DNA of 64,000 bases. Source: Myxococcota bacterium (lineage in GTDB: Bacteria > Myxococcota_C > UBA6777). The stretch is taken from assembly GCA_023150835.1 (NCBI GenBank), contig JAKLKB010000015.1:1-64000 (forward strand), written 5' to 3'. Position numbers and translations under genes: made by a program. The notes under the pieces are model-generated. The model made no database searches. It was not told the origin of the DNA and saw only the letters and a list, made by a program, of their open reading frames with translations. Shown here in pieces: positions 1-64,000 of the stretch (position 1 is its first letter; every line of letters starts with the position of its first letter).

Positions 1-360
1 CCTACAAAACAGACCTCCGCAAAGGCCGAATCCTCCGCATCTACAAAACAGACCTCCGCAAAGGCCGAATCCTCCGCATCTACAAAACAGACCTCCGCAA
101 AGGCCGAACCCTCCGCATCTACAAAACAGACCTCCGCAAAGGCCGAACCCTCCGCATCTACAAAAAAAGCCACGACAAAAGCCCCATCTGCCGACCCCTC
201 CGCGCCTACAAAACAGACCTCCACAAAAGCCCCATCTGCCGACCCCTCTGAGCCTACAAAACAGACCTCCACAAAAGCCCTCTCTTCCAAAGCTACAAAA
301 AAGACCACTGCAAAAGCCGACCCCTCCGAGCCTACAAAAAAGGCCACTGCAAAAGCCTCT
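1..360 (+). repeat. 39-bp in-frame tandem repeats (TKQTSAKAE-type)
   Basis: Near-identical 39-bp units start at 1, 40, 79 and 118, followed by degenerate units to about 360. Each encodes 13 residues, so copy-number change would keep the frame. Confidence 0.9.
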
Positions 361-3300
361 TCGACACAAACAACCGAAAAGCAAACGCCCAAGGCATCGG
401 CAAATCCTTCGCAGACATCGACCGTACCGCCCCCTCTCCTCTCCACAACCGCCACCGTAGCTGAACTCAAGCCCACCTCCTCGCCCCTCCCCTCGCTCAA
501 AGAGCGCGAAGAGGCCATTCAAGCCAACCGTAAAGCACGACGGCAACCTTTCGGCCCGCGCCCTCAAGACGTCTTACAAGAATTCGCCCAAGAGATGATC
601 CAAGATCAACAAGATCCTGTCGAAGGTCTCTCCCGCCTATTGACCGCGCCACCCAACCGCCGCACCAAGCAAGCGCGCCCAAGCGCCCCTCCCCACGCCG
701 AGACTCAACACACCGCCCAAGAAACACACCCCTCTCCCCGTTCCTCCGCGCAAACACACTCGACCACAGCGGAAACTCCCCGACCATATGTCGGATCTTC
801 GGCCTCTTTGGATGCTCCTTCGACTCCTGCTCTGCGTGACGAAAAGCCCTCTCCCCCACGTTACGCGCAAACACGCAGCGACCGTGCGGACGAACCTTCT
901 TCCGCCCCATCCCTCCTTCCACACGAGCGCACAGCACGCACTCTTGGCGACGAGACTCCCCGCTACAACGAAGCCCCCCGCTACAACGAAGCCCCCCGCT
1001 ACAACGAAGCCCCCCGCTACAACGAAGCCCCCCGCTACAACGAGGCCCCCCGCTACAACGAGGCCCCCCGCTACAACGAACCCCCCCGCTACAACGAAGC
1101 CCCCCGCTACAACGACAGCGCTCGCCATCATGCGCCTACTCGCACAACAGGCCGCGCTCCAATGGTCAAAGCGCGGGTCTTTCATCCTGATGCAGAAGCG
1201 GGTGGTGGCTACATCATCCGCGAATTTCCCGCAGACCAGATCCCTCCGGGAGCCATCCCCGTTGAACCGATCCCATCGACAGATCGGCGCGAATCACGCG
1301 GGCGCAACGATGAAAACCGCGAACCACAACGCAACCGCCGATGGGAGGGGGATCCTCTCTATGGCCCCCCTGTCCCGGGCGGCATCCTTGACGCAGGACG
1401 GCGCCTTCGTGAACGCAATCCCTTAGAACCATCGCCCAAGATCACAGAGAAGACCGCAACCGCATCTTCAACGCCCCCCACAGAGAAGACCGCGCCTGCC
1501 TCTTCAACGACTCCCACAGAAAAGACCGCAGCAGCTTCTTTTACACCACCCACAGAAAAGACCGCAGCAGCTTCTTTTACACCACCCACAGAAAAGACCG
1601 CCACAGCGTCTTCTTCGCTTTCCGCCATAACAGAAAAGACCGCCACAGCGTCTTCTTCGCTTTCCGCCATAACAGAAAAGACCGCCACAGCGTCTTCTTC
1701 AACGACTCCCACAGAAAAGACCGCAGCAGCTTCTTTTACACCACCCACAGAAAAGACCGCACCTGCCTTTTCTTCGCTCCCCGCCACCACAGAAAAGACC
1801 GTCACGACAGCGGCTTCGATATCACTTGCGGAAAAGGCCGCCAATGCGGCTTCGCCATCTCTTGCAGAAAAGACGGTGGCATCCGCGCCTCTAACAGCTC
1901 CGAAAGCCCAAGTCGGCACATCTTTTATGCACGGCTTACCGAGTGGCTCAAGCGCACGACTCGCCAAAGTCCTCGAAAGATCAGGGCTTGACAACCCATT
2001 TCCCGCTGCTTCGAGCGATCCCTCGACCACAACGACCGCCAAACAAGACAACACCAACTTTGCGCTGGCTGCGGGATTTACGGCGCGTCATGTGGTGCCG
2101 TCCAACGACGCACAAAACCGCAAAACGGGCCGCATGGTGATCGACGGTAGACTGATCGACGCACCGGGAGAACAACCGTCCCATCAAGCCCCCCAATGGA
2201 CCGACCTGCGCGCCCTTCAAACCAATCATCCCGATCTACGGCTGTTTGAGATCGCGCTTCAAACCCAAAAAGGCCACACGCTTGAAGCGCATTGTTTGCT
2301 CTGGCCCGAAGGCGCGTTTGATCTGATCGGGCGTGTCAACGACACCGATCCGCGTCCGCGTGTGTGGGAAGAAGAAGGCATCCAAGGTCTTGGCGTCGAT
2401 CAGCGCATCCGCGAACTCCAACGCTGGAGCCTGCGCGAGTGGTGGGATCTGCTACAGAAAAAATCCATCCAGCCGCTCGCAGCTTGCGCAAACAGCCGCG
2501 TGATCCGCGAAAGCAACCATGTCAGCTTTGTGTACGAACCCGACTACGATATCTATCGGCTGTATCAGTGCGCAGGAAAGCCCCTTCAAGGCGAGTATCC
2601 CTTGCTTTTGTGCGCGGAAGGCGAACTGCATTTTGCGCGAGTCAGCCTCGACAACCTCAAAGAACACGACCGCATCACTTCGGAGCAGATGCGCCGCATC
2701 CTTGGCGACAAGATGCCCCCAAAGCACCTACACACCGCCTTTTCAGCGATCCCGATCCTCCACCAATCCAACCTTCTCCCCACCGATCATCCTGCTGTCC
2801 TTGATCTGATGCGCGATCAACTGGCGCATCTCTTCCTCTTCCCTCAACTCGAACTGCCCAACCCGCTTGGAGGCGGCACCATCCAGCTTCAACTCGGGCT
2901 GTGGGAGATGAGCCAAGACGACGCAAAATCCCGAGATATCCGCGTCGCTGCGGCCCAAAACAAAGCCATCCTCTTACAAGCCAGCGCAGGCTACGTCTCC
3001 GATCTAGCACGCCGCGAACTCTGGCGGATGAAAGAACAACCTGCCAAAACGTGGGCCGGCTACAACCCCCAAGAAGTCGCCGAAGCCATCCGCGTTGCCT
3101 TGCGAGAGAACCACTTCAATATGCAAGGCTTCCTCCCCAAAAAGCCGGGCGATTACCGCTACGACGCAGAGCAAGGCGAGTTTCGTATCGTCTTGCGTCA
3201 ACGCACCACAACGCACAGCCTTTTGATGAAGGGACGCATCGGACAACGAAACTGGTTGGGTTGGATGATCCCTTACGCACGAACGCAAGAAGGTATGGAC

Positions 3301-3519
3301 TTTTTCAACGACTACGGCGCGCTCGCCACCGATCCGCGATGGGGTCAGATCCTCGAAGGTCTCTCATGGCAAGAAGCTTGGCTCACCGCCCCCGAAGGTG
3401 AAAGCCGCTGCTTGTGGGATGGACCCGATCATCGGCCCTACGCCCCTGTCATGCGTCACATGCCCGAATGGCATCGCGGTGTCCACCAAGCCCTTTTCCT
3501 CACCCAACGCCCCGCTTAG
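1..3519 (+). CDS. Large repeat-rich protein of unknown function, 5' end outside the window
   Basis: The frame is open from base 1 to the stop at 3517-3519, giving 1172 visible residues; the true start lies upstream of the window. About the first 680 visible residues are low-complexity: 13-residue TKQTSAKAE-type repeats, a Pro/Thr/Arg-rich stretch, nine RYNEAP-type hexapeptides and many TEKTA-type units. The last ~490 residues have ordinary globular composition, rich in Trp, Leu and charged residues, with no signal peptide or membrane helix visible in the part present. I do not recognise the C-terminal domain. The hydrophilic repeat region looks like a long disordered arm in front of a folded domain. 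The 3' end of the gene is copied just downstream (3565-3601). No co-directional neighbour lies downstream; the next gene converges on it. The coding call is secure; the function is unknown. Confidence 0.85.
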   Translation, partial: PTKQTSAKAESSASTKQTSAKAESSASTKQTSAKAEPSASTKQTSAKAEPSASTKKATTKAPSADPSAPTKQTSTKAPSADPSEPTKQTSTKALSSKATKKTTAKADPSEPTKKATAKASSTQTTEKQTPKASANPSQTSTVPPPLLSTTATVAELKPTSSPLPSLKEREEAIQANRKARRQPFGPRPQDVLQEFAQEMIQDQQDPVEGLSRLLTAPPNRRTKQARPSAPPHAETQHTAQETHPSPRSSAQTHSTTAETPRPYVGSSASLDAPSTPALRDEKPSPPRYAQTRSDRADEPSSAPSLLPHERTARTLGDETPRYNEAPRYNEAPRYNEAPRYNEAPRYNEAPRYNEAPRYNEPPRYNEAPRYNDSARHHAPTRTTGRAPMVKARVFHPDAEAGGGYIIREFPADQIPPGAIPVEPIPSTDRRESRGRNDENREPQRNRRWEGDPLYGPPVPGGILDAGRRLRERNPLEPSPKITEKTATASSTPPTEKTAPASSTTPTEKTAAASFTPPTEKTAAASFTPPTEKTATASSSLSAITEKTATASSSLSAITEKTATASSSTTPTEKTAAASFTPPTEKTAPAFSSLPATTEKTVTTAASISLAEKAANAASPSLAEKTVASAPLTAPKAQVGTSFMHGLPSGSSARLAKVLERSGLDNPFPAASSDPSTTTTAKQDNTNFALAAGFTARHVVPSNDAQNRKTGRMVIDGRLIDAPGEQPSHQAPQWTDLRALQTNHPDLRLFEIALQTQKGHTLEAHCLLWPEGAFDLIGRVNDTDPRPRVWEEEGIQGLGVDQRIRELQRWSLREWWDLLQKKSIQPLAACANSRVIRESNHVSFVYEPDYDIYRLYQCAGKPLQGEYPLLLCAEGELHFARVSLDNLKEHDRITSEQMRRILGDKMPPKHLHTAFSAIPILHQSNLLPTDHPAVLDLMRDQLAHLFLFPQLELPNPLGGGTIQLQLGLWEMSQDDAKSRDIRVAAAQNKAILLQASAGYVSDLARRELWRMKEQPAKTWAGYNPQEVAEAIRVALRENHFNMQGFLPKKPGDYRYDAEQGEFRIVLRQRTTTHSLLMKGRIGQRNWLGWMIPYARTQEGMDFFNDYGALATDPRWGQILEGLSWQEAWLTAPEGESRCLWDGPDHRPYAPVMRHMPEWHRGVHQALFLTQRPA
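961..1122 (+). repeat. Nine 18-bp in-frame repeats (RYNEAP)
   Basis: Units start every 18 bases from 961 to 1105 and encode RYNEAP, with RYNEPP at the seventh and RYNDSA at the ninth. Several units are identical at the DNA level, which suggests recent expansion. Confidence 0.95.
1444..1812 (+). repeat. TEKTA-type in-frame repeats of variable unit length
   Basis: An ACAGAAAAGACCGC core recurs about ten times, separated by Ala/Ser/Thr/Pro linkers of 8-12 residues. Some neighbouring units are identical in DNA, for example the two SSSLSAI units at about 1605-1690. Confidence 0.85.
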
Positions 3520-3601
3520 TCCCGCCGTCGTTTTTTCCCCGTACAAGCTAGGCGTTAGTCATATCTTTTCCTCACCCAACGCCCCGCTTAGTCCCGCCGT
3601 C
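3493..3601 (+). repeat. Duplicated 3' end of the preceding gene plus degenerate repeats
   Basis: The 37 bases at 3493-3529, spanning the stop codon of the large repeat protein, recur exactly at 3565-3601. The rest of the spacer (3605-3740) holds two rough copies of a T/C-rich segment, for example TTTTTCTGTCTTTCTT at 3605 and 3660. No gene, promoter or RNA was recognised in 3520-3740. Confidence 0.85.
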
Positions 3602-3740
3602 TTCTTTTTCTGTCTTTCTTTCCGTGTCGTCCGTGGACTCTTCTTGCCCTCCCCCTTAATTTTTCTGTCTTTCTTTTTGTGTTTTACGAAGCGTGAGACT
3701 CCCTCTGGTCGTCGTCTGTGGACTCTTCTTTTGTAGCGAT

Positions 3741-6221
3741 TTAATGGGTCGGTCGGTGGGTTTGGAGCAGTTGGCGTCCTTCGTTCATACGGCTGCGGAC
3801 GATCTGAAGATGTTCAAGGCAAACGCGGATCTGGCGATAGCGATGGCGGATGCGATCGACTTCATAACCGATCTCACGGCGTTCGAGTCGTTCGAGATAA
3901 GACTGTCGGATCGCAAAGCTGGTCGAATCGATCAGGTCGGTCAGTCCGTTGTGTAGTTCTTGAAGTTGTTGCAAAAAGCACAAGGGAAGGTATGTTGCGA
4001 GTTTGCGTGCATGGTAATCCATTTTCTGACGCAACAGCCAGCGGGTCGCATTTCGCGCATCACCCGGACCCATGTGCAGATCGTGTTGGAATTGTTCTTC
4101 GAGTTCTTCGCGAACATTCACCAAAGCATCGAGGTGATCGCGTCGGTGGTAGACATCGCTGTATTCGTAGAAAAAGACGCGGTTGAGGTTGCGTGCGATC
4201 AGGCGCAGATCGTGTCCAAGCTGCATCAGCATATCTTGGAAGGACTTTGCCACCTTACGACCTTCGGGCGAATCGCCAAAGGATCGTTCTAAAAGCCCCA
4301 TCAGACCGAGATCATTGAAGAGGAAATCTCGATATCGTTGTAAGATCTGATCGATGATGCTGGCACAGAACTGTTCGACTTCTTCATCAAGGCGCGTGAC
4401 TTCTTGTTTGAGCAAGAAGCGAAATGCCTCCCAAGGACCGGGGGTGGTCAGCGGCCCTTGCGCGAGGATCTGCGAAGTCATCAGTTCTTGAAGCAAGGCA
4501 TCGGGATCTTGTTGTTCGAGGCGATGAGAGGAGGCTTGATAGAAGCCCTCAAAAAGATTGCCTAGATCACGGGGCAACACTTCGTCGCGCAGCGTGGATT
4601 GTAAGAAGCGTTGGATCTCGGTGCGAGCGCGAGCGCGGATGCTTTTGAGTTGGCGATCGATATCGCTGCGGCACTCTTCGATAAAGCGCCCTTCGTCGTC
4701 GTCGAGTTGATCGAGGGGGGGCAAAGACAACGAAGTGGCTTGTTGGACGCGATTGACTTGCGTCTCCAACATCCGCATGGCATCGGCAAGATGGAGGTAT
4801 TCTTTATAGAAGGCCAAGTAATAACGCAGCGAGTCCCGCAAGGTCGGGACGTTTCCGTCGATGGTGGTTTGGATGGTCACATCAAAAAGGTTGTGGCCGC
4901 TTGGCAGTTCACAAGCGCGCAGCTCGTGTTCGATGGGGGCGCGGCGGCGGATCTCGCGATCGCGGGTCTCGTTGTCGTTTTGTCCGCTGGACTCGTACTG
5001 ACTTCCTGCACGACCATCCACGATAAAGACTTTTTTGCCTTCAACGTGATAGCGCTCGACCACACGCTTGAGCGTTTGCGCAACCGTCAACATCTCTTCG
5101 GCGGTTTCTTGTTCGAGTTTGCCCCATCGGCTCACCACCAAAAACACCCGCTTGGCGAAGCTTTCGCCCCACACGCGCCGATAGATCTGGAAGAGTCGAT
5201 CCTCACCTGCACGAAAAGGCGACAACGCATCCATCACGTGGACAACCGCGTCACACTCGCGTTTTCCGGTATCTTCATCGCCTCGAAGTGCCGCAACGGT
5301 GATCTCTTCATCCCGAGGATCGGGTGATCCAAGACCGGGCAGATCGATCAGTTCGCTGCCTTCGGCGAGCATCGGATGATTGATCTCAAGCTGAACTTCT
5401 CGCACCAGCGGAGAGACCGAATTATCGGCCTTTGTTGTGTAATACAACAAATTCTTGCGTGTGAGCGGTTCGATCGCAGGGCGCGAAGACAGCAAGTTTT
5501 TGTGGTTCACATACGACAGCACAAGGTCATAAAAGCTGTCGAGTCCGCGTGTTTTGGTGTTCCATTCAGCGTCTTCGAGTTGTTTTTGGAGGTACTTGAT
5601 ATCTTCGAGCAGCCCCGTCAGCTCTTCCCGTCCGTGGGGGGTTTCCTTGACGTGATGTTCGTACAGCTCGGCAAAGTCTGCATGATAACGATCGAAGAGT
5701 TCTTCGAATTGGGCGGGCGTAAAAAAGTGGATCACCATCTGTTCTTGGCCGGGTTTGCAAGCGATGATCCGCGTGACGGTCGAAGTGGTCGGTGCAGCGC
5801 CATCTTTGAGGATATGTTGGCCCAACAGCGCGTTGATCAACATACTTTTTCCGGCGTTGAATCCTCCCGCAAACCCCACCACAAACGACGGCTTTTGCAA
5901 GAAAGTTTCTGCTTGGCGCAAGCCTTCTTCGACACGCGCAGGATCCAGCCCGGGCAAAGCCAGATCGGTGGGAAGCTCCTTCAAAAGCCCGCGTACATCG
6001 TTGCTTAGCAAGCGCAAGATCTGGCGCAGTTGGGCCATCGCTTCGCCCGACGACCCTTCCCCCTCTCCATCCTCCCAATGTTTTCGTCCGTCCAGCGCCA
6101 TCGCTTCGCCCTCCTCGTCCTCTTCGTTGGCGTAACGCCCCATCTCTTCGGCAAAAGACGTGGGTGTTTTTTGGTTGTGTTGATCTTTTTTGCGTGACTT
6201 GATACGCGTTTGCGTTGACAT
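3741..6221 (-). CDS. Dynamin-like GTPase
   Basis: An 826-residue large GTPase of the bacterial dynamin-like type, expected to bind and reshape membranes. The acidic N-terminus is followed by the G domain: the P-loop GGFNAGKS at residues 119-126, a TTST switch region (G2) and DLPGLGSPD (G3). The usual [TN]KxD base-recognition motif (G4) is not obvious; the segment where it would fall reads VVSRWGKLE. The C-terminal half is long, charged and helical, as in the stalk of this family, with no clear membrane helix, so membrane association would be peripheral. The ATG at 6221 has AAGGAG eight bases upstream. It is divergent from the ABC1 kinase gene, and no partner GTPase lies next to it, although bacterial dynamins are often paired. 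Family confident, biological role unknown. Confidence 0.85.
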   Translation of the reverse strand: MSTQTRIKSRKKDQHNQKTPTSFAEEMGRYANEEDEEGEAMALDGRKHWEDGEGEGSSGEAMAQLRQILRLLSNDVRGLLKELPTDLALPGLDPARVEEGLRQAETFLQKPSFVVGFAGGFNAGKSMLINALLGQHILKDGAAPTTSTVTRIIACKPGQEQMVIHFFTPAQFEELFDRYHADFAELYEHHVKETPHGREELTGLLEDIKYLQKQLEDAEWNTKTRGLDSFYDLVLSYVNHKNLLSSRPAIEPLTRKNLLYYTTKADNSVSPLVREVQLEINHPMLAEGSELIDLPGLGSPDPRDEEITVAALRGDEDTGKRECDAVVHVMDALSPFRAGEDRLFQIYRRVWGESFAKRVFLVVSRWGKLEQETAEEMLTVAQTLKRVVERYHVEGKKVFIVDGRAGSQYESSGQNDNETRDREIRRRAPIEHELRACELPSGHNLFDVTIQTTIDGNVPTLRDSLRYYLAFYKEYLHLADAMRMLETQVNRVQQATSLSLPPLDQLDDDEGRFIEECRSDIDRQLKSIRARARTEIQRFLQSTLRDEVLPRDLGNLFEGFYQASSHRLEQQDPDALLQELMTSQILAQGPLTTPGPWEAFRFLLKQEVTRLDEEVEQFCASIIDQILQRYRDFLFNDLGLMGLLERSFGDSPEGRKVAKSFQDMLMQLGHDLRLIARNLNRVFFYEYSDVYHRRDHLDALVNVREELEEQFQHDLHMGPGDARNATRWLLRQKMDYHARKLATYLPLCFLQQLQELHNGLTDLIDSTSFAIRQSYLERLERREIGYEVDRIRHRYRQIRVCLEHLQIVRSRMNEGRQLLQTHRPTH

Positions 6222-6406
6222 CCTTGCGTCTCCTTCAATATTGAAAAAACTACCACGCGCATTTCAGGGCCAAGCCTGAACGCTTTGCGTGTCACAACTT
6301 GACAAACCCATCAACCATCCACTACCCCTCCCACACAACGGATCTTCACGCGCATCATCCAAACCGTCGCGAGGCCAAAAAAGCCACCGACACACCGAGG
6401 ATATCG

Positions 6407-8110
6407 ATGAACCGCCCTTCTGACAAAACAGAGCGCCGAACCGTAGCATCCGCCACACACGCACAGCCCGAAGCGACAAACGACACCGCCACACACGCAC
6501 AGCCCGAAGCGACAAACGACACCGCCACACACGCACAGCCCGAAGCGACAAACGACACCGCCACACACGCGCAGACCGACGCGACAAACGACACCGCCAC
6601 GCCCACCTCTTTCGAACGCGCCCACACAGAGCATCTTTCGGCTACAACGCAGCAAGCGCAACATCCAGAGCCCATGACAACGGCAGGATCGAACGATCCG
6701 CAAAAGCTCGAACAGATCCATTCGATCCCAACATCGCGGATCGGTCGGTTCTTTAAAGCGGGATGGGTGGCACGCCACGCGATCCCACTCGCGCTGCGCC
6801 GCACTGTAGAACTCGGAACCCCGAAAGATCAAGCCTCGACAGAGACCCCAGAAACCGACAAAGAGCGCATCGCACGAGAAAAGCTGCTGAAGCAACAAGA
6901 GGCCATCGCCGAAGAACTCTTCCGAACCCTCGGGACCTTAAAGGGCGTCGCGCAAAAAGTCGGTCAGATGCTTTCTTATTTGGAAGGCGTCTTGCCCGCC
7001 GAACTCGCACCCGTGTACCAAAAGGCGCTGTCGCGCCTACAAGCCTCCGCGCCCGCCCTTCCACCCGATGCAAGCCAGTCCATGATCGAATCTGAGCTAG
7101 ACTGCTTGCTTGAAGATCACTTTGCTGCTTTCGAGCCGACACCTTTCGCTGCGGCTTCGGTCGGCCAAGTCCACCGCGCAACACTTCGCGACGGCACCTA
7201 TGTGATCGTCAAGGTCCAATACCCCGACGTCGACCGCGCTTTTGATAGCGATCTCAAAAACCTCAAGATCTTCGAGACGATGCTCTCCCCCCTCATCCGC
7301 TACTACAACGCCAAAGACCTCCTCGATCAAGCGCGTCAACAACTGCTCGACGAACTTGATTACCAACGCGAAGCCCGCGCACAGCAACGCTTTTGTGACC
7401 TTTTTGCAGGACACTCACACATCAAGATACCTCGTGTCTTCGCGCATCTTTCGACAAGACGCATCCTTGTCTCCGAATACATCGACGGAATGACCTTTAC
7501 AGAGATCCAAAAAGCCGATCCTTCGGTGCGCGATCGCGCTGCGATTACGCTGTTCCGCTACTATTGGGAGTCTTTGTTCCTCCACAACTACGTCAACGCC
7601 GATCCACATCCCGGCAACTACATCTTCCACGCTGACGGCAGTGTCACCTTCCTTGATTTTGGCGCTTCGGCTGAAGTCAATCCGCGCTTTATTCGCTCTT
7701 TTTTGCACAACATCTCCGCCCACATCCACAAAGACGAAGCGCGCTTCCGCGAAACCACCGCGCAAACCTACGGATTCCCCACACAAGATCCCATCGTCTT
7801 CGACGCTTATCTCGCAGCCATCCGCAAGTTTCTCGAACCACTTTCGCCCGAAAATCAACCCTTTCAATTCTCGACCCGCTGGATCGAAAGTTTTATGGAA
7901 GACGGCCTCTCGCAATCTCGACAGATCCTCACTCGCGGCGGAAAAGTACCTCGCCTCCCGCCGCCCGGTCACATCCCTCCCGATCTACCGATCATTCAGC
8001 GCATCGGCCTCGGCTTATCTTCGCTGATCGCACGACTCCAAGGCCGACATGACTGGGCCGCAGAAGCTCTTTCCATCTTCTCAAAGGCCCTTGAACACCA
8101 ACCCGATTAA
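6407..8110 (+). CDS. ABC1/AarF/UbiB-family atypical kinase
   Basis: A 567-residue protein with all hallmarks of the UbiB/ADCK family: the KxGQ motif in KVGQMLSYLEG, the Ala-rich loop AAASVGQVH that replaces a normal P-loop, the lysine of VIVKVQYP, the ExD motif in DELDYQREA, the catalytic loop HADPHPGNY and the metal-binding DFG in LDFGAS. Family members support quinone biosynthesis or lipid handling with ATPase or kinase activity; the substrate here is not known. The ATG at 6407 is preferred because GAGG lies six bases upstream; a longer start at TTG 6299 has no comparable site. The N-terminal ~70 residues carry four 12-residue repeats and look disordered. No ubiquinone gene is adjacent. Confidence 0.88.
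   Translation: MNRPSDKTERRTVASATHAQPEATNDTATHAQPEATNDTATHAQPEATNDTATHAQTDATNDTATPTSFERAHTEHLSATTQQAQHPEPMTTAGSNDPQKLEQIHSIPTSRIGRFFKAGWVARHAIPLALRRTVELGTPKDQASTETPETDKERIAREKLLKQQEAIAEELFRTLGTLKGVAQKVGQMLSYLEGVLPAELAPVYQKALSRLQASAPALPPDASQSMIESELDCLLEDHFAAFEPTPFAAASVGQVHRATLRDGTYVIVKVQYPDVDRAFDSDLKNLKIFETMLSPLIRYYNAKDLLDQARQQLLDELDYQREARAQQRFCDLFAGHSHIKIPRVFAHLSTRRILVSEYIDGMTFTEIQKADPSVRDRAAITLFRYYWESLFLHNYVNADPHPGNYIFHADGSVTFLDFGASAEVNPRFIRSFLHNISAHIHKDEARFRETTAQTYGFPTQDPIVFDAYLAAIRKFLEPLSPENQPFQFSTRWIESFMEDGLSQSRQILTRGGKVPRLPPPGHIPPDLPIIQRIGLGLSSLIARLQGRHDWAAEALSIFSKALEHQPD
6452..6595 (+). repeat. Four 36-bp in-frame repeats in the ABC1 kinase N-terminus
   Basis: Units start at 6452, 6488, 6524 and 6560 and encode ATHAQPEATNDT, the last with TD for PE. 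The first three are identical or nearly so in DNA. Confidence 0.92.
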
Positions 8111-8182
8111 GCGGTAGCCCGATACGAGTGGGCCGCAGAAGCTCTGTTCATCTTCTCAAAAGCCCCCGAACATCGGTCCGAT
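8054..8182 (+). repeat. Duplicated 3' end of the ABC1 kinase gene
   Basis: The 54 bases at 8054-8107, encoding the last residues of the kinase, recur with several mismatches at 8129-8182, offset by 75 bp. It parallels the duplication after the first gene. The rest of the 8111-8319 spacer shows TTGACA at 8226 and TATAGT at 8246, too close together (14 bp) for a standard promoter. Confidence 0.85.
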
Positions 8183-8319
8183 GGACCGATAGCCCACCCT
8201 ACCATAAGCGCGCACACGCTTCGGCTTGACACGCCACAGAAAAAGTATAGTGTTTTGCTAGTCTTCTTCAGAACCGAGACAAAGGCACACCACAAAGAAA
8301 CAGACACAAGAGGAGAACG

Positions 8320-11130
8320 ATGCGGATCTTGCCGTTGGGCGGCGCGCATGAGGTGGGCGCATCCAGTACGATCGTTGAGTTTGGCGCTTATCGATTTTTG
8401 ATCGACGCGGGCATTCGGATCGGCGCATCGGGGGGCGATCAACTCCCTGATCTTGCGCGCATCAAAGAAGAGGCGGGTCCGATCGATGCGATCTTGTTGA
8501 CGCATGCGCACATGGATCATTCGGGTGCTTTGCCGCTTGTGCATCTGGCTTACCCCGATATCCCGATCTACATGACACCTGCGACGTTTGCCGTGTTGCG
8601 GATCTTGTTTTCAGACAGCCAACGGCAGATGCAGGAGCGTTATCAGCTAGACGGGGAGATCCCGCTGTATCCGGCTTCCGCGATGGATTCTTGCCTTGGG
8701 CGCATTCGCCCAGTCCCCTTCGATTATCCGCTGCGCCTCTCGGGCGGCGAAGTCGCGGCGACTTTTTATCCTGCGGGCCACATCTTGGGGGCCAGTGCGA
8801 TCCACTTACAGGGTCGGAGCGGATCGTTGCTGTTGAGCGGCGATATCTCGGTCACGGATCAACGAACCGTCCCGGGGATGTTGGCTCCGCAGATCCGACC
8901 TGATGTGGTGATGATCGAGTCGACGTATGGGGATCGGCTGCACGCCCATCGTCCGACCCAAGAAGCCAATCTGGTCCGAACGGTCCACACGATCCTCAGC
9001 AATGGTGGCAAGGTGATCATCCCCGCATTTGCGGTCGGACGCGCCCAAGAAGTCATCTTGATCCTGCAAAGCGCGATCGCCAAAGGCCAACTCCCTCCCT
9101 ACCCGATCTTTGTCGATGGCATGGTGCAGTCCGTTTGTGACACCTACAGCCGCTTCCCGACCTACCTCCAACAACATCTGCGCCACAGCGTCCAACGTGG
9201 AAACAACCCCTTCTTTCCGACAGGCGGCTCGATCCATCGTGTTCGCTCTCAAGTCCAACGAGAGCGGATTATCGAAGGCCCTCCCTGCTGTATCATCGCA
9301 TCTTCGGGCATGATGACGGGTGGACCCTCTGCTTTTTATGCAGCAGCTTTGGCGCATGATGCGCGCAATCTGATCGCGATCACAGGCTACCAAGACGAAG
9401 AAGCCCCGGGACGCCGGTTGATCGAACTGGCCGATGCCCCCGCACAACAGCGCCGCTTGCGCATCAATGACCGCGATGTCCTCGTCGCTTGCCAAGTCGA
9501 AAAGTACGCACTTTCGGCCCACGCGGACAGCGGTGAGATCGCGGGCCTTGTTGGTGGCCTTGATCCCGCACAAGGCGTCGTTTTGGTTCATGGTGAAGGT
9601 GATGCCCGCGAATCTCTCGCCCAAATGGTCGATCACACGGTCCATTGCGATATCTTTTTGCCCCAAAATGGCGAAGTCTTGCGCTTCCAACCTCCGCGTC
9701 AACTCTTTTATCCCCCCACCTCCGCAATGCAAGTCTCGCTGGCTGCGCCCAAACAGCCCCTCGATGCAACGGGACTCTCCCATCTTCATCAGGCTCTGTG
9801 GTCTGAAAGCGGTACACGCGGACTTTATCGTGTGGCCGATCTCTACGCTCGATGGAGTGGCCCCGATCTCACCCCATCCACCGAAGAAATCGATGCCATT
9901 CACCATCTACTTCTCGAACATCCCCAGTTCTTTCATCCCGACCCACGCCGCCCACAGCTCTTTCGATTGACTTCTCCACAACCCACTCACACTCGCCCTC
10001 GTCCTCCACAAGCCCAAGGCCGCGTCGAGATGAACCGCGCTCTCCAAATTGTGGCCGAAGTCTTGCCCGAAGAATCCGGCCTCTACAAAAAAGGAGCGCG
10101 CAGAGAAGAGTACATCCTGTTGCTTTTCTTCTACTTCCCACAAAAAGCCCAAAGCCAATACGCCGAGCAGATCGAGGCGATCGCGCAACGCACAGGATGG
10201 AAAGTTCAACTCAACGAGATGCCTCACCACGCTGCTCTCGAAGAATCCGCCCGCCGCTTGTTGCCTCATGGCTGGCAGCCTCAACGCAACCCTTCGATCC
10301 TGCACGAAGAACAACTCGTCCATCTCCGCGTCTACTGCCCCACCCCAAAAGCAGCGGAACCATCGACCCTTCAGCAGATCCAACAATCTTTCTTCAACGA
10401 CACGGGCTACCAACTCACGCTCCATCCACAACCTCTCCCCACGCCCGATCCTTCTCTCTCTCTCGATCACGCACTCTCCACGACTCACCTCGCTCGCCCT
10501 CCGTTCGACGCCCCCCATCCCAACAAAGCCTTCCCATCGCTCCAAACGTCCGACGTTCCAACCATCCCTGCACCGATCCGATATCCTGAAAAGACCGAAT
10601 CTTGCGCACCGATCGCCCTCTCCCAAAACACCCCATCTTGCGCATCGATCGCCCTCTCCCAAAACACCCCATCTTGCGCACCGATCGGAACCGATCAGGG
10701 CATCGAAACATCCCTACAGATCGGAGCCTCTGCGCCGTTGGAGATCAACCAAGCCTATCTGCGCATCGAAGAAGTCTTCGCGCATTGCCCGCATCGCCCT
10801 TACAAAAAAAGCAAAAAGGGCAACCAGATCGTTCTCAGCTTTTTGTCGCCCTATGTTGGCGAACGCTACATCGCGCAGGTCGAGCAGTTGGCCCAACATA
10901 TCGGATGGCCGATCCAGATCAATCCCGAACCCAACGAGTACGGCATCAAACAAGAAGTACGTGCGATCTTGCCGAAAAGTTGGGGACTTGCCAAAGAACC
11001 CGGGATCCACAAACGCACACGACTTGTGCGCATCCAACTTCCCCGAAATCCCGAAAAGACGGAGCTACAACGGATCGCAGAGCAAGTCTACGAACGCACC
11101 GGCTTTTTTCTTGAGGTTCACCGCGCTTAG
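8320..11130 (+). CDS. Beta-CASP metallo-beta-lactamase RNA nuclease with duplicated C-terminal domain
   Basis: A 936-residue protein. Residues 1 to ~470 form a metallo-beta-lactamase/beta-CASP nuclease of the CPSF73/RNase J superfamily: HxHxDH as HAHMDH at 62-67, GHILGAS, IESTYGD, the beta-CASP motif SSGMMTGGP and a late SAHAD motif, which together supply the zinc ligands. RNA cleavage or 5'-exonuclease activity is expected. After a linker come two copies of a ~130-residue domain I do not recognise, at about 571-705 and 809-936. They share the pattern Y-AEQIE-IAQ-TGW-Q-N, RLLPxxW and TGYxL/TGFFLEVH. The linker between them contains 12-residue repeats. ATG 8320 has AGGAG about five bases upstream. 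It is followed by the Rrf2 gene after 60 bp. Confidence 0.88.
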   Translation: MRILPLGGAHEVGASSTIVEFGAYRFLIDAGIRIGASGGDQLPDLARIKEEAGPIDAILLTHAHMDHSGALPLVHLAYPDIPIYMTPATFAVLRILFSDSQRQMQERYQLDGEIPLYPASAMDSCLGRIRPVPFDYPLRLSGGEVAATFYPAGHILGASAIHLQGRSGSLLLSGDISVTDQRTVPGMLAPQIRPDVVMIESTYGDRLHAHRPTQEANLVRTVHTILSNGGKVIIPAFAVGRAQEVILILQSAIAKGQLPPYPIFVDGMVQSVCDTYSRFPTYLQQHLRHSVQRGNNPFFPTGGSIHRVRSQVQRERIIEGPPCCIIASSGMMTGGPSAFYAAALAHDARNLIAITGYQDEEAPGRRLIELADAPAQQRRLRINDRDVLVACQVEKYALSAHADSGEIAGLVGGLDPAQGVVLVHGEGDARESLAQMVDHTVHCDIFLPQNGEVLRFQPPRQLFYPPTSAMQVSLAAPKQPLDATGLSHLHQALWSESGTRGLYRVADLYARWSGPDLTPSTEEIDAIHHLLLEHPQFFHPDPRRPQLFRLTSPQPTHTRPRPPQAQGRVEMNRALQIVAEVLPEESGLYKKGARREEYILLLFFYFPQKAQSQYAEQIEAIAQRTGWKVQLNEMPHHAALEESARRLLPHGWQPQRNPSILHEEQLVHLRVYCPTPKAAEPSTLQQIQQSFFNDTGYQLTLHPQPLPTPDPSLSLDHALSTTHLARPPFDAPHPNKAFPSLQTSDVPTIPAPIRYPEKTESCAPIALSQNTPSCASIALSQNTPSCAPIGTDQGIETSLQIGASAPLEINQAYLRIEEVFAHCPHRPYKKSKKGNQIVLSFLSPYVGERYIAQVEQLAQHIGWPIQINPEPNEYGIKQEVRAILPKSWGLAKEPGIHKRTRLVRIQLPRNPEKTELQRIAEQVYERTGFFLEVHRA
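10600..10688 (+). repeat. 36-bp in-frame repeats in the beta-CASP protein linker
   Basis: About two and a half near-identical units encode CAPIALSQNTPS. They sit in the disordered linker between the two C-terminal domains. Confidence 0.85.
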
Positions 11131-11190
11131 CGAACCTTCTCAAAAAAAAGAACCTTTACCCCCTTCGGTACGGGGTTTCAGGAGTTTTTG

Positions 11191-11688
11191 ATGAAATTAT
11201 CTACCCGCGCCGAGTACGGAACTCGCGCACTTGTCGAGCTTGCCATGCACCACGATGACCCACGCCCGATGATGCTCCAAGCCATCGCGGATCGTCAGGG
11301 TCTTTCCAAAAAATATCTTGAGCAGCTTTTCATCTTGCTCCGTCGTGCCGAGATCATCGAAGGCTTGCGCGGCCCTACGGGAGGCTACCGTTTGGCTCGC
11401 CATCCCTCCGAGATCCGCATGGCCGAAGTCATCCAAGTCCTCGAAGGCTCTCTTGCTGTCGCCGATTGCCTTGTCGACCAAGAGTCCTGCGTCAAAAGCG
11501 GAAGCTGCGCCACCCAAGAGATCTGGGCTCGCGTCACCCACGCCATCGAAGATATCTTAGGCTCGATTACGCTCGAAGAGCTTGTCTCACGCCACAGTTG
11601 CGCCCTCCAACCCCTGCGCTTTTTGCCCGGCTTTGGTGGCGAAACCTTCCATTGTACAAGCCACGAATCTCCCGAAAAAGGAGAGTAA
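11191..11688 (+). CDS. Rrf2-family transcriptional regulator, probably iron-sulfur binding
   Basis: A 165-residue protein with the Rrf2 winged-helix start MKLSTRAEYGTRALVELA and the recognition region LSKKYLEQLFILLRRAEIIEGLRGPTGGYRLAR. Three cysteines in DCLVDQESCVKSGSC (C-x6-C-x5-C) match the cluster-binding loop of IscR/NsrR-type members, so it probably senses Fe-S status, NO or redox. ATG 11191 has AGGAG at 11180-11184; an adjoining TTG three bases earlier is less likely. No isc or suf genes are nearby, so the targets are not evident. A short hairpin (ACCCC..GGGGT) precedes the ribosome-binding site. It may be co-transcribed with the upstream nuclease gene. Confidence 0.9.
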   Translation: MKLSTRAEYGTRALVELAMHHDDPRPMMLQAIADRQGLSKKYLEQLFILLRRAEIIEGLRGPTGGYRLARHPSEIRMAEVIQVLEGSLAVADCLVDQESCVKSGSCATQEIWARVTHAIEDILGSITLEELVSRHSCALQPLRFLPGFGGETFHCTSHESPEKGE

Positions 11689-11730
11689 TCTTCTCCAAAA
11701 GAAACCGCAGCGACCCGCAACCCAAAAGCC

Positions 11731-11920
11731 GTGTTCGCAACACACCACGCGGTGCTGCCGCTGGTTTGAAAAGCCAAAGCTCACCCCGCCGTAACGGGGT
11801 CAATCGCAACACGCCACGCGGTGCTGCCGCTGGTTTGAAAAGCCAAAGCTCACCCCGCCGTAACGGGGTCAAGGGGCCTTCGGTCCCTTGTGGGGCGTGG
11901 GGCAAAGCCCCACCAAACAA
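11731..11920 (+). repeat. Interspersed palindrome-rich repeat, family 2, copy 1
   Basis: This spacer element holds two tandem copies of a 69-bp unit (11735-11803 and 11804-11872), followed by a hairpin-rich tail: CCCCG..CGGGG, AAGGGGCC..GGTCCCTT and GGGGCAAAGCCCC. A diverged copy lies in the opposite orientation at 58860-58976. No transposase is present. The following hydrolase gene starts 40 bases beyond it. Confidence 0.85.
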
Positions 11921-11959
11921 ACCGATGCGTCGCTGCGATCCAAAGAAAGAGAGACCGCC

Positions 11960-12625
11960 TTGAGTGAACGTTCGTCTTTCCCATCACGCCCGAAAGAGCA
12001 AAGCCTCACCTTCCTCTCGCACGAAGCCCAGCCCTTGCATCTCGAAGGGCTGCTCCATCTCGGAGAAGGCGCTTGGGGTGCTATAATCTGCCATCCTCAC
12101 CCGCTTCATGGCGGAACCATGCACAACAAAGTCGTGGATGCAGCGATCCGCGCAACGGCATCGATCGGAGCTTCGACGCTTCGCTTTAACTACCGTGGTG
12201 TGGGCCGTTCAGAAGGCCATTATGGCGAAGGCATCGCTGAGGTTTTCGATCTCAAAGGAGCGATCGATACGCTCCGTCGCGACTGCTCCTTCCAACGGCT
12301 TTTTTTGATCGGTTTTTCTTTTGGAACGGGCGTGGTTTCGCGATACTTGGCCGAAGGTGGAGAGGCCGATGCTGCGGTCTTGATCGCTCCCCCCTTTTCA
12401 ATGCACCCACTCCCCACATTCGCGATCCCCACCACAGCAGGCTTGCACATGGTTCTTGGTGAAAAAGATAGCTTCTGCACACCTGACGATCTGGACCGCT
12501 ACATCGCAACATTCGACGGATTTGTTCGCTCCAAGATCATCGACGAAGCCGATCATTTCTTTCACGGCCATCTGCACGAACTCGCCGACTTTATCAGCGA
12601 GGCCATCCCCCCCGACCTGCGGTAA
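11960..12625 (+). CDS. Alpha/beta hydrolase
   Basis: A 221-residue predicted hydrolase of the small bacterial alpha/beta type (similar to COG2945). The oxyanion-region motif CHPHPLHGG, the nucleophile elbow GFSFGT, an acid candidate in GEKDSFC and the histidine in DEADHFFHG give a complete Ser-Asp-His triad. No signal peptide is seen, so it should be cytoplasmic; the substrate is unknown. The TTG at 11960 (LSERSS reads as MSERSS) is preferred because longer starts would place the interspersed repeat inside the protein; its upstream site (AAGAAAGAGAG) is weak. It converges on prfB with a 75-bp spacer. Confidence 0.82.
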   Translation: MSERSSFPSRPKEQSLTFLSHEAQPLHLEGLLHLGEGAWGAIICHPHPLHGGTMHNKVVDAAIRATASIGASTLRFNYRGVGRSEGHYGEGIAEVFDLKGAIDTLRRDCSFQRLFLIGFSFGTGVVSRYLAEGGEADAAVLIAPPFSMHPLPTFAIPTTAGLHMVLGEKDSFCTPDDLDRYIATFDGFVRSKIIDEADHFFHGHLHELADFISEAIPPDLR

Positions 12626-12700
12626 TCTCCACACGCTGCGATGATCTCCGTACTGTAGTCATCCGCCCAGACGACAGCGATCACCGTACACAAACGATGT

Positions 12701-13841
12701 TTACACATCCAGATCATCGGTGGTTGTAAGCGTTTCGTGCCCGCTCTTCAACAGATAGGCTTCGATGAAGTCATCGAGGCGACCGTTGAGAACGGAGTCC
12801 ACATCGCCCACTTCGGTGCTTGTGCGATGATCTTTGACCATGCGGTAAGGATGAAGAACATACGAGCGGATCTGGCTCCCAAACGAGATCCCTTTCTTTT
12901 GAGAGTTGATCTGATCCATCTCATCGCGGCGTTTTTGAAGCTCCGCTTCGTAAAGTCGCGAACGCAACATCTTGATCGCCGTTGCGCGGTTTTTGTGCTG
13001 AGATCGTTCGTTCTGACAAGCGACCACGATCCCTGTGGGGATGTGTGTCATCCGCACTGCCGAGTCTGTTTTATTGACGTGTTGTCCGCCCGCTCCTGAC
13101 GCTCGGTACGTATCTACGCGGATATCAGCTTCGTTGAGTTCGATCTCGATATCGTCGTCCACTTCGGGGGAGACAAACACCGACGCAAAAGACGTATGGC
13201 GGCGGGCTTGCGAGTCAAAGGGAGAAACACGTACAAGCCGATGAACCCCAACCTCTGCCTTGAGATAGCCATAAGCGTATTCGCCTTCGACCGAAAAAGT
13301 TGCGCTCTTGATCCCCGCCTCTTCGCCATCTTGCTGATCGTTGATGTTGGTCTTCCATCCGCGTTTTTCGCAATAAAATAGCAACATCCGCAACAGCATG
13401 GACGCCCAATCACAAGACTCGGTCCCACCGGCCCCTGCGTTGACCGAGACGATAGCGTTGTTGCGATCGGCTTCTCCACCGAGCATCCGCTCAAACTCCA
13501 TCTCCTCGATGATCTTTTCAGGAGCCTCCAACTCCAAGGACAACTCGCCCAAGGTTTCTTCGGTCGGTTCGTCGTCCGAGGACAATTCAAGCAGCGTCTC
13601 GGCATCCGAAAGCCCTCGGCGCAGACGTTGAAAACGCTCGACAAAGGCCGTCAAATTGGAACGTTCGCGGAGTACTTTTTGTGCGCGCTCTTGATCTTCC
13701 CAGATCGCGGGATCTGCGGCCACTTCATCCAGCTTTTTCAGGCGTTCTTGGCGACCTGCAAGGTCAAAGACACCTCCCAAGGTGTTCTTGACGCTCTTGG
13801 AGATCGGTGATCTTGAGCTTGACTTCTCGAAGGGTTTGCAT
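12701..13841 (-). CDS. prfB: Peptide chain release factor 2, programmed +1 frameshift
   Basis: RF2 catalyses translation termination at UGA and UAA. The second reading frame carries the stop-recognition tripeptide SPF (VRVSPFDSQ) and the catalytic GGQ in SGAGGQHVNKTDSAV. The gene starts at ATG 13841 with AGGAG upstream. After 25 codons (MQTLREVKLKITDLQ...) an in-frame TGA lies at 13766-13764. The ribosome must shift +1 there to continue with DLAGRQERLKK, giving a 379-residue product. The start of the second frame further upstream (13924) is therefore not real. Autoregulation by RF2 level is the known purpose of this arrangement. The gene is divergent from the metalloprotease gene. Confidence 0.96.
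13763..13778 (-). promoter_or_regulatory. prfB programmed +1 frameshift site
   Basis: Read on the - strand the site is GGGAGG TGT CTT TGA C. It has an internal Shine-Dalgarno-like GGGAGG, a three-base spacer, the slippery CTT, the in-frame UGA at codon 26 and the C that weakens termination. This matches the canonical AGGGGG TAT CTT TGA C in layout and spacing. Confidence 0.95.
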
Positions 13842-14213
13842 GATGGGTCTTCTCCTGTTCTTTCGATATGTTGGATACTTTTGGGCGGATCTTGCCCAAG
13901 GAATCTCGCAATCCCCCCTTGCATCGCCTTTTGCGTGAACGCATCTCAAGGGGGTTCTACGGATCCCTCTGGATAACGCGGCCACACACAAAACGCAAGC
14001 CTTTCGTGGAACGTTCTGTGTACTTGCCTTGTTCGCCGATTTCCAACATAACCTTGTACTGCCGCGCTCACGACGATTGAAACGCCAAGAAACCGCCCCT
14101 CGCGGCCCCTCAAACGAGCCTTCAACGTACAAAGCGGAGCAACGACCTCAACGGCAGGTCTTGATCGCCGTATCCCCCTTGACTTGTTGCATCGACACAA
14201 AGGAGCAAAAAGC
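13842..14213. other. Divergent spacer between prfB and the metalloprotease gene
   Basis: This 372-bp spacer must hold the promoters of both divergent genes. AAGGAG at 14200-14205 is the ribosome-binding site of the metalloprotease gene. I found no promoter with a convincing match in both boxes, and no RNA gene or ORF worth calling. Confidence 0.5.
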
Positions 14214-17200
14214 ATGAAGCGATTGATCTTCTGGGGCTTTTTGGGGGCTTGTCTGTGCTTCGGCACAGCCGCACACGCCAACAACGCCTCCAACCGTTTT
14301 GCGGTCCTCGACTTTGACACCTCAGGACGCATCTCTGCGGGTGCAGGCGAAACCCTCGCGATGATCCTCTACAACTCGCTCAACGCAAGACGGTACAACC
14401 TGATCGATCCCCAAACCATCCGCGAACTTCTGTCTAAACACGAATGGCCTCGAAAACGCCAACTGACGGGCGGTTTGCTCGCAGACTTCAAAAGAATGGG
14501 CGTGCGCTTCGTGATCACGGGCTCTGTCGGCTACCATTACCGCACTTTTACCGCAACCTACCGCATCACCAACACCGACGGGCGCATCCTCTACAGCGAC
14601 GTGCTTCCCCCTGTCCAAAGTTGGGTCGGCATGATCTCCACCCTCCAGTACTCGATGAAGATGTTGTTGCGAAACACCCAACGCACCCAACCCACCGCCA
14701 AAACGGGCCCCACAACCAAGCCCGCCCAACCCAACGCCGCTCTCAAAAGCCTCGTCGCCCGCATCAAAAGCGCCGTCAAGAAAAAAACCCCGCTGCAACC
14801 CTTCGAAACGCTCACCAAAGGGGCCACGCGCATCGATGGTCTCTTTCCTCTCTATACCAAGAAAGACGCTTATGGGCAACCTCTGTATATGATGGAGATC
14901 GCCCCCGAACAATTAAACAAACTTTACTTGTTTTCTCCTACCCTCGAAGGCGGGACAGGCGATATACTTTTGACTTTCGCGATGCTCGATGAGTTCCCTT
15001 TCCTCTTTGTTCGCCATGCACGCGCTCTTTATATGATCGAGAAAAACGTCAAGTTCCGCGTCTCCCCCAAATCGGCGCTCAGCAAGATCATCGATCGCTC
15101 TTTTGCAAGCTCCATCCGCGCCACCAACTTGATCCTCAGCGATGATCATCCCAAAAAGAAATCTTTCCTGATCGATGCCACGAAATTTCTTACACAAGAT
15201 CTACTTGGCGTAGCACGGTATGCGCGATTCTTTGCCTTGCGTACCACGGCGATCGAGAAAATCAACGCCTACCCCAAAAACCTCGAAATGAGCCTGAGCG
15301 GCATCTTTGTCTCGCGTGCAACCACCGCCACCACACCGATCGGACAAGCGATGATCAAGCTCCGCTACAGCCTCTCCACGATGCCCGAACCCGGTTTCCG
15401 TCCTCGCTATGCAGATGATCGCGTGGGTCATTTTATGATGGTCGCCAAAGACTTTAGCCGCGATGATGTAGACACCCGCTACATCCGTTATGTGACACGT
15501 TGGCGTCTTGAAAAGAAAAACCCTCGTGCGCGTCTTTCCGAACCCAAAACCCCGATCACGTTTTGGCTCGAAAACGGAATTCCTCACCGTTACCGCGACT
15601 CTGTCGCCAAGGGCATCTTGGTGTGGAATCAAGCCTTTGAACGCATCGGCTTCCAAAATGCCGTCGTTGCGCGCCAACAGCCCGACAACGCCACGTGGGA
15701 TCCTGCGGATATCCGCTACAATAGCGTCCGCTGGTTTCTCGCCAATACTGCTGGGTTTGCGCAAGGCCCCTCACGGATCGATCCGCTCACAGGCGAGATC
15801 TACGACGCGGATATCCGCGTCTCTTCCGAGATGACGCTTTTCCTCAACCAACAATTCTCTCTCCAAATCGAACCGCTCAGCGCTCTCCAAGGCAGCGGTC
15901 TTGAGTTTATGCTTGCGGAAAACGAATTCAGCGGCCTCAAGCCTTTCCACACGCTGCTGCAAGACTACAAGCAACAAATGGCTGATCTGAAAAAGAAAGC
16001 AGCACAACCCACCTTTCACAATCGCCGTCAACAGTTCCATTGCACCCACATGAGCGAAGCCCGCATCCAAGCGGCCTTTGGATGGGGCCTCTTGACTCTG
16101 CGCAAAGAACTTGTCCCGGGCACGAGCCAAGCCAAAAAATACATCGACGACTTTATCGTCAGCGTGATCTCCCACGAGGTCGGTCACACGCTTGGTTTGC
16201 GCCACAACTTCAAAGCCAGCACCCTCCACACCCTCGAACAACTCCACGACACAGCGCGCACCAAACGCATGGGCCTGACGAACTCCGTGATGGAATACAC
16301 CCCCGTTAACCTCGCTGCACCCGGCCAAAAACAAGGTGAGTACTGGCAAACCACCCTCGGTCCTTACGATCATTGGGCCATCGAATACGCCTACCGTCCG
16401 CTTCCTGCGCGCACCCCCGAAGAAGAACTGCCCTACCTCAACCACATCGCTTCTCGCGTCGCCAAGCACGAACTCGCCTATGCGACGGACGAAGATGCTT
16501 TTGGCTTTACCTCGGTCGATCCCACCGCAGAACGCTGGGATCTAGGCAAAGATCCTCTGCGTTACGCCCAACACCGCGCCAAGATCGCCTCGGAGATGTG
16601 GCAGCGCATCGAATCCTATGTCCCCCGCTCCAAAGGCGGCAGCTACCAACGGATGCGCTATATGTTCAACATCGCGGCCTCAACGCATCTTCGCGCAGGC
16701 ATCCAAGCAGCGCGCTTTGTCGGCGGCCTGTACCACCAACGCGATCACATCGGCGATGCCGGAAACCGCCTCCCTTTTCGGCCAGTATCCGCAAAAAAAC
16801 AACGGGCAGCGTTGAATTTTCTTGCAAAACAATATTTTGGACCAAAAGCCTACAACTTTTCTCCCAGCCTGCTCAACAAACTGGCTCCCGAGCGTTTGTA
16901 CGGCTTTACTTTCGCCATCCTCGCCCGTCCTATCGACTACCCGTTGCATCGCACAATCCTTGCTCTTCAACTTCTCCCGATATATCGGCTTCTTTACGTC
17001 TCAACCCTTGCTCGCGTTGAAGATATCCAACTCCGCCAGCCCTCCGATGCCGACTACCTCTCGGTTTCCGAGATCTTCCAAACCATCTCAAACGCAGTAT
17101 GGGCTGAACTCCTTCCCCCCATCGCTCCCACCTCTCGGCCCACCCAAAAAGTTCTCCATCCAGTCCTGATCCCAAGCACCCGCCGCGCACTACAAAACAG

Positions 17201-17411
17201 CTTGATCGAACTTCTTTTCGCTTACAGCCAAGCCAACGGACTTGTGATCGCGGAAGCTCCCGTCGCCGCAAGAACAGAACTGGTCAAGCTCTCCGAGCGC
17301 CTTCAAGACGCCATCCCGCGCACAACACACGCCTCCACGCGCCTCCACCTGATCAACGCCCACGCACGCGTTCAACAGATCCTCAACACCGTTCAAATCC
17401 GTCTGCGCTGA
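14214..17411 (+). CDS. Secreted zinc met-zincin metalloprotease with CsgG-like N-terminal region
   Basis: A 1065-residue exported protein. The signal peptide MKRLIFWGFLGACLCFGTAAHA ends near residue 22. Residues ~27-165 resemble the CsgG/TolB-like fold (FAVLDFDTSG, then RYNLIDPQTIRELL, then GVRFVITGSVGYHY). The remainder resembles the large DUF5117/DUF4953 zinc-dependent metalloproteases. The active site HEVGHTLGLRH begins at residue 654 and gives the HExxHxxGxxH zinc ligands; NSVMEYTPVN supplies the met-turn. Degradation of envelope or external protein is likely, but the substrate is unknown. ATG 14214 has AAGGAG eight bases upstream. It is monocistronic and is followed by the 35-bp tandem array, which may contain its 3' untranslated region. 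Confidence 0.87.
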   Translation: MKRLIFWGFLGACLCFGTAAHANNASNRFAVLDFDTSGRISAGAGETLAMILYNSLNARRYNLIDPQTIRELLSKHEWPRKRQLTGGLLADFKRMGVRFVITGSVGYHYRTFTATYRITNTDGRILYSDVLPPVQSWVGMISTLQYSMKMLLRNTQRTQPTAKTGPTTKPAQPNAALKSLVARIKSAVKKKTPLQPFETLTKGATRIDGLFPLYTKKDAYGQPLYMMEIAPEQLNKLYLFSPTLEGGTGDILLTFAMLDEFPFLFVRHARALYMIEKNVKFRVSPKSALSKIIDRSFASSIRATNLILSDDHPKKKSFLIDATKFLTQDLLGVARYARFFALRTTAIEKINAYPKNLEMSLSGIFVSRATTATTPIGQAMIKLRYSLSTMPEPGFRPRYADDRVGHFMMVAKDFSRDDVDTRYIRYVTRWRLEKKNPRARLSEPKTPITFWLENGIPHRYRDSVAKGILVWNQAFERIGFQNAVVARQQPDNATWDPADIRYNSVRWFLANTAGFAQGPSRIDPLTGEIYDADIRVSSEMTLFLNQQFSLQIEPLSALQGSGLEFMLAENEFSGLKPFHTLLQDYKQQMADLKKKAAQPTFHNRRQQFHCTHMSEARIQAAFGWGLLTLRKELVPGTSQAKKYIDDFIVSVISHEVGHTLGLRHNFKASTLHTLEQLHDTARTKRMGLTNSVMEYTPVNLAAPGQKQGEYWQTTLGPYDHWAIEYAYRPLPARTPEEELPYLNHIASRVAKHELAYATDEDAFGFTSVDPTAERWDLGKDPLRYAQHRAKIASEMWQRIESYVPRSKGGSYQRMRYMFNIAASTHLRAGIQAARFVGGLYHQRDHIGDAGNRLPFRPVSAKKQRAALNFLAKQYFGPKAYNFSPSLLNKLAPERLYGFTFAILARPIDYPLHRTILALQLLPIYRLLYVSTLARVEDIQLRQPSDADYLSVSEIFQTISNAVWAELLPPIAPTSRPTQKVLHPVLIPSTRRALQNSLIELLFAYSQANGLVIAEAPVAARTELVKLSERLQDAIPRTTHASTRLHLINAHARVQQILNTVQIRLR

Positions 17412-17427
17412 TCTCTGCCCGCATCGA

Positions 17428-17707
17428 CCTCTTCCCCCTGTTCGATATCTCCCGACTGTCGGCCTCTTCCCCCTGTTCGATCTCTCCCGACTGTCGGCCT
17501 CTTCCCCCTGTTCGATCTCTCCCGACTGTCGGCCTCTTCCCCCTGTTCGACATCTCCCGACTGTCGGCCTCTTCCCCCTGTTCGATATCTCCCGACTGTC
17601 GGCCTCTTCCCCCTGTTCGATATCTCCCGACTGTCGGCCTCTTCCCCCTGTTCGATATCTCCCGACTGTCGGCCTCTTCCCCCTGTTCGACATCTCCCGA
17701 CTGTCGG
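17428..17707. repeat. Eight 35-bp tandem repeats (intergenic minisatellite)
   Basis: Exact 35-bp periodicity starts at 17428, 17463, 17498, 17533, 17568, 17603, 17638 and 17673, with a partial ninth at 17708. Copies differ almost only at one dinucleotide after TTCGA (TA, TC or CA). The period is not a multiple of three, so it is non-coding. It lies between the 3' ends of the convergent metalloprotease and export lipoprotein genes. The rest of 17708-17804 shows nothing recognisable. Confidence 0.97.
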
Positions 17708-17804
17708 CCTTTTTCAAATGTGTCCGCTGTGCTTCGCTCCCCGCTCCGTTCGCGGTAGTTGGTTTGTTTCAACAGTTTCCGATTTGGCCCGATGATCGGT
17801 CTGT

Positions 17805-18500
17805 TTAAAACCAGCTTTCAGGGACATAGATCATGTCACCCGGGCGCAGATAGCGGTTGAGAAATCGGCGGCGATCGAACGAATCAAGAGGGATGCGATA
17901 AATTCGGCGCTGTCCATTTTCAAGCGTGCGCATCAAACGGGTGTCGTTTCGTGCTGCGCGGCGACCAAATCCCCCAGCGATAGCGATAATTTGGATCACG
18001 GTGAGGCCGGGTGTGTAGTCAAAACGACCGGGTTTATTGACTTCCCCAAAAACAAAGATCTTTTTGGAATTAAACTCCGTTACTTTGACAACGACGGAAG
18101 GACGGCGTTTTAGAAAGTGCTTGAAGAGTCCATCGGAGATCTCTTGGCGGATCCGCCCGGGGGTTTTTCCACAGATGCGCACCGTTTCAAGCAACGGCAC
18201 TTGAATCGTGCAATCGGGGTACACCTGAAAGGTTCCTTCGATATCTTCATTGTACACTTTGATGTACAGCGTATCGCCTACATCCAAATGGAAGTAAGAA
18301 AGATCGAATTCGGTTGGGTTAGAGGGCTGCGTTTTTTGTGGGTTTCGCCCTGCGACGGGGAGGGGATCTTTTTGGGTTTGCTGAGTGTTGGCGGTACAGG
18401 CCCCAACAAGCACGACAATCGCGGGAAAAGCCAAAAAGACAGGATGGATAAAAAGGCGGAAAAGGCGGAAAAATCTCAAAAAAAAGAAAAAACTGTTCAT
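17805..18500 (-). CDS. Wza-like polysaccharide export lipoprotein
   Basis: A 231-residue outer-membrane export lipoprotein. The start MNSFFFFLRFFRLF leads a lipoprotein signal ending at the lipobox LVGAC. Next come the polysaccharide-export domain (LDVGDTLYIKVYNEDIEGTFQVYP, PSVVVKVTEFNSKKIFVFGEV) and one SLBB-type segment (NKPGRFDYTPGLTVIQIIAIAGGF), ending RPGDMIYVPE. Family members form the outer-membrane exit channel for capsule or exopolysaccharide. The start at 18500 is chosen because it follows the stop of the upstream barrel gene by 34 bp and gives a clean signal. It is the last gene of the envelope block. No Wzc kinase or glycosyltransferase is nearby, so the polymer must be made elsewhere. 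Confidence 0.88.
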   Translation of the reverse strand: MNSFFFFLRFFRLFRLFIHPVFLAFPAIVVLVGACTANTQQTQKDPLPVAGRNPQKTQPSNPTEFDLSYFHLDVGDTLYIKVYNEDIEGTFQVYPDCTIQVPLLETVRICGKTPGRIRQEISDGLFKHFLKRRPSVVVKVTEFNSKKIFVFGEVNKPGRFDYTPGLTVIQIIAIAGGFGRRAARNDTRLMRTLENGQRRIYRIPLDSFDRRRFLNRYLRPGDMIYVPESWF

Positions 18501-18534
18501 GGTTCGGCCTTTGTCAATGTCCCCACCGGCCTGA

Positions 18535-19935
18535 TTACCAAGCGATCTCAGTTTTAAGCGCGGCAGTGATTCGAAAGAATCCGAGGTCAAAGAAGTTTCC
18601 ATCAGCGGTGATCCCGCCGTTGGATTCGCGCCATTCGAGGACGCCTTGCACTCCGAGCGTCCACCATTCAAAGATATACCAATCGAAACTCAAGCCGCCA
18701 TTCACAACAAACTGGTTGGGTGTAGCGTTGCCGTTGGAAGCTGCGATGCGTCCGAAGTTGTATTGAACACCACGGAAATTCGTGGGGATTTGCCCGTATT
18801 GGACATAACCCGCCATCGCGTTGGCCTTCAAAAGGAATCGCGTTGCGAATTGTGCAGCAAAATCAACAACACCGGCCGTCGTATGATAAAAGTTCGTAAA
18901 CATCGAAGGATAAAAGTCGTGAATGAAGCCAGCGCGCAAATACACGGTGGGTGTGAAGTAGTAGGTTAAAGAGATCGACCCCAAAACCATCCCGTAGTTA
19001 TCTTTGGGAACGCTTGGATCGATCCCGCCTGTATCTGCTTCGTTAACGAAGGTGTACCCCCCGCCAATCTTTACTGTAAGCGTCAAGTTGTCGGTAAATT
19101 GACCCAAAAGGCCGATATAGGCTTTGAATGGGTACATTCCTCGGTTCAGTATGCTTGTTCGACCAAGGTTGAGCTGTGGGAAATAATTAACGATATCGAC
19201 GTTGGTTTCGAACAACAAGGCTGTTTTGGGGAGAAACTTCCATTTGACGTTGGCGTAGATGAGTTGGTTGAGAAAGTCCATGTTGGGATCGGGATACAAG
19301 CCGAATCGGATCTGGTAGCCGATATCCGCTGTAAAAGCCTTGCCACCGGGCTGAATGGTCAGTTGGATTTTCGAAGCGTTGTTAAAAGAAAGAAAAGCAC
19401 CACCCCGCTGGGTTCCTGTTTCTGCTTGAAAGAGAAGATAATTGAAGACTTCTTCGGCAGTATAAGTATCGCCGGCGCTGCGACTGAAAAGATTGGAGAT
19501 CAAGAGTTTCACAGGCGCATTTTTGAAAAGTTCCAACGAAAGATCGGCTTTCCCACTTAGCTGATTCAATGGACTAAGCAAGCTGTTGATATAATAGTTG
19601 TAATTCACAAACCCAGCGGCGTTAAAACCAACAGACTCTCCGTTGATCAGCAACTCAAGACCGGGGCGAACGTTAAAGTACGCAGAGTTCACGATCTCGC
19701 TTAATTGAGGAGTGGTACGGGAAGCTGTCGATCGACGAAGCGGGTTTTGATCGAAGCCAAAGTCAAGATACAAGCGGGGGTGAAACTTGCCTTGATCGCC
19801 TAAGAACTTGATACCATCGCCTTTTGCGAGAGTTTCTTTTGTTGAGCCTAGGGCAAAGCACAAGACCAACCATGCAACAACACGCCATCGCGCCAAACGC
19901 GCCCATAGAACAAGACAGCTAGATGCACGCACCAT
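18535..19935 (-). CDS. Outer-membrane beta-barrel protein
   Basis: A 466-residue protein with a signal peptide starting MVRASSCLVLWARLARWRVV and ending near LGSTKETLA. The mature part alternates polar and aromatic residues in amphipathic strands (VNYNYYINSLL, KVGGGYTF-like segments, TYYFTPTVYLRAGFIHDFYP) and ends in a C-terminal Trp (LKTEIAW), as expected for a barrel inserted by BamA. It resembles the putative beta-barrel porin 2 type. The ATG at 19935 is preferred over 19974 because it begins the signal peptide. Placed directly before the Wza-like gene and after the GltG-like gene, it occupies the place of the outer-membrane component of a Glt/Nfs-type machine (GltH-like by position; inference). 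Confidence 0.8.
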   Translation of the reverse strand: MVRASSCLVLWARLARWRVVAWLVLCFALGSTKETLAKGDGIKFLGDQGKFHPRLYLDFGFDQNPLRRSTASRTTPQLSEIVNSAYFNVRPGLELLINGESVGFNAAGFVNYNYYINSLLSPLNQLSGKADLSLELFKNAPVKLLISNLFSRSAGDTYTAEEVFNYLLFQAETGTQRGGAFLSFNNASKIQLTIQPGGKAFTADIGYQIRFGLYPDPNMDFLNQLIYANVKWKFLPKTALLFETNVDIVNYFPQLNLGRTSILNRGMYPFKAYIGLLGQFTDNLTLTVKIGGGYTFVNEADTGGIDPSVPKDNYGMVLGSISLTYYFTPTVYLRAGFIHDFYPSMFTNFYHTTAGVVDFAAQFATRFLLKANAMAGYVQYGQIPTNFRGVQYNFGRIAASNGNATPNQFVVNGGLSFDWYIFEWWTLGVQGVLEWRESNGGITADGNFFDLGFFRITAALKTEIAW

Positions 19936-20145
19936 AGTACATTTCCCATCACGATATCTTGAGAATGCGAACAAACCGTCGCATCAAGAGCCAACCATAG
20001 CCACAAGCAATAAAAACGGTTGCGAGCAAGAAGCCAAAACGGCCCCTTCCTTGACTTGGGACGCTCGGTATACACAAACCTATCGGAATTATCACAGAAG
20101 CGTTGCAGTTCCAAGAACAAGTTGCTTTTTTATACAACAGCGCGC

Positions 20146-20175
20146 CTTAGAACACAAATCATCGGCCCATGTCAA
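20146..20175 (-). promoter_or_regulatory. Candidate sigma-70 promoter for the barrel and Wza-like genes
   Basis: On the - strand, TTGACA (20175-20170), an 18-bp spacer and TCTAAG (20151-20146) lie in the 404-bp spacer 19936-20339. The -35 box is perfect and the -10 box matches 4 of 6. It lies about 210 bp upstream of the barrel gene, so the last two genes may have their own promoter. Confidence 0.35.
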
Positions 20176-20339
20176 CAAGCGACAAAAGAGTCCCTGTCAA
20201 CACAGTTCCAAAACAAAAGAGATTCGGAAAAAACAGGAAGGGCGTAGCACGAAACAAAGACAAAAGCAAGGACTCGATAGAACAAAAGGTGAGAAAAATG
20301 AACGAAGGGAGAAGAGGGGACACAAAGGGGAGAGCGGTG

Positions 20340-21776
20340 TTAACGAGAGGGAGAGAACACAAAGGGAAGAACGATGTTCACGGCTTCGCCTTCGGGTTTG
20401 GGGAAAGACCAGCGTTGTGCAGTGCGTTTGACGCAGCTTGCGACGTTGGAGTTGAGGCTATTTTCTTCGATCTCGACGGCGGTGACGCGACCGGTGAGGG
20501 CAATGGTGATACGGATGCTGATCTTGCCTTTAAGATCGGGGTTGTTTTTGAGTTCGCGTTCGTAGCAAGTGCGTATGCCGGATTGATAGAAGCCGATCTT
20601 TTTTCGGAGCGCACCTTGATCGAGGGTACCGCCTTCGGGTTCAAAGTTTTCGATCTTGAGGTTGGCTTTGATGCTGGCGCCACGACGGCCCGTCCCACCG
20701 CCCTTTACGCCATCGCCGCCGGAGGGTCCGCGCAGATCGCTTGCAACGTCCAAGCTACCGCGCTTTCCGCCACCGCCCCGCGATCCGCGCTGAACTCCAG
20801 AGCCATCGTCTACAGCGACGCCTGACGTGCGTTTGAGTGCTTCGTCGAGGTTGCGTTGCATCTCACCGCCACCCGCAAGGACGTCCTTGATCGGGCTGCC
20901 TTCGCCGCCTTTGGCACCGAGCAAACCAAGCACGCTCACACGTGCCAATTTTTCCGCGATCTGTTGGCGACGTGCGGCTGCACGGGCGGCTTTTTCTGAG
21001 TCGCTCAGTTGCTTCACAGGCCCAGTACGCTTAGAAGGGGCCTCGCGTTTGGCCGGCTTTTTCGGGCCTTTTTTCGTTTCGCCCTTCTTCTTGGGATCTT
21101 TGCCGTCTTCGGTGGGTTTTGCTTTAACAGGAACAGGTGGCGGCTGGATGGGGGCGATATACTTTGCAAAGCGATCGGAGATCTGGTTGAGGCTGATCTC
21201 TTGATCGATCGGATAAGTGCGCAAGTATGCGATAAATCCGAGGTGAGCAAGACCAGAGATCACAAGGATCGAAGAGTATACCCAGTCGATGCCCTTGATC
21301 CAACCGCCTTGGATCAAGGCGGGGATCTGGGGCTTTGCAGGAAGCGGTGGTGGGGTCACAAACTGAAACAGCAGCGTTGTGTCGCCAAAAGTCAATTTCC
21401 CGCGAGATTTTTCGCTGAGAGCGACTTGGTACACGGGTACTTTTTTCTTTTGGCTAGGCTGACCGGGCTTTTCATAATCGACTTGGCCGACTTGTTTGGC
21501 GACACCTTCTTGTTTGAGGGCTTGAAGATCCGCCACACCTGTTCCCAAAGAAAGGCGTCCTGTCATCCATTCTGCGAGGGTAAGGTAGTAGGTATCTTCT
21601 CGGAGTTCAAACAGCGGAAAGCGAGAGGGAAGCCCTGTGGCGGGGATCACAAAGGTATTCCGATTGGAATCGCCCACCGTGACGGGTTCTCGTTTCCGCA
21701 ACAGGCGTTCTTCGATGATCTTCCCGCCTTGGATGATCCCGATACGCAGGATCTTTCTGGTCTGATTCTGTGTCAT
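20340..21776 (-). CDS. GltG/PglI-like inner-membrane protein: FHA-like domain, TM helix, TonB-like C-terminus
   Basis: A 478-residue protein. Residues 1-145 form a cytoplasmic beta-rich domain resembling FHA (EPVTVGDSNRNTFVIP, LTFGDTTLLFQF). One membrane helix lies at about 165-185 (WVYSSILVISGLAHLGF). A Pro/Lys- and Gly/Arg-rich periplasmic linker follows. The C-terminal ~95 residues match the AgmX/PglI C-terminal domain (IRTCYERELKNNPDLKGKISIRITI, ending VNIVLPFVF), a TonB-like fold. This is the domain order of GltG (PglI) of the Myxococcus gliding machine. It probably transmits work from the TolQ/ExbD motor across the periplasm. ATG 21776 has AGAGG eight bases upstream. The ExbD gene lies 74 bp upstream. 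Confidence 0.85.
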   Translation of the reverse strand: MTQNQTRKILRIGIIQGGKIIEERLLRKREPVTVGDSNRNTFVIPATGLPSRFPLFELREDTYYLTLAEWMTGRLSLGTGVADLQALKQEGVAKQVGQVDYEKPGQPSQKKKVPVYQVALSEKSRGKLTFGDTTLLFQFVTPPPLPAKPQIPALIQGGWIKGIDWVYSSILVISGLAHLGFIAYLRTYPIDQEISLNQISDRFAKYIAPIQPPPVPVKAKPTEDGKDPKKKGETKKGPKKPAKREAPSKRTGPVKQLSDSEKAARAAARRQQIAEKLARVSVLGLLGAKGGEGSPIKDVLAGGGEMQRNLDEALKRTSGVAVDDGSGVQRGSRGGGGKRGSLDVASDLRGPSGGDGVKGGGTGRRGASIKANLKIENFEPEGGTLDQGALRKKIGFYQSGIRTCYERELKNNPDLKGKISIRITIALTGRVTAVEIEENSLNSNVASCVKRTAQRWSFPKPEGEAVNIVLPFVFSPSR

Positions 21777-21850
21777 GATAGAGATCCTCTTCCGCCGAAG
21801 GCGAATTGGCGACACAACGCACGAGAGATCGGGACAACACCTCGTCGTCC

Positions 21851-22405
21851 TCAACCACCCTTTTTCACAACAGCAAACTTAAACTTCGAAAACTCCGCTT
21901 GGCCCGCCGTGTACATCACTTCGGAAAGCAAGCGGAAACTCATATCTTGATCGGCGACGATCGTCACTTCCCCCTTGAAGGCAGCGCTGGGGTTGTATTT
22001 GGCGATCTTCTTCTGTTTTTGGACGTCTTCTTTGAGCTCTTTGAACAGAGGCGTGATCAAATAAGACGACGCTTGTTTATCTTTCTTCAGACTGGGGTCG
22101 ACCGTATTTTTCACCACGTCGCACACTTTTTTCCGATTGACCATGATGATCCTTTTCGTCACGGCGATGGTGGTGGTGTGCTTCACCTCGAGTTTGGTAC
22201 TTGACTGAGGCAGGGTATGTTCTTTGGATTGCGGGACGTCGACAGGTGAGGTGGAGTAGTTCATCAAAAGGTAGATCAGCACGTTGACGAAGATGTCCAT
22301 CAACGACGTCATGTTTAGCTCGGCTTTTTTGGCCAAAGCGGCGTCACGCTCGGCTTTCTTCTGGGCTTTTTGATGTTTTCGTTTTTCTTCTACCGCCGAA
22401 CTCAT
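21851..22405 (-). CDS. ExbD/TolR-family motor subunit with the channel Asp
   Basis: A 184-residue protein: basic, helical N-terminus (1-30), one membrane helix (NMTSLMDIFVNVLIYLLM) and a periplasmic domain. Asp37 in SLMDIF sits at the position of the proton-carrying Asp of ExbD/TolR. It should couple proton flow through the TolQ-type pentamer to movement of the periplasmic partner. ATG 22405 has AAAGGAG eight bases upstream. It forms a pair with the other ExbD, encoded 189 bp upstream, in which this Asp is Asn. The 22406-22594 spacer holds no recognised feature. Confidence 0.9.
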   Translation of the reverse strand: MSSAVEEKRKHQKAQKKAERDAALAKKAELNMTSLMDIFVNVLIYLLMNYSTSPVDVPQSKEHTLPQSSTKLEVKHTTTIAVTKRIIMVNRKKVCDVVKNTVDPSLKKDKQASSYLITPLFKELKEDVQKQKKIAKYNPSAAFKGEVTIVADQDMSFRLLSEVMYTAGQAEFSKFKFAVVKKGG

Positions 22406-22594
22406 CGTTCGTTCTCCTTTGTATCATCGTTGTGCTGCGACCTTTGTCACCGATACCACACAAAAGTTTCAAGCTTTTTTTGGGGTTCACATCTTGTGTG
22501 GTTTGGGTGTTTCGCGTGGCTCTGCGAAGCCAAAGACAAACAAGACTTGATCATCTGCGTAGGGTTAGATTCGATCGAGGCCGAGAAGGATGGT

Positions 22595-23122
22595 TTAGAG
22601 CACGCCTGCGCTCAAAACCACTTCGGGAAACATTTCTTTGTCTGCCGTTTTGCCTTCGCGGCTATGGTCCATCACATCAATGATGTTCGAATAACGGATC
22701 TCGGGTTCCGCCATGATGATGATGCGCTTTTCATCGGGAAAGACTTCTTTGATGGTTTGGAGGCATTGCTTCAAAACAGGCAAGTTGTGTTTGTCGCCGA
22801 TCTTTTTCACGGTGGGGAGTTTGGCCTCGGTAGCTTCGCCTTTGAGGTCGCAGCCTTCGGGGATTTTTTTCCCTCGGGTCAAGATCGTCAAGCCTTTTTC
22901 TGTGATGCTGACCGTCAAATTCAGCGGTGGCTTTTCGTCTTTTTTCTTGGGTTCACTGCTGGAGGCTCCCCCGCCGATCTTGGGGGCTGCGACGTTGATC
23001 ACGCCGATCTTGATGAACTCGGTGCTCATGATCAAAAAGGGGATCAAGAGCATGATGATGTTCATCAAGGGCATGATATTGATTTCTTCGGTGGCGTCTT
23101 CTTGGCGTATTTTCTTTCCCAT
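22595..23122 (-). CDS. ExbD/TolR-family motor subunit with Asn at the channel position
   Basis: A 175-residue protein with the single membrane helix NIMPLMNIIMLLIPFLIM and a periplasmic domain. The residue equivalent to the essential Asp of ExbD is Asn21, so this subunit should not carry protons itself; it may form a heterodimer with the Asp-bearing ExbD encoded next. ATG 23122 is chosen over 23212 because AAGGAG lies seven bases upstream and the longer N-terminus does not look like this family. It follows the TolQ/ExbB gene by 106 bp. Confidence 0.88.
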   Translation of the reverse strand: MGKKIRQEDATEEINIMPLMNIIMLLIPFLIMSTEFIKIGVINVAAPKIGGGASSSEPKKKDEKPPLNLTVSITEKGLTILTRGKKIPEGCDLKGEATEAKLPTVKKIGDKHNLPVLKQCLQTIKEVFPDEKRIIIMAEPEIRYSNIIDVMDHSREGKTADKEMFPEVVLSAGVL

Positions 23123-23228
23123 ACGGGATCTCCTTATGACGAGCAGGATCTTTGTGAAGCAAAGATACAAACGACACAAAGCAGGCGCGGAGGGGCCTGC
23201 TTTGTGATGCAACTAGGCACGGAAAGGC

Positions 23229-23879
23229 TTAGCGATCAAGCGGGTTGGACTGGCCTTTGGCGCGGTTGAAGAGCAAGTTTTGGAGTTTGGTGGTGTATTC
23301 GTCGATCTCGTCGATGATCTTTTTGGTGATCGCGCCGAGCATTGCGTGTGCAACGAGACAAGGGATTGCAGCCACAAGACCAAACGCTGTCGTGTTCAAC
23401 GCGATGGAGATGTATTGCGCGAGCAGTTTGGATTTTTGGTCCGCAGAGGCTTTGTCAAGGGCCTTGAACGCTTCGATCAGACCGAAGATCGTACCAAGGA
23501 GGCCCAACATGGTTGCGACGTTGGCGGTGGCTTGGAGCAGGTTGGTGCGTTTTTGAAGTTTCGGGATGACTTCGAGCGAGGCTTCTTCGATGGCGTTGGA
23601 GATCTCGACTTCGCCTTTGTTTGCGCGAGTCAGGCCCGCTTTCACCACTTTGGGAAGAGCAGCGGAAGGAGCGGCGTTACAAAGTTTGATCGCACGATCG
23701 ATGTTGTTGGCAAGGACCAGTTTTTGGATTTGGGCCATGAAAGCAGCGCCGTTGATGTTGTATTTGAAGAACAAAAAGATGAAGCGCTCGATCGTCAGAC
23801 CGATACCAAAGATCAGGGCGATCGCGATGGGGTGCATAAAGATGCCGCCTTCAACATAGAACTGTTTTAATTCGGACAT
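23229..23879 (-). CDS. TolQ/ExbB/MotA-family proton channel subunit
   Basis: A 216-residue inner-membrane protein with the family layout: a first helix in MHPIAIALIFGIGLTIERFIFLF, a cytoplasmic loop, and two late helices in LLQATANVATMLGLLGTIFGLIEAF and YISIALNTTAFGLVAAIPCLVAHAM. The TMLGLLGTIFG and NTTAFGL signatures are typical of ExbB/TolQ. With the two ExbD proteins it forms a proton-driven motor, like AglR with AglQ/AglS in Myxococcus. ATG 23879 has AGGAGGAG about six bases upstream, the strongest ribosome-binding site in the block, consistent with a need for more copies of the pentameric subunit. Confidence 0.92.
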   Translation of the reverse strand: MSELKQFYVEGGIFMHPIAIALIFGIGLTIERFIFLFFKYNINGAAFMAQIQKLVLANNIDRAIKLCNAAPSAALPKVVKAGLTRANKGEVEISNAIEEASLEVIPKLQKRTNLLQATANVATMLGLLGTIFGLIEAFKALDKASADQKSKLLAQYISIALNTTAFGLVAAIPCLVAHAMLGAITKKIIDEIDEYTTKLQNLLFNRAKGQSNPLDR

Positions 23880-24068
23880 AGATCCACTCCTCCTGAGTAT
23901 TGTGAGTGCTTGGTTAGTGGTTTCAAGACGCCACTTGGGTTGTTCTTTCAGAGTCGCCCGCAAAACCGAGTGCGACTCGATAAGCAGCATAGGATCAGAG
24001 CGGGGGGATGTTTGTGTGGGTGAAAAAGCCCAAAAACAAACAGATTCCACACCCAACAAGAGGTTGCC

Positions 24069-24335
24069 TTAAAACGGTGTTTTTTTGACCGCGTTGATCA
24101 CTTTCTTCACGAAGCTTTCGTTGCGTTTGAAGCCCTCGTAGTTGAGAGGGGCGCGGTTGAGTACGTAAAACGCTTGGGGCTTTTGGATACGCCCAACGAT
24201 CTTGACGTCGGAGATGCGGATCACACGGCCACCTGTGCGCTTTTGAGCGCAGACCGTCGTACTTGCGGGCAGCAGCATAAAGGATAGCGTTGTGCTGAGC
24301 AAGAGCGTTTGTGCGAAACGTCGAAAAAATTGCAT
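24069..24335 (-). CDS. Small exported protein, position of GltF
   Basis: An 88-residue protein: signal peptide MQFFRRFAQTLLLSTTLSFM ending near STTVCA, then a basic, beta-prone segment GGRVIRISDVKIVGRIQKPQ followed by AFYVLNRAPLNYEGFKRNESF. The ATG at 24335 is preferred over the much longer reading to 24962 because AGAGG lies about eight bases upstream and a signal peptide starts there. It sits between the TPR lipoprotein and the TolQ gene, where Myxococcus encodes the small GltF. That equivalence rests on position and size only. Confidence 0.72.
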   Translation of the reverse strand: MQFFRRFAQTLLLSTTLSFMLLPASTTVCAQKRTGGRVIRISDVKIVGRIQKPQAFYVLNRAPLNYEGFKRNESFVKKVINAVKKTPF

Positions 24336-24350
24336 CACGCAGCCTCTTTT

Positions 24351-24366
24351 CGCGGATATATCCGCG
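24351..24366. promoter_or_regulatory. Perfect 16-bp palindrome upstream of the small exported protein gene
   Basis: CGCGGATATATCCGCG is a perfect inverted repeat, 16 bp upstream of the start at 24335, overlapping the 5' leader on the - strand. It could be an operator or a small leader hairpin. Confidence 0.35.
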
Positions 24367-24756
24367 TTTGATGCGAACGATCCAAGATCGCCATTTGCTT
24401 TCGATGCAAAGCGCGGTGTTGTTGTTCGTAGGGATGCTGGCTTGTTCGCATGGTTTGCATGGTTTGTGTGTTGGGGTGGAAGGGGCCGCCCGAAAGGAGG
24501 AAAAAGCAACGCAGTGGACCTTTTCTTCGAGCAGAGAGCCAATCCACGGAAAGAAGGCAGGAGAGGAGATGTATTGGAAGCATTCCACACAAGCGGGTTG
24601 TTTGGTTGTGTGGTAGCGAAAACAATCGCTCGGCTACCGATATCACTTTGTCGTGTCATCCAATCCATCGTCCCCATTTGCGGGGTTACGGCCCTATCGG
24701 AGGGCAGCTTGAGGCGAAGAATCTTTTCTGTACCAACGCACAAAAAAGACTTGTTT

Positions 24757-24775
24757 CTCCCCTTGTATCGGGGAG
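24757..24775 (-). terminator. Candidate terminator hairpin after the TPR lipoprotein gene
   Basis: CTCCCC (24757-24762) and GGGGAG (24770-24775) form a 6-bp stem with a 7-base loop in the 653-bp spacer 24336-24988. T-rich runs follow on both strands, although on the - strand the run starts about nine bases from the stem. If real, it separates transcription of the upstream TPR genes from the motor genes. The rest of the spacer shows no gene. Confidence 0.35.
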
Positions 24776-24988
24776 TTTCCGTTTTTTTGGGCACACGTCG
24801 GCGATGATGCGATATCTGGGGTTGAAAGTCAAGGAACACTTTTCGCTTTTGCACGCCTCGCCCCGCCCCACCGCCAAAGGCAAACAGTCGAGGCGAGCCA
24901 AAACGACGGAGCCTAGGCGCGGAATCCACACGGTTCAGAGAAGTTGGCCCATCGAAAAGCATCGTAGGTGGCTCGTATTCGCTTGATG

Positions 24989-26359
24989 TTATCGACGTTT
25001 TGGAGGTTGTTTTGTTTTGCGGAGGCGGGCGCGTTGGATGCTTTTGATCGTGGAGTCGAGGCGTTTGCGGAGGCTGGCGATCTGTTTGTTGGCATCGGCA
25101 AGATAGCGATGAGCGGGAGCATCCGATGCGACACCACTTTTTTGGTTGATGTAGGCTTGGAGATGGTAGGCTGCGGTAGAAAAGCGGGAGATGCCGTCCA
25201 TGATGGCGACGATGCGTTTTTCGCTTTGAACATCGGGAGGGGCTTCGCGCAGAAAGCGGTCGGTCGGCATCGCACGTTGGATGCGAAGATCGCGATCGAG
25301 ATGCAAGATCCCCATATTGTAGTGCGCATCAACATAAGAGGGATTGTCTTGCAAGAGCTTTTGAAAGACTTCGAGAGACTCTTTGTATTGTTGCGATGCG
25401 TTCAAGACGATGCCGTAGTTCAAGCGGGCCTCCCACATTCGCGGCGCAAGGTCCACCGCAGCACGAAAGTGAGGGACGGCTTCGCGCAACTTGCCCCGTT
25501 CAAGCAACAAAACACCAAGAAAGTTATGTGCTTCGGGAAACTCGTGGCGCAGTTTGACCGCTTTTTCAAGAAAAGTGATCGCGGAGCTTACATCGTTGAG
25601 CTTTTTGTATGCAAAGCCCAGATAATACAAGGGTTCTGCAAAGGTTTTGTCGGCATCTGCCGCCAACGTAAACGCCGTTCGTGCCAGTTCGAATTTTTCT
25701 TGCTTGTACCAGATCAAGCCGAGGTTCAGGATGGCTTGGGCATTTTTTTCATCTTTTTGGCGAAGGGTGCGCGCCATCTGTTCTGCGCGGCTGAGTTGGC
25801 CTTGTTGGATGTAGAGATAGACGAGCGCGTTTTGGAAGGCCAGCTCTTGTGGAAACGAGCGGGACTTGTCCGCGATCAGCTCCATCGCTTCGCTGGTTCG
25901 GCCTTGTCGCAGATGCACGCGCATCAAGTTCATCGCAGCCGGCACGAAGTCTGGCTTGATCCGCAGCGCGTTGGTGTAGGCTGTTCGGCTACCCATCGGG
26001 TTGTTCAAGCGATCCTGCAAGACACCGATGTTGTACCAAGCTTTGTGATTTTTCGGATCGTTTTGTAAGACTTGTTCGAGTTCTTTGAGCGCTTGCAACG
26101 GATCTTGTTTGGCAGCATCCAACGCGGCTTTGAAGCGCTCTTTGGAGCCTTCTTGTGGATCTGCGGCTTTGACAGGTTCAGGTTCGGGTGAAGCTTCGGG
26201 GATCTCTTCGGTCGTTCCGCCATCTGCGCTTGCAACAGCACCACCTTCTGCGTTGAGTGTTTCATCTTGCTTGACCACCGTTTGGTTTGGGCAGCCGACC
26301 AAGACGACCGTCCCCAACCACGCGCTCAACCAAACTACCCACCATCCAACATGACGCAT
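24989..26359 (-). CDS. TPR lipoprotein (GltE/AglT-like)
   Basis: A 456-residue lipoprotein. The signal MRHVGWWVVWLSAWLGTVVLVGC ends in a lipobox (LVGC). A Glu/Ala-rich linker follows, then about eight TPR units (for example PKNHKAWYNIGVLQDRLNNPMGSRTAY, AQAILNLGLIWYKQEKFELARTAF, AEPLYYLGFAYKKLNDVSSA). The basic C-terminus ends RKTKQPPKRR. Size, lipoprotein signal, TPR content and place before the small exported gene fit GltE (AglT) of the Glt machine. Its role would be a periplasm-facing scaffold anchored in a membrane. ATG 26359 has GAGAGG seven bases upstream. The 26360-26463 spacer is short and featureless. Confidence 0.82.
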   Translation of the reverse strand: MRHVGWWVVWLSAWLGTVVLVGCPNQTVVKQDETLNAEGGAVASADGGTTEEIPEASPEPEPVKAADPQEGSKERFKAALDAAKQDPLQALKELEQVLQNDPKNHKAWYNIGVLQDRLNNPMGSRTAYTNALRIKPDFVPAAMNLMRVHLRQGRTSEAMELIADKSRSFPQELAFQNALVYLYIQQGQLSRAEQMARTLRQKDEKNAQAILNLGLIWYKQEKFELARTAFTLAADADKTFAEPLYYLGFAYKKLNDVSSAITFLEKAVKLRHEFPEAHNFLGVLLLERGKLREAVPHFRAAVDLAPRMWEARLNYGIVLNASQQYKESLEVFQKLLQDNPSYVDAHYNMGILHLDRDLRIQRAMPTDRFLREAPPDVQSEKRIVAIMDGISRFSTAAYHLQAYINQKSGVASDAPAHRYLADANKQIASLRKRLDSTIKSIQRARLRKTKQPPKRR

Positions 26360-26463
26360 CTTCTATCCTCTCAGCGCTTGTGCGCATCGAAACGTCCACC
26401 ACACGGGGAGTTTCGCATCCAAGCTGATCTTCGTTTGGCTTTCCAACAGCTCCCATCGTGTCC

Positions 26464-29400
26464 TCAACGCTTGGGAGGCTCTTTGGAGGCAGGTGTTTTT
26501 TCAGGTTCCAAACTCATCAAAGGCAGCGGAGACAACGGATCGAATGTTGTTTGAGGCTCCAACTTTTTCGGTAGAGGGAAGTTTGGATCGGCCCGATGGA
26601 TCGCTTCGTAGGCTTGGTTGGTACACTCGTTTTCAAAAAACAACTCTTTGGATTTGTCTACGACCTTGCGATACAGCGCTTGGGCTTGATCTTCGAGAGG
26701 CCGCACAAGCTGTTGATCGAGCTTTTCTTTGTAGATCTCTTTGGCTTCTTCGGTCCAACGCAAACCGCGGATCTTTGGCAACGGTGCTTTGGAGACGCCT
26801 GTTGCGATCTTTTGCTTGCCTTCGGCGATTCGATAGAGCGCACACAACAGCCAAGGAGCCGAAGAATACAGCGCAACGCGATTAAAATCCTTGACGACTT
26901 CGTTGTAGCGCTTGCTTTTGTCGGAGATCTGGCGTTTTTGCACCTGTGGGTTGGTGCTGTCGATGCGCAACTTATCGAATTTTTCGTATTCAAACATCGC
27001 TAAAGCGTACGCGGCTTTAGCGGGGTAGTGGCTTGTTAAAGAAAGATCCACTTGTTTCATCCGACCTTTTAGGCCATCAAAGACGCGGATCATCTTTTCG
27101 TGTTCTCGCTTCATCCGAGACCAAGGTAGCGACTTTTTCTCGATCTCTTCGTAGATGGTTCCATGACATTGCATCACGCGGCGCACGTAGTCGCTGTTGC
27201 TTTGGTATCGACGGATAAACGACTCACACAAACGCACCACGTCATCTGTTCGCTTCATGCGCTGGTAGACTTTGACCGCGTTGTACAACACGTCAGGGGC
27301 ATCTTTGCGGGCACTAAACTCGCGTGCGTACCGTTGGTAAGCGCGTGCGGCTTCATCGTAACGCTGCATACTTTCCAACAGCACAGCCGCGTTAAACAAA
27401 GCATCCGCACGCTTGTGCGAATCGCGGTAGGCTCGGTTGTCCACCAGCTCAAGGTAGCGACCGATCGCCTTGTCAAAGTTGAAATATTTTTCTGCGTTGT
27501 AGGCTACAAAAAACAACGCTTGATCGGAGCCTGCTTTGGGGTTGCCTTCATTGTCGAGCAAGAGGTTGCCTTGTTTGTCACGCAAGCGCCAAGTCGGATA
27601 ACGCTGGACCACCAACTCGTACACCTTCAAAGCAGACCCAAACATCTTCGCTTTTTCGTACATCAGCGCGGCGTTCCAAAGACCCGCAGGGGCGTCTTTG
27701 TCTTTCGGATTTTGCTCGACGGCCTTCATAAAAGCTTGGGCAGCCTCCACCCATTGTCCTTTTTCTTTCAACTGGTTCGCTTTGATGAAGATAACGCCGA
27801 CCTTGAGTTCTTTTTCGTAAGGGAAGGCGAGGCCAAACTTTTTTAGCTCGTCGATGGCCGCCACCATCTCATCCAAACAACCCTGTCTACGGTGGCTTGC
27901 AACGATCGTATCCCCTGCCGACTTTGCCAGCGGATGTTGTGGGTAGGTTTGAAGGAAATTCATCAAGCGTTGGCGTGTTTCGGCAAGGTGATCGTACGAA
28001 AAATAGATCCGCGCTGCGGAGTAGCTTTGCTCTGCGTTACGCGGATCTTTGGGGTTTTTGTTCAACGCCAAAAAAGCATCGCGTGCTTCGAGCAATTGGA
28101 GTTGCATCGGATGGATCGGTAGTTTTGGAAGCTGAACGCAGCGCATATTGCGAATGGACTGTTCAGGTTTCTTTTTCTTCGGATCTTCTTCGGCTTTTTT
28201 TCCGATGTCTTCAGGCAATTCACAAGCCTTTTGGATCGTTCCCTCGCGACAAGCCGCATTGGTGATCTGCACCAAGCTATCGACCAATCCAAAGGCGGCT
28301 TCTACGGTAAACTTGCCACCGCCCGGCCATTCCCGCACCTTACGAAACTCGACAGCAGCCTCTTTGAAGCGCAACGCATAAAACAAACTGTCTGCGAGAT
28401 ACCACATCAGCGTGTACACTTCTTTATGATGCGGAAAGCGCCGTAAAAACTCGCGGTAGTTGTCAGCAGCCACGACACAATCTTGGCGCGATTGTTCGAG
28501 CAGCGTCTTTTGTTCGGCAGGATCAGTGCTTTTTTGTGCTCGACCCCGCTTCACGTTGCAGCTTTCATGGCGGAAGATCGCGGCTTGGTAGATACTATCG
28601 CTGATGATCTTTTGGACAGAGCGCTGAGCCGTCACGTCGCTTCGGTTTTTGATCTCCCAAGGAGTATTGACACCAAAGCGCTCGATCAATTTGTTTCGTT
28701 CGAGCATCGCGGTGGAAAAGTCCGACTTACGCATATAAGCTTGAACGATCCGCTCTTGAACCAAGGGGTTAGAGGGATGATAAGGAAACAGATCCAATAT
28801 CTTGCGATTCATCGCGATCGCCATATCCCAGTTGTTTTGAGTGGCGTAGTTCTCTGCGATCTGGAGCATGATCTCGCGTGCGTAGGGCTTGTCCAAACCA
28901 ACCTCGCGGACGTATTTCTCGGCTTTTTCGGGGCTTCCCCAGTCTTCGTCGGCGAAAGAGATCGCGATGTATTGGATCGCTTCTTTTCGCAGATCTCCTC
29001 CTCCCGCTTCGTCTTTTTTCTTGAGATAAAATTCCAAAAGTTCGGTAAAACGCTTGACCGAGTCTTCAAACTCGTTCATCAGATAATGCGTCCACGCGAG
29101 TTTGTATAACGCTTTGTCAAACATGGGATGCGTCGTATATTGCAGCACTTTGGCATAGGCTTCTTTGGCTTTTCGACGGTTTTCTGCAACGTTTGCGCCG
29201 TCTGTTTTTCTGAAGTGGTATTCTCCGATCCGCACCCATGCTTCGGCAATAAAGCGGCTATCGGGGTACTGTTCGGTGATCTTGCGAAAGTACGGGATGG
29301 CTTCTTCGGCCTTGCCTTCTTCTTCGATGCAATAACCGAGAAGATAGTAGGCCCCTGCGACCAAGCGATAAGACGGGAAACGTTGAACCAATTCGTTAAG

Positions 29401-30108
29401 CCAGCGCGTTGTTTCTGAAAAGCGTTTTTTCGCAGGCAAAGGTTCGTAAGGGATCTCTTTGTTTTCAAACTTTTGAAGATCTTCTTCGTACTTTTTTGCG
29501 CGAGCGAGGTATTCGTTAAACTCTTCTTCGTAGTACAACTCAGCAAGGCGATACATGGCGTCTGGCGTGTAGCTCGGGTGATCTGGATAGCGGCGGACAA
29601 AGGCGATGAAATACTGGATGGCCTTTCGACGTGTCAATTCTTCGTCTTTGTCGAGCTTATCGAGGCGTTTCTTAAAACCATCGACCACCAGTTTTCGACG
29701 TTCGCGGTACTGTTTACGCACCAATTCGCGTGCCTCTCCAAGATAGTCCCGCGCAGCTTGACGAAAATCGTCATAGGCTTCTTTGATCTGCTTCATCTCT
29801 TGATCGCGTTCTTTGCCGCGCAGGATGATCACTCCATCAGAAGAAGTCGTGGGAGTCGGCGTTGCCGATGTATTGGGAGCCGTTGCGGCATCGGCTGTTG
29901 TGCCAGTCGTTCCGTCTGTTTTTTTCGCGGAAGCGGAAGAGGGGGCATTTCCGTCAGTCGTTTTTGTAGGAACGGGGGGGTTGCTCCCGGGGGTACTTGC
30001 TTTTTCAGCAGGTTTGATCTGTGTGCGATCTTTTTGTGCGTGTGTGGGAGAGATTGCAAAAGCCACAACAAACAGCACACAGAGGGCAGATATCCGTAGT
30101 TGACACAT
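26464..30108 (-). CDS. Large periplasmic TPR protein (GltD/AgmU-like)
   Basis: A 1214-residue exported protein with the signal peptide MCQLRISALCVLFVVAFAISPTHA, a Thr/Ala/Pro-rich low-complexity segment to about residue 95, a coiled-coil stretch (KEAYDDFRQAARDYLGEARELV) and then many TPR-like units through most of the length (for example PDAMYRLAELYYEEEFNEYL, AYYLLGYCIEEEGKAEEAI, ADALFNAAVLLESMQRYDEAARAY). It ends in a Pro/Lys-rich tail. Length and architecture closely match AgmU/GltD of Myxococcus (about 1200 residues, periplasmic, TPR), which spans the periplasm in the gliding complex. ATG 30108 has GAGG seven bases upstream. Gene order with the TPR lipoprotein downstream also fits. Confidence 0.82.
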   Translation of the reverse strand: MCQLRISALCVLFVVAFAISPTHAQKDRTQIKPAEKASTPGSNPPVPTKTTDGNAPSSASAKKTDGTTGTTADAATAPNTSATPTPTTSSDGVIILRGKERDQEMKQIKEAYDDFRQAARDYLGEARELVRKQYRERRKLVVDGFKKRLDKLDKDEELTRRKAIQYFIAFVRRYPDHPSYTPDAMYRLAELYYEEEFNEYLARAKKYEEDLQKFENKEIPYEPLPAKKRFSETTRWLNELVQRFPSYRLVAGAYYLLGYCIEEEGKAEEAIPYFRKITEQYPDSRFIAEAWVRIGEYHFRKTDGANVAENRRKAKEAYAKVLQYTTHPMFDKALYKLAWTHYLMNEFEDSVKRFTELLEFYLKKKDEAGGGDLRKEAIQYIAISFADEDWGSPEKAEKYVREVGLDKPYAREIMLQIAENYATQNNWDMAIAMNRKILDLFPYHPSNPLVQERIVQAYMRKSDFSTAMLERNKLIERFGVNTPWEIKNRSDVTAQRSVQKIISDSIYQAAIFRHESCNVKRGRAQKSTDPAEQKTLLEQSRQDCVVAADNYREFLRRFPHHKEVYTLMWYLADSLFYALRFKEAAVEFRKVREWPGGGKFTVEAAFGLVDSLVQITNAACREGTIQKACELPEDIGKKAEEDPKKKKPEQSIRNMRCVQLPKLPIHPMQLQLLEARDAFLALNKNPKDPRNAEQSYSAARIYFSYDHLAETRQRLMNFLQTYPQHPLAKSAGDTIVASHRRQGCLDEMVAAIDELKKFGLAFPYEKELKVGVIFIKANQLKEKGQWVEAAQAFMKAVEQNPKDKDAPAGLWNAALMYEKAKMFGSALKVYELVVQRYPTWRLRDKQGNLLLDNEGNPKAGSDQALFFVAYNAEKYFNFDKAIGRYLELVDNRAYRDSHKRADALFNAAVLLESMQRYDEAARAYQRYAREFSARKDAPDVLYNAVKVYQRMKRTDDVVRLCESFIRRYQSNSDYVRRVMQCHGTIYEEIEKKSLPWSRMKREHEKMIRVFDGLKGRMKQVDLSLTSHYPAKAAYALAMFEYEKFDKLRIDSTNPQVQKRQISDKSKRYNEVVKDFNRVALYSSAPWLLCALYRIAEGKQKIATGVSKAPLPKIRGLRWTEEAKEIYKEKLDQQLVRPLEDQAQALYRKVVDKSKELFFENECTNQAYEAIHRADPNFPLPKKLEPQTTFDPLSPLPLMSLEPEKTPASKEPPKR

Positions 30109-30165
30109 GGTCTAGCCTCATCGCCTTGGTTCTCGAAATCCCAAGGCCAAGTGTACTCAAAAAAA

Positions 30166-32559
30166 CTATTTTACCTCATCAAGAAGATCGCGAAACTCCG
30201 CATCAAGCATACGCAGCTCGCTGTTTCGCTCTCGTGTGATCTTTTGGCTTTTGGTTTGGATGGTTTGTTTTTCTTTCCACACCACATCGATCACACCGAC
30301 ATCTGCGCGCAAGATAAGTTGGTAAAAGCGTTTTTTGACGCTTTCAAAACCTTCGTAGATCACGGCACGCGAAAGCTGCGAGGCTTCATTTTGCAAGGAA
30401 AGCAAGAGTCCTTCATAGCGCGTGAGTTTTTGCTTTTCGTTCAAAAGACGGGCACGAACATCTCGGGTATAGCGCAAGATCGAAGAATTGAGTTGGCGGG
30501 TGAAGTCTGTGAGTTCGCCTTGTATCCGAATCAATTGCTCGTTCGTGCTTTGAAGCTCGCTTACGATCTGGCTGGCCTCGCCATCCAAACGCGACTGGAC
30601 GTTGGCGAGCAACGCCTTTTGTTGTGCGAGAAGTTGGCGATATTGATTTTGTAGGCTCAATTCTTTGGGATCGGTCGCGTAACCGAGTTCGATACGAACA
30701 AGATCCAATTCGCGCTGAAGTTTTTGTTTTGCATCCCGCAAAGTCTTGATCTCGTTATCGATCCATGCCAATTCGGTTTGGACATCAGATTGCGCTTGGG
30801 GAGCTAAGAGCTGTGCTTCTTTGCTGCGTTGAAGCCACTTTTGCGAAGCGCGCTGTTCCCGTTCGATCTGGTTGAGGGCGATGGTCACTTTGTGAAGACG
30901 CACCGCCATGCGCTCAGAACGCTCTTGGAAGGATTTGGCTCGGAGATCCAAGGAAGCCTCGTTTTGAGGGGCGTTTTGCAGTTGTTTCTGATGTTTTTTA
31001 AGGTCTTCTACGATCCGTTCATAGCGGGTGCGCTCATCAGAAGTCATCTTGTCCAACACGAGGCTTTGTTCGAGTGCGTTGGATTCGGCTTGCGCAGCGA
31101 TCAATTGGTTTTGTGCGGCGATCGATTGCAAGCGTGCTTGCCGTAGTTCAGGCGAGATCAGGATTCGTTCTTGTACGCGCAGTGCTTGTTCGAGGCGTTG
31201 CACGATCTGCAACGAGTCCGACATAAAGGCTTGCATTTGTACGAGATCTCGCTGAACAGAAAGCACACGTTGGATCTGCTCGTCTTCTGTGAGGCTTTGG
31301 ACGGCTTCACGCGGCAAAAGAGAGTTTGAAACCAAAGCACTGCGCGATCGTTTTTTCTCGGAGACAGCGCGAAGAAGCTCCTTTTCTACATCCAAACGAT
31401 TTTTTTTGATCTGATCAAGCTCCCGATACACCGAAGAATACTGCTTTACGATCTTGTTGTAGCCGTCCATCGCGGGCGAAAATCGGTCCAGTTCCAGCAA
31501 GAGTTGTCCACGCAAAAGCTGCGCTTGCGAATAGAAGGTGCTGTTGGGCAAAAAGTCAAGCAATAGATTGAGGCTTTTGAGCGCTCGATCATACTCCTTT
31601 TGCTGCTTTTTTAGGTCTTTGTAACCCCGCCCGCGGCGGATATAAGTCCAGCAAATCTCATATAACGCTTCATCAAAAACCGCAGAACTTCGCCCAACTT
31701 GTTGATAATAATCCAACGCCGAAGCATAGTCATTTTTCTCTAAATAGAGGCGCCCCAACGCGATCAAGATGGTGTTGTAGAGGTCTCGTGTACGTTTTGC
31801 GCTGCTTTGTTCGACGGGTTTGCGGGCTGCCCCCAAACCAGCAACCAAAAAGCGGATGGCGTTTTCTACGTTTTGTGGATGAGGGGCTGTTTTGAGTTGG
31901 ATAACAGCAAGAAAGTATTGACCTTGAGGCCAGTATTGCGAGCCTTGTGCGATGCGTTGAAAACTTTGCGAAGCGTCGGAAAAGCGATCTTGGGCGTAAA
32001 AAGTTTTGCCTTGGAGATAGACGATCTGGGCGCGTTTTTCTTCGGACATGGAATCCAACGAGATCGCGGGCATTTTTGCGTTGACCCAGTCGTACTTGCG
32101 AGTCAAGTTCGCGATCTCAAGCAGACGGATCAGGGCGTCTGGAAAGCGCCGATTTCGCGAATTGACGATGCGTTCATAGTACTTTGCCGCAGAGATGTAG
32201 TTTCCGTTTTTAAAGAGCGACTCGGCAAGAAAAAAATTGGCATCGAGCCACCCTGTTTTTCCTCGATTTTCCGTTGACTCCACCGCATCCAACAAGATCA
32301 CACTGGCGCTGGTGTAATCCCCCAACAAAAAGTTGACCTGCCCGTCAGAGAGGCGCTTTTGCAAAGAGACACGACCTTCGGTCCGTTGGCCTCGGTAGCT
32401 TTGCCGCAACAAGCGCACACTTGATTCCAAGCGCCTTGCCTGATTTTTGATCGACTCCAAACGCTCGCGTGCGGAAGCCGCGAAGGCTTTTTGCACTCCA
32501 AGAAGACCCACAACACAGCAAAGCAGCACTATCCGCTGCCACAGAGATCCTTGCTTCAT
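30166..32559 (-). CDS. Exported TPR and coiled-coil protein
   Basis: A 797-residue protein with the signal peptide MKQGSLWQRIVLLCCVVGLLGVQKAFA. Residues ~30-340 contain TPR-like helical pairs (NFFLAESLFKNGNYISAAKYYERI, NTILIALGRLYLEKNDYASALDYY). Residues ~350-790 are long coiled coil rich in Gln, Leu, Arg and Glu, with few Gly or Pro. Of two nearby starts, ATG 32559 is preferred (AGGAG eight bases upstream) over 32565. It lies 57 bp upstream of the large TPR gene and 54 bp downstream of the hypothetical gene, so co-transcription is likely. I do not recognise a named Glt counterpart; it may be an extra periplasmic strut. Confidence 0.8.
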   Translation of the reverse strand: MKQGSLWQRIVLLCCVVGLLGVQKAFAASARERLESIKNQARRLESSVRLLRQSYRGQRTEGRVSLQKRLSDGQVNFLLGDYTSASVILLDAVESTENRGKTGWLDANFFLAESLFKNGNYISAAKYYERIVNSRNRRFPDALIRLLEIANLTRKYDWVNAKMPAISLDSMSEEKRAQIVYLQGKTFYAQDRFSDASQSFQRIAQGSQYWPQGQYFLAVIQLKTAPHPQNVENAIRFLVAGLGAARKPVEQSSAKRTRDLYNTILIALGRLYLEKNDYASALDYYQQVGRSSAVFDEALYEICWTYIRRGRGYKDLKKQQKEYDRALKSLNLLLDFLPNSTFYSQAQLLRGQLLLELDRFSPAMDGYNKIVKQYSSVYRELDQIKKNRLDVEKELLRAVSEKKRSRSALVSNSLLPREAVQSLTEDEQIQRVLSVQRDLVQMQAFMSDSLQIVQRLEQALRVQERILISPELRQARLQSIAAQNQLIAAQAESNALEQSLVLDKMTSDERTRYERIVEDLKKHQKQLQNAPQNEASLDLRAKSFQERSERMAVRLHKVTIALNQIEREQRASQKWLQRSKEAQLLAPQAQSDVQTELAWIDNEIKTLRDAKQKLQRELDLVRIELGYATDPKELSLQNQYRQLLAQQKALLANVQSRLDGEASQIVSELQSTNEQLIRIQGELTDFTRQLNSSILRYTRDVRARLLNEKQKLTRYEGLLLSLQNEASQLSRAVIYEGFESVKKRFYQLILRADVGVIDVVWKEKQTIQTKSQKITRERNSELRMLDAEFRDLLDEVK

Positions 32560-32613
32560 CCACATCGCTCCTTGCCTTGCTCGGCAGCCCTTATCACACC
32601 CCAACGTCTCGGA

Positions 32614-33408
32614 TTATTTCGTTTCCGCTTTGGGGGCGTCTTTGCGTTTGGCTGTGATATCGCGGATCTTGACATCATATTGAACAGTCGGTCGATCGGT
32701 CAATTGCGTTACCAGCGGGTTCTTTTCAAAAGCAACCACCGATATCTCCATTGATTTTCCTTCGAGAGCTTTGAACGTGTATGAAGAGCGTACGCGAAAT
32801 CGGTATTGTTTTAGGTACGAAAAAACACCCAATCCGTTGCCTCGAAACACCAATTCGACGGAAAGAGTATAACGTTCGGGCTGGAGCGTGTTGGTAAAGG
32901 CCACGAACTTTCGGGCGCTTGCTTTGTTGAGGGAGCCTTCGTAGTCCGTTTTGGTAAAGACAGGGTTTCCGCTCAGAGTGTAAGAGATCGAGCGCAAGTA
33001 AAAGGACGAACCCATTCGATTGTCGTGGACCAACACCACCTTCGATGTGGAGATCGCCCCTTGCAGCAAGGATTCTTGCAGCAACATCAGCTTGGCTTTG
33101 CTGCGGAAGATCTGCTCCTTGAGAGAGCCTGTTTTTTCTTCGATGGTCAGTAGTTGAAAGCGGTGGCGGTCGGATTGGACGCTGCTTCCTTCGGAGGGTG
33201 CATTTGGAGGAGAGCCTGAGGTGGGGGAGCCTGAGGTGGGGGGTGTCGGTTTGGGAGCATCCTCTTTTTTGGGATTATCGGACTTTTTGGCATCGCGAGC
33301 AGGTGGTGGGTTGGGTTTGTCTTGGGCCCAAGAGACAGAGACGCCGCTGAAGCAACATACGGTGAAAAACAAGCAGATACGACGGAAAGAGCCGTTGAGA
33401 ACGGACAT
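32614..33408 (-). CDS. Exported protein of unknown function, first gene of the envelope block
   Basis: A 264-residue protein: signal peptide MSVLNGSFRRICLFFTVCCF ending near VSVSWA, then a Pro/Lys/Ser-rich linker with a TSGSP repeat to about residue 75. A beta-rich domain follows (KTGSLKEQIFRSKAKLMLLQ, SSFYLRSISYTLSGNPVF, YTLSVELVFRGNGLGVFSYL) with a basic C-terminus. I do not recognise the family. ATG 33408 has AAGGAG seven bases upstream. As first gene of a run of TPR and motor genes it is probably a periplasmic member of the same complex. Confidence 0.75.
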   Translation of the reverse strand: MSVLNGSFRRICLFFTVCCFSGVSVSWAQDKPNPPPARDAKKSDNPKKEDAPKPTPPTSGSPTSGSPPNAPSEGSSVQSDRHRFQLLTIEEKTGSLKEQIFRSKAKLMLLQESLLQGAISTSKVVLVHDNRMGSSFYLRSISYTLSGNPVFTKTDYEGSLNKASARKFVAFTNTLQPERYTLSVELVFRGNGLGVFSYLKQYRFRVRSSYTFKALEGKSMEISVVAFEKNPLVTQLTDRPTVQYDVKIRDITAKRKDAPKAETK

Positions 33409-33638
33409 TCTTGTCTCCTTACGGTTCGGAAGGAACCCTTGCAGCCGAAAGACTGCGGTGGTTCAGCAACATTTATCTTCGGGGAGGTATACATCACAAC
33501 GCGGCATTCAGCACACTACGCCCCGTGCGCAAAGCCTGCAAGCGTTTGCCCGTGCAGCGCAGGAAATGGCGCAAGAAGCAGCCCGTGAGGAAGCGTAGCG
33601 GGCGCACAGAAACGCACGGGACGGACTCGCGCAGAATG

Positions 33639-33668
33639 TTCTTAACAAAGAGCCAAAATCTTTGTCAA
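33639..33668 (-). promoter_or_regulatory. Candidate promoter of the envelope block
   Basis: On the - strand, TTGACA (33668-33663), an 18-bp spacer and TAAGAA (33644-33639) lie about 230 bp upstream of the first gene of the block. The -35 box is perfect; the -10 box matches only 3 of 6. Confidence 0.3.
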
Positions 33669-33790
33669 TGCGCAGCGCTTGCGTCCCAAACAAAACCACC
33701 GTCCAAGCGTTTGTGTTGTCTTGTCTCGCCTAAAAAACGGAAGATCCTTGATTCTTCGCAACAAGCGGAGTCATCGCTTTTTAGAGAGAA

Positions 33791-33819
33791 TTGACATCCA
33801 AAGCGGAGAAGGCTACGTT
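33791..33819 (+). promoter_or_regulatory. Candidate promoter of the HEAT-repeat gene
   Basis: TTGACA at 33791-33796, a 17-bp spacer and TACGTT at 33814-33819, 36 bases upstream of the start at 33855. Perfect -35 box, weak -10 box. The remainder of the 33409-33854 divergent spacer shows no gene or RNA. Confidence 0.35.
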
Positions 33820-33854
33820 GCGGGGACGACACTTTTCCAAACCGAAGGCAAGTC

Positions 33855-35465
33855 ATGGACTTATTTCTTTTCCTCGTGATCGCCATCCTCTGTTCCGTTT
33901 TTCTGTTCTCTTTTCTGTACCCTTCCCTCACAGAACAAGACGAAGAGGACGAAGAGGAACTCTTTGACAGCACAGAAACCCGCCTTGAGGTGTTGCTCCA
34001 AGGGGTGATCGATCCGCGTGCAGAAGTGCGAGAGCGCCATCGCGATCGCATCCTTTCGATGGGACCTGCGGTGATCCCACGATTAACAGCGCAACTATCT
34101 CAAGAACTTTTCTTAGAACACAACCAAATCAAGATCCTCCGTCTCGAAGAGTTAATCCACGACTTCGGTCAACGAGCGATTCCTGCGTTGTTGCAACTTC
34201 TTCAAGATGAAGGCAACGATCCAACCATCGCTTATGCAGCAAGCGAGTTGTTGCGCCGATTGGGGCCTTCAGCGGGACCGTTTTTGTTGGAGCGTTATCG
34301 CAAACCAGTCAACAAATACCTGCGACCGCTCCTGTTGTCGTGGGGGAAGCGTACTCTCCGCGATGCGGTGGATACGTTGCGGCTCGATCCACAACGCCGA
34401 GAGTGGGACGATCTGTTTGCAGGATGGATGCAATCCTCCGAAGCTGCGGAGGTTGCGCAAGCGCTGATCGATTGCTACCGCAAACATGATCGGACAACCC
34501 AACAGCGCGCATTGGAGTTGTTGTCGCACAACCCTCCTCCCGAAGCAGCGGTGTTTTTGCGTGATCTATCGGCATCGAAAGAGGCGGCGACGCGGCGGCT
34601 TGCTTTACGGGGTCTGGTGCATCTCGCCGATCCGAGTGTTTTGGTCTTTTGTCAAGACGCCGACTCCTCGCTGCGCCACCAAGCCTTTCAAGCTCTTTCG
34701 GATCAACGCTACGCGGATATCTCCGCACAAATCATCCAAACACTCGAAGCGCGTCGAGCCGAAGCACTTGACACAAACGAGCTAAAAGACGTCGCCCTTT
34801 GCGAAACGACCCTTTGCCGATGGACTCAAAAAGCCACGCCTTCGGTTATCCAACGGCTTTTTGAATGTCCCGACTTTGGTTTGCGTCGGCAAGCTCTCGT
34901 ACTTTCCGCGCATCTTGCTCATGAAGAACACATCGCCTACCTCGATCGCGCTGTCTTGGATACCCAAGAGTCCCTTTATACCGAGGCATTGCATCAGATC
35001 TCGCAGACACAAACCCCACACGTCACAGAGATCTTGCTTCGAGCCCTCGAACAGCGCTTGGAAGACGCCAAGTTCCTCGAAGCAGCGCAAACCGCCCTTT
35101 CTTCGCTCGGAAAAACGGCATTACGCCCGTTGCGCCGATTGCTCGCGAGTCAAACAAAAGCCTTGTATTCGGCTGCGCTTGTTGCGCTCTTGCGTATGGA
35201 CGACAAAGAAACGCTCTATGAGATCTTGGAGATCTTGCAGGACCCCTCGGTGTTTTCGCGACTCGAAGAAAACAATCTCCGTGATATCCGCCGTTTCTTA
35301 CGTCGATTATTCAAACAACCCACCGTCGATTACACCGTCCGCGCCTTTTTACAGCGCTTTCCCGAGACTCCGCTGCACCCGCTGCTTGAGGAAAGCCTCG
35401 AACGTTTTCAACGCACCACAGAACAACGCGAATCCCTGTCTTTTCGGACAGAATCTGAAAGTTAA
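33855..35465 (+). CDS. Membrane-anchored HEAT-repeat protein
   Basis: A 536-residue protein with an N-terminal hydrophobic anchor (MDLFLFLVIAILCSVFLFSFLY), an acidic patch (EQDEEDEEELFD) and then HEAT-like helical repeats throughout (for example MGPAVIPRLTAQLSQE, FGQRAIPALLQLLQDEGNDPTIAYAASELLRRLG, LGKTALRPLRRLLASQTKALYSAALVALL). The anchor without a cleavage site suggests the repeats face the cytoplasm as a docking scaffold. There is no catalytic motif. It is divergent from the envelope block across a 446-bp spacer and may or may not be linked to it in function. Confidence 0.82.
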   Translation: MDLFLFLVIAILCSVFLFSFLYPSLTEQDEEDEEELFDSTETRLEVLLQGVIDPRAEVRERHRDRILSMGPAVIPRLTAQLSQELFLEHNQIKILRLEELIHDFGQRAIPALLQLLQDEGNDPTIAYAASELLRRLGPSAGPFLLERYRKPVNKYLRPLLLSWGKRTLRDAVDTLRLDPQRREWDDLFAGWMQSSEAAEVAQALIDCYRKHDRTTQQRALELLSHNPPPEAAVFLRDLSASKEAATRRLALRGLVHLADPSVLVFCQDADSSLRHQAFQALSDQRYADISAQIIQTLEARRAEALDTNELKDVALCETTLCRWTQKATPSVIQRLFECPDFGLRRQALVLSAHLAHEEHIAYLDRAVLDTQESLYTEALHQISQTQTPHVTEILLRALEQRLEDAKFLEAAQTALSSLGKTALRPLRRLLASQTKALYSAALVALLRMDDKETLYEILEILQDPSVFSRLEENNLRDIRRFLRRLFKQPTVDYTVRAFLQRFPETPLHPLLEESLERFQRTTEQRESLSFRTESES

Positions 35466-36233
35466 GAGGGTATCTAAAAATAGGTTTGTTTGGGGGGGGG
35501 AAGGTGGTTCTATTCGCGTGACCTCCCCCCCCGACGCTTCGCGTCACCCCCCTCTCCACGCGGTCGCTCTAAGAATCGCTGCGTAGATAGGGAGACAAAA
35601 TGACACGATTTACGCGGAAAATACGTATCTTCATGTGTGAAAAGACTTTCTTCCTCTACGATTCTTTCGTTCCATCCGTCTTTGATGCAATACAACGTTC
35701 ACAACTCTTCGCCATCCTTTCGCAAAATCCGCTTTCTTCTCCCCCCTCGCCTCCGTGACAACGGGGAGAGGGCGGGGCCGAGGGGTGAGGGGCAACCACA
35801 AGACGTCCATTCCTTCGATGTTTCTGTGTACCAGTCCAAAAGATCTAGATCTGTTAGACCCCCTCTCATACCAAATCCGCCCATTGTGTGATCGTAAAAC
35901 GTAGGGGCAGACAGGTGTGGCTGCCCAACCGTAGGGCATCTACGCACGATCCTTCGATCACACATCTTGCGGATATCGTAGAAGAGCCAAAGACCGTGAG
36001 CAGGGGAGGGAGAGAAAGTCGGAGGCAGCGAGGTTTTGGTTTTCCGTGCCACACGCTGTTTGCACGAGAGAGCGTCTTTGCCTGCTCCAACTTCCCCCCG
36101 TTCACGGGGGATTGAGGGGGGGCGAGCAAAAGAAAAGGCGATCAAGACCGACTTTACGAGGTTTCCACCTTCACCTAACGCCTATGGAGGGCTGCCCCAC
36201 CCTATTTCGCTTGCACAACGGGCGGATCTCGCG
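35466..36233. other. 768-bp convergent spacer packed with palindromic repeats
   Basis: No gene is seen. It contains the inverted repeat GACGCTTCGCGTC (about 35533-35545), a C/G-rich segment resembling widespread GAGGGTGAGGGG-type spacer repeats (35735-35790), one full copy of interspersed repeat family 1 (35866-35981) and a shortened relative at 36168-36240 bounded by CCTAACGC and GCGTTAGG. The latter overlaps the 3' end of the zinc-ribbon gene. Confidence 0.7.
35866..35981 (-). repeat. Interspersed palindromic repeat, family 1, copy A
   Basis: A ~116-bp element in reverse orientation relative to copies at 43863-43983 and 56396-56505. Its ends carry imperfect inverted repeats of TACGAtATCCGC type, and the centre holds GGGCAGCC..CTGCCCCTACG, so it can fold into one long hairpin. 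Confidence 0.85.
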
Positions 36234-37076
36234 TTAGGGGTTCCACCCGCCGCCAATTTGCCAAAAGCGCAACAACATCACCAACAACGTGCCCCCCCCC
36301 AAAAGCATCAGCAGCAAGACAACGATCCGCGTTGTGCTATTGGCGGGTTCTGTATCGGCTTTGCTTGCTTGGAGGAACTGTTGCTGCGCCAAGTCAAGCA
36401 GCCGTTCCAACTGCGTATCGATCATCTCGCTTGCTCCGCGTTTTGCACGCTCTTTTCGATAACATTGGGCTGCAAATTCAAGGAATCCTTGTGCTTGACA
36501 ATACTGTAAAAATTGTTTGTGAAGCGGCTCTTCTTCCCAGCCCGCAAGCAGCGCCGCCCACAGGGCGCGGGCTTCTCTCCCTACAGTACCCGAAGGGATG
36601 GCGTCTTTGTTTGGATCGAAAGTGACACCGATGTTCGCAAACACCAAGCCGCATTTGTGGCACGAAGAATTCTCTATTCGGCGTTTTTCCCAACACTTCG
36701 GGCAAAAGGCTTCGTCATCGGGTTCTTGGACGGCGGATGCTTTGGATTGAAACGCAGGTGCAGGAGTGTTGAAATCTGTAGCTCTGTCATCTTCCGGTAT
36801 CAGGGGGGTGGAGAGGGTATGCTCCACAACCAGCGTTGGTTCTTTGGCTTCTTGCGAGAGCAACGACGGCAAAGGAGATCGAGGGAGCGCAACAGACGGA
36901 GAGATGTCTGCGTCTGCGGTGTACAGCGCTTGTTGCAAGCAGGCAGGACACTCGATGCAAAGGCGTCCATGATCAGCGGAAAAACGCTGCAAGTACACCA
37001 ATTCTTTGCACAGAGGGCATTGAAAGAGCAGCTTGCGTGTGGGCTGGTGTGTCGTGGACGGGCGTGTCGTGGGCAT
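36234..37076 (-). CDS. Zinc-ribbon protein with C-terminal membrane anchor
   Basis: A 280-residue protein with two zinc-binding modules: FQCPLCKELVYLQRF with CIECPACLQQA near residues 15-50, and FCPKCWEKRRIENSSCHKCG near residues 120-140. A helical region (ARALWAALLAGWEEEPLHKQF) follows, and one hydrophobic helix close to the C-terminus (RIVVLLLMLLGGGTLLVMLLRFW) would anchor the zinc domains on the cytoplasmic side. No enzymatic motif is seen. It lies 11 bp downstream of the LpoA-like lipoprotein gene and is probably the last gene of the chaperone operon. The stop codon falls in a shortened family-1 repeat. Confidence 0.75.
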   Translation of the reverse strand: MPTTRPSTTHQPTRKLLFQCPLCKELVYLQRFSADHGRLCIECPACLQQALYTADADISPSVALPRSPLPSLLSQEAKEPTLVVEHTLSTPLIPEDDRATDFNTPAPAFQSKASAVQEPDDEAFCPKCWEKRRIENSSCHKCGLVFANIGVTFDPNKDAIPSGTVGREARALWAALLAGWEEEPLHKQFLQYCQAQGFLEFAAQCYRKERAKRGASEMIDTQLERLLDLAQQQFLQASKADTEPANSTTRIVVLLLMLLGGGTLLVMLLRFWQIGGGWNP

Positions 37077-37087
37077 CCAACATTCCG

Positions 37088-39193
37088 TTATTCGAGATCG
37101 GCTGAGGTGCCGTGTATCTTGAATTTTTTGTCGCGATGAGCGACCAAAAACTGGATGGGGGCGATGGTTTCACCGTTGGATTGGATCGTCATCGATCCCG
37201 TAACACCGGCAAAATCTTTAATCTTGAGCAATTGATCGCGAAAGGCTTCGCGTGTTTTGGGTGCAAACTTTTCCACAATATGCAACAAGATCTGGATCGT
37301 ATCGTACGCATAAGCGGACACATAAGACGGGGGCTTTGGAGCTTTTGGATCAAACTCTCCGGGAAACTTGTTTCGGTAGTTGTCCACAAAGTTCTGGACC
37401 AAAGAACCGCGCTTGGCCCCCCAAGGACAATAGCGAACGGTAAAGATCCCCCCGACCACGTGACGCGGTTCGCGGGTAAAGATATCTTCGTTGTTCCAGC
37501 CGTTGGTTCCGAGAAGTTGGACAAATTTCAGGGGCTTGTTCAATGCTTTGTAACGCTCTTCGACCTGCTTTTCCCAATATGGGTAATGAAGTTTGACTTC
37601 GATATCTTGTTGCGCGAGGGTCGGAGCGATCATCGAGACATATTCGATAGAATCGGGGATAAAGATCGCATCAAAGTCCACGACGGGCGGAAATTGCTTG
37701 ACGAGGTTTCGATACAAGCGCTTGCGCAAGAATCCTGAGGGGGCTTGACGCAACTGACCGCTGAATTTGTACCACAAAGGACGCATACCAAGGTGCATAC
37801 GCCCGACCAGCCGCTGTGCGGGGTCCACGAAGTTTTTGACGTCGGCAGGATAAGACTCTACACCGACCATCTTGGCTCCAAGTCGTTCAACTTCTCGCCA
37901 AAAAGCCCCCACTTGGATACGCCCGGATTCTCCGTCAGGATAGAACGCTGTAAAGCGAGAAAGACTCAGTTTTTTGACAGCGTAACGTGCGATGGCGGTA
38001 CCCATCTGCGAGCGGGTGAGGTTGTTGCGAAAGATATAAGACCCGATATCTGGGAGTGTTTCGATAAGACTGATCGAAAACAACGGAACACCGAGTTCTT
38101 GGGCGCGGTGTGCAACGTGTAAAGAGACATCCGAAAGAACGGGGCCAAAGATAGCGATGGCGCGGTGTTCTTTGACCAGCCGTTCAAGCGCACGCAAAGC
38201 GGTGGAGCCTTGAGACCCTGTATCTTCAAACACCACTTGCACTTTTCCATCGAGTCCGCTTGTCGCAAGCTCGATGGCGTTGCGCACCAGCTTGCCTAAG
38301 CCCGCGCCGTAACCCGTCTTGGGATAAAGGACGCCCAAGACGTTGGGCTGAACGCGCAACACTTCACGGCGCTGTGCGCGCAAAGATTGAACACGCTTGT
38401 AGAGCGGGTGTTCTTGGTTGATCGAGCCGCTCAAAGCATTCAGGATCTCGTCACAGGCTTTGAAGTCTTGTTGGTGAAAAGACAACAGCGCAAGTCGCAT
38501 CGCGATGTAATCAAAAGGGAACGTCAAGGTTTCACCGCGTTTTGCGTACAACACTTGAAGCTCAGCAGAGGACAAACGCCCATCGATGGATTGGAGCAGA
38601 GCAGCCTTGGCCTCTGTTTGTTGCGCAGCATCCATCGTCGGCAAAAGCCGCGCTTGCCACTGGATCAAAGCCCGTTGATCGCCTGATTCTTTGGCGGCGC
38701 GCAAGATCATCGCCGCCACAGGCTTTTGTTCTTCTTCGGGAAGCTGTTGGTAGGCATCTTCAAAGGCTTCGATGGCAGCTTTGGCTTGCCCGATCTTGAG
38801 CAGGGCTTGACCATGCAACAGTCGCGTCTTGGCCCGTTTGGGTCCGGTCAGGCTGCTGCCTTTGAGTGCGCTTTCCAAAAGTCCCGCAGCATCGGCATAA
38901 CGACCTTGTTCGTAAGCGAGGTGTCCCAAGCGGTACTGTGCTGTTGGGACAGCTTGCGAGTTGGGGTACTCTTTGAGTAAGCTCCCCCACGCTTTTTCCT
39001 CGGTGGATTTGTCTTGGCTTTCTTTCGCAGCCATCGCTTGTTCCACCCATTTTTTCTCGCCTTCATTTTCAGGTTTGTATGTCCGACCGTTGAGTTTGAC
39101 CTCGCTGCCTTGGCAGCTTGCGCCCATCAAAACATACGGTCCAACAAGCCCGATCACCACCAGTCCAAAAAGTCGTTTGAATACGCGAGCCAT
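37088..39193 (-). CDS. TPR plus periplasmic-binding-fold lipoprotein (LpoA/LppC-like)
   Basis: A 701-residue lipoprotein with a signal MARVFKRLFGLVVIGLVGPYVL ending at the lipobox GASC. Residues ~40-320 are TPR-like (PTAQYRLGHLAYEQGRYADAAGLL). Residues ~330-695 form a type-I periplasmic binding fold (GVLYPKTGYGAGLGKLVRNA, IFGPVLSDVSLHVAHRAQEL, YIFRNNLTRSQMGTAIARYA). The arrangement is that of LpoA, which activates penicillin-binding proteins; an amino-acid-type binding lipoprotein is the alternative, but no permease genes are near. ATG 39193 has GAGGAGG seven bases upstream; it begins 10 bp after dnaJ ends. Confidence 0.82.
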   Translation of the reverse strand: MARVFKRLFGLVVIGLVGPYVLMGASCQGSEVKLNGRTYKPENEGEKKWVEQAMAAKESQDKSTEEKAWGSLLKEYPNSQAVPTAQYRLGHLAYEQGRYADAAGLLESALKGSSLTGPKRAKTRLLHGQALLKIGQAKAAIEAFEDAYQQLPEEEQKPVAAMILRAAKESGDQRALIQWQARLLPTMDAAQQTEAKAALLQSIDGRLSSAELQVLYAKRGETLTFPFDYIAMRLALLSFHQQDFKACDEILNALSGSINQEHPLYKRVQSLRAQRREVLRVQPNVLGVLYPKTGYGAGLGKLVRNAIELATSGLDGKVQVVFEDTGSQGSTALRALERLVKEHRAIAIFGPVLSDVSLHVAHRAQELGVPLFSISLIETLPDIGSYIFRNNLTRSQMGTAIARYAVKKLSLSRFTAFYPDGESGRIQVGAFWREVERLGAKMVGVESYPADVKNFVDPAQRLVGRMHLGMRPLWYKFSGQLRQAPSGFLRKRLYRNLVKQFPPVVDFDAIFIPDSIEYVSMIAPTLAQQDIEVKLHYPYWEKQVEERYKALNKPLKFVQLLGTNGWNNEDIFTREPRHVVGGIFTVRYCPWGAKRGSLVQNFVDNYRNKFPGEFDPKAPKPPSYVSAYAYDTIQILLHIVEKFAPKTREAFRDQLLKIKDFAGVTGSMTIQSNGETIAPIQFLVAHRDKKFKIHGTSADLE

Positions 39194-39203
39194 CGTCCCC
39201 TCC

Positions 39204-40316
39204 TCAACCATCCCAATGAAAAAAGCTTTTGAGTTTTTCGATAAAGCCGGAACGAGCGGGTGTATGTTGTTCGTTTGAGGAGAGCGCTTCAAAACGTTCG
39301 AGTAGATCTTTTTGTTCTGCGCTAAGTTGAGCGGGGATCTCGACAACAACGCGGATGATCTGGTCGCCTTTTCCGTACTCTTGGATCTTCGTAAAGCCTT
39401 TTCCTTTGAGGCGAAATAGGGTTCCCGGCTGTGTGCCCGCAGGGATCTTCATGGAGATGATCCCCTCAAGCGTCGGGATATCCAGTTTGGCCCCCAAGGC
39501 AGCTTGTGCAAAAGACACAGGGACTTCGCAGATCACGTCGTCTTCTTCGCGTTGAAAGAGCGGATGTTCTTCGACGTGGATCGTGACATACAGATCGCCC
39601 GATTGCCCGCGTCCATCCGCTACTTTTTCACCACGTCCACGCATACGGATGCGCAAACCTTCGTAAGCCCCCGCAGGGATCTGCAATTCGACGGTCTCTG
39701 CGGCTTCTTGGCGTCCCGCTCCTTTGCAATCAGAACAAGGTTCTTTGATCACCTTTCCAGCGCCCCGACAATCGGGGCACGTGCGCGATAAGACAAAGAA
39801 GCCTTGTTGGACGCGGATCTCACCGCCACCTCCACAGGTACGACAAGTGCTGGGCTTTGTTCCCGCTTTGGCTCCGCTACCTTCGCAGGTTTTACAGGGG
39901 ATCTCGTAGGGAACTTCCATCGATTTTTCGACGCCGCGAGCGGCCTCTTCAAAAGAGATCGAGGTTTCGTACACCATATCGCGCCCACGCGCCGAACGGC
40001 CCCGGCCTCCGCCACCGCCACCGCCAAAGATACCGTCGAAAAAGTCTTTGAAGAGATCGCCGACATCGAACCCGCCACCAAACCCCCGATTGTTCAGCCC
40101 TTCGTGACCATAACGGTCATACACGGAGCGTTTTTCCTCATCCAAAAGGATCGCAGCGGCTTCGTTCAACTCTTTGAGTTTTTCTTCGGCATCGGGATTG
40201 TCGCGGTTGCGATCAGGATGAAACTGCATCGCCATCTTGCGATAGGCTTTTTTGATCTCTGCTGCGTCGGCTTGACGCGAAACACCGAGCAGATCGTAAT
40301 AATCAGGCTTGCTCAC
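39204..40316 (-). CDS. dnaJ: Chaperone DnaJ
   Basis: A 370-residue type-I Hsp40, co-chaperone that stimulates DnaK ATPase. The J domain (YYDLLGVSRQADAAEIKKAY) carries the HPD motif (FHPDRN). A Gly/Phe-rich region (RGFGGGFDVGDLFKDFFDG) follows, then four CxxCxGxG zinc motifs (CKTCEGSG, CRTCGGGG, CPDCRGAG, CSDCKGAG) and the substrate-binding C-terminal domains. The start is GTG 40316 with GAGG seven bases upstream. It lies downstream of dnaK by about 140 bp. Confidence 0.97.
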   Translation of the reverse strand: MSKPDYYDLLGVSRQADAAEIKKAYRKMAMQFHPDRNRDNPDAEEKLKELNEAAAILLDEEKRSVYDRYGHEGLNNRGFGGGFDVGDLFKDFFDGIFGGGGGGGRGRSARGRDMVYETSISFEEAARGVEKSMEVPYEIPCKTCEGSGAKAGTKPSTCRTCGGGGEIRVQQGFFVLSRTCPDCRGAGKVIKEPCSDCKGAGRQEAAETVELQIPAGAYEGLRIRMRGRGEKVADGRGQSGDLYVTIHVEEHPLFQREEDDVICEVPVSFAQAALGAKLDIPTLEGIISMKIPAGTQPGTLFRLKGKGFTKIQEYGKGDQIIRVVVEIPAQLSAEQKDLLERFEALSSNEQHTPARSGFIEKLKSFFHWDG

Positions 40317-40453
40317 AGAAAAACCTCACCATGTCAACCAAATGATGCGCCCACTCACGGGACGCCTAAGACGCTCTATCATCAATTGAAGGCATCGCGC
40401 TTCAATCCCAAAAAATCACGCCACCTCGATTGCTCGGGAGTCGTTGTACTGGC

Positions 40454-42325
40454 TCAATCGTAGCCAAGATTGTCTGCGTCGTCTTCGTTGCTCGGCCCGC
40501 GTTCGCCACCTTCCGACATGGATTGGTACACCAATTCGGACAAGCCGTAGGAGGTTTGTTCGAGGCGTTTGTAGGTTTCAGAGAGATGTTCGTAATCGTT
40601 ACCAAAACGTTCCAAGACGACACGCGCTTCTTGGATCTCGCGTGCGACGGGGTCATAATCGTGGCGATCAAAGAGATGGCCGAATTCTTCGAGGGCTTTT
40701 TCTGTGTTGTAGATCAAGCCGTCAAGGTTGTTTCGCAACTCGGCAAGGCGCTTTTTCTCGGCGTCGTCGTGTTCGAAATCTTCGGACTCACGGATCATTC
40801 GAGATATTTCGGATTGCGTAAGTCCCGAAGATCCAGAGATCTGGATGCCTTGCTCTTTTCCTGTGGCGAGATCGCGTGCGGAAACATGGACGATCCCGTT
40901 GGCGTCGATCTCGAAAGTGACATCGATCTGCGGAACGCCTCGTGGGGCGGGCGGGATTCCAATGAGTTCAAAACGCCCGAGTGTTCGGTTGTCCAAGGCC
41001 ATCTCGCGCTCGCCTTGGAGTACATGAACCTCGACCATCCGCTGGTTGTCTGAGGCCGTCGAAAAGGTTTGGCTGCGGCGGGTCGGGATGGTGGTGTTGC
41101 GGTCGATCAGACGGGTAAAAACGCCGCCGTAGGTTTCGACCCCCAACGAAAGCGGTGTGACATCAAGCAAAAGCAGATCTTTGACTTCACCGCGCAACAC
41201 GCCGCCTTGGATCGAGGCTCCGACGGCAACGACTTCGTCGGGGTTGACGCCACGGCAAGGTTCGCGCTGGAAAAAGTCACGGACGTGTTGTTGAACCATC
41301 GGCATCCGCGTCATCCCACCAACCAAGAGCACATCGTCGATCTCATGCACCGAAAGGTTGGCGTCTTCAAGCGCCATCTGACAGGGCTCAAGGGTGGCCT
41401 CGACAAGATCGCGGACGAGATTTTCGAGGCGGTTTCGAGATAGGCGCGTGCTAAAGTGCTTGGGGCCTGTAGAATCGGCGGTGATAAAGGGAAGATTGAT
41501 CTCTGTTTCTTTGGAGGAAGAGAGTTCGTGTTTGGCTTTTTCTGCGGCCTCTTTGAGGCGCTGGAGGGCCATCTTGTCTTCGCGCAGATCGATGCCGTGT
41601 TCGGACAAAAATTGGTTGGCGAGATCTTCGACGATACGGCGATCAAAGTCTTCGCCTCCGAGATAAGTGTTGCCGTTGGTCGAAAGGACCTCGATGACGC
41701 CATCGCCGATCTGCAAGATCGAGATATCGAAGGTCCCTCCACCGAGATCGTACACGGCGATCTTGGCGTGTTCGAGGCGTTCGAGGCCGTACGCAAGCGC
41801 CGCAGCAGTCGGCTCGTTGATGATGCGCATCACTTCGAGGCCTGCGATCTGTCCGGCATCTTTGGTGGCTTGGCGTTGAGCATCGTCAAAGTACGCAGGG
41901 ACCGTGATCACCGCTTGGGTCACTTTGTCGCCGAGATAGTCTTCTGCGGTCTGTTTCATTTTGGCGAGGATCATCGCGCTGATCTCTTGGGGGCTGTAGT
42001 TTCGCCCGCGCACTTGAACCCACGCATCGCCATTGCGGCTTTCGACGATCTGATAAGGGCAGGTTCCCAAAGCAGCCTCGACTTCGTGACTATGAAAACG
42101 GCGACCAATCAAGCGTTTGACCGCATAGATGGTATTTTCAGGGTTGGTGATCGCTTGGCGTTTGGCGATCTGCCCAACGAGGCGTTCGCCGTTTTCTGTA
42201 AAAGCCACGACCGAAGGCGTGGTTCGACTGCCTTCTGCGTTGGGGATCACGACGGGTTCTCCGCCTTCGAGTATCGACACACAAGAGTTGGTGGTACCGA
42301 GGTCAATTCCGATAATCTTGCTCAT
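40454..42325 (-). CDS. dnaK: Chaperone DnaK (Hsp70)
   Basis: A 623-residue Hsp70. The N-terminal ATPase begins [20 protein letters not shown] and contains the phosphate-binding segment [14 protein letters not shown] and the adenosine motif [14 protein letters not shown]. The substrate domain follows ([20 protein letters not shown]), then a helical lid ending DADNLGYD. The lid C-terminus lacks the usual EEVKD-like end. The second of two adjacent ATG codons (42325) is preferred because it spaces the AAGGGG site properly. Gene order grpE-dnaK-dnaJ is the common bacterial one. Confidence 0.97.
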
Positions 42326-42391
42326 CATAGCCCCTTCTGTTTCGCCAAGGAAACGAACAACCGACCGCGTTTAACGTGATGCTTCGGATAA

Positions 42392-43510
42392 TCAAACGGA
42401 GGAAGCGTCCGTTTTTTCCGCTGTCGCTTCAGGCTCCTCTTTCGAAGCATCCGTTATCTCGGTTCCACGGGGCACATCTGAGTGAGAAGCGATATCTTGT
42501 GCAGGAGGAGCGTCTGTTTCACTACCACCACCCACCGCATCGTCGACAGGTTCGCTCGGCTTGGCTTCGGCGGGTTTGGTGGGGGCTTTGGCGACGGCAA
42601 CCATCGCAGGGCGCAACATTCGGTCATGCAACTTGTAGCCAGCTCGAAATTCGCCACAGACCGTCCCATCGGGGAATTCGTCTGTTTCAACCAAAGAGAT
42701 CGCTTCGTGAAGCGTATAATCGAAGGTTGCGCCTTTGGCATCAAACCGCTGCAAACCGTGGTGATGCAAGATGGAGCTGTATTGCTTGTAAAGTAGTTGA
42801 AGACCTTCGATCACCGAGGTCGGGGAAGTGGCCTCTTCCATGCTTTTAAGGGCCAGATCGAAGTTGTCAAACATCGGCAAAAGCTCTTTGACAAGATGTT
42901 CGTGTCCGTATTTTCGGGCATCTTCGCGTTCGCGTTGGCTGCGTTTTCGCAAGTTATCGAAGTCTGCGGACAAACGAAGCAAGCGCTCGTAAAGCTCGTC
43001 TTTTTCTTTGGCGATTTGTTTGAGGTCAGCCACCTGTTTTTTGAGATCATCGGTGGTGCGCTTGTGCTGAAGTTGCTCTTCCAGATGGGTTCTTCGTGTT
43101 TCTTGGAGTTTCTTTTTCAACTCAGCCACTTCCTCTTGGAGCGCGCTGGCCGTTGCGACAAGGCTTTCATTACGAGCGGTGCTGCTTGGAGGGGAAGCGA
43201 TCGGCCCTTCGTCGGGGATCTCCAAAGTTTCGACCGATCGCGCATCAGCTTCTGCGAAAGAATCCGATGCTGCGGCCTGTTGTGGTGGTTCATCAGAAGA
43301 GGCGTGCGTTGTCGATTTGGCAGACTCGACAACAGCAGGTGATTCTAGACCGATGCCATCGGTTTTAAGGAAGATGTCCGATGCGTTCGCCTCGATAGAT
43401 TGGCTTTTTGCGCTGGCGTTTGATTCGGCATCCTTGGTGGTTTCCGCTGCTGCACGTTGCTCTGTGGCGGCCTTGTTGCTTTCTTTTTCCTTCTGTTCGC
43501 TCTGAGACAC
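42392..43510 (-). CDS. grpE: Nucleotide exchange factor GrpE with long disordered extensions
   Basis: A 372-residue protein, about twice the usual ~190. The GrpE core lies at about residues 115-300: a coiled coil (LQEEVAELKKKLQETRRTHL), the hinge and head (FDNLRKRSQREREDARKYGH, VKELLPMFDNFDLALKSME) and the beta part (FPDGTVCGEFRAGYKLHDRMLRPAMVAV). The first ~110 residues (Ala/Ser/Glu-rich) and the last ~65 (Pro/Glu/Asp/Ala-rich) look disordered. It releases ADP from DnaK. The GTG start at 43510 is preceded by AAGGAG. No CIRCE element was seen upstream. Confidence 0.93.
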   Translation of the reverse strand: MSQSEQKEKESNKAATEQRAAAETTKDAESNASAKSQSIEANASDIFLKTDGIGLESPAVVESAKSTTHASSDEPPQQAAASDSFAEADARSVETLEIPDEGPIASPPSSTARNESLVATASALQEEVAELKKKLQETRRTHLEEQLQHKRTTDDLKKQVADLKQIAKEKDELYERLLRLSADFDNLRKRSQREREDARKYGHEHLVKELLPMFDNFDLALKSMEEATSPTSVIEGLQLLYKQYSSILHHHGLQRFDAKGATFDYTLHEAISLVETDEFPDGTVCGEFRAGYKLHDRMLRPAMVAVAKAPTKPAEAKPSEPVDDAVGGGSETDAPPAQDIASHSDVPRGTEITDASKEEPEATAEKTDASSV

Positions 43511-43655
43511 GCTCTAACTCTCCTTTGTGCAGGGCGCTCATGGCCCGAGATCATTCGTGGTGTTCGCTTCGGATGAAAAAGTGAAGGCGAGAACGCTTTC
43601 GATCGGCTCTGGACAAAGAGGAGTTCTGCCCTCTCCCCAGAGTGAACGAAGCACA

Positions 43656-43684
43656 AGCATAACGCTTCTTTTGCGCAATGCAAA
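43656..43684 (-). promoter_or_regulatory. Weak candidate promoter upstream of grpE
   Basis: On the - strand, TTTGCA (43684-43679), a 17-bp spacer and TATGCT (43661-43656), about 145 bp upstream of grpE; 4 of 6 matches in each box. No sigma-32-type or CIRCE sequence was found in 43511-43862. Confidence 0.25.
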
Positions 43685-43862
43685 TCATTCCCCAGCATAC
43701 GCCTTCGGTCAAGCCTTTTTGTTTCGTAAAAGGCCATCCCAAGGCGTTTGGCGCGTCGCCAAACCCACACAGCGGAGAGTTCAGCCTTGATGGGGGCTTG
43801 ACGCACACAAAAAACCAAACTAACAACCCCGCCTATGCGCGCAAACCAAACCACGCGCTTAG

Positions 43863-43983
43863 ACGATTATCCGAGAGATGTGTGATCGACCTGTTGGTGC
43901 GATCCGCTGTAGACGCCCTGTTGTTGGGCAGCCACAGAGGGCTGCCCCTACGTCGGTCGATCGCACAACGGGCATTTCGTATG
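43863..43983 (+). repeat. Interspersed palindromic repeat, family 1, copy C
   Basis: A ~121-bp element between the divergent grpE and CcmD-like genes. It shares GTGTGATCGA, GTAGACGCCCTG, TTGGGCAGCC..GGCTGCCCCTACG, CGATCGCACAA and TTTCGTATGA with copies A (inverted) and D. It can fold into a long imperfect hairpin. Confidence 0.88.
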
Positions 43984-44005
43984 ACGCCCATCGCAAGGAG
44001 GTTTT

Positions 44006-44401
44006 ATGTACTGGTGTCGTTGTGTCGTCCTGCTTTCGTGTTTGTTCTCTCTCCTATCCCCTCTCGCTGCACAACCCCTCCCTCAGCCCGACGCCACACC
44101 TGCGAAGCGTTCTCCTGAACCCCGCTCCTTAACCAACACAGCCGCACAACCCGCAGCGACCCGTTCGACTCCCGCTCAAACACCCAAGCCTGCAAGCAAA
44201 ACCACCGAAGAAGCTGTACCACTCGACTTCTCTCAAAGCAAGCGCTCTCCTTATTGGGATCGTCCGTACTTGTTTGCTGCGTATCTGTTGGCGTGGTGGG
44301 TGTTTTTTTTCTACCTCGTGTCCATGCGCAAACGCCAACGCGAAGTGCAAGCCGAGCTACAACGCCTCCAACAAGCCCTCGATGATCTCAAGTTCAAGTA
44401 A
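44006..44401 (+). CDS. CcmD-like small membrane protein
   Basis: A 131-residue protein with a signal peptide (MYWCRCVVLLSCLFSLLSPLAA), a Pro/Ala/Thr-rich linker, one membrane helix (YLFAAYLLAWWVFFFYLVSM) and a short cytoplasmic coiled coil (RKRQREVQAELQRLQQALDDL). The helix plus basic coiled-coil tail is the pattern of CcmD-family proteins of cytochrome c maturation, but no other ccm gene is present, so that role is uncertain. ATG 44006 has AAGGAGG five bases upstream. It converges on tatD with an 8-bp spacer. Confidence 0.78.
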   Translation: MYWCRCVVLLSCLFSLLSPLAAQPLPQPDATPAKRSPEPRSLTNTAAQPAATRSTPAQTPKPASKTTEEAVPLDFSQSKRSPYWDRPYLFAAYLLAWWVFFFYLVSMRKRQREVQAELQRLQQALDDLKFK

Positions 44402-44409
44402 GATTTCGC

Positions 44410-45270
44410 TCAAAGTGACGAGACATCGGCCTCCACAAAGGGAGGAAGACGAAAGAGTTGTTGTGCATTGTGTGTGGTTGTTGAAGCGACGAGGTGGGGA
44501 GGCACACGCAAAAGCTCCGCAAGTGCGAGCGCCGTTTGTCGAACATAGGCGGGTTCGTTGCGCTGACCACGAAAAGGAGCAGGCGCAAGATACGGGGCAT
44601 CCGTCTCGATCAACAACCGCTCCAAAGGTAGTTCTCGCACCACCTTTTTGACCGAACTTACAAACGTGATCATGCCGGGGATAGAAAGATAAAGGCCCAA
44701 AGACAAGCAACGTTCGGCAAACGACAACGTCCCACTAAAGCAATGAATCACCCCTTGCAGCCGATGTTTTTGAGCAGATGCCTCTAACAGAGCAATGGTG
44801 TCTTCTTCTGCATCGCGGGAGTGGATCACAAACGGTAGATCCGACAACGCAGCCAGTTCTAAGCCGCGCTGGAAAACCTGCTGTTGCGTTTCTTTGGGGG
44901 CGTGCATGTAAAAATAGTCCAGCCCGATCTCACCGATCGCAACGACCTTTGGATGTTTTGCGATCTCTTGCAAGGCCAAGAAATCGGCCTCAGAAGCAGC
45001 CCCTGCGTCATGAGGGTGAATCCCCACCGCCACAAAGATATCCTCGTGTTGTTCGGCGAGTCGAAGCGCTGCTTGAGAAGAAGCCACTCCGCAGCCGATA
45101 GAGATCATCTGCTTGACACCAGCGCGCCGAGCGCGTTCGAGTACAGCCTCGCGATCTGTTTCAAAGGGTTCTTGATCCAAGTGAAGGTGCGTGTCGACGA
45201 TTCCTCCGTCGCGCAATGCCGCCTCCCAAAGCATCGTTTCCGTCTCAGAACAACTCTGTTTTTTGCTCAT
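44410..45270 (-). CDS. TatD-family metal-dependent DNase
   Basis: A 286-residue TIM-barrel hydrolase of the TatD/YcfH family, which acts as a 3'-5' DNA exonuclease or D-aminoacyl-related hydrolase. Metal ligands and signatures are visible: DTHLHLD near the N-terminus, VGIHPHDA, GEIGLDYF, VIHSRDAEEDT, HCFSGT and the late ETDAPYLAP with RNEPAYV. The ATG at 45270 overlaps the stop of the PSP1-domain gene by 4 bp, so the two are translationally coupled. A tatD-like gene next to holB and a PSP1 gene is a recurring bacterial arrangement. Confidence 0.92.
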   Translation of the reverse strand: MSKKQSCSETETMLWEAALRDGGIVDTHLHLDQEPFETDREAVLERARRAGVKQMISIGCGVASSQAALRLAEQHEDIFVAVGIHPHDAGAASEADFLALQEIAKHPKVVAIGEIGLDYFYMHAPKETQQQVFQRGLELAALSDLPFVIHSRDAEEDTIALLEASAQKHRLQGVIHCFSGTLSFAERCLSLGLYLSIPGMITFVSSVKKVVRELPLERLLIETDAPYLAPAPFRGQRNEPAYVRQTALALAELLRVPPHLVASTTTHNAQQLFRLPPFVEADVSSL

Positions 45271-47924
45271 TCTTGATCTCCCCCATCCTTCGGGCGGGAT
45301 CGGTCGCTTTTCGGACGCTCTATCGCTTCGTTAGTGCGCGGTGTTTGCGGCGCGGGCGTTCCCTCCGAACCGCTGTGTTTCGCTCCCTCGCCCTGTCGCG
45401 CAGGCGGCTCGTTGCGAGAAGATGAAGTTCGTGGACCGCTCCCCTCGGGGCGTCGGGGAGGGCGGCCTCCTCGTTCGGCTCGGCCAGCAGAAGGAGAACG
45501 TCGATCGGTGTGTGTGCCGTCCGTTTCTTCGGACGCGCCGACTCTCGCTCCTCGGCCTTGGGGGGGACGTTGCCGCGACTCTTCTTGCACACGACTTCCC
45601 CGACGTTCGCGCATATCGAACGCTCGCTGGGCACCGTAGGGTTCGCGCTGGTTTCCATCCACATCGCGTCGATTTCCATCCACATCGCGGCCCCCTCGCC
45701 GATCTGTGTGCGAAACCGCACGTCCATCGGCCCCCATACCACGCATCCCTCGTCGATCCGTACCCTCATCGCTGCGCATCCCGCGACGATCCGTACCCTC
45801 ATCGCTGCGCATCCCGCGTCGATCCGTACCCTCATTTCCGCGCATCCCGCGCCGATCCGTACCCTCATCGCTGCGCATCCCGCGACGATCCGTACCCTCA
45901 TCGCTGCGCATCCCTCGTCGATCCGTACCCTCATTTCCGCGCATCCCGCGACGATCCGTACCCTCATTTCCGCGCATCCCGCGACGATCCGTACCCTCAT
46001 TTCCGCGCATCCCGCGCCGCTCAGTCCCATCGTCGCCACGCAAAGCCCTACGAGTCAAACGAACGGATTGGTTTTCTTCTCGTGGCTCCGAGACGTCCGC
46101 ACGTGAGCTGCGCTGCTCTTCTCGCAGATTGCGCTGTTCTTCTGGCAGATTGCGCTGTTCTTCTCGCGAATTACGCTGTTCTTCTCGCGAATTACGCTGT
46201 TCTTCTCGCAGATTGCGCCGTTCAAAACGATTTGGTGGGTGTAGAGGCCGGATATCTGAGGAAGCGGTGCGCGTCTCTAGAGTTCGTAAGGGTGCTGGGT
46301 TCGGGAGCGTCGGGGCTGGGTTCGGGAGCGTCGGGGCTTGGTTCGGAGGCGTCGCGCTTTCCTGCGAGAGCGTTACGCCGTCGTGTGGGGGCGTTGTGCC
46401 TTCCTGCGAGAGCGTTACGCCGTCGTGTGGGGGCGTTGTGCCTTCCTGCGAGAGCGTTACGCCGTTGTGTGGGGGCGTTGTACCTTCCTGCGAGAGCGTT
46501 ACGCCGTTGTGTGGGGGCATTGCGTCGTGGTGCGGGGAGGAGTGTTGCGTTAGAGGCCGTTCGAGTGGAGGAGAAGTGGACCCATCAGAAGGCGGAGGCA
46601 GATCTTGAGGCGACGTGCTTTCTTCGAGGGGCGTTTTTGTGTGGCGCGCTTTGGCGCGGATATCAAGAACACGCGTCTTGGCCGTTGCGACCGAAGAGCG
46701 TGGTGCTGTTTCGGTGTGACGACTTTTTTCAACGGACACATTGCGATCGCGTCGGGCATCTTGGGGGCCACGTTCTTTTGAGGAGATTCGGGCCTCACGC
46801 CGCGTAGGTGGTTCGCTTGGTGCTGAGGAACGGGAGATTTGTGATGTCGAGGATCGAGCGCGACGGCGTGTGCGCGGGGCGTCCTCGTCGTCATCGGCCT
46901 CCTCTTCGTCGTCATCAAAAGGAGGCAGAGGATACGGGAGGTTTCGAGGCTCCATCAAGGGTTCGACCCCACGACGGCCTTTGATTCGGGCTTGTCCTCG
47001 ATCGTCGAAATTGTCAAAATCTGCGAAGTCAAACGCCTTTTTTTCGGTTTCGGAGATCGGAGATGCCGCAGGATGCGTCTCTTTCGCAAAAGCGTCTTTG
47101 TACTCGGGAAGATCCGAGACATGAAACTCTTTTTCGACCACAGGATCGCGATCCAAAAAGACGATGCGCACCGTTTCTCGGAGCGGATGAACTTCTCTCA
47201 CTTTGCCGATCCCTTCGATGGTTTCGACATCGCGGCCGATCTTTGGCAAGTTGCGCCGCAGTTGTTTGTACACGCTCTGCTCGTAAGACAAACAACACAT
47301 CAAGCGACCACAGACCCCCGAAACTTTTTGAGGGTTGAGCGCGAGACTTTGATCTTTGGCCATACGGATCGAGACGGGGCTAAAGTTGCGCAAGAACCGA
47401 CTGCAACAGAGTTCTTGACCACAAGGTCCCGCCCCTCCGATCAGCTTGGCGCTATCGCGCACACCGATCTGACGCATCTCGATCCGCATCCGAAAATGCC
47501 TTGCAAGATCACGCACAAGATCCCGAAAATCGATGCGGCCTTCGGCTGAAAAATAGAAGATCATCTTGGTGCCGCTAAACAAATGCTCGGTACGAACCAT
47601 TTTCATCGGTAGCTTGTGAACCACGACGCGCTCACGACAGAAACGAAAGGCTTCTTTTTCGCGCAAACGATGGTATTTGGAGCGTTCGAGTTCTTCGGGG
47701 CTTGCGACGCGCAGTATCGGGAAGATCCGCAGGCTTGGTGGAGGAGCTTGTGTCAATTCGTAGGTGCGCTTGACCGAACCAAGGGCGATGCCTTGTTCCG
47801 TTTCGACGATGACTTTATCGCGTTCTTGGACGGAGACTTGATCGGCAGAAAACAGATACGCTTGGCCCGCCTTGCGGAAAGTCACTTCGGCGTATCGTTT
47901 GGAAGGAGACGTTTCTTGATTCAA
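45267..47924 (-). CDS. PSP1-domain (RicT/YaaT-like) protein with a very long Arg-rich repeat tail
   Basis: An 885-residue protein. Residues ~1-270 are the PSP1 core, with the cysteine pattern of RicT: GPCGQELCCSRFLRNFSPVS and SGVCGRLMCCLSYEQ, six cysteines that bind an iron-sulfur cluster in RicT. RicT works with RNase Y in mRNA processing in Bacillus. The remaining ~600 residues are unlike the family: an acidic patch, LSQEGTTPPHNGV repeats, REEQRN repeats, TDRRGMRGNEG repeats and an Arg/Gly/Pro-rich end. The Arg/Gly-rich tail suggests RNA binding (inference). The TTG start at 47924 overlaps the holB stop. The holB-PSP1 pairing is common. Confidence 0.88.
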   Translation of the reverse strand: MNQETSPSKRYAEVTFRKAGQAYLFSADQVSVQERDKVIVETEQGIALGSVKRTYELTQAPPPSLRIFPILRVASPEELERSKYHRLREKEAFRFCRERVVVHKLPMKMVRTEHLFSGTKMIFYFSAEGRIDFRDLVRDLARHFRMRIEMRQIGVRDSAKLIGGAGPCGQELCCSRFLRNFSPVSIRMAKDQSLALNPQKVSGVCGRLMCCLSYEQSVYKQLRRNLPKIGRDVETIEGIGKVREVHPLRETVRIVFLDRDPVVEKEFHVSDLPEYKDAFAKETHPAASPISETEKKAFDFADFDNFDDRGQARIKGRRGVEPLMEPRNLPYPLPPFDDDEEEADDDEDAPRTRRRARSSTSQISRSSAPSEPPTRREARISSKERGPQDARRDRNVSVEKSRHTETAPRSSVATAKTRVLDIRAKARHTKTPLEESTSPQDLPPPSDGSTSPPLERPLTQHSSPHHDAMPPHNGVTLSQEGTTPPHNGVTLSQEGTTPPHDGVTLSQEGTTPPHDGVTLSQESATPPNQAPTLPNPAPTLPNPAPLRTLETRTASSDIRPLHPPNRFERRNLREEQRNSREEQRNSREEQRNLPEEQRNLREEQRSSRADVSEPREENQSVRLTRRALRGDDGTERRGMRGNEGTDRRGMRGNEGTDRRGMRGNEGTDRRGMRSDEGTDRRGMRSDEGTDRRGMRGNEGTDRRGMRSDEGTDRRGMRSDEGTDRRGMRGMGADGRAVSHTDRRGGRDVDGNRRDVDGNQREPYGAQRAFDMRERRGSRVQEESRQRPPQGRGARVGASEETDGTHTDRRSPSAGRAERGGRPPRRPEGSGPRTSSSRNEPPARQGEGAKHSGSEGTPAPQTPRTNEAIERPKSDRSRPKDGGDQE
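45738..46040 (-). repeat. 33-bp in-frame repeats (TDRRGMRGNEG) in the PSP1 gene tail
   Basis: About nine 33-bp units encode TDRRGMR followed by GNEG or SDEG. Flanking arrays in the same gene are REEQRN-type (46095-46215) and 42-bp HNGVTLSQEGTTPP-type (46370-46520). Confidence 0.92.
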
Positions 47925-48919
47925 CCCATGCCTCCGAGCGTAAGGAAAAGGTGTTCGAGAGTCAGCAATGGTGCGGTGTTTCGGCGCAAGGCCGCTTCAC
48001 ACTGATCGATCGCATGAACCGCACGAAACAGAGCAGGAGTGGATAACATTTGTGCGTGTTCTTGCAAGTGCGTCTGGAGATCGAGGTGGATCAAGCGCTG
48101 CATATCCCACCCGATCTCTCGAATCAACAACAGATCGCGCAGCCACGAACGCAAGAGATCCAAATACAACGCCAGATGTTCGCTTTCTTTGTTCAGACGT
48201 TCGGCGATCTCAAGGGCCGTCGTGGCCCCCGTAGGAACGCGATGAAGGGTCGGAAGTGCCGTCAACAAGGCGCGCCGCTGTTCATCGGAAAGATGGGCGT
48301 GCAACAACAAGGCTTTTCCCGGGGAGCCTTCGGCAAGCCCGGCCAGTAAAAAAGCCTGTTCGGGTGGGAGCGCGTGTTGTTGGACCAACCAATGCGTCAA
48401 TTCTTCGCGACGTAGCGGGGCAAATGGAACGCGCTGACAACGAGAAAGAATGGTCGGCATGATCTGACCAAGGCCCGAAGCGCACAAGATAAACAGGTTA
48501 TTGGGGGGGGGTTCTTCGAGCAGCTTGAGGAAAGCGTTGGCGGCTTCCTGATTCATTCGCTCGATCTGATCGAGGATGACGATGCGTCGTCGCCCTTCCT
48601 TGGGAGGAAATCGCGTCATACGTTGAAGATCGCGGATCTGACCGATGCGCAAAAGCTGCTTTTCAGGTTCCACCAACCACACATCGGGATGGGTCTCATG
48701 AAGGATCTTTTGACACGCCCCACAATGCTCACAAGGCTCCCATGTATCGGGCTGCGCCGTCAAACAATTCAGCCGCCGCGCAAGAACCAACGCGGTGGTG
48801 CGTTTTCCGCATCCTTCGGGCCCTGTGAACAAATAAGCGTTGGGGATACGATCTTGCTGCCAAGCAAAAAACAAGTCATGAAGCGCTCGCTCCTGACCAC
48901 GAATCGCTGCAAATCCCAC
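47921..48919 (-). CDS. holB: DNA polymerase III clamp-loader subunit delta'
   Basis: A 332-residue AAA+ subunit of the clamp loader. It shows GQERALHDLFF, a Walker A (GPEGCGKRT), a zinc-binding cysteine cluster (CEHCGACQKI plus an upstream Cys), Walker B-like VILDQIERMNQEAANAFLK, LEEPPPNNLFIL and the SRC motif with its arginine finger (ILSRCQRVPF). The GTG at 48919 (VGFAAIRGQ) is preferred over the longer 48994 start because that would run through the end of the upstream TPR gene; the GTG has AGAGAGG a short way upstream. It is followed by the PSP1 gene with a 4-bp overlap. Confidence 0.93.
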   Translation of the reverse strand: MGFAAIRGQERALHDLFFAWQQDRIPNAYLFTGPEGCGKRTTALVLARRLNCLTAQPDTWEPCEHCGACQKILHETHPDVWLVEPEKQLLRIGQIRDLQRMTRFPPKEGRRRIVILDQIERMNQEAANAFLKLLEEPPPNNLFILCASGLGQIMPTILSRCQRVPFAPLRREELTHWLVQQHALPPEQAFLLAGLAEGSPGKALLLHAHLSDEQRRALLTALPTLHRVPTGATTALEIAERLNKESEHLALYLDLLRSWLRDLLLIREIGWDMQRLIHLDLQTHLQEHAQMLSTPALFRAVHAIDQCEAALRRNTAPLLTLEHLFLTLGGMG

Positions 48920-48933
48920 CCACTCACCTCTCT

Positions 48934-51111
48934 CTATTCTTCTTCTTCTTTGTTTGGTTTTTGTTTTTTGTCTCGATCCAACATCTGCTGCCAAGGGATC
49001 GCATCGGAGGGTGTACCGATCAGCGAATCATCCAGAGATGACGCATCTTTGCGGGAGAAGTTGGTCTTGTGCGAAAAGATGGCTTGGTGGATCTCTCGGT
49101 TGGCGCGGAGCAAAAACTCGTCAGGTTTTTCTTTGGGCTTGCGTGCGATCCCAGTCCGCGCCAAGACCGTCCCTTGCGGTGTCGAAAGCGTCATCGCAAG
49201 AAAACGCGGATGTTCTTGCAGCATCAGACGAAACCCCTGCAACGAGTTCACAAAACGCGGAGAACGCAGCAAGGCTTCGCTTACGGCCCAAACATCGGCA
49301 GAACCAGCCGTTTGGACATGAACGGGAAGCGCCAAACCAAGTCGGCGCATCACCGTCCCATCCAGTTGAAGCACACGCGCCAAAGCTTCGCGCATGGATT
49401 GTTCTTGGCCCTGCACGCGGTGGATATCAGCGCGGATCCCCCACATCCTCGTGCGCAGCGGCTTACTTTTCTCTGGCAAAGCAGCCAAGGCGCGTTGCGA
49501 AAACATCAACGCCTCGTCGTATGAGGCTTGGCGATAAGCGGCTTCTGCTTCGAGCGCATCGTAAAAGGCCCGTATCTCGGGGGTATGCTTTTCATCTCGT
49601 GCGCGCAAGATCCGCAACTGATCGCGCACCACCGCAGGGCCGATCAACACGACCACTTCGCCGATCAACCAATACGGAGCCGTCGCTCCGCCCGAACGAT
49701 ACGGAGAAAGCGTGTTTTGCAAAAACTCCATGTCGCTCGCAAGCTGGCGTCGCGCAATCGAACCATCCAACCATGCGCTGATCCGAACCGACTGACGCCA
49801 AAACCAGTTCTTGACACGCTGCCACCAGCCCTGTGCAGCGGCGTCTTCGCGTGCAATCTCCACTTGCATTAAGCGCGAGTGGCGCAACATCATATGTGCT
49901 CCAACGCTCTGTTGACGGGGATCTGCGCTGGTGTGGCCGTGGCGGTCAGGGCGATCTCGTACCAGTTCCAGCGCCTTGTGTGCGCGATCCACATCTCCCA
50001 CCGACAGCCAAAAATTTCCTTGGGACAACTGATGCCCCGCAAACATCGACTCTTTTAGATGCGGAAGCTGCCGATTTTTCCAATCTTGGGCTTGGCGAAG
50101 CGCGTTAAACCCTTGATTTAAGCGGCCTTGCTCAAGATACACAAAGGTCAAAAACTCCCACGGGTTGGTATGCAAACTCGGGTAAAAATAACGGGTGGCT
50201 TCAAGCGCATAACGCTCGGCTTCATCAAAGCGAAAGACGCCAAGATACGCTTCGGCAAGGTTGGTGCGATGCGTCGTTCGGTCACGCGAGACGATCTTTT
50301 CGTCCTCCACAAAAGCTTCACGACAGTAATGCAACGACTCGACACGCTTTCCCTGCTCGAAGGTGATCGCACAAAGGGCGTTCAATGCTGTGGTTTTGTA
50401 CTTCTTTTGTTGCAGGTAGGTCAAAGCAAGATTTGTGGCCTCGCTGTATCGGCGAAGTTTCATCAAACTCCAAGGCATCAGGTCTTCCAGTTTATAGATC
50501 GGATACAGCCGATCATGTTCTTGGATCAGCTTGAGTGCTTCTGCATCCCGACCAAGCTGACGCAGGCTGTAGATCATCTCCAACATCATCACGTGATGGC
50601 TCAACGACGGAACACGCCCAACGATCGCCTTATACAACGCATTTGATTCGCGCAGGTAACGCAAGGCCAACACCAACTCCCCCTCTTGGTGGCGCAACAG
50701 GTACGCCAAGACAAAACGACCCACATACGAATTGGGCCGCCTCGGCAGTAGCTTTTCCTCGATCAACGTACGCGCACGATTCATCTTCCCCTGCACAAAC
50801 AGCGTGAGGATCTCTTGCTCCAAGGCTGTTTTGGGCAGTTCTTTTTCTGTAAAGACCTTCGCGGTAAAGGGATCGGGGCGGATCCCCGCATAAGCGCTCT
50901 GACCACCCCATCCGATCGACCCAACCACCAACCCCACGCACAACAGCCCAAGGCATCGGCCCTGTGCGATAGGCTTTGTTGTGAAGCGATCCGCGATCCA
51001 TGCACACAACAGCCCAAGGCATCGAGCCAACAAGCCGATGCGCACAACAGCCCGAAGAGGCGCACCTAAGCGGGCGTAGTATCGGCTCACGTCGTATCTT
51101 TTCAAACGCAT
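48934..51111 (-). CDS. TPR-containing exported or membrane protein
   Basis: A 725-residue protein with an unusually long N-terminus holding two related hydrophobic stretches (RCLGLLCAWI and RCLGLLCVGLVVGSIGWGG), probably a late signal or anchor ending near QSAYA. TPR-like helical repeats follow through most of the protein (for example LTYLQQKKYKTTALNALCAI, TTHRTNLAEAYLGVFRFDEAERYAL), and it ends in a charged KKQKPNKEEEE tail. The duplicated hydrophobic stretch is also a DNA repeat (CACAACAGCCCAAGGCATCG twice on the + strand). It starts 12 bp after the TgpA-like gene, so it is probably part of the MoxR-DUF58-TgpA group, which often includes TPR proteins. Confidence 0.8.
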   Translation of the reverse strand: MRLKRYDVSRYYARLGAPLRAVVRIGLLARCLGLLCAWIADRFTTKPIAQGRCLGLLCVGLVVGSIGWGGQSAYAGIRPDPFTAKVFTEKELPKTALEQEILTLFVQGKMNRARTLIEEKLLPRRPNSYVGRFVLAYLLRHQEGELVLALRYLRESNALYKAIVGRVPSLSHHVMMLEMIYSLRQLGRDAEALKLIQEHDRLYPIYKLEDLMPWSLMKLRRYSEATNLALTYLQQKKYKTTALNALCAITFEQGKRVESLHYCREAFVEDEKIVSRDRTTHRTNLAEAYLGVFRFDEAERYALEATRYFYPSLHTNPWEFLTFVYLEQGRLNQGFNALRQAQDWKNRQLPHLKESMFAGHQLSQGNFWLSVGDVDRAHKALELVRDRPDRHGHTSADPRQQSVGAHMMLRHSRLMQVEIAREDAAAQGWWQRVKNWFWRQSVRISAWLDGSIARRQLASDMEFLQNTLSPYRSGGATAPYWLIGEVVVLIGPAVVRDQLRILRARDEKHTPEIRAFYDALEAEAAYRQASYDEALMFSQRALAALPEKSKPLRTRMWGIRADIHRVQGQEQSMREALARVLQLDGTVMRRLGLALPVHVQTAGSADVWAVSEALLRSPRFVNSLQGFRLMLQEHPRFLAMTLSTPQGTVLARTGIARKPKEKPDEFLLRANREIHQAIFSHKTNFSRKDASSLDDSLIGTPSDAIPWQQMLDRDKKQKPNKEEEE

Positions 51112-51123
51112 GACTCTGTCCTC

Positions 51124-53643
51124 TCAAGAAACAGCAGGAGACGGTGTGGTGCGGCGCTTCTTTTCGGCCCTTTTTTCGGCCTTCTTGGCGGCTCGTCTTG
51201 CTTGAGCGTCTTTCCAGCGAACCCAAAAAGCCGGTGGCAAGACACGCCAGCGATCAAATAGATGCAAGCACCAAGAAACAGGGTCCAAAAAGCCGAAGAC
51301 TTGGCGATACCAAGCAAAGGTCTTGGAGATCTGAACCTGACAAGCCAACAGATCGTGCGCGTTGACTTTGGGCGGAAGCCGCGAACCCAAGCGCAAAGCT
51401 GAAAGCTGCTCAACAATCGGTCGCAGCGCAGGGATCGTCTGTTGAAAACGATCCGCAAACACCTCAAGCGACTCGCCCACAGGACGCCGCATCCCCATCT
51501 CACAAAACCGATCTTCGAGCGACATCAAAAACCAGCGCAAACGGCGCTCACCACCCGCGATCGCAAACCAAAAAGCCACACGTCGCCCAAACTTCAAGGC
51601 ATACAAACTCAAGATCAACGCCCACAAGAAAGGGAACAGATTGATCCGCAACGGTTCTCGACGCCGCAAGATCGGATCGATCTCCTCTTTAGGATTTTTG
51701 ATCGCCCCGATCTTCGGGGGGGGTGGAGGCGTGTTGCGCGAAAGCTTTGCAAGGGTCTGGCGAAGCTGTGGATCGGGCGGTGGTTGGCGCTGTTCGCGCA
51801 GTGCTTGGGGAGAAGGATCCATCGGAACCCAACCGATCCCCTCGAAGTAAAGTTCTGGCCATGCGTGGGCCTCGTTGTCCCGAATCAACAAGCTCGAAGT
51901 CGAGCCTCGGTTGTCATCGGGCGTTGCGTAGCCTTCGCCGATACGGGCAGGGATCCCCGCAAGCCGCATCAAAAACACCGAAGCATGGGACAGATGCACA
52001 CAATACCCGATACGACTGCGGAACAAAAAGTGACGCACAGGATCTTGCTTGGCCGTAAGCTCCTCGTAGCGCGGATCAGGAAAGGAAACCTTCTTTGCGC
52101 TGGGATGATCGCGCAGGAAATCCGTCCACGGATTGCCTTTTTCCATCCGCTCGCGGTGTTTGTCCCACAGCCCCTTGATCCGCTCTTGCGAAGGCGGGCG
52201 CAGCGAATACAACGTGTGCTTGTCCAGCCACATCTTGATCAAAAAAGCCTTGGCCGTCAGGTTGTTGGCATGTTTTCCAGAAAGCGGACTCAATATCTCC
52301 GCCAGCAGATCTTTGTAAGACTGATCTTGCGGTCCAGCCGTATAATGCTGCCACAGATCCTTGCTCCAACGCGGATTCCCCACCTTGAGCGTCAATGCAT
52401 ACTCCCCATCATAGGCCATCGAGTCGACTTCATAAGCGCGCACAAACACCCGTGGATTGGGGTTTGCGATCCCTTGAAAACTGGTCGGATCCAACAAGCC
52501 GAAGGGATGGGTATGTTCGCGCAACAACGACACTCGCGTCCGTACACGCTTGCGGTCTCCTCGAAGCTGCGGTAGCGGCTTGCCATCCTTCCCCTGCTGT
52601 GAGCTTCCTCGGGCTGCATACAGATGCTCCATCACCCCTTCGTTCGGGAAAAAAGACATCGTATCGTTGTGGATCTCTTTGTGCGAACCTTTCTCCATCC
52701 GCAAGCCGTTGTAAAAAGTCAAGGCTTTTTGGCGGAAGTACAGGATCTTGCGCTTGGGACGGTAATCATCCCGAAACACCACCACCGCCACAGGCTCAGG
52801 CTGCGGCTGTTGCTGGTTTTGTGGAGGGGGCGGATCAAATGGCATCTCGTCTTGCTGTTTTTTGCGCTGCTGTTCTTGCTCTTTCTTCTTGCCTTGCTTG
52901 TCGTCGCCTTTGCCTTGCAGTCGATTCACAAGCTTGTCCAGCTTCGCCGCTCCGACCCCCGACAAGAACCACAGCACCGACGAGATCAAGAACAACACCA
53001 ACACCGCAACCCCCACGATCTGTCGGCGCTGTCGCACCCGAATCAGTCCCAGCACCATCAAGATCGCAGCCCCCACCCCGATCAACAACAGATACAAGAT
53101 CGGATCTTCGCCTCGCTCCAAAGCCCAATCCACAAGGTATTGTGGTCGGTGGATGCTGTTGTCACGGTGCGAAGCAAACAACGAAGCCGCCCCAAACAAC
53201 GGCAACATCAACTCGACACTCACCCATGCTGGAAAGCGCACCGCCAAAGCACGCAATCCACCAAGCAGCGCAAGCGCTCCTCCCCCCCACCAACAGATAT
53301 CCGCCGCACGCAGGGCCATCCCAGCCCCCAACAGCTCGACCAACCACGACCACGCACCGAACGCAAACGAAAGCCCCGCGCACACCAACCCGCCCACAAC
53401 GATCCACGCGTACAACATCCATGCACGCAACCTCGTGCGCGCCAGCCATTCCCCCACATACACGCCCCCGATCGCCCCCAACACCCCTGCGATCACTCCC
53501 ACGCCCGTCGTGAGGCCCCATCCAAACGCAAGCATCGACAACGCCATCAACAACGCCCGCAACGTCACGCCAAAACGCCGCAAGAGACTTTGCCCGTCTT
53601 CTTTGCTGACTTCTTCGATCCGTACGGCTTGTTCGATCTGCAT
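51124..53643 (-). CDS. TgpA-like membrane transglutaminase
   Basis: An 839-residue inner-membrane protein. The N-terminal third has about eight membrane helices (for example FGVTLRALLMALSMLAFGWG, IGVGAAILMVLGLIRV, GVAVLVLFLISSVLWFL). A long extracytoplasmic part follows, with a transglutaminase-like domain: Cys548 in GYCVHLSHASVFLMR, His in NEAHAWPELYFEG and Asp in WVPMDPSP form the Cys-His-Asp triad. Another membrane helix (PFLWALILSLYAL) and a DUF4129-like cytoplasmic tail complete the TgpA layout. The substrate is presumably a periplasmic protein or peptide; the Pseudomonas homologue is essential. It lies 81 bp after the DUF58 gene. Confidence 0.9.
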   Translation of the reverse strand: MQIEQAVRIEEVSKEDGQSLLRRFGVTLRALLMALSMLAFGWGLTTGVGVIAGVLGAIGGVYVGEWLARTRLRAWMLYAWIVVGGLVCAGLSFAFGAWSWLVELLGAGMALRAADICWWGGGALALLGGLRALAVRFPAWVSVELMLPLFGAASLFASHRDNSIHRPQYLVDWALERGEDPILYLLLIGVGAAILMVLGLIRVRQRRQIVGVAVLVLFLISSVLWFLSGVGAAKLDKLVNRLQGKGDDKQGKKKEQEQQRKKQQDEMPFDPPPPQNQQQPQPEPVAVVVFRDDYRPKRKILYFRQKALTFYNGLRMEKGSHKEIHNDTMSFFPNEGVMEHLYAARGSSQQGKDGKPLPQLRGDRKRVRTRVSLLREHTHPFGLLDPTSFQGIANPNPRVFVRAYEVDSMAYDGEYALTLKVGNPRWSKDLWQHYTAGPQDQSYKDLLAEILSPLSGKHANNLTAKAFLIKMWLDKHTLYSLRPPSQERIKGLWDKHRERMEKGNPWTDFLRDHPSAKKVSFPDPRYEELTAKQDPVRHFLFRSRIGYCVHLSHASVFLMRLAGIPARIGEGYATPDDNRGSTSSLLIRDNEAHAWPELYFEGIGWVPMDPSPQALREQRQPPPDPQLRQTLAKLSRNTPPPPPKIGAIKNPKEEIDPILRRREPLRINLFPFLWALILSLYALKFGRRVAFWFAIAGGERRLRWFLMSLEDRFCEMGMRRPVGESLEVFADRFQQTIPALRPIVEQLSALRLGSRLPPKVNAHDLLACQVQISKTFAWYRQVFGFLDPVSWCLHLFDRWRVLPPAFWVRWKDAQARRAAKKAEKRAEKKRRTTPSPAVS

Positions 53644-53724
53644 CTCTTCGATCCTCTCTCTTCTCTTTCCCGTGTTGACCCGAATTGTCGGCTTGGATGG
53701 TGTGAGGGTTATGGACGACTGCGG

Positions 53725-55089
53725 TCAAGACCAAGACAGACTTTCACCAAAGTTCCGTGCCTCGTAGTGGCTGCGTTGGGGTCGTGCAGCAAAACGCAAC
53801 TCCATCCCATGTTGGCCGATCTGCCGCAGTTCTTCGAGAAGAGAGGGCTGCGGTGACTCTTCTTCGCCTTTTGGCAACAAAAAGAAACGCCACCAACGCG
53901 GCTCGCTTGGGGGGGGCGCGCTTGTATCCAAAGCAACGTCTTCATCCAGTTCTCGATTGTCCGCAACAATCAAACTGCACCGCGCAGGATGACGCTTGAG
54001 TGTGTCTCGAACCTGCGGCAACCAGCGCCATACGCTCGCCGACGCAAACAACAACAACTGGTGGCGCTCTGGATCGAATTGTACAGACTCCAAAAAGCCC
54101 TCTAGGCCCCGACCCTGCGCCTCCATCGCCGTCCCCGATCGCGCCAAGATCTCGCGGCCCGTCGCCAAATCTTCTTTTGCGATCAAAGAACTCCCATCCG
54201 CCCCCAAAGACCACCCGTGCCCAAGCGCACCACTTTCCATCGACCAACGGGCGATCTCCGATGCGTACTCATCGAACGGATCGCAGATCAGATAGGCCAG
54301 TAATTTGAGATCGTAGTCTCTTGAAGGCTCTTGTATCCGCACGATCAACTGTTGCGAACGCGCAAACAGCTTCCAATGGATGTGGCGTATCGGATCACCC
54401 GGCATATACGCCCGTGTGTCTACAAGATCCCCGTGACGTGGGCTGCTTGGAACATAATGGCCTTCGCCATCCGACATCGAACGCAAGGGAGTTGTCAAAA
54501 AGCTCGATACTCTAGGAAGAACTTGTACCGATCGTTGTTCCTCCCGCTCCCACCGCACTTCTGATAAACTAAAAAAATCACGCACCACAAATGCCCGAAC
54601 GATCCGCTCTGCCGACCACCGCCGCTGAAAGCGAACAAACTCTTCCATCCCCCGAAAGTGCGTCTCTAACGTCACTTCGGCCTTGGGTTCTAACCAGATC
54701 ACCCGAAAGTCCACAAATGGCATCTGCCACGCGGGCAGCCGTAGCCCCGTTTCTACGGCCTCTCCAACCACACCCTGCAACGGGGTCGTTGCGATGGACG
54801 TTGCAGACAGCGCACGCATCCGCCATCCCACCCACAAAGACGTCCCCACCACCAACACCACCCCCAAAACCACCAAACAAAGCGCAATCGCCCCAAGCAC
54901 CAACAAGATCCAATCTTTTTGACGCAGGCCGTACCCCCACAAAAACAACACACCAAACACGGCCATCCCCATCCCTCGGCGGCTAAGAGGAAAAAGCAAC
55001 CACACACGGCGCAAGAAACGACCGATCTTTCGCCAGAATCCGCGTTTCTCTTTTGTACTCGTCTCTTGAGGCTGCAATTCAATCCCCAC
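53725..55089 (-). CDS. DUF58-domain membrane protein
   Basis: A 454-residue protein with two N-terminal membrane helices (GMAVFGVLFLWGYGL and WILLVLGAIALCLVVLGVVL) and a C-terminal DUF58 domain carrying its signature DTRAYMPGDPIRHIHWKLFAR, followed by LIVRIQEPSRDY and a von Willebrand A-like region (LLLFASASVWRWL). The GTG at 55089 (VGIELQPQ) is chosen because AAGGAG lies 7-8 bases upstream and the longer reading adds a Cys/His-rich stretch running towards the MoxR gene end. DUF58 proteins partner MoxR ATPases; here the MoxR gene is 52 bp upstream. Confidence 0.9.
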   Translation of the reverse strand: MGIELQPQETSTKEKRGFWRKIGRFLRRVWLLFPLSRRGMGMAVFGVLFLWGYGLRQKDWILLVLGAIALCLVVLGVVLVVGTSLWVGWRMRALSATSIATTPLQGVVGEAVETGLRLPAWQMPFVDFRVIWLEPKAEVTLETHFRGMEEFVRFQRRWSAERIVRAFVVRDFFSLSEVRWEREEQRSVQVLPRVSSFLTTPLRSMSDGEGHYVPSSPRHGDLVDTRAYMPGDPIRHIHWKLFARSQQLIVRIQEPSRDYDLKLLAYLICDPFDEYASEIARWSMESGALGHGWSLGADGSSLIAKEDLATGREILARSGTAMEAQGRGLEGFLESVQFDPERHQLLLFASASVWRWLPQVRDTLKRHPARCSLIVADNRELDEDVALDTSAPPPSEPRWWRFFLLPKGEEESPQPSLLEELRQIGQHGMELRFAARPQRSHYEARNFGESLSWS

Positions 55090-55141
55090 GCGCAATCTCC
55101 TTTTCGTTGTGGTCGCGATGGTGTCGATGGGATGGGCTGGA

Positions 55142-56239
55142 TCAGCGTTGGGGAGAGCGCGCAGGAGGCGCGATCGATGCACCGCCGTTGCGCAGGCTTT
55201 GCACCAGCCGCTCCAACGGGGCGCGTGATGTTTCACGGAACAACACTTCTGCATTCGGACTGCCGGGCGCTCGCTCCATACGATGGCAAAATAGATACGG
55301 CCCTAACTTTTGCACATCCTCGGGACTCACATAATCCCGACCGTGTATAGCTGCTCGCGCTTGCAAGGCTGGCAACGCCAACACCAAGCTCCGTGTCGAG
55401 ATCCCCTGCAACACCCGACGATCTCGACGGATCTCTTGGGCGAGATCCACCAAAGCTTCGCGGATCGGCATCGAGACCTGCACACCACGGGCGATCGCCT
55501 TGCGGCAAGACAAGATATCCTCACGCGAAACGGGATCCAAAGTCGGGCGTGCGATCCGCGCATTTTTTAGTTGCAAAGCCAGCACTTCCATCTCGGACTC
55601 TCGATCGATGTAGTTCATCGGGATCTTGAACAAAAAACGATCGAGCTGTGGTGTCGGCAACGGATAGGTTCCCGTGACGTCCAACGGGTTTTGCGTGGCG
55701 ATCACAAAAAACAAATCATCCAACGGATACAAACGCCCATCCGCTGTCACTTGTTTCTCACCCATCGCTTCCAACATCGCGGCTTGGACTTTGGGCGGAG
55801 TTCGGTTGATCTCGTCCGCAAGCAAAAGGTGCGTAAACACAGGTCCCGGATTGAACGAAAAAGTTCCTGTTTGCGGTTGAAACACCGAAACACCCGTGAT
55901 ATCCGAAGGCAATAGATCTGGCGTAAACTGTATCCGCCGAAACGTAGGAAACTCCGTCTTTTCGCTCTGGATCGAACGCCCCAACGCTTTCGCCAAAGTC
56001 GTTTTTCCACTCCCTGGATAATCCTCTAACAGCACATGGCCATCCGCCAACAACGCCACCAACACCAACTCGATCACGTCATCGCGCCCCAAGATCGCCT
56101 GACGAAGATGCGCCCCGATCCCGCCAAATACCCGCCGCGTCAACTCCAACATCAAACGCAATTCTTCGGCACTTGCTTGTCCTGTGGATTCGTTTTGACC
56201 CCACGAAAACGACGCGCCGCTTGCGTAGCCCATCTCCAT
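55142..56239 (-). CDS. MoxR-family AAA+ ATPase
   Basis: A 365-residue AAA+ chaperone-like ATPase. It shows GRDDVIELVLVALLADGHVL, the Walker A EDYPGSGKTTLAKAL, QFTPDLLPSDITG, the Walker B LLADEINRTPPKVQAAMLEA, sensor 1 VIATQNPLD and the PTPQLDRFLF motif typical of MoxR. It probably remodels or activates the DUF58/TgpA membrane proteins encoded downstream. Of the upstream starts, ATG 56239 (MEMGYASG) has AAAGG upstream; 56320 is less likely. First gene of the seven-gene run to tatD. Confidence 0.92.
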   Translation of the reverse strand: MEMGYASGASFSWGQNESTGQASAEELRLMLELTRRVFGGIGAHLRQAILGRDDVIELVLVALLADGHVLLEDYPGSGKTTLAKALGRSIQSEKTEFPTFRRIQFTPDLLPSDITGVSVFQPQTGTFSFNPGPVFTHLLLADEINRTPPKVQAAMLEAMGEKQVTADGRLYPLDDLFFVIATQNPLDVTGTYPLPTPQLDRFLFKIPMNYIDRESEMEVLALQLKNARIARPTLDPVSREDILSCRKAIARGVQVSMPIREALVDLAQEIRRDRRVLQGISTRSLVLALPALQARAAIHGRDYVSPEDVQKLGPYLFCHRMERAPGSPNAEVLFRETSRAPLERLVQSLRNGGASIAPPARSPQR

Positions 56240-56395
56240 GCTCTGCGCCTTTCTTCTTTCGAAGCCTCTTGTGTTCGAGCGTATCGCATCGGGTGGCTCG
56301 ATTCGACCATCACCCCGCACTACGCTCCGCCTTCATCCCGCCCAATATCGCCTTCTGCTCCCACCTCGTCAACTCTGCTCCACCAAAAGCCGTGA

Positions 56396-56505
56396 TACGA
56401 TATCCAAGTGATGCGTACACAAAGAATAGCGCACAGACGCCCTTATGGTTGGGCAGTGGCTGCCCCTACGTCTTTACGATAGAACGATGGGCGGATTTCG
56501 TATGA
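56396..56505 (+). repeat. Interspersed palindromic repeat, family 1, copy D
   Basis: A ~110-bp element between the start of the MoxR gene and the end of the HD-GYP gene. It begins TACGATATCC, contains GGTTGGGCAGTGGCTGCCCC and ends GGGCGGATTTCGTATGA. The ends are imperfect inverted repeats of each other. Apart from it, the 56240-56566 spacer shows nothing else. Confidence 0.88.
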
Positions 56506-56566
56506 GGTGGTTTTCAAGCGACGCAAACGCGGCTTTTTTGGCTCACGGCGTCACTCCGAACCACCC

Positions 56567-58789
56567 TTACGTCGCGGAGGTCGGCACGTGGCCGTGACGT
56601 TCTTTGAGATCGACAAAAAGCTGCTCACACCGCAAGAACGCATCCACCACCACAGGATCAAAGTGTTTTGCATATTCGCGCAACAACATCCCCTTGGCCT
56701 CCTCGTGCGTAAAAGCACGCGGACGGTACACACGCACCGATGTCACGGCATCATAAACATCTGCAACCGTCACGATCCGCGCTGCAAGCGGGATATCGTC
56801 ACCACGCAAACCTTGCGGATACCCTTTGCCATCGAAACGCTCGTGATGACACAAGGCGATCAATTGCGCCATCTTCAAAAAGTCCACTCCTTCGAGGACT
56901 TCTGCACCGATGGTCGTGTGCGTCTTCATGATCTCGTACTCTTCCTCCGACAAACGCCCCCCCTTCAACAAGATATGATCTTCGATCCCGACTTTTCCGA
57001 TATCATGCAACGGACTCGAATCGAAGATCTCCCGAATAAACAAGTCATCCACTTGTTTTTGATATGGCGAATATGGAGCCGCCAGATCTTCCGCAAGCAC
57101 CCGACTATAATGGCTGATCCGCCGAAGGTGCGCTCCCGTCTCATCGTCCCGTTTTTCCGCAAGCTGCGCCAGTTTTGACATCGCCACTAGCTGCGTGCGT
57201 TGCCGATCCAAAAACTCCCGAACGATGCTGATCTGAAATCCCAGCGTCACCGAATAAGACATCAAGATCGCCGCATCTGTCCGTTGCACAGGACGGCCAT
57301 AATTAAACAACACCAAACGACCAATACTCCCCGTCATCGCATGTAACGGGCAGCACACAAAGTTGGCGATATGACCCCCCAAAATCCGCAATAACTCTTG
57401 GGGGGGAGGCGGAAGCTGCGAAAGATGCAAGTCCGAAGGCAACCCGATCTGATTGAAGATCACCCCTCCTGAACGTGCCGGAAACAGAATCGAAAGCTCT
57501 GGACCCGGAATTAGCGGAGCCATCACCACCACTCGCTGCATCGCATCACGCCCAAAAACCGTCACACGCAGCCGCGTCCCTTCTTCGCGCAACACCAACG
57601 CATACGGCGGCAATCGATCCCCTGCACGCCGCGACAACATCCGATCCAACGTCCGACGAAACAACTCTAACTCTCGCGGTTCTTCCATCCGAAAATCCAG
57701 CAATAGCTGCTCATTAAATTGCGCGATCTCGATGTGCTGTTGAAAAGATTCCCGTAGCTCCGCTTCTGCCAAGCGTGCGCCCAACATATAACCCACTTTT
57801 TGCGCGATCAGCGCCAGAAGATCCTTCTCCAATCCCTGCAAGGTCTCAGGATTCAAAAAGTACATCCCCAGCACGCCCAAAAATTGTTGGTGGCTGTCAC
57901 GGATCGGCTGCCCCCAAAATGTGACGTCCCGCATCATCAACTCGGGATAATGACGAGCCACTTCTTCCGCTTCCATCGTCACCACACGCTGCTTTTGCTG
58001 CACCTGCATCTCTGGCTCGTTCGCCCCCCATTCAAGGGCTTTGTAGCCTGCTGCCGCACTCAATCGCAGACCCGACGAAAACACGCTGATCCGCAAAGCT
58101 TCCACACCCAAGATCTTGCGCAAACGTTGACACAAAGTATTCAAAAAGCCCTCGGTGTCTGTGTTTGGCACGATGCTCACATCATAAAGCTCGGAGATGA
58201 CGCGGTTTTGATATTCAAGCTGGCGGTTTCGCGTGTGCAACTCTTGCGCAAGACGCTTGTTTTGAACGCGCAAGCGGCTCTGTTCCGCCACCCGATCCAA
58301 TGTCAACGAAAGATCCGACATTGTAGATGTCTTCAACAAATAGCCCGAAGCACCCCATTTGACCGCCTCGATCGCACGTTCCTCTGTCGAATAGCCCGTC
58401 AAGATCACCACCGCTTGCTCGCTGTCACGTGCGCGGATCTTTTGCAACAACGACAGTCCGTCCACCTCGGGCATCAACAGATCACTCACCACCACATCGC
58501 ACCACGCTTCATCCAACCATTCCAGCGCTTCCATCGCGCTTTGCGCGACGTGGACCTCCCACCCCTTGCGCCGCAAATAACGTCCCCATGGCTCCATCAC
58601 ATCGCGATCATCGTCCACCAACAACACGCGATAAGGCCCCTCATACATCGCACGATGCTCGACCGTCACCGACCGACTTGACACGACTACTTCGGAAAGC
58701 TCGCCGCTTGACGGCAACACCTCCAAAGAAACGGACTCTGCTCTCTTTTCGCTCACCCGATCCTCTTCCGTCTGTGATGTCTTTAGCAT
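56567..58789 (-). CDS. Response regulator with HD-GYP output domain
   Basis: A 740-residue signalling protein, predicted to degrade cyclic di-GMP when phosphorylated. A receiver domain lies at ~52-170 (RVLLVDDDRD; phospho-acceptor Asp103 in VVSDLLMPEVDG). A coiled-coil linker, a GAF-like region (~200-340) and a second sensor-like region follow, then a C-terminal HD-GYP domain with HDIGKVGIEDHILLKGG, the EYEIMKTHTTIGAEVL segment, ALCHHERFDGKGYPQGL (the GYP motif) and VADVYDAVTS. ATG 58789 is preferred over GTG 58795 because GGGGA lies six bases upstream. No histidine kinase is adjacent, so the partner is elsewhere. Confidence 0.92.
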   Translation of the reverse strand: MLKTSQTEEDRVSEKRAESVSLEVLPSSGELSEVVVSSRSVTVEHRAMYEGPYRVLLVDDDRDVMEPWGRYLRRKGWEVHVAQSAMEALEWLDEAWCDVVVSDLLMPEVDGLSLLQKIRARDSEQAVVILTGYSTEERAIEAVKWGASGYLLKTSTMSDLSLTLDRVAEQSRLRVQNKRLAQELHTRNRQLEYQNRVISELYDVSIVPNTDTEGFLNTLCQRLRKILGVEALRISVFSSGLRLSAAAGYKALEWGANEPEMQVQQKQRVVTMEAEEVARHYPELMMRDVTFWGQPIRDSHQQFLGVLGMYFLNPETLQGLEKDLLALIAQKVGYMLGARLAEAELRESFQQHIEIAQFNEQLLLDFRMEEPRELELFRRTLDRMLSRRAGDRLPPYALVLREEGTRLRVTVFGRDAMQRVVVMAPLIPGPELSILFPARSGGVIFNQIGLPSDLHLSQLPPPPQELLRILGGHIANFVCCPLHAMTGSIGRLVLFNYGRPVQRTDAAILMSYSVTLGFQISIVREFLDRQRTQLVAMSKLAQLAEKRDDETGAHLRRISHYSRVLAEDLAAPYSPYQKQVDDLFIREIFDSSPLHDIGKVGIEDHILLKGGRLSEEEYEIMKTHTTIGAEVLEGVDFLKMAQLIALCHHERFDGKGYPQGLRGDDIPLAARIVTVADVYDAVTSVRVYRPRAFTHEEAKGMLLREYAKHFDPVVVDAFLRCEQLFVDLKERHGHVPTSAT

Positions 58790-58859
58790 CGCCACTCCCC
58801 ATCACTCGTTTGCAAAAGCCTCTTTTTCGATCCAATAGGCGTTACACATTCGATAAGTT

Positions 58860-58976
58860 TTGTGGGGCTTTGCCCCATACCCCACAAGGGAACCCTGCTC
58901 CCTTGACCCCGTATCAGCGGGACAAACAGACGTTTTTCAAACAAACAACAGCTCCGCTTGATGTACCACGAACACG
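58860..58976 (-). repeat. Interspersed palindrome-rich repeat, family 2, copy 2
   Basis: Read on the - strand it aligns along ~115 bp with 11731-11920: GTGTTCG, GGTTTGAAAA-like, CCCGC..ACGGGGTCAAGGG, TCCCTTGTGGGG and GGGGCAAAGCCCCAC. Only one copy of the left-hand unit is present here. It fills most of the spacer 58790-59065. Confidence 0.82.
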
Positions 58977-59065
58977 GGGGGGCTTATCAACAATTCGCTC
59001 CTAGGACAACAAAGAAAGTCGAAACAACAGTACGACAACTGCTTACAAAAACACAAGATGCCACC

Positions 59066-60268
59066 TCAGCAAAGATCGACCGCTCGCTGCGCCGCGACGT
59101 AACGATCCAAACGGGCGTAGTCTTGGCCGAGCACGATGCTTTGATAGGCTTTATCGCTTCCAAACAGCGACAACGCCGCCTGCCCCTGTTGAGAACCGAT
59201 CTCCACCAACAACCACCCCTGCGGCTTCAAAAACCTCGGAGCTTCCCGCACGATCCGACGCACGATGTCCAAACCATCCTCTCCAGCCTCCAGCGCCAAA
59301 TGCGGCTCATAATCACGCACCTCACGTTGAAGGCCCGCCATCTCATCCCTTCGGATGTACGGCGGGTTTGACACGATTAGATCAAAAGACTGCCCTTCCA
59401 CCGACGACCACAGATCCCCTTCGACAAGACGGATCCGCTGCGAAAAGCCCAAGGCTTCGATGTTTTTGCGCGCAACCTCCAAGGCTCCAACCGAGATATC
59501 CGAAGCCCACACCGTCGCCCTCGGAAACTCGCTCGCCAACGCACACGCCAACGCACCCGAACCCGTACACAAATCCAAAAACCGCCATTCTTTCAACCGA
59601 ACACGACTCTCTTTTTCCTTTGATGATTCGATTTGCTCCGACGCTTCGGCTTGTTCGATGCCTGCGTTTTCGTCCGATGCTTCGGCTTGTTCGATGCCTG
59701 CGTTTTCGTCCGATGCTTCGGCTTGTTCGATGCCTGCGTTTTCGTCCGATGCTTCGGCTTGTTCGATGCCTGCGTTTTCGTCCGATGCTTCGGCCTGTTC
59801 GGCGGTGTTTGTGTGGGAAGCTTCTTTTGATCGTGCCGAAAGATCAGGCTGTTGCTCGTTCCAACGCAAGACCTTTTTGGGGCGGGTTGATGTGAAAGCC
59901 TCGGAAAATTCGATCTCTCCAGACACAGAAGCCCGAAGGCGGCGACAAGCTTCTTCGACAAGGCACTCTGTTTCGGGGCGAGGGATCAAAACACGAGGAT
60001 CGACGGCGAATGTCAGCGACCAAAACTCTTGGGTTCCCAAGATGTATTGGGTGGGTTCGCGGCTGGTTCGACGTTTTAAAAGGGCCTTGTATCCGGCCAA
60101 TTCTTCTGCGGTAAGGGGTTTCTGATATCGTAGATACAAGTCGACCCGCGACATCGCCAACGAATGCCCCAACAACAGTTCTGCGGTACGTTTTGGAGCG
60201 TCGATCTCGTTCTTTTTCAGGTAGGTAGCGCTCCACTCCAACACCTTCCCAACGGTCCAATCCAACAT
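59066..60268 (-). CDS. prmC: Release factor glutamine methyltransferase with a repeat insertion
   Basis: A 400-residue SAM-dependent methyltransferase (HemK/PrmC) that methylates the Gln of the GGQ motif of release factors. The N-terminal helical domain (1-100, with EPTQYILGTQEFW and VLIPRPETE) and the catalytic domain (motif I LDLCTGSGAL at 231-240, NPPY at 301-304) are both intact. Between them, residues ~112-227 are an insertion absent from ordinary PrmC (~280 residues): an Arg/Ser/Thr-rich part, then four 12-residue EASDENAGIEQA units. The ATG at 60268 begins one base after the prfA stop, the usual prfA-prmC pairing, so enzyme and substrate are co-expressed. Confidence 0.94.
   Translation of the reverse strand: MLDWTVGKVLEWSATYLKKNEIDAPKRTAELLLGHSLAMSRVDLYLRYQKPLTAEELAGYKALLKRRTSREPTQYILGTQEFWSLTFAVDPRVLIPRPETECLVEEACRRLRASVSGEIEFSEAFTSTRPKKVLRWNEQQPDLSARSKEASHTNTAEQAEASDENAGIEQAEASDENAGIEQAEASDENAGIEQAEASDENAGIEQAEASEQIESSKEKESRVRLKEWRFLDLCTGSGALACALASEFPRATVWASDISVGALEVARKNIEALGFSQRIRLVEGDLWSSVEGQSFDLIVSNPPYIRRDEMAGLQREVRDYEPHLALEAGEDGLDIVRRIVREAPRFLKPQGWLLVEIGSQQGQAALSLFGSDKAYQSIVLGQDYARLDRYVAAQRAVDLC
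59641..59800 (-). repeat. Four 36-bp in-frame repeats inside prmC
   Basis: Units containing GATGCCTGCGTTTTCGTC start at 59657, 59693, 59729 and 59765 and encode EASDENAGIEQA. The copies are almost identical in DNA. Confidence 0.95.
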
Positions 60269-60269
60269 C

Positions 60270-61373
60270 TTAGCGTTCCTCGGCCATCGAAGTGGCCCCT
60301 GCTTTGAGCATCTCAGCCTGCATCGAAGAGGTGAGCGGCTCGATCATGTCCTGTAATGCGCCGTTGACCACTTGATCCAACTTGTACAAAGTCAACGAGA
60401 TGCGGTGATCCGTCACGCGGTTTTGTGGGAAGTTGTAGGTGCGGATCTTTTCCGAACGATCGCCCGATCCGATCTGAGAACGCCGCATCGCCGTCTCTTC
60501 GGCCTTTTTGCGTTCGAGTTCCATATCGTACAACCGCGAGCGCAAAACGGTCAGCGCTTTGGCTTTGTTCTTGTGTTGAGACTTTTCGTCTTGGCAAGTC
60601 ACCACCAACCCCGTCGGCAAGTGCGTGATCCGCACCGCCGAATCGGTGGTGTTGACGCTCTGTCCGCCCGGTCCGCTCGAACGATACACATCGATCTTCA
60701 GGTCTTTCTCTTCGATCTGGACGTCGACTTCTTCTGCTTCGGGCAAGACCGCCACCGTCACCGCAGAAGTATGCACGCGCCCTTGTGTTTCCGTCGCTGG
60801 AACCCGCTGAACGCGATGCACACCGCTTTCCCACTTCAATCGCGAATACACACGATCCCCTTGGATCTGTGCGATCACTTCCTTGTATCCGCCCAAGCCC
60901 GTCTCGTTGGCATCCAAGATCTCGACCCGCCATCGCATCCGCTCTGCATAACGCAGATACATCCGAAACAGCTCTGCCGCAAACAAGGTCGCTTCATCGC
61001 CCCCCGTGCCCGCTCGGATCTCCAAGATGACGTTGCGTGCGTCGTTGGGATCTTTCGGCAACAACAAGATCTGCAAACGCTCGCTCAATCTCTCCAATTC
61101 ACCGCGTGTTTGCTCGATCTCTTCGCGGCACATCGCCAACAACTCACCGTCGCTCTCGGTTTGCTCCATCTGTTGGGCATCCTTCAACGCCTGTTCCGTT
61201 TCGCGGTACGCACGAAACACGCTCGTGATCTCCCTGATCTCGGCGTGTTCACGGCCAAGCTTTTGCTGAAGCTCGCGATCCTCCCAGATATTTGGGTCTG
61301 CCAGATCGCGTTCGATCTTCTCGAACTTTTGCTCAACGCCCTTCAATTGTTCCACCAACGCTGTATTCAACAT
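60270..61373 (-). CDS. prfA: Peptide chain release factor 1
   Basis: A 367-residue RF1 that terminates translation at UAA and UAG. It has the PxT stop-recognition tripeptide as PAT at 192-194 (RVPATETQGRVHTS) and the catalytic GGQ at 236-238 in SGPGGQSVNTTDSAVRITH; the Pro before GGQ is a known variant of the common Ala. The acidic helical N-terminal domain and GTGGDEATLFAAEL are typical. The start at ATG 61373 has AAGGTG upstream. It is co-transcribed with prmC. The 61374-61484 stretch upstream presumably contains the promoter, but I found no good match. Confidence 0.97.
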   Translation of the reverse strand: MLNTALVEQLKGVEQKFEKIERDLADPNIWEDRELQQKLGREHAEIREITSVFRAYRETEQALKDAQQMEQTESDGELLAMCREEIEQTRGELERLSERLQILLLPKDPNDARNVILEIRAGTGGDEATLFAAELFRMYLRYAERMRWRVEILDANETGLGGYKEVIAQIQGDRVYSRLKWESGVHRVQRVPATETQGRVHTSAVTVAVLPEAEEVDVQIEEKDLKIDVYRSSGPGGQSVNTTDSAVRITHLPTGLVVTCQDEKSQHKNKAKALTVLRSRLYDMELERKKAEETAMRRSQIGSGDRSEKIRTYNFPQNRVTDHRISLTLYKLDQVVNGALQDMIEPLTSSMQAEMLKAGATSMAEER

Positions 61374-61484
61374 CGCTCGTCACCTTTCTAAGAAAGAAAT
61401 ACCCCGACTGTACGCCAACGCAAAAGGTCACGCGCCTGTCGACGGCTCAAGTTTCGATGATTTGGGAGATTTGGAGAAAGAAAA

Positions 61485-61504
61485 GAAAAAAAGCCCGAAC
61501 GGGC
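61485..61504 (-). terminator. Intrinsic-terminator-like hairpin on the - strand
   Basis: On the - strand GCCCGTTCGGGC (61504-61493) is followed directly by a run of eight T (61492-61485). The stem is short (4-5 bp) but G/C-rich. It points towards prfA, yet no - strand gene was found upstream of it in 61505-61836. Confidence 0.5.
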
Positions 61505-61836
61505 CGAGGGGAAGGGCTAGTGTTCGGAGAGTCTCACAAGAGGGCAGAAGCTCACAGACCGATGCGCTGCTGACGACTTGACAGCAAGGCGTGTCTTTCT
61601 ATACTGCGGTCTTTTCATCAAGGGCCTCCATCCGTCCTTCGCTCTGCGATGATCTCCATGCGAACGGCTTTCTGCGTACCACACACGGATCGCGAACGCA
61701 CGTTAAGAGACAAACCAACACTTGTCAACCCAAACTTTCGTCAGCTTCGGTGTTTGCTGCACTTGTCTGCACCACGATACCTCGGCCACCAAGCCGCTCG
61801 AACCGCCCACTCTCGACAGAAAGGAATTACTGCTTC

Positions 61837-63669
61837 ATGAAGCCTGTCAAACAAAGCCAGCCACCCGGCCTTTACGTCTTGTTTTTCGCAGAGGCATGGG
61901 AACGCTTTTCGTATTACGGTATGCGCGCTCTGCTTGTTCTCTACATGGTTGGACACCTCGACTTTGACAAGAACCAAGCTCTTTCGGTCTATGGGACTTA
62001 TACGGGCCTTGTTTATCTGACTCCCGTGTTGGGGGGCTATCTCGCAGACCGCTTTTTGGGGGCACGCAAGGCCATCCTGATCGGCGGGATCATCATGGCA
62101 TTGGGCCATCTCGCGATGGCCTTTGAGAGTATGCTCTATCCCGCCCTGACGTTGCTGATCATCGGAAACGGCTTCTTTAAGCCCAATATCTCGACGATCG
62201 TCGGCGGCCTCTACGAAGAAAAAGACGCACGCCGCGACGGTGGATTCGCGATCTTTTATATGGGCATCAACCTTGGGGCATTCTTTTCTCCCCTTGTCTG
62301 CGGCTCTTTGGGACAACAATACTACGAACTCACCCTTTTTGGGACCAAGATGCAGATCGGCGGATGGCACTGGGGCTTTGGAGCCGCAGGGATCGGTATG
62401 ATCATCGGCCTGCTCGTCTTTCTTGCCGGGCAGCGCTTCCTTGGCACCATCGGATTCCCTCCCCACATCACGAATCCCACCGCAGAAACACGACTTAACG
62501 CCAAAGACTGGCGCGATATCTTCTTGATGGTGATCGCGGCTTGTCTTGTGACGGCGGCGGTCATGCCTTTGTGGGAACCCACCAGTTGGGTCGTTCGCTT
62601 GATCCTCGGACTCGTTTTGATCAGCGTCTTTTTCTTCGGATGGACCGACGAATCTGGCTCACAACAGCACCATCACCAAGCCGAACAGCCCACACTCACC
62701 AAAGAAGAAACCGACCGCATCGTCTACATCCTCATGATGTGTGTGCCGATCATCGTCTTTTGGCTCGGCTTTGAACAAGCAGGCGGAACCTTTAACCTCT
62801 TTGCTCAAAACAACACCGCCCTCCCCCGCTACGCATACTGCGCCGCCAAAGAATCCAAAAAAGTCAAAGAATCCAACCTCTTCAACCTTAAACTCATCGG
62901 TCAAACCGAGTCTTTCAAGCGCGGTGAACAAAAGAAAAGCGCAAAAGATCCCAACCAAAAACCAACAGAACACTACAAGCCCAAGATCAAGTGTCTTCCA
63001 AGCGCTCCCCCCCAAGCCATCGCAGCCACCACCCCCAAGATCACTTGCCCCGCCAACGAAGTCGCCAAAGTCTGGGAGATGCCCGCCTCCTACTTCCAAT
63101 CGCTCAACCCGATGCTGATCATGCTACTCGCTCCGCTGTTTTCGCTGATGTGGCTGCGGATGGGCAACTGGAAAAAGCCCCCCTCCGTCACCACCAAGAT
63201 GTCTTTTGGCGTCCTGTTCTTGGGGATCGGCTTTATCATTATGTTCGCTGGAGCGGCCTTTACCGCTCATGGGCGTGTCAATCCAATGTGGCTTGTCGGC
63301 GTCTATTTCTTCCACACCGTCGGCGAGTTGTGCTTGTCACCTGTCGGCCTTTCGATGGTCACCAAGGTCGCTCCCTTGCGCCTTGTCTCCTTGATGATGG
63401 GCGTCTTCTTCGCTGCCACCGCCAGCGCCAACTATCTCGCTGGGAACCTCGAACAACTCCTCGACAAAGAGATGATCGCCGGTCCCATCGACCTGATCAG
63501 CGTCAAGATCGTCGCTCTCTTGGGCATCTCTGAAAATGCCCTCACCTGCGAGATGTACGGATTTATGCGCATCAGCGTCTTTGTTACCGTCCTTTCTGTT
63601 GTCTCTTTCGTCTTCTTCCTCCTCACCCGCAAAGTCGTTGAACGCCTCTCACACGGACGCTCCGCCTGA
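61837..63669 (+). CDS. POT-family (PTR2) proton-coupled peptide transporter
   Basis: A 610-residue major-facilitator transporter for di/tripeptides. It carries the proton-coupling ExxERFxYYG motif as EAWERFSYYGMRALLVLYM, then GGYLADRFLGARKAIL, GNGFFKPNISTIVGGLY (PTR2 signature) and about 14 membrane helices. A soluble insertion of ~75 residues after FNLFAQNN (about 62,820-63,075), with three Cys and many Lys/Pro, precedes VWEMPASYFQSLNP. ATG 61837 is chosen because family homology begins within ten residues; AAAGGA lies ~11 bases upstream. Longer readings add unrelated sequence. The upstream spacer 61505-61836 shows no other gene. Confidence 0.92.
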   Translation: MKPVKQSQPPGLYVLFFAEAWERFSYYGMRALLVLYMVGHLDFDKNQALSVYGTYTGLVYLTPVLGGYLADRFLGARKAILIGGIIMALGHLAMAFESMLYPALTLLIIGNGFFKPNISTIVGGLYEEKDARRDGGFAIFYMGINLGAFFSPLVCGSLGQQYYELTLFGTKMQIGGWHWGFGAAGIGMIIGLLVFLAGQRFLGTIGFPPHITNPTAETRLNAKDWRDIFLMVIAACLVTAAVMPLWEPTSWVVRLILGLVLISVFFFGWTDESGSQQHHHQAEQPTLTKEETDRIVYILMMCVPIIVFWLGFEQAGGTFNLFAQNNTALPRYAYCAAKESKKVKESNLFNLKLIGQTESFKRGEQKKSAKDPNQKPTEHYKPKIKCLPSAPPQAIAATTPKITCPANEVAKVWEMPASYFQSLNPMLIMLLAPLFSLMWLRMGNWKKPPSVTTKMSFGVLFLGIGFIIMFAGAAFTAHGRVNPMWLVGVYFFHTVGELCLSPVGLSMVTKVAPLRLVSLMMGVFFAATASANYLAGNLEQLLDKEMIAGPIDLISVKIVALLGISENALTCEMYGFMRISVFVTVLSVVSFVFFLLTRKVVERLSHGRSA

Positions 63670-63715
63670 TCTCAACACTTCCTTACCAACCCTGCACGAT
63701 ACATGGGAGCGCGTG

Positions 63716-64000
63716 ATGGCCGACCTCTTGAAGCTTGAAGAAAAGCTACAGCTTCACACCAAACATCGCGAGGTGATCTGGGAAACCCCCGACCACCTTG
63801 ACGATCCCCTACCCATCCTTTCTGCCGACGAGATCGAGCTTCGCTTCTATGAGCAGTTTTTCTTTGGCCGCGATCTCGAACCCTACCCTGTCCAAGAAGA
63901 AGCCTTTGGAGCGATCTTCCAAGGCGAAAACGCCCTCATCACCGTCCCCACAGGCACAGGCAAAACCATGATCGCCAAAGCAGGGATGTACAAAGCCCTG
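63716..64000 (+). CDS. DEAD/DEAH-type (SF2) helicase, 3' end outside the window
   Basis: The first 95 residues of an ATP-dependent helicase, open to the end of the window. EPYPVQEEAFGAIFQGEN resembles a Q-motif region, and VPTGTGKTMIAKAG is the Walker A (motif I). The ATG at 63716 has GGGAG six bases upstream. It lies 46 bp after the transporter stop and may be co-transcribed. DNA or RNA specificity cannot be judged from this fragment. Confidence 0.82.
   Translation, partial: MADLLKLEEKLQLHTKHREVIWETPDHLDDPLPILSADEIELRFYEQFFFGRDLEPYPVQEEAFGAIFQGENALITVPTGTGKTMIAKAGMYKAL

Follow-up and report, generated by a model that had tools for sequence, protein, structure and literature searches.

Eleven adjoining genes in a myxococcotal genome pair a motor and scaffold of the kind known from gliding and spore-coat machines with an outlet for polysaccharide, and the question is whether these parts make up one machine and, if so, what it would do. 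The window, that is the whole stretch of 64,000 nucleotides analysed here, carries them as one block at nucleotides 17805-33408.

Layout of the block

All eleven genes lie on the minus strand, and the initial annotation had both the co-directional set and the gene positions right; the start sites were refined. We write the block order as X-C-D-E-F-R-ExbD-ExbD-G-barrel-OPX (the barrel and OPX also being abbreviated H and W). Apart from 653 bp between E and F and about 400 bp between G and the barrel, the intergenic gaps measure 34-189 bp. Pfam matches comprised Poly_export and SLBB in the last gene, ExbD in two, MotA_ExbB in one and TPR in three; the same search of the window proteins gave no family for X or the barrel. 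Promoters predicted within the block were no better than shuffle level, and the terminator scan placed terminator-like sites mostly inside genes.

The outer-membrane exit

The OPX product (17805-18500; 231 aa) is a polysaccharide-export lipoprotein with a lipobox and with PF02563 and SLBB matches above cut-off. In all 26 aligned sequences at most a few residues follow the SLBB domain, and the C-terminal outer-membrane helix region is absent; by its sequence the window protein is assigned to class 3, the short OPX proteins. Such proteins work with 18-strand barrels encoded alongside, as with EpsX, ExoB and WzpB of Myxococcus xanthus, which are predicted 18-strand barrels adjoining short OPX genes (PMC9601211, PMC9603273). 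The closest solved structure, the short polysaccharide export protein of PDB 9n9a, matched the OPX at E=8e-68, as against 1e-37 for Wza; its identity to the cassette OPX proteins nearest to it is about 46-55% (by cassettes we mean this block and its relatives elsewhere). 9n9a and the cassette OPX proteins share a 55-row clade (support 99/96), which also takes in five OPX rows from outside full cassettes, two of them from loci of the L195/L196 type described below.

The neighbouring outer-membrane protein (18535-19935; 466 aa) was modelled by AlphaFold (pLDDT 82) with 18 long strands. Foldseek ranked TonB receptors first, with low TM-scores; a second structure comparison was clearer: OprD/Occ porins led with Z about 20, and AlgE, the alginate exporter, followed at about 19. 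In addition, 10 of 45 barrel homologues matched EpsL, a polysaccharide outer-membrane protein. The barrel had been proposed as the counterpart of GltH, and this does not hold. GltH of M. xanthus has 209 aa, so that the window protein is twice as long, with 18 strands predicted, and its match to CglE, which we take to be GltH, is weak and covers 58 of the model's 172 positions. As modelled, the barrel would be the porin partner in an OPX/beta-barrel translocon, and the pair has the predicted anatomy of a composite polysaccharide translocon.

Motor and transducer

R (23229-23879; 216 aa) is a motor subunit of the ExbB/TolQ/AglR type, as judged from PF01618 (E=7e-26) and alignment. It had been labelled TolQ, which is right as to family; membership of a Tol-Pal system is not borne out. 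Two different ExbD/TolR-type proteins follow, ExbD-1 (22595-23122; 175 aa; PF02472, E=2e-13) in the AglQ position and ExbD-2 (21851-22405; 184 aa; PF02472, E=3e-13) in the AglS position, which with the single ExbB/TolQ subunit gives the composition of AglRQS. The proton-binding transmembrane Asp is present in 76 of 77 homologues of ExbD-2, and Asn stands at this site in 64 of 79 homologues of ExbD-1. The window's own ExbD-1 carries Asn here and its ExbD-2 the Asp. Since Asp is kept in the second protein and Asn is usual in the first, the ExbD axle is asymmetric.

G (20340-21776; 478 aa) is a GltG-like transducer (NF033760, E=1.7e-38) comprising a cytoplasmic domain, one transmembrane helix, a periplasmic linker and a TonB-like C-terminus of the AgmX/PglI kind (NF033768, E=2.6e-25). 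An FHA-like domain had been ascribed to it, and this has to be withdrawn: Pfam found no FHA domain in G, and because the alignment to the GltG model begins at position 204 (204-648), the N-terminal FHA is absent. When G is aligned to the genome's other GltG, which does bear an FHA domain, it begins only at the second cytoplasmic domain of that protein. In the window's family G also has S-x3-H, a motif of the TonB/TolA helix. It was considered as a universal transducer motif and rejected, as the pattern test found it in only 14 of the 63 G proteins of other cassettes.

Relationship to Glt and Nfs

Homologues of GltC, GltD, GltE and GltG stand in the block in Glt/Nfs order. C (30166-32559; 797 aa), an exported TPR/coiled-coil protein, is GltC-like (NF033756, E=2e-12); D (26464-30108; 1214 aa) is an exported TPR protein resembling GltD, as found by profile-profile comparison; and E (24989-26359; 456 aa) is a GltE-like TPR lipoprotein with a lipobox, scoring 74 bits against the GltE model and higher, through shared repeats, against MamA and PrsT. 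F (24069-24335; 88 aa), exported by a predicted signal peptide and kept in cassettes, occupies the place of GltF, which is the same protein as CglF; the CglF model did not match it. Against the corresponding proteins of the Glt locus, profile-profile E values were 9e-41 over 316 columns for C, 6e-114 over 949 columns for D, 1e-58 for E and 2e-60 for G. Since mismatched TPR pairs, used as the control, reached 1e-9 to 1e-12, the one-to-one similarity of the TPR and G proteins to Glt parts goes beyond generic repeats.

A second such block of the genome, L037, occupies about 18.5-31.5 kb of contig C115; it encodes in order an outer-membrane protein, C, D, E, a small exported protein, an FHA-bearing GltG, a small barrel and a TPR lipoprotein, and no motor genes were found within it. 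A lone R paralogue was considered as a motor for the Glt-type locus and rejected, no ExbD genes being detected beside it. L037 scored 375 bits for GltC, 442 for GltG, 89.4 for CglF and 68.2 for CglE, and GltE was the top match of its E protein; the window block scored 47 for GltC, 133 for GltG and 21 for CglE. The NCBIfam equivalog cut-offs (450, 650, 90 and 70 bits for GltC, GltG, CglF and CglE, respectively) are not reached by the window block, and L037 also lies below all four, nearly attaining those for CglE and CglF. Because L037 scores far higher to the Glt models, the window block is a distinct paralogue; judged by sequence, the Glt/Nfs-type set of this genome is L037 and the window machine is a diverged sister of Glt/Nfs. 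The earlier description of a compact Glt/Nfs relative therefore stands as regards the homology of C, D, E and G and the linked motor, and fails in so far as the genome's own Glt/Nfs set lies elsewhere.

These scores bear upon the possibility that the block drives gliding as Glt does, its polysaccharide being the slime that couples the machine to the surface. The homologous core would fit, as would the finding that slime aids Glt adhesion to the substratum in M. xanthus. It is nevertheless L037, in the same genome, that has the Glt-type set with an FHA-GltG and CglE- and CglF-like genes, the window block showing no FHA, CglF match or GltH, and the paralogous M. xanthus clusters G3, G4, G5 and M2 are dispensable for gliding. 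We regard this reading as very unlikely.

Conservation of the gene order

Two other genomes of the window's family have all eleven genes in the same order over the whole stretch, and two further ones have the ten genes from C on, their stretch beginning inside C. When GTDB genomes were searched with the motor protein as query, 80 loci came out, mostly from metagenome-assembled genomes labelled Myxococcota, Myxococcales or Deltaproteobacteria; Nannocystis, Plesiocystis, Enhygromyxa, Paraliomyxa and Lujinxingia are among the genera represented. The full order is common to many of the scanned Myxococcota loci; it is kept in dozens, across deeply diverged lineages, and exceeds chance by far. Linkage of the scaffold to the motor genes is likewise kept. 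Searching 377 Myxococcota genomes with the GltG and GltJ models produced no match at strict thresholds, a result that covers three candidates scored per genome and does not amount to absence; nothing in the class of L119 rose above cut-off with the GltG model.

The first gene, X (32614-33408; 264 aa), encodes an exported protein with a signal peptide, a Pro-rich linker that varies among homologues, a 44-residue helix and an 8-strand beta sandwich (model pLDDT 82). Forty-seven members were aligned, with 22-47% identity to window X. A sequence-family search gave no known family, and fold comparison no outstanding match (best Z 8.6); transthyretin, PepT and other sandwich proteins were set aside, as their Z of about 8 may reflect only a common arrangement. 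Not having been detected in Glt-type loci, X marks this cassette variant and seems, from the searches made, to represent a family that is new and occurs in these blocks only. Of the two genes for which the initial annotation recognised no counterpart, X is thus indeed a new part and the other is the GltC-like gene C.

How firmly the exit belongs to the core was counted in the 52 loci whose sequence runs on for 4 kb or more beyond G. An OPX gene is carried by 43, which upholds the initial view of the polysaccharide outlet as part of the block; the other nine have none directly after G, so that the core can stand without it. In one of these nine, L201, G and the barrel are separated by other sequence of about 7 kb; the barrel-OPX pair follows some 7-9 kb downstream, the OPX at about 8 kb. 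Two more have a core without barrel or OPX and belong to genomes in which another R-ExbD-ExbD set comes directly before such a pair (L195, L196).

It might be argued from the nine separable loci, and from the sequence interposed in L201, that core and translocon have independent functions and nothing in common beyond a transcript. We think this the least probable of the readings considered, given an order kept across deeply diverged lineages and a second arrangement, that of L195 and L196, in which a motor and a translocon are again joined.

Polysaccharide genes elsewhere in the genome

Searched throughout, the window's genome and its sister each gave a single OPX gene. With 15 others that have a cassette OPX, these make 17 genomes with a single OPX gene, among them three Nannocystis species, Plesiocystis, Enhygromyxa and Lujinxingia; the other genomes searched have two to four. 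"Single" here means one match at E=1e-3 with one model, and many of the genomes are drafts. In about ten of the 17 the sole OPX was placed in the cassette by its coordinates or by a neighbouring barrel; in the remainder it is taken to be the cassette's gene because the cassette OPX must be the match.

No polysaccharide-synthesis genes lie within the block. On another contig the genome encodes a Wzc-like protein with an AAA_31 kinase domain, a Tyr-rich tail and a Wzz match of 22.1 bits, below the cut-off of 25.5; its gene adjoins one whose product matches Wzy_C and TPR. This Wzc-like/Wzy-like pair has no OPX gene beside it, and a search of the genome for PF02397 sugar transferases found none. 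The biosurfactant polysaccharide (BPS) pathway of M. xanthus is similar in that its OPX gene is split from the Wzc and synthesis genes: wzaB is an orphan gene 1.02 Mb from the BPS cluster (PMC7310880), and WzcB, the Wzc of this pathway, likewise has a fused kinase.

WzpB and WzaB are MXAN_1916 and MXAN_1915, the latter described as orphan-like, outside any polysaccharide-synthesis cluster. The published account of the paralogous clusters puts a gltD homologue, MXAN_1922, in cluster G4 (PMC3169522), and a mutation of MXAN_1922, said to be polar, caused no visible motility defect. By locus tags MXAN_1922 is six from MXAN_1916 and seven from MXAN_1915, which sets a GltD homologue and a barrel/OPX pair within eight tags, as in the window. 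Two loci, L222 and L224, have motor-less blocks of the order C-D-E-F-G-barrel-OPX, one with X visible; their OPX proteins, with 60% and 56% identity, are among the nearest relatives that were found for 9n9a, and the two genomes carry R-ExbD-ExbD sets elsewhere. By analogy, this would be the arrangement that the tags imply for G4 and M2, and the window block probably corresponds to G4 together with the "orphan" WzpB/WzaB, an equivalence drawn from locus tags.

A proposed motorised exit

We propose, with a probability of roughly 60%, that the block encodes a single proton-driven, trans-envelope machine of the Glt type, built around a polysaccharide translocon; its being one complex, its transfer of force and its energising of export are all inferred. 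Its motor, of the ExbB/ExbD type, would consist of R and the mixed ExbD axle; G would be the TonB-like transducer, C, D, E and F the periplasmic scaffold of TPR proteins, to which the sandwich protein X is added, and the whole would be built around the OPX/18-strand barrel exit. Proton flow through R and the ExbD proteins would move the transducer arm of G, and the scaffold would relay the force to the OPX and barrel, gating the exit, driving the polymer or carrying it as it emerges. The polymer itself would be supplied by a Wzx/Wzy-type pathway encoded elsewhere. In short, bacteria with this block may push out, or otherwise handle, their sugar coat with the aid of a motor.

That the parts form one machine is supported by the recurrence of the cassette across Myxococcota and the frequent presence of the OPX, and the R-ExbD-ExbD-barrel-OPX sets of the L195/L196 type, which join another motor to the exit, support the link between motor and translocon. 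The open-access literature yielded no experiment linking the two in any organism, nor a paper joining OPX with Glt-type genes that states such a link.

The strongest alternative is that the core acts on polymer already exported, a division of labour like that of Nfs: the OPX and barrel would export passively, and the motorised core would move or spread the polymer afterwards. In M. xanthus, Agl-Nfs acts downstream of Exo export, and slime and Exo polymer still reach the cell surface in agl mutants, so that export need not be motor-driven; the core's homology to Glt/Nfs and the cassettes lacking an OPX point the same way. On the other hand, nfs and the exo export genes of M. xanthus are separate loci, whereas the outlet here is within the core block, the cassette OPX is often the only one of its genome, and L195 and L196 place a motor beside barrel and OPX without the scaffold. 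On balance we hold the Nfs-like account to be unlikely, yet deserving of serious consideration.

A further proposition, which we advance tentatively and think rather doubtful, is that a TolQR-type motor, acting through a Glt-type transducer, uses the proton gradient to power the export of a secreted polysaccharide across the outer membrane; such a motorised OPX translocon may have a common ancestry with the machines for gliding and for the spore coat. The role of the Glt/Agl core outside gliders, and that of G4, G5 and M2, was left open in 2011 (PMC3169522); a motorised translocon would offer a common answer to this and to the orphan wzaB (PMC7310880).

Comparison with known systems

The nearest known relatives are the Agl-Glt and Agl-Nfs machines of M. 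xanthus, with which the window block shares one-to-one homologues of C, D, E and G (PMC3169522, PMC3858216), the gene order C-D-E-F-G and an ExbB with two ExbD subunits. It differs from them in a G protein without FHA, in having no match to CglE/CglF (GltH/GltF) beyond the short one noted above and no recognised GltA/B/I/J/K-type genes, and in its inclusion of the motor, gene X and the terminal barrel and OPX. The "core complex" of gltC-D-E-G and aglRQS in Gamma- and Deltaproteobacteria, whose function was left open, is alike in its seven-gene core with the motor linked to the scaffold; its description has no polysaccharide gene in the main text (PMC3169522), whereas the window block has the barrel, OPX and X. 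The exit, finally, resembles the composite OPX/beta-barrel translocons EpsX/EpsY, ExoB/ExoA and WzpB/WzaB in combining a short OPX that lacks the outer-membrane-spanning helix with a neighbouring 18-strand barrel (PMC9601211, PMC9603273), and differs from them in that here the pair closes a motor operon.

Motor and export genes

The ExbB/TolQ/AglR-type motor subunit R, its two ExbD axle proteins, the predicted outer-membrane barrel and the short polysaccharide-export lipoprotein OPX are joined in a mini-locus, R-ExbD-ExbD-barrel-OPX, at L195 (12367-16423) and L196 (3811-8501). Both mini-loci lack the TPR scaffold, and their host genomes carry the core cassette without barrel and OPX. Lone ExbB/AglR-like genes, 66-74% identical to the cassette R, occur at L040 (2385-3047) and likewise in L046, L047, L048 and L053, with no adjoining ExbD partner detected at any of the five. 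L231 and L232 hold a tandem pair of R genes followed by two ExbD genes; their genomes have the OPX block without motor.

Since the first ExbD of the cassette (window 22595-23122), like most of its homologues, has Asn in place of the proton-binding Asp, only one of the two axle subunits probably carries a proton. The polymer is likely made by a partner encoded at L163, on another contig of the window genome, where a Wzc-like tyrosine-kinase-type protein adjoins a Wzy_C protein with TPR repeats (9124-11520 and 12607-15369).

Glt-type genes outside the cassette

A Glt-type set at L037 (6452-19520; contig C115 of the window genome, about 18.5-31.5 kb) comprises an outer-membrane protein, C, D, E, a CglF-like protein, FHA-GltG, a CglE-like protein and a TPR lipoprotein. 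It contains no motor genes, nor do the corresponding sets of relatives at L036 and L038. From this set, the uncultured lineage may be capable of gliding. FHA-less GltG paralogues were also observed at L033, L034 and L035, with no other cassette genes detected around them.

Other features of the window

Directly downstream of the cassette operon lies a 35-bp tandem repeat of 8.2 copies (17424-17710); many more minisatellites occur elsewhere in the window. The first half of a 936-aa protein (8320-11130) matches the archaeal beta-CASP ribonuclease aCPSF1 (E-value=3e-93) and Cas14-type MBL/beta-CASP (E-value=2e-75). Finally, a fusion of TPR and periplasmic-binding-protein domains (37088-39349) recalls LpoA-type lipoproteins.
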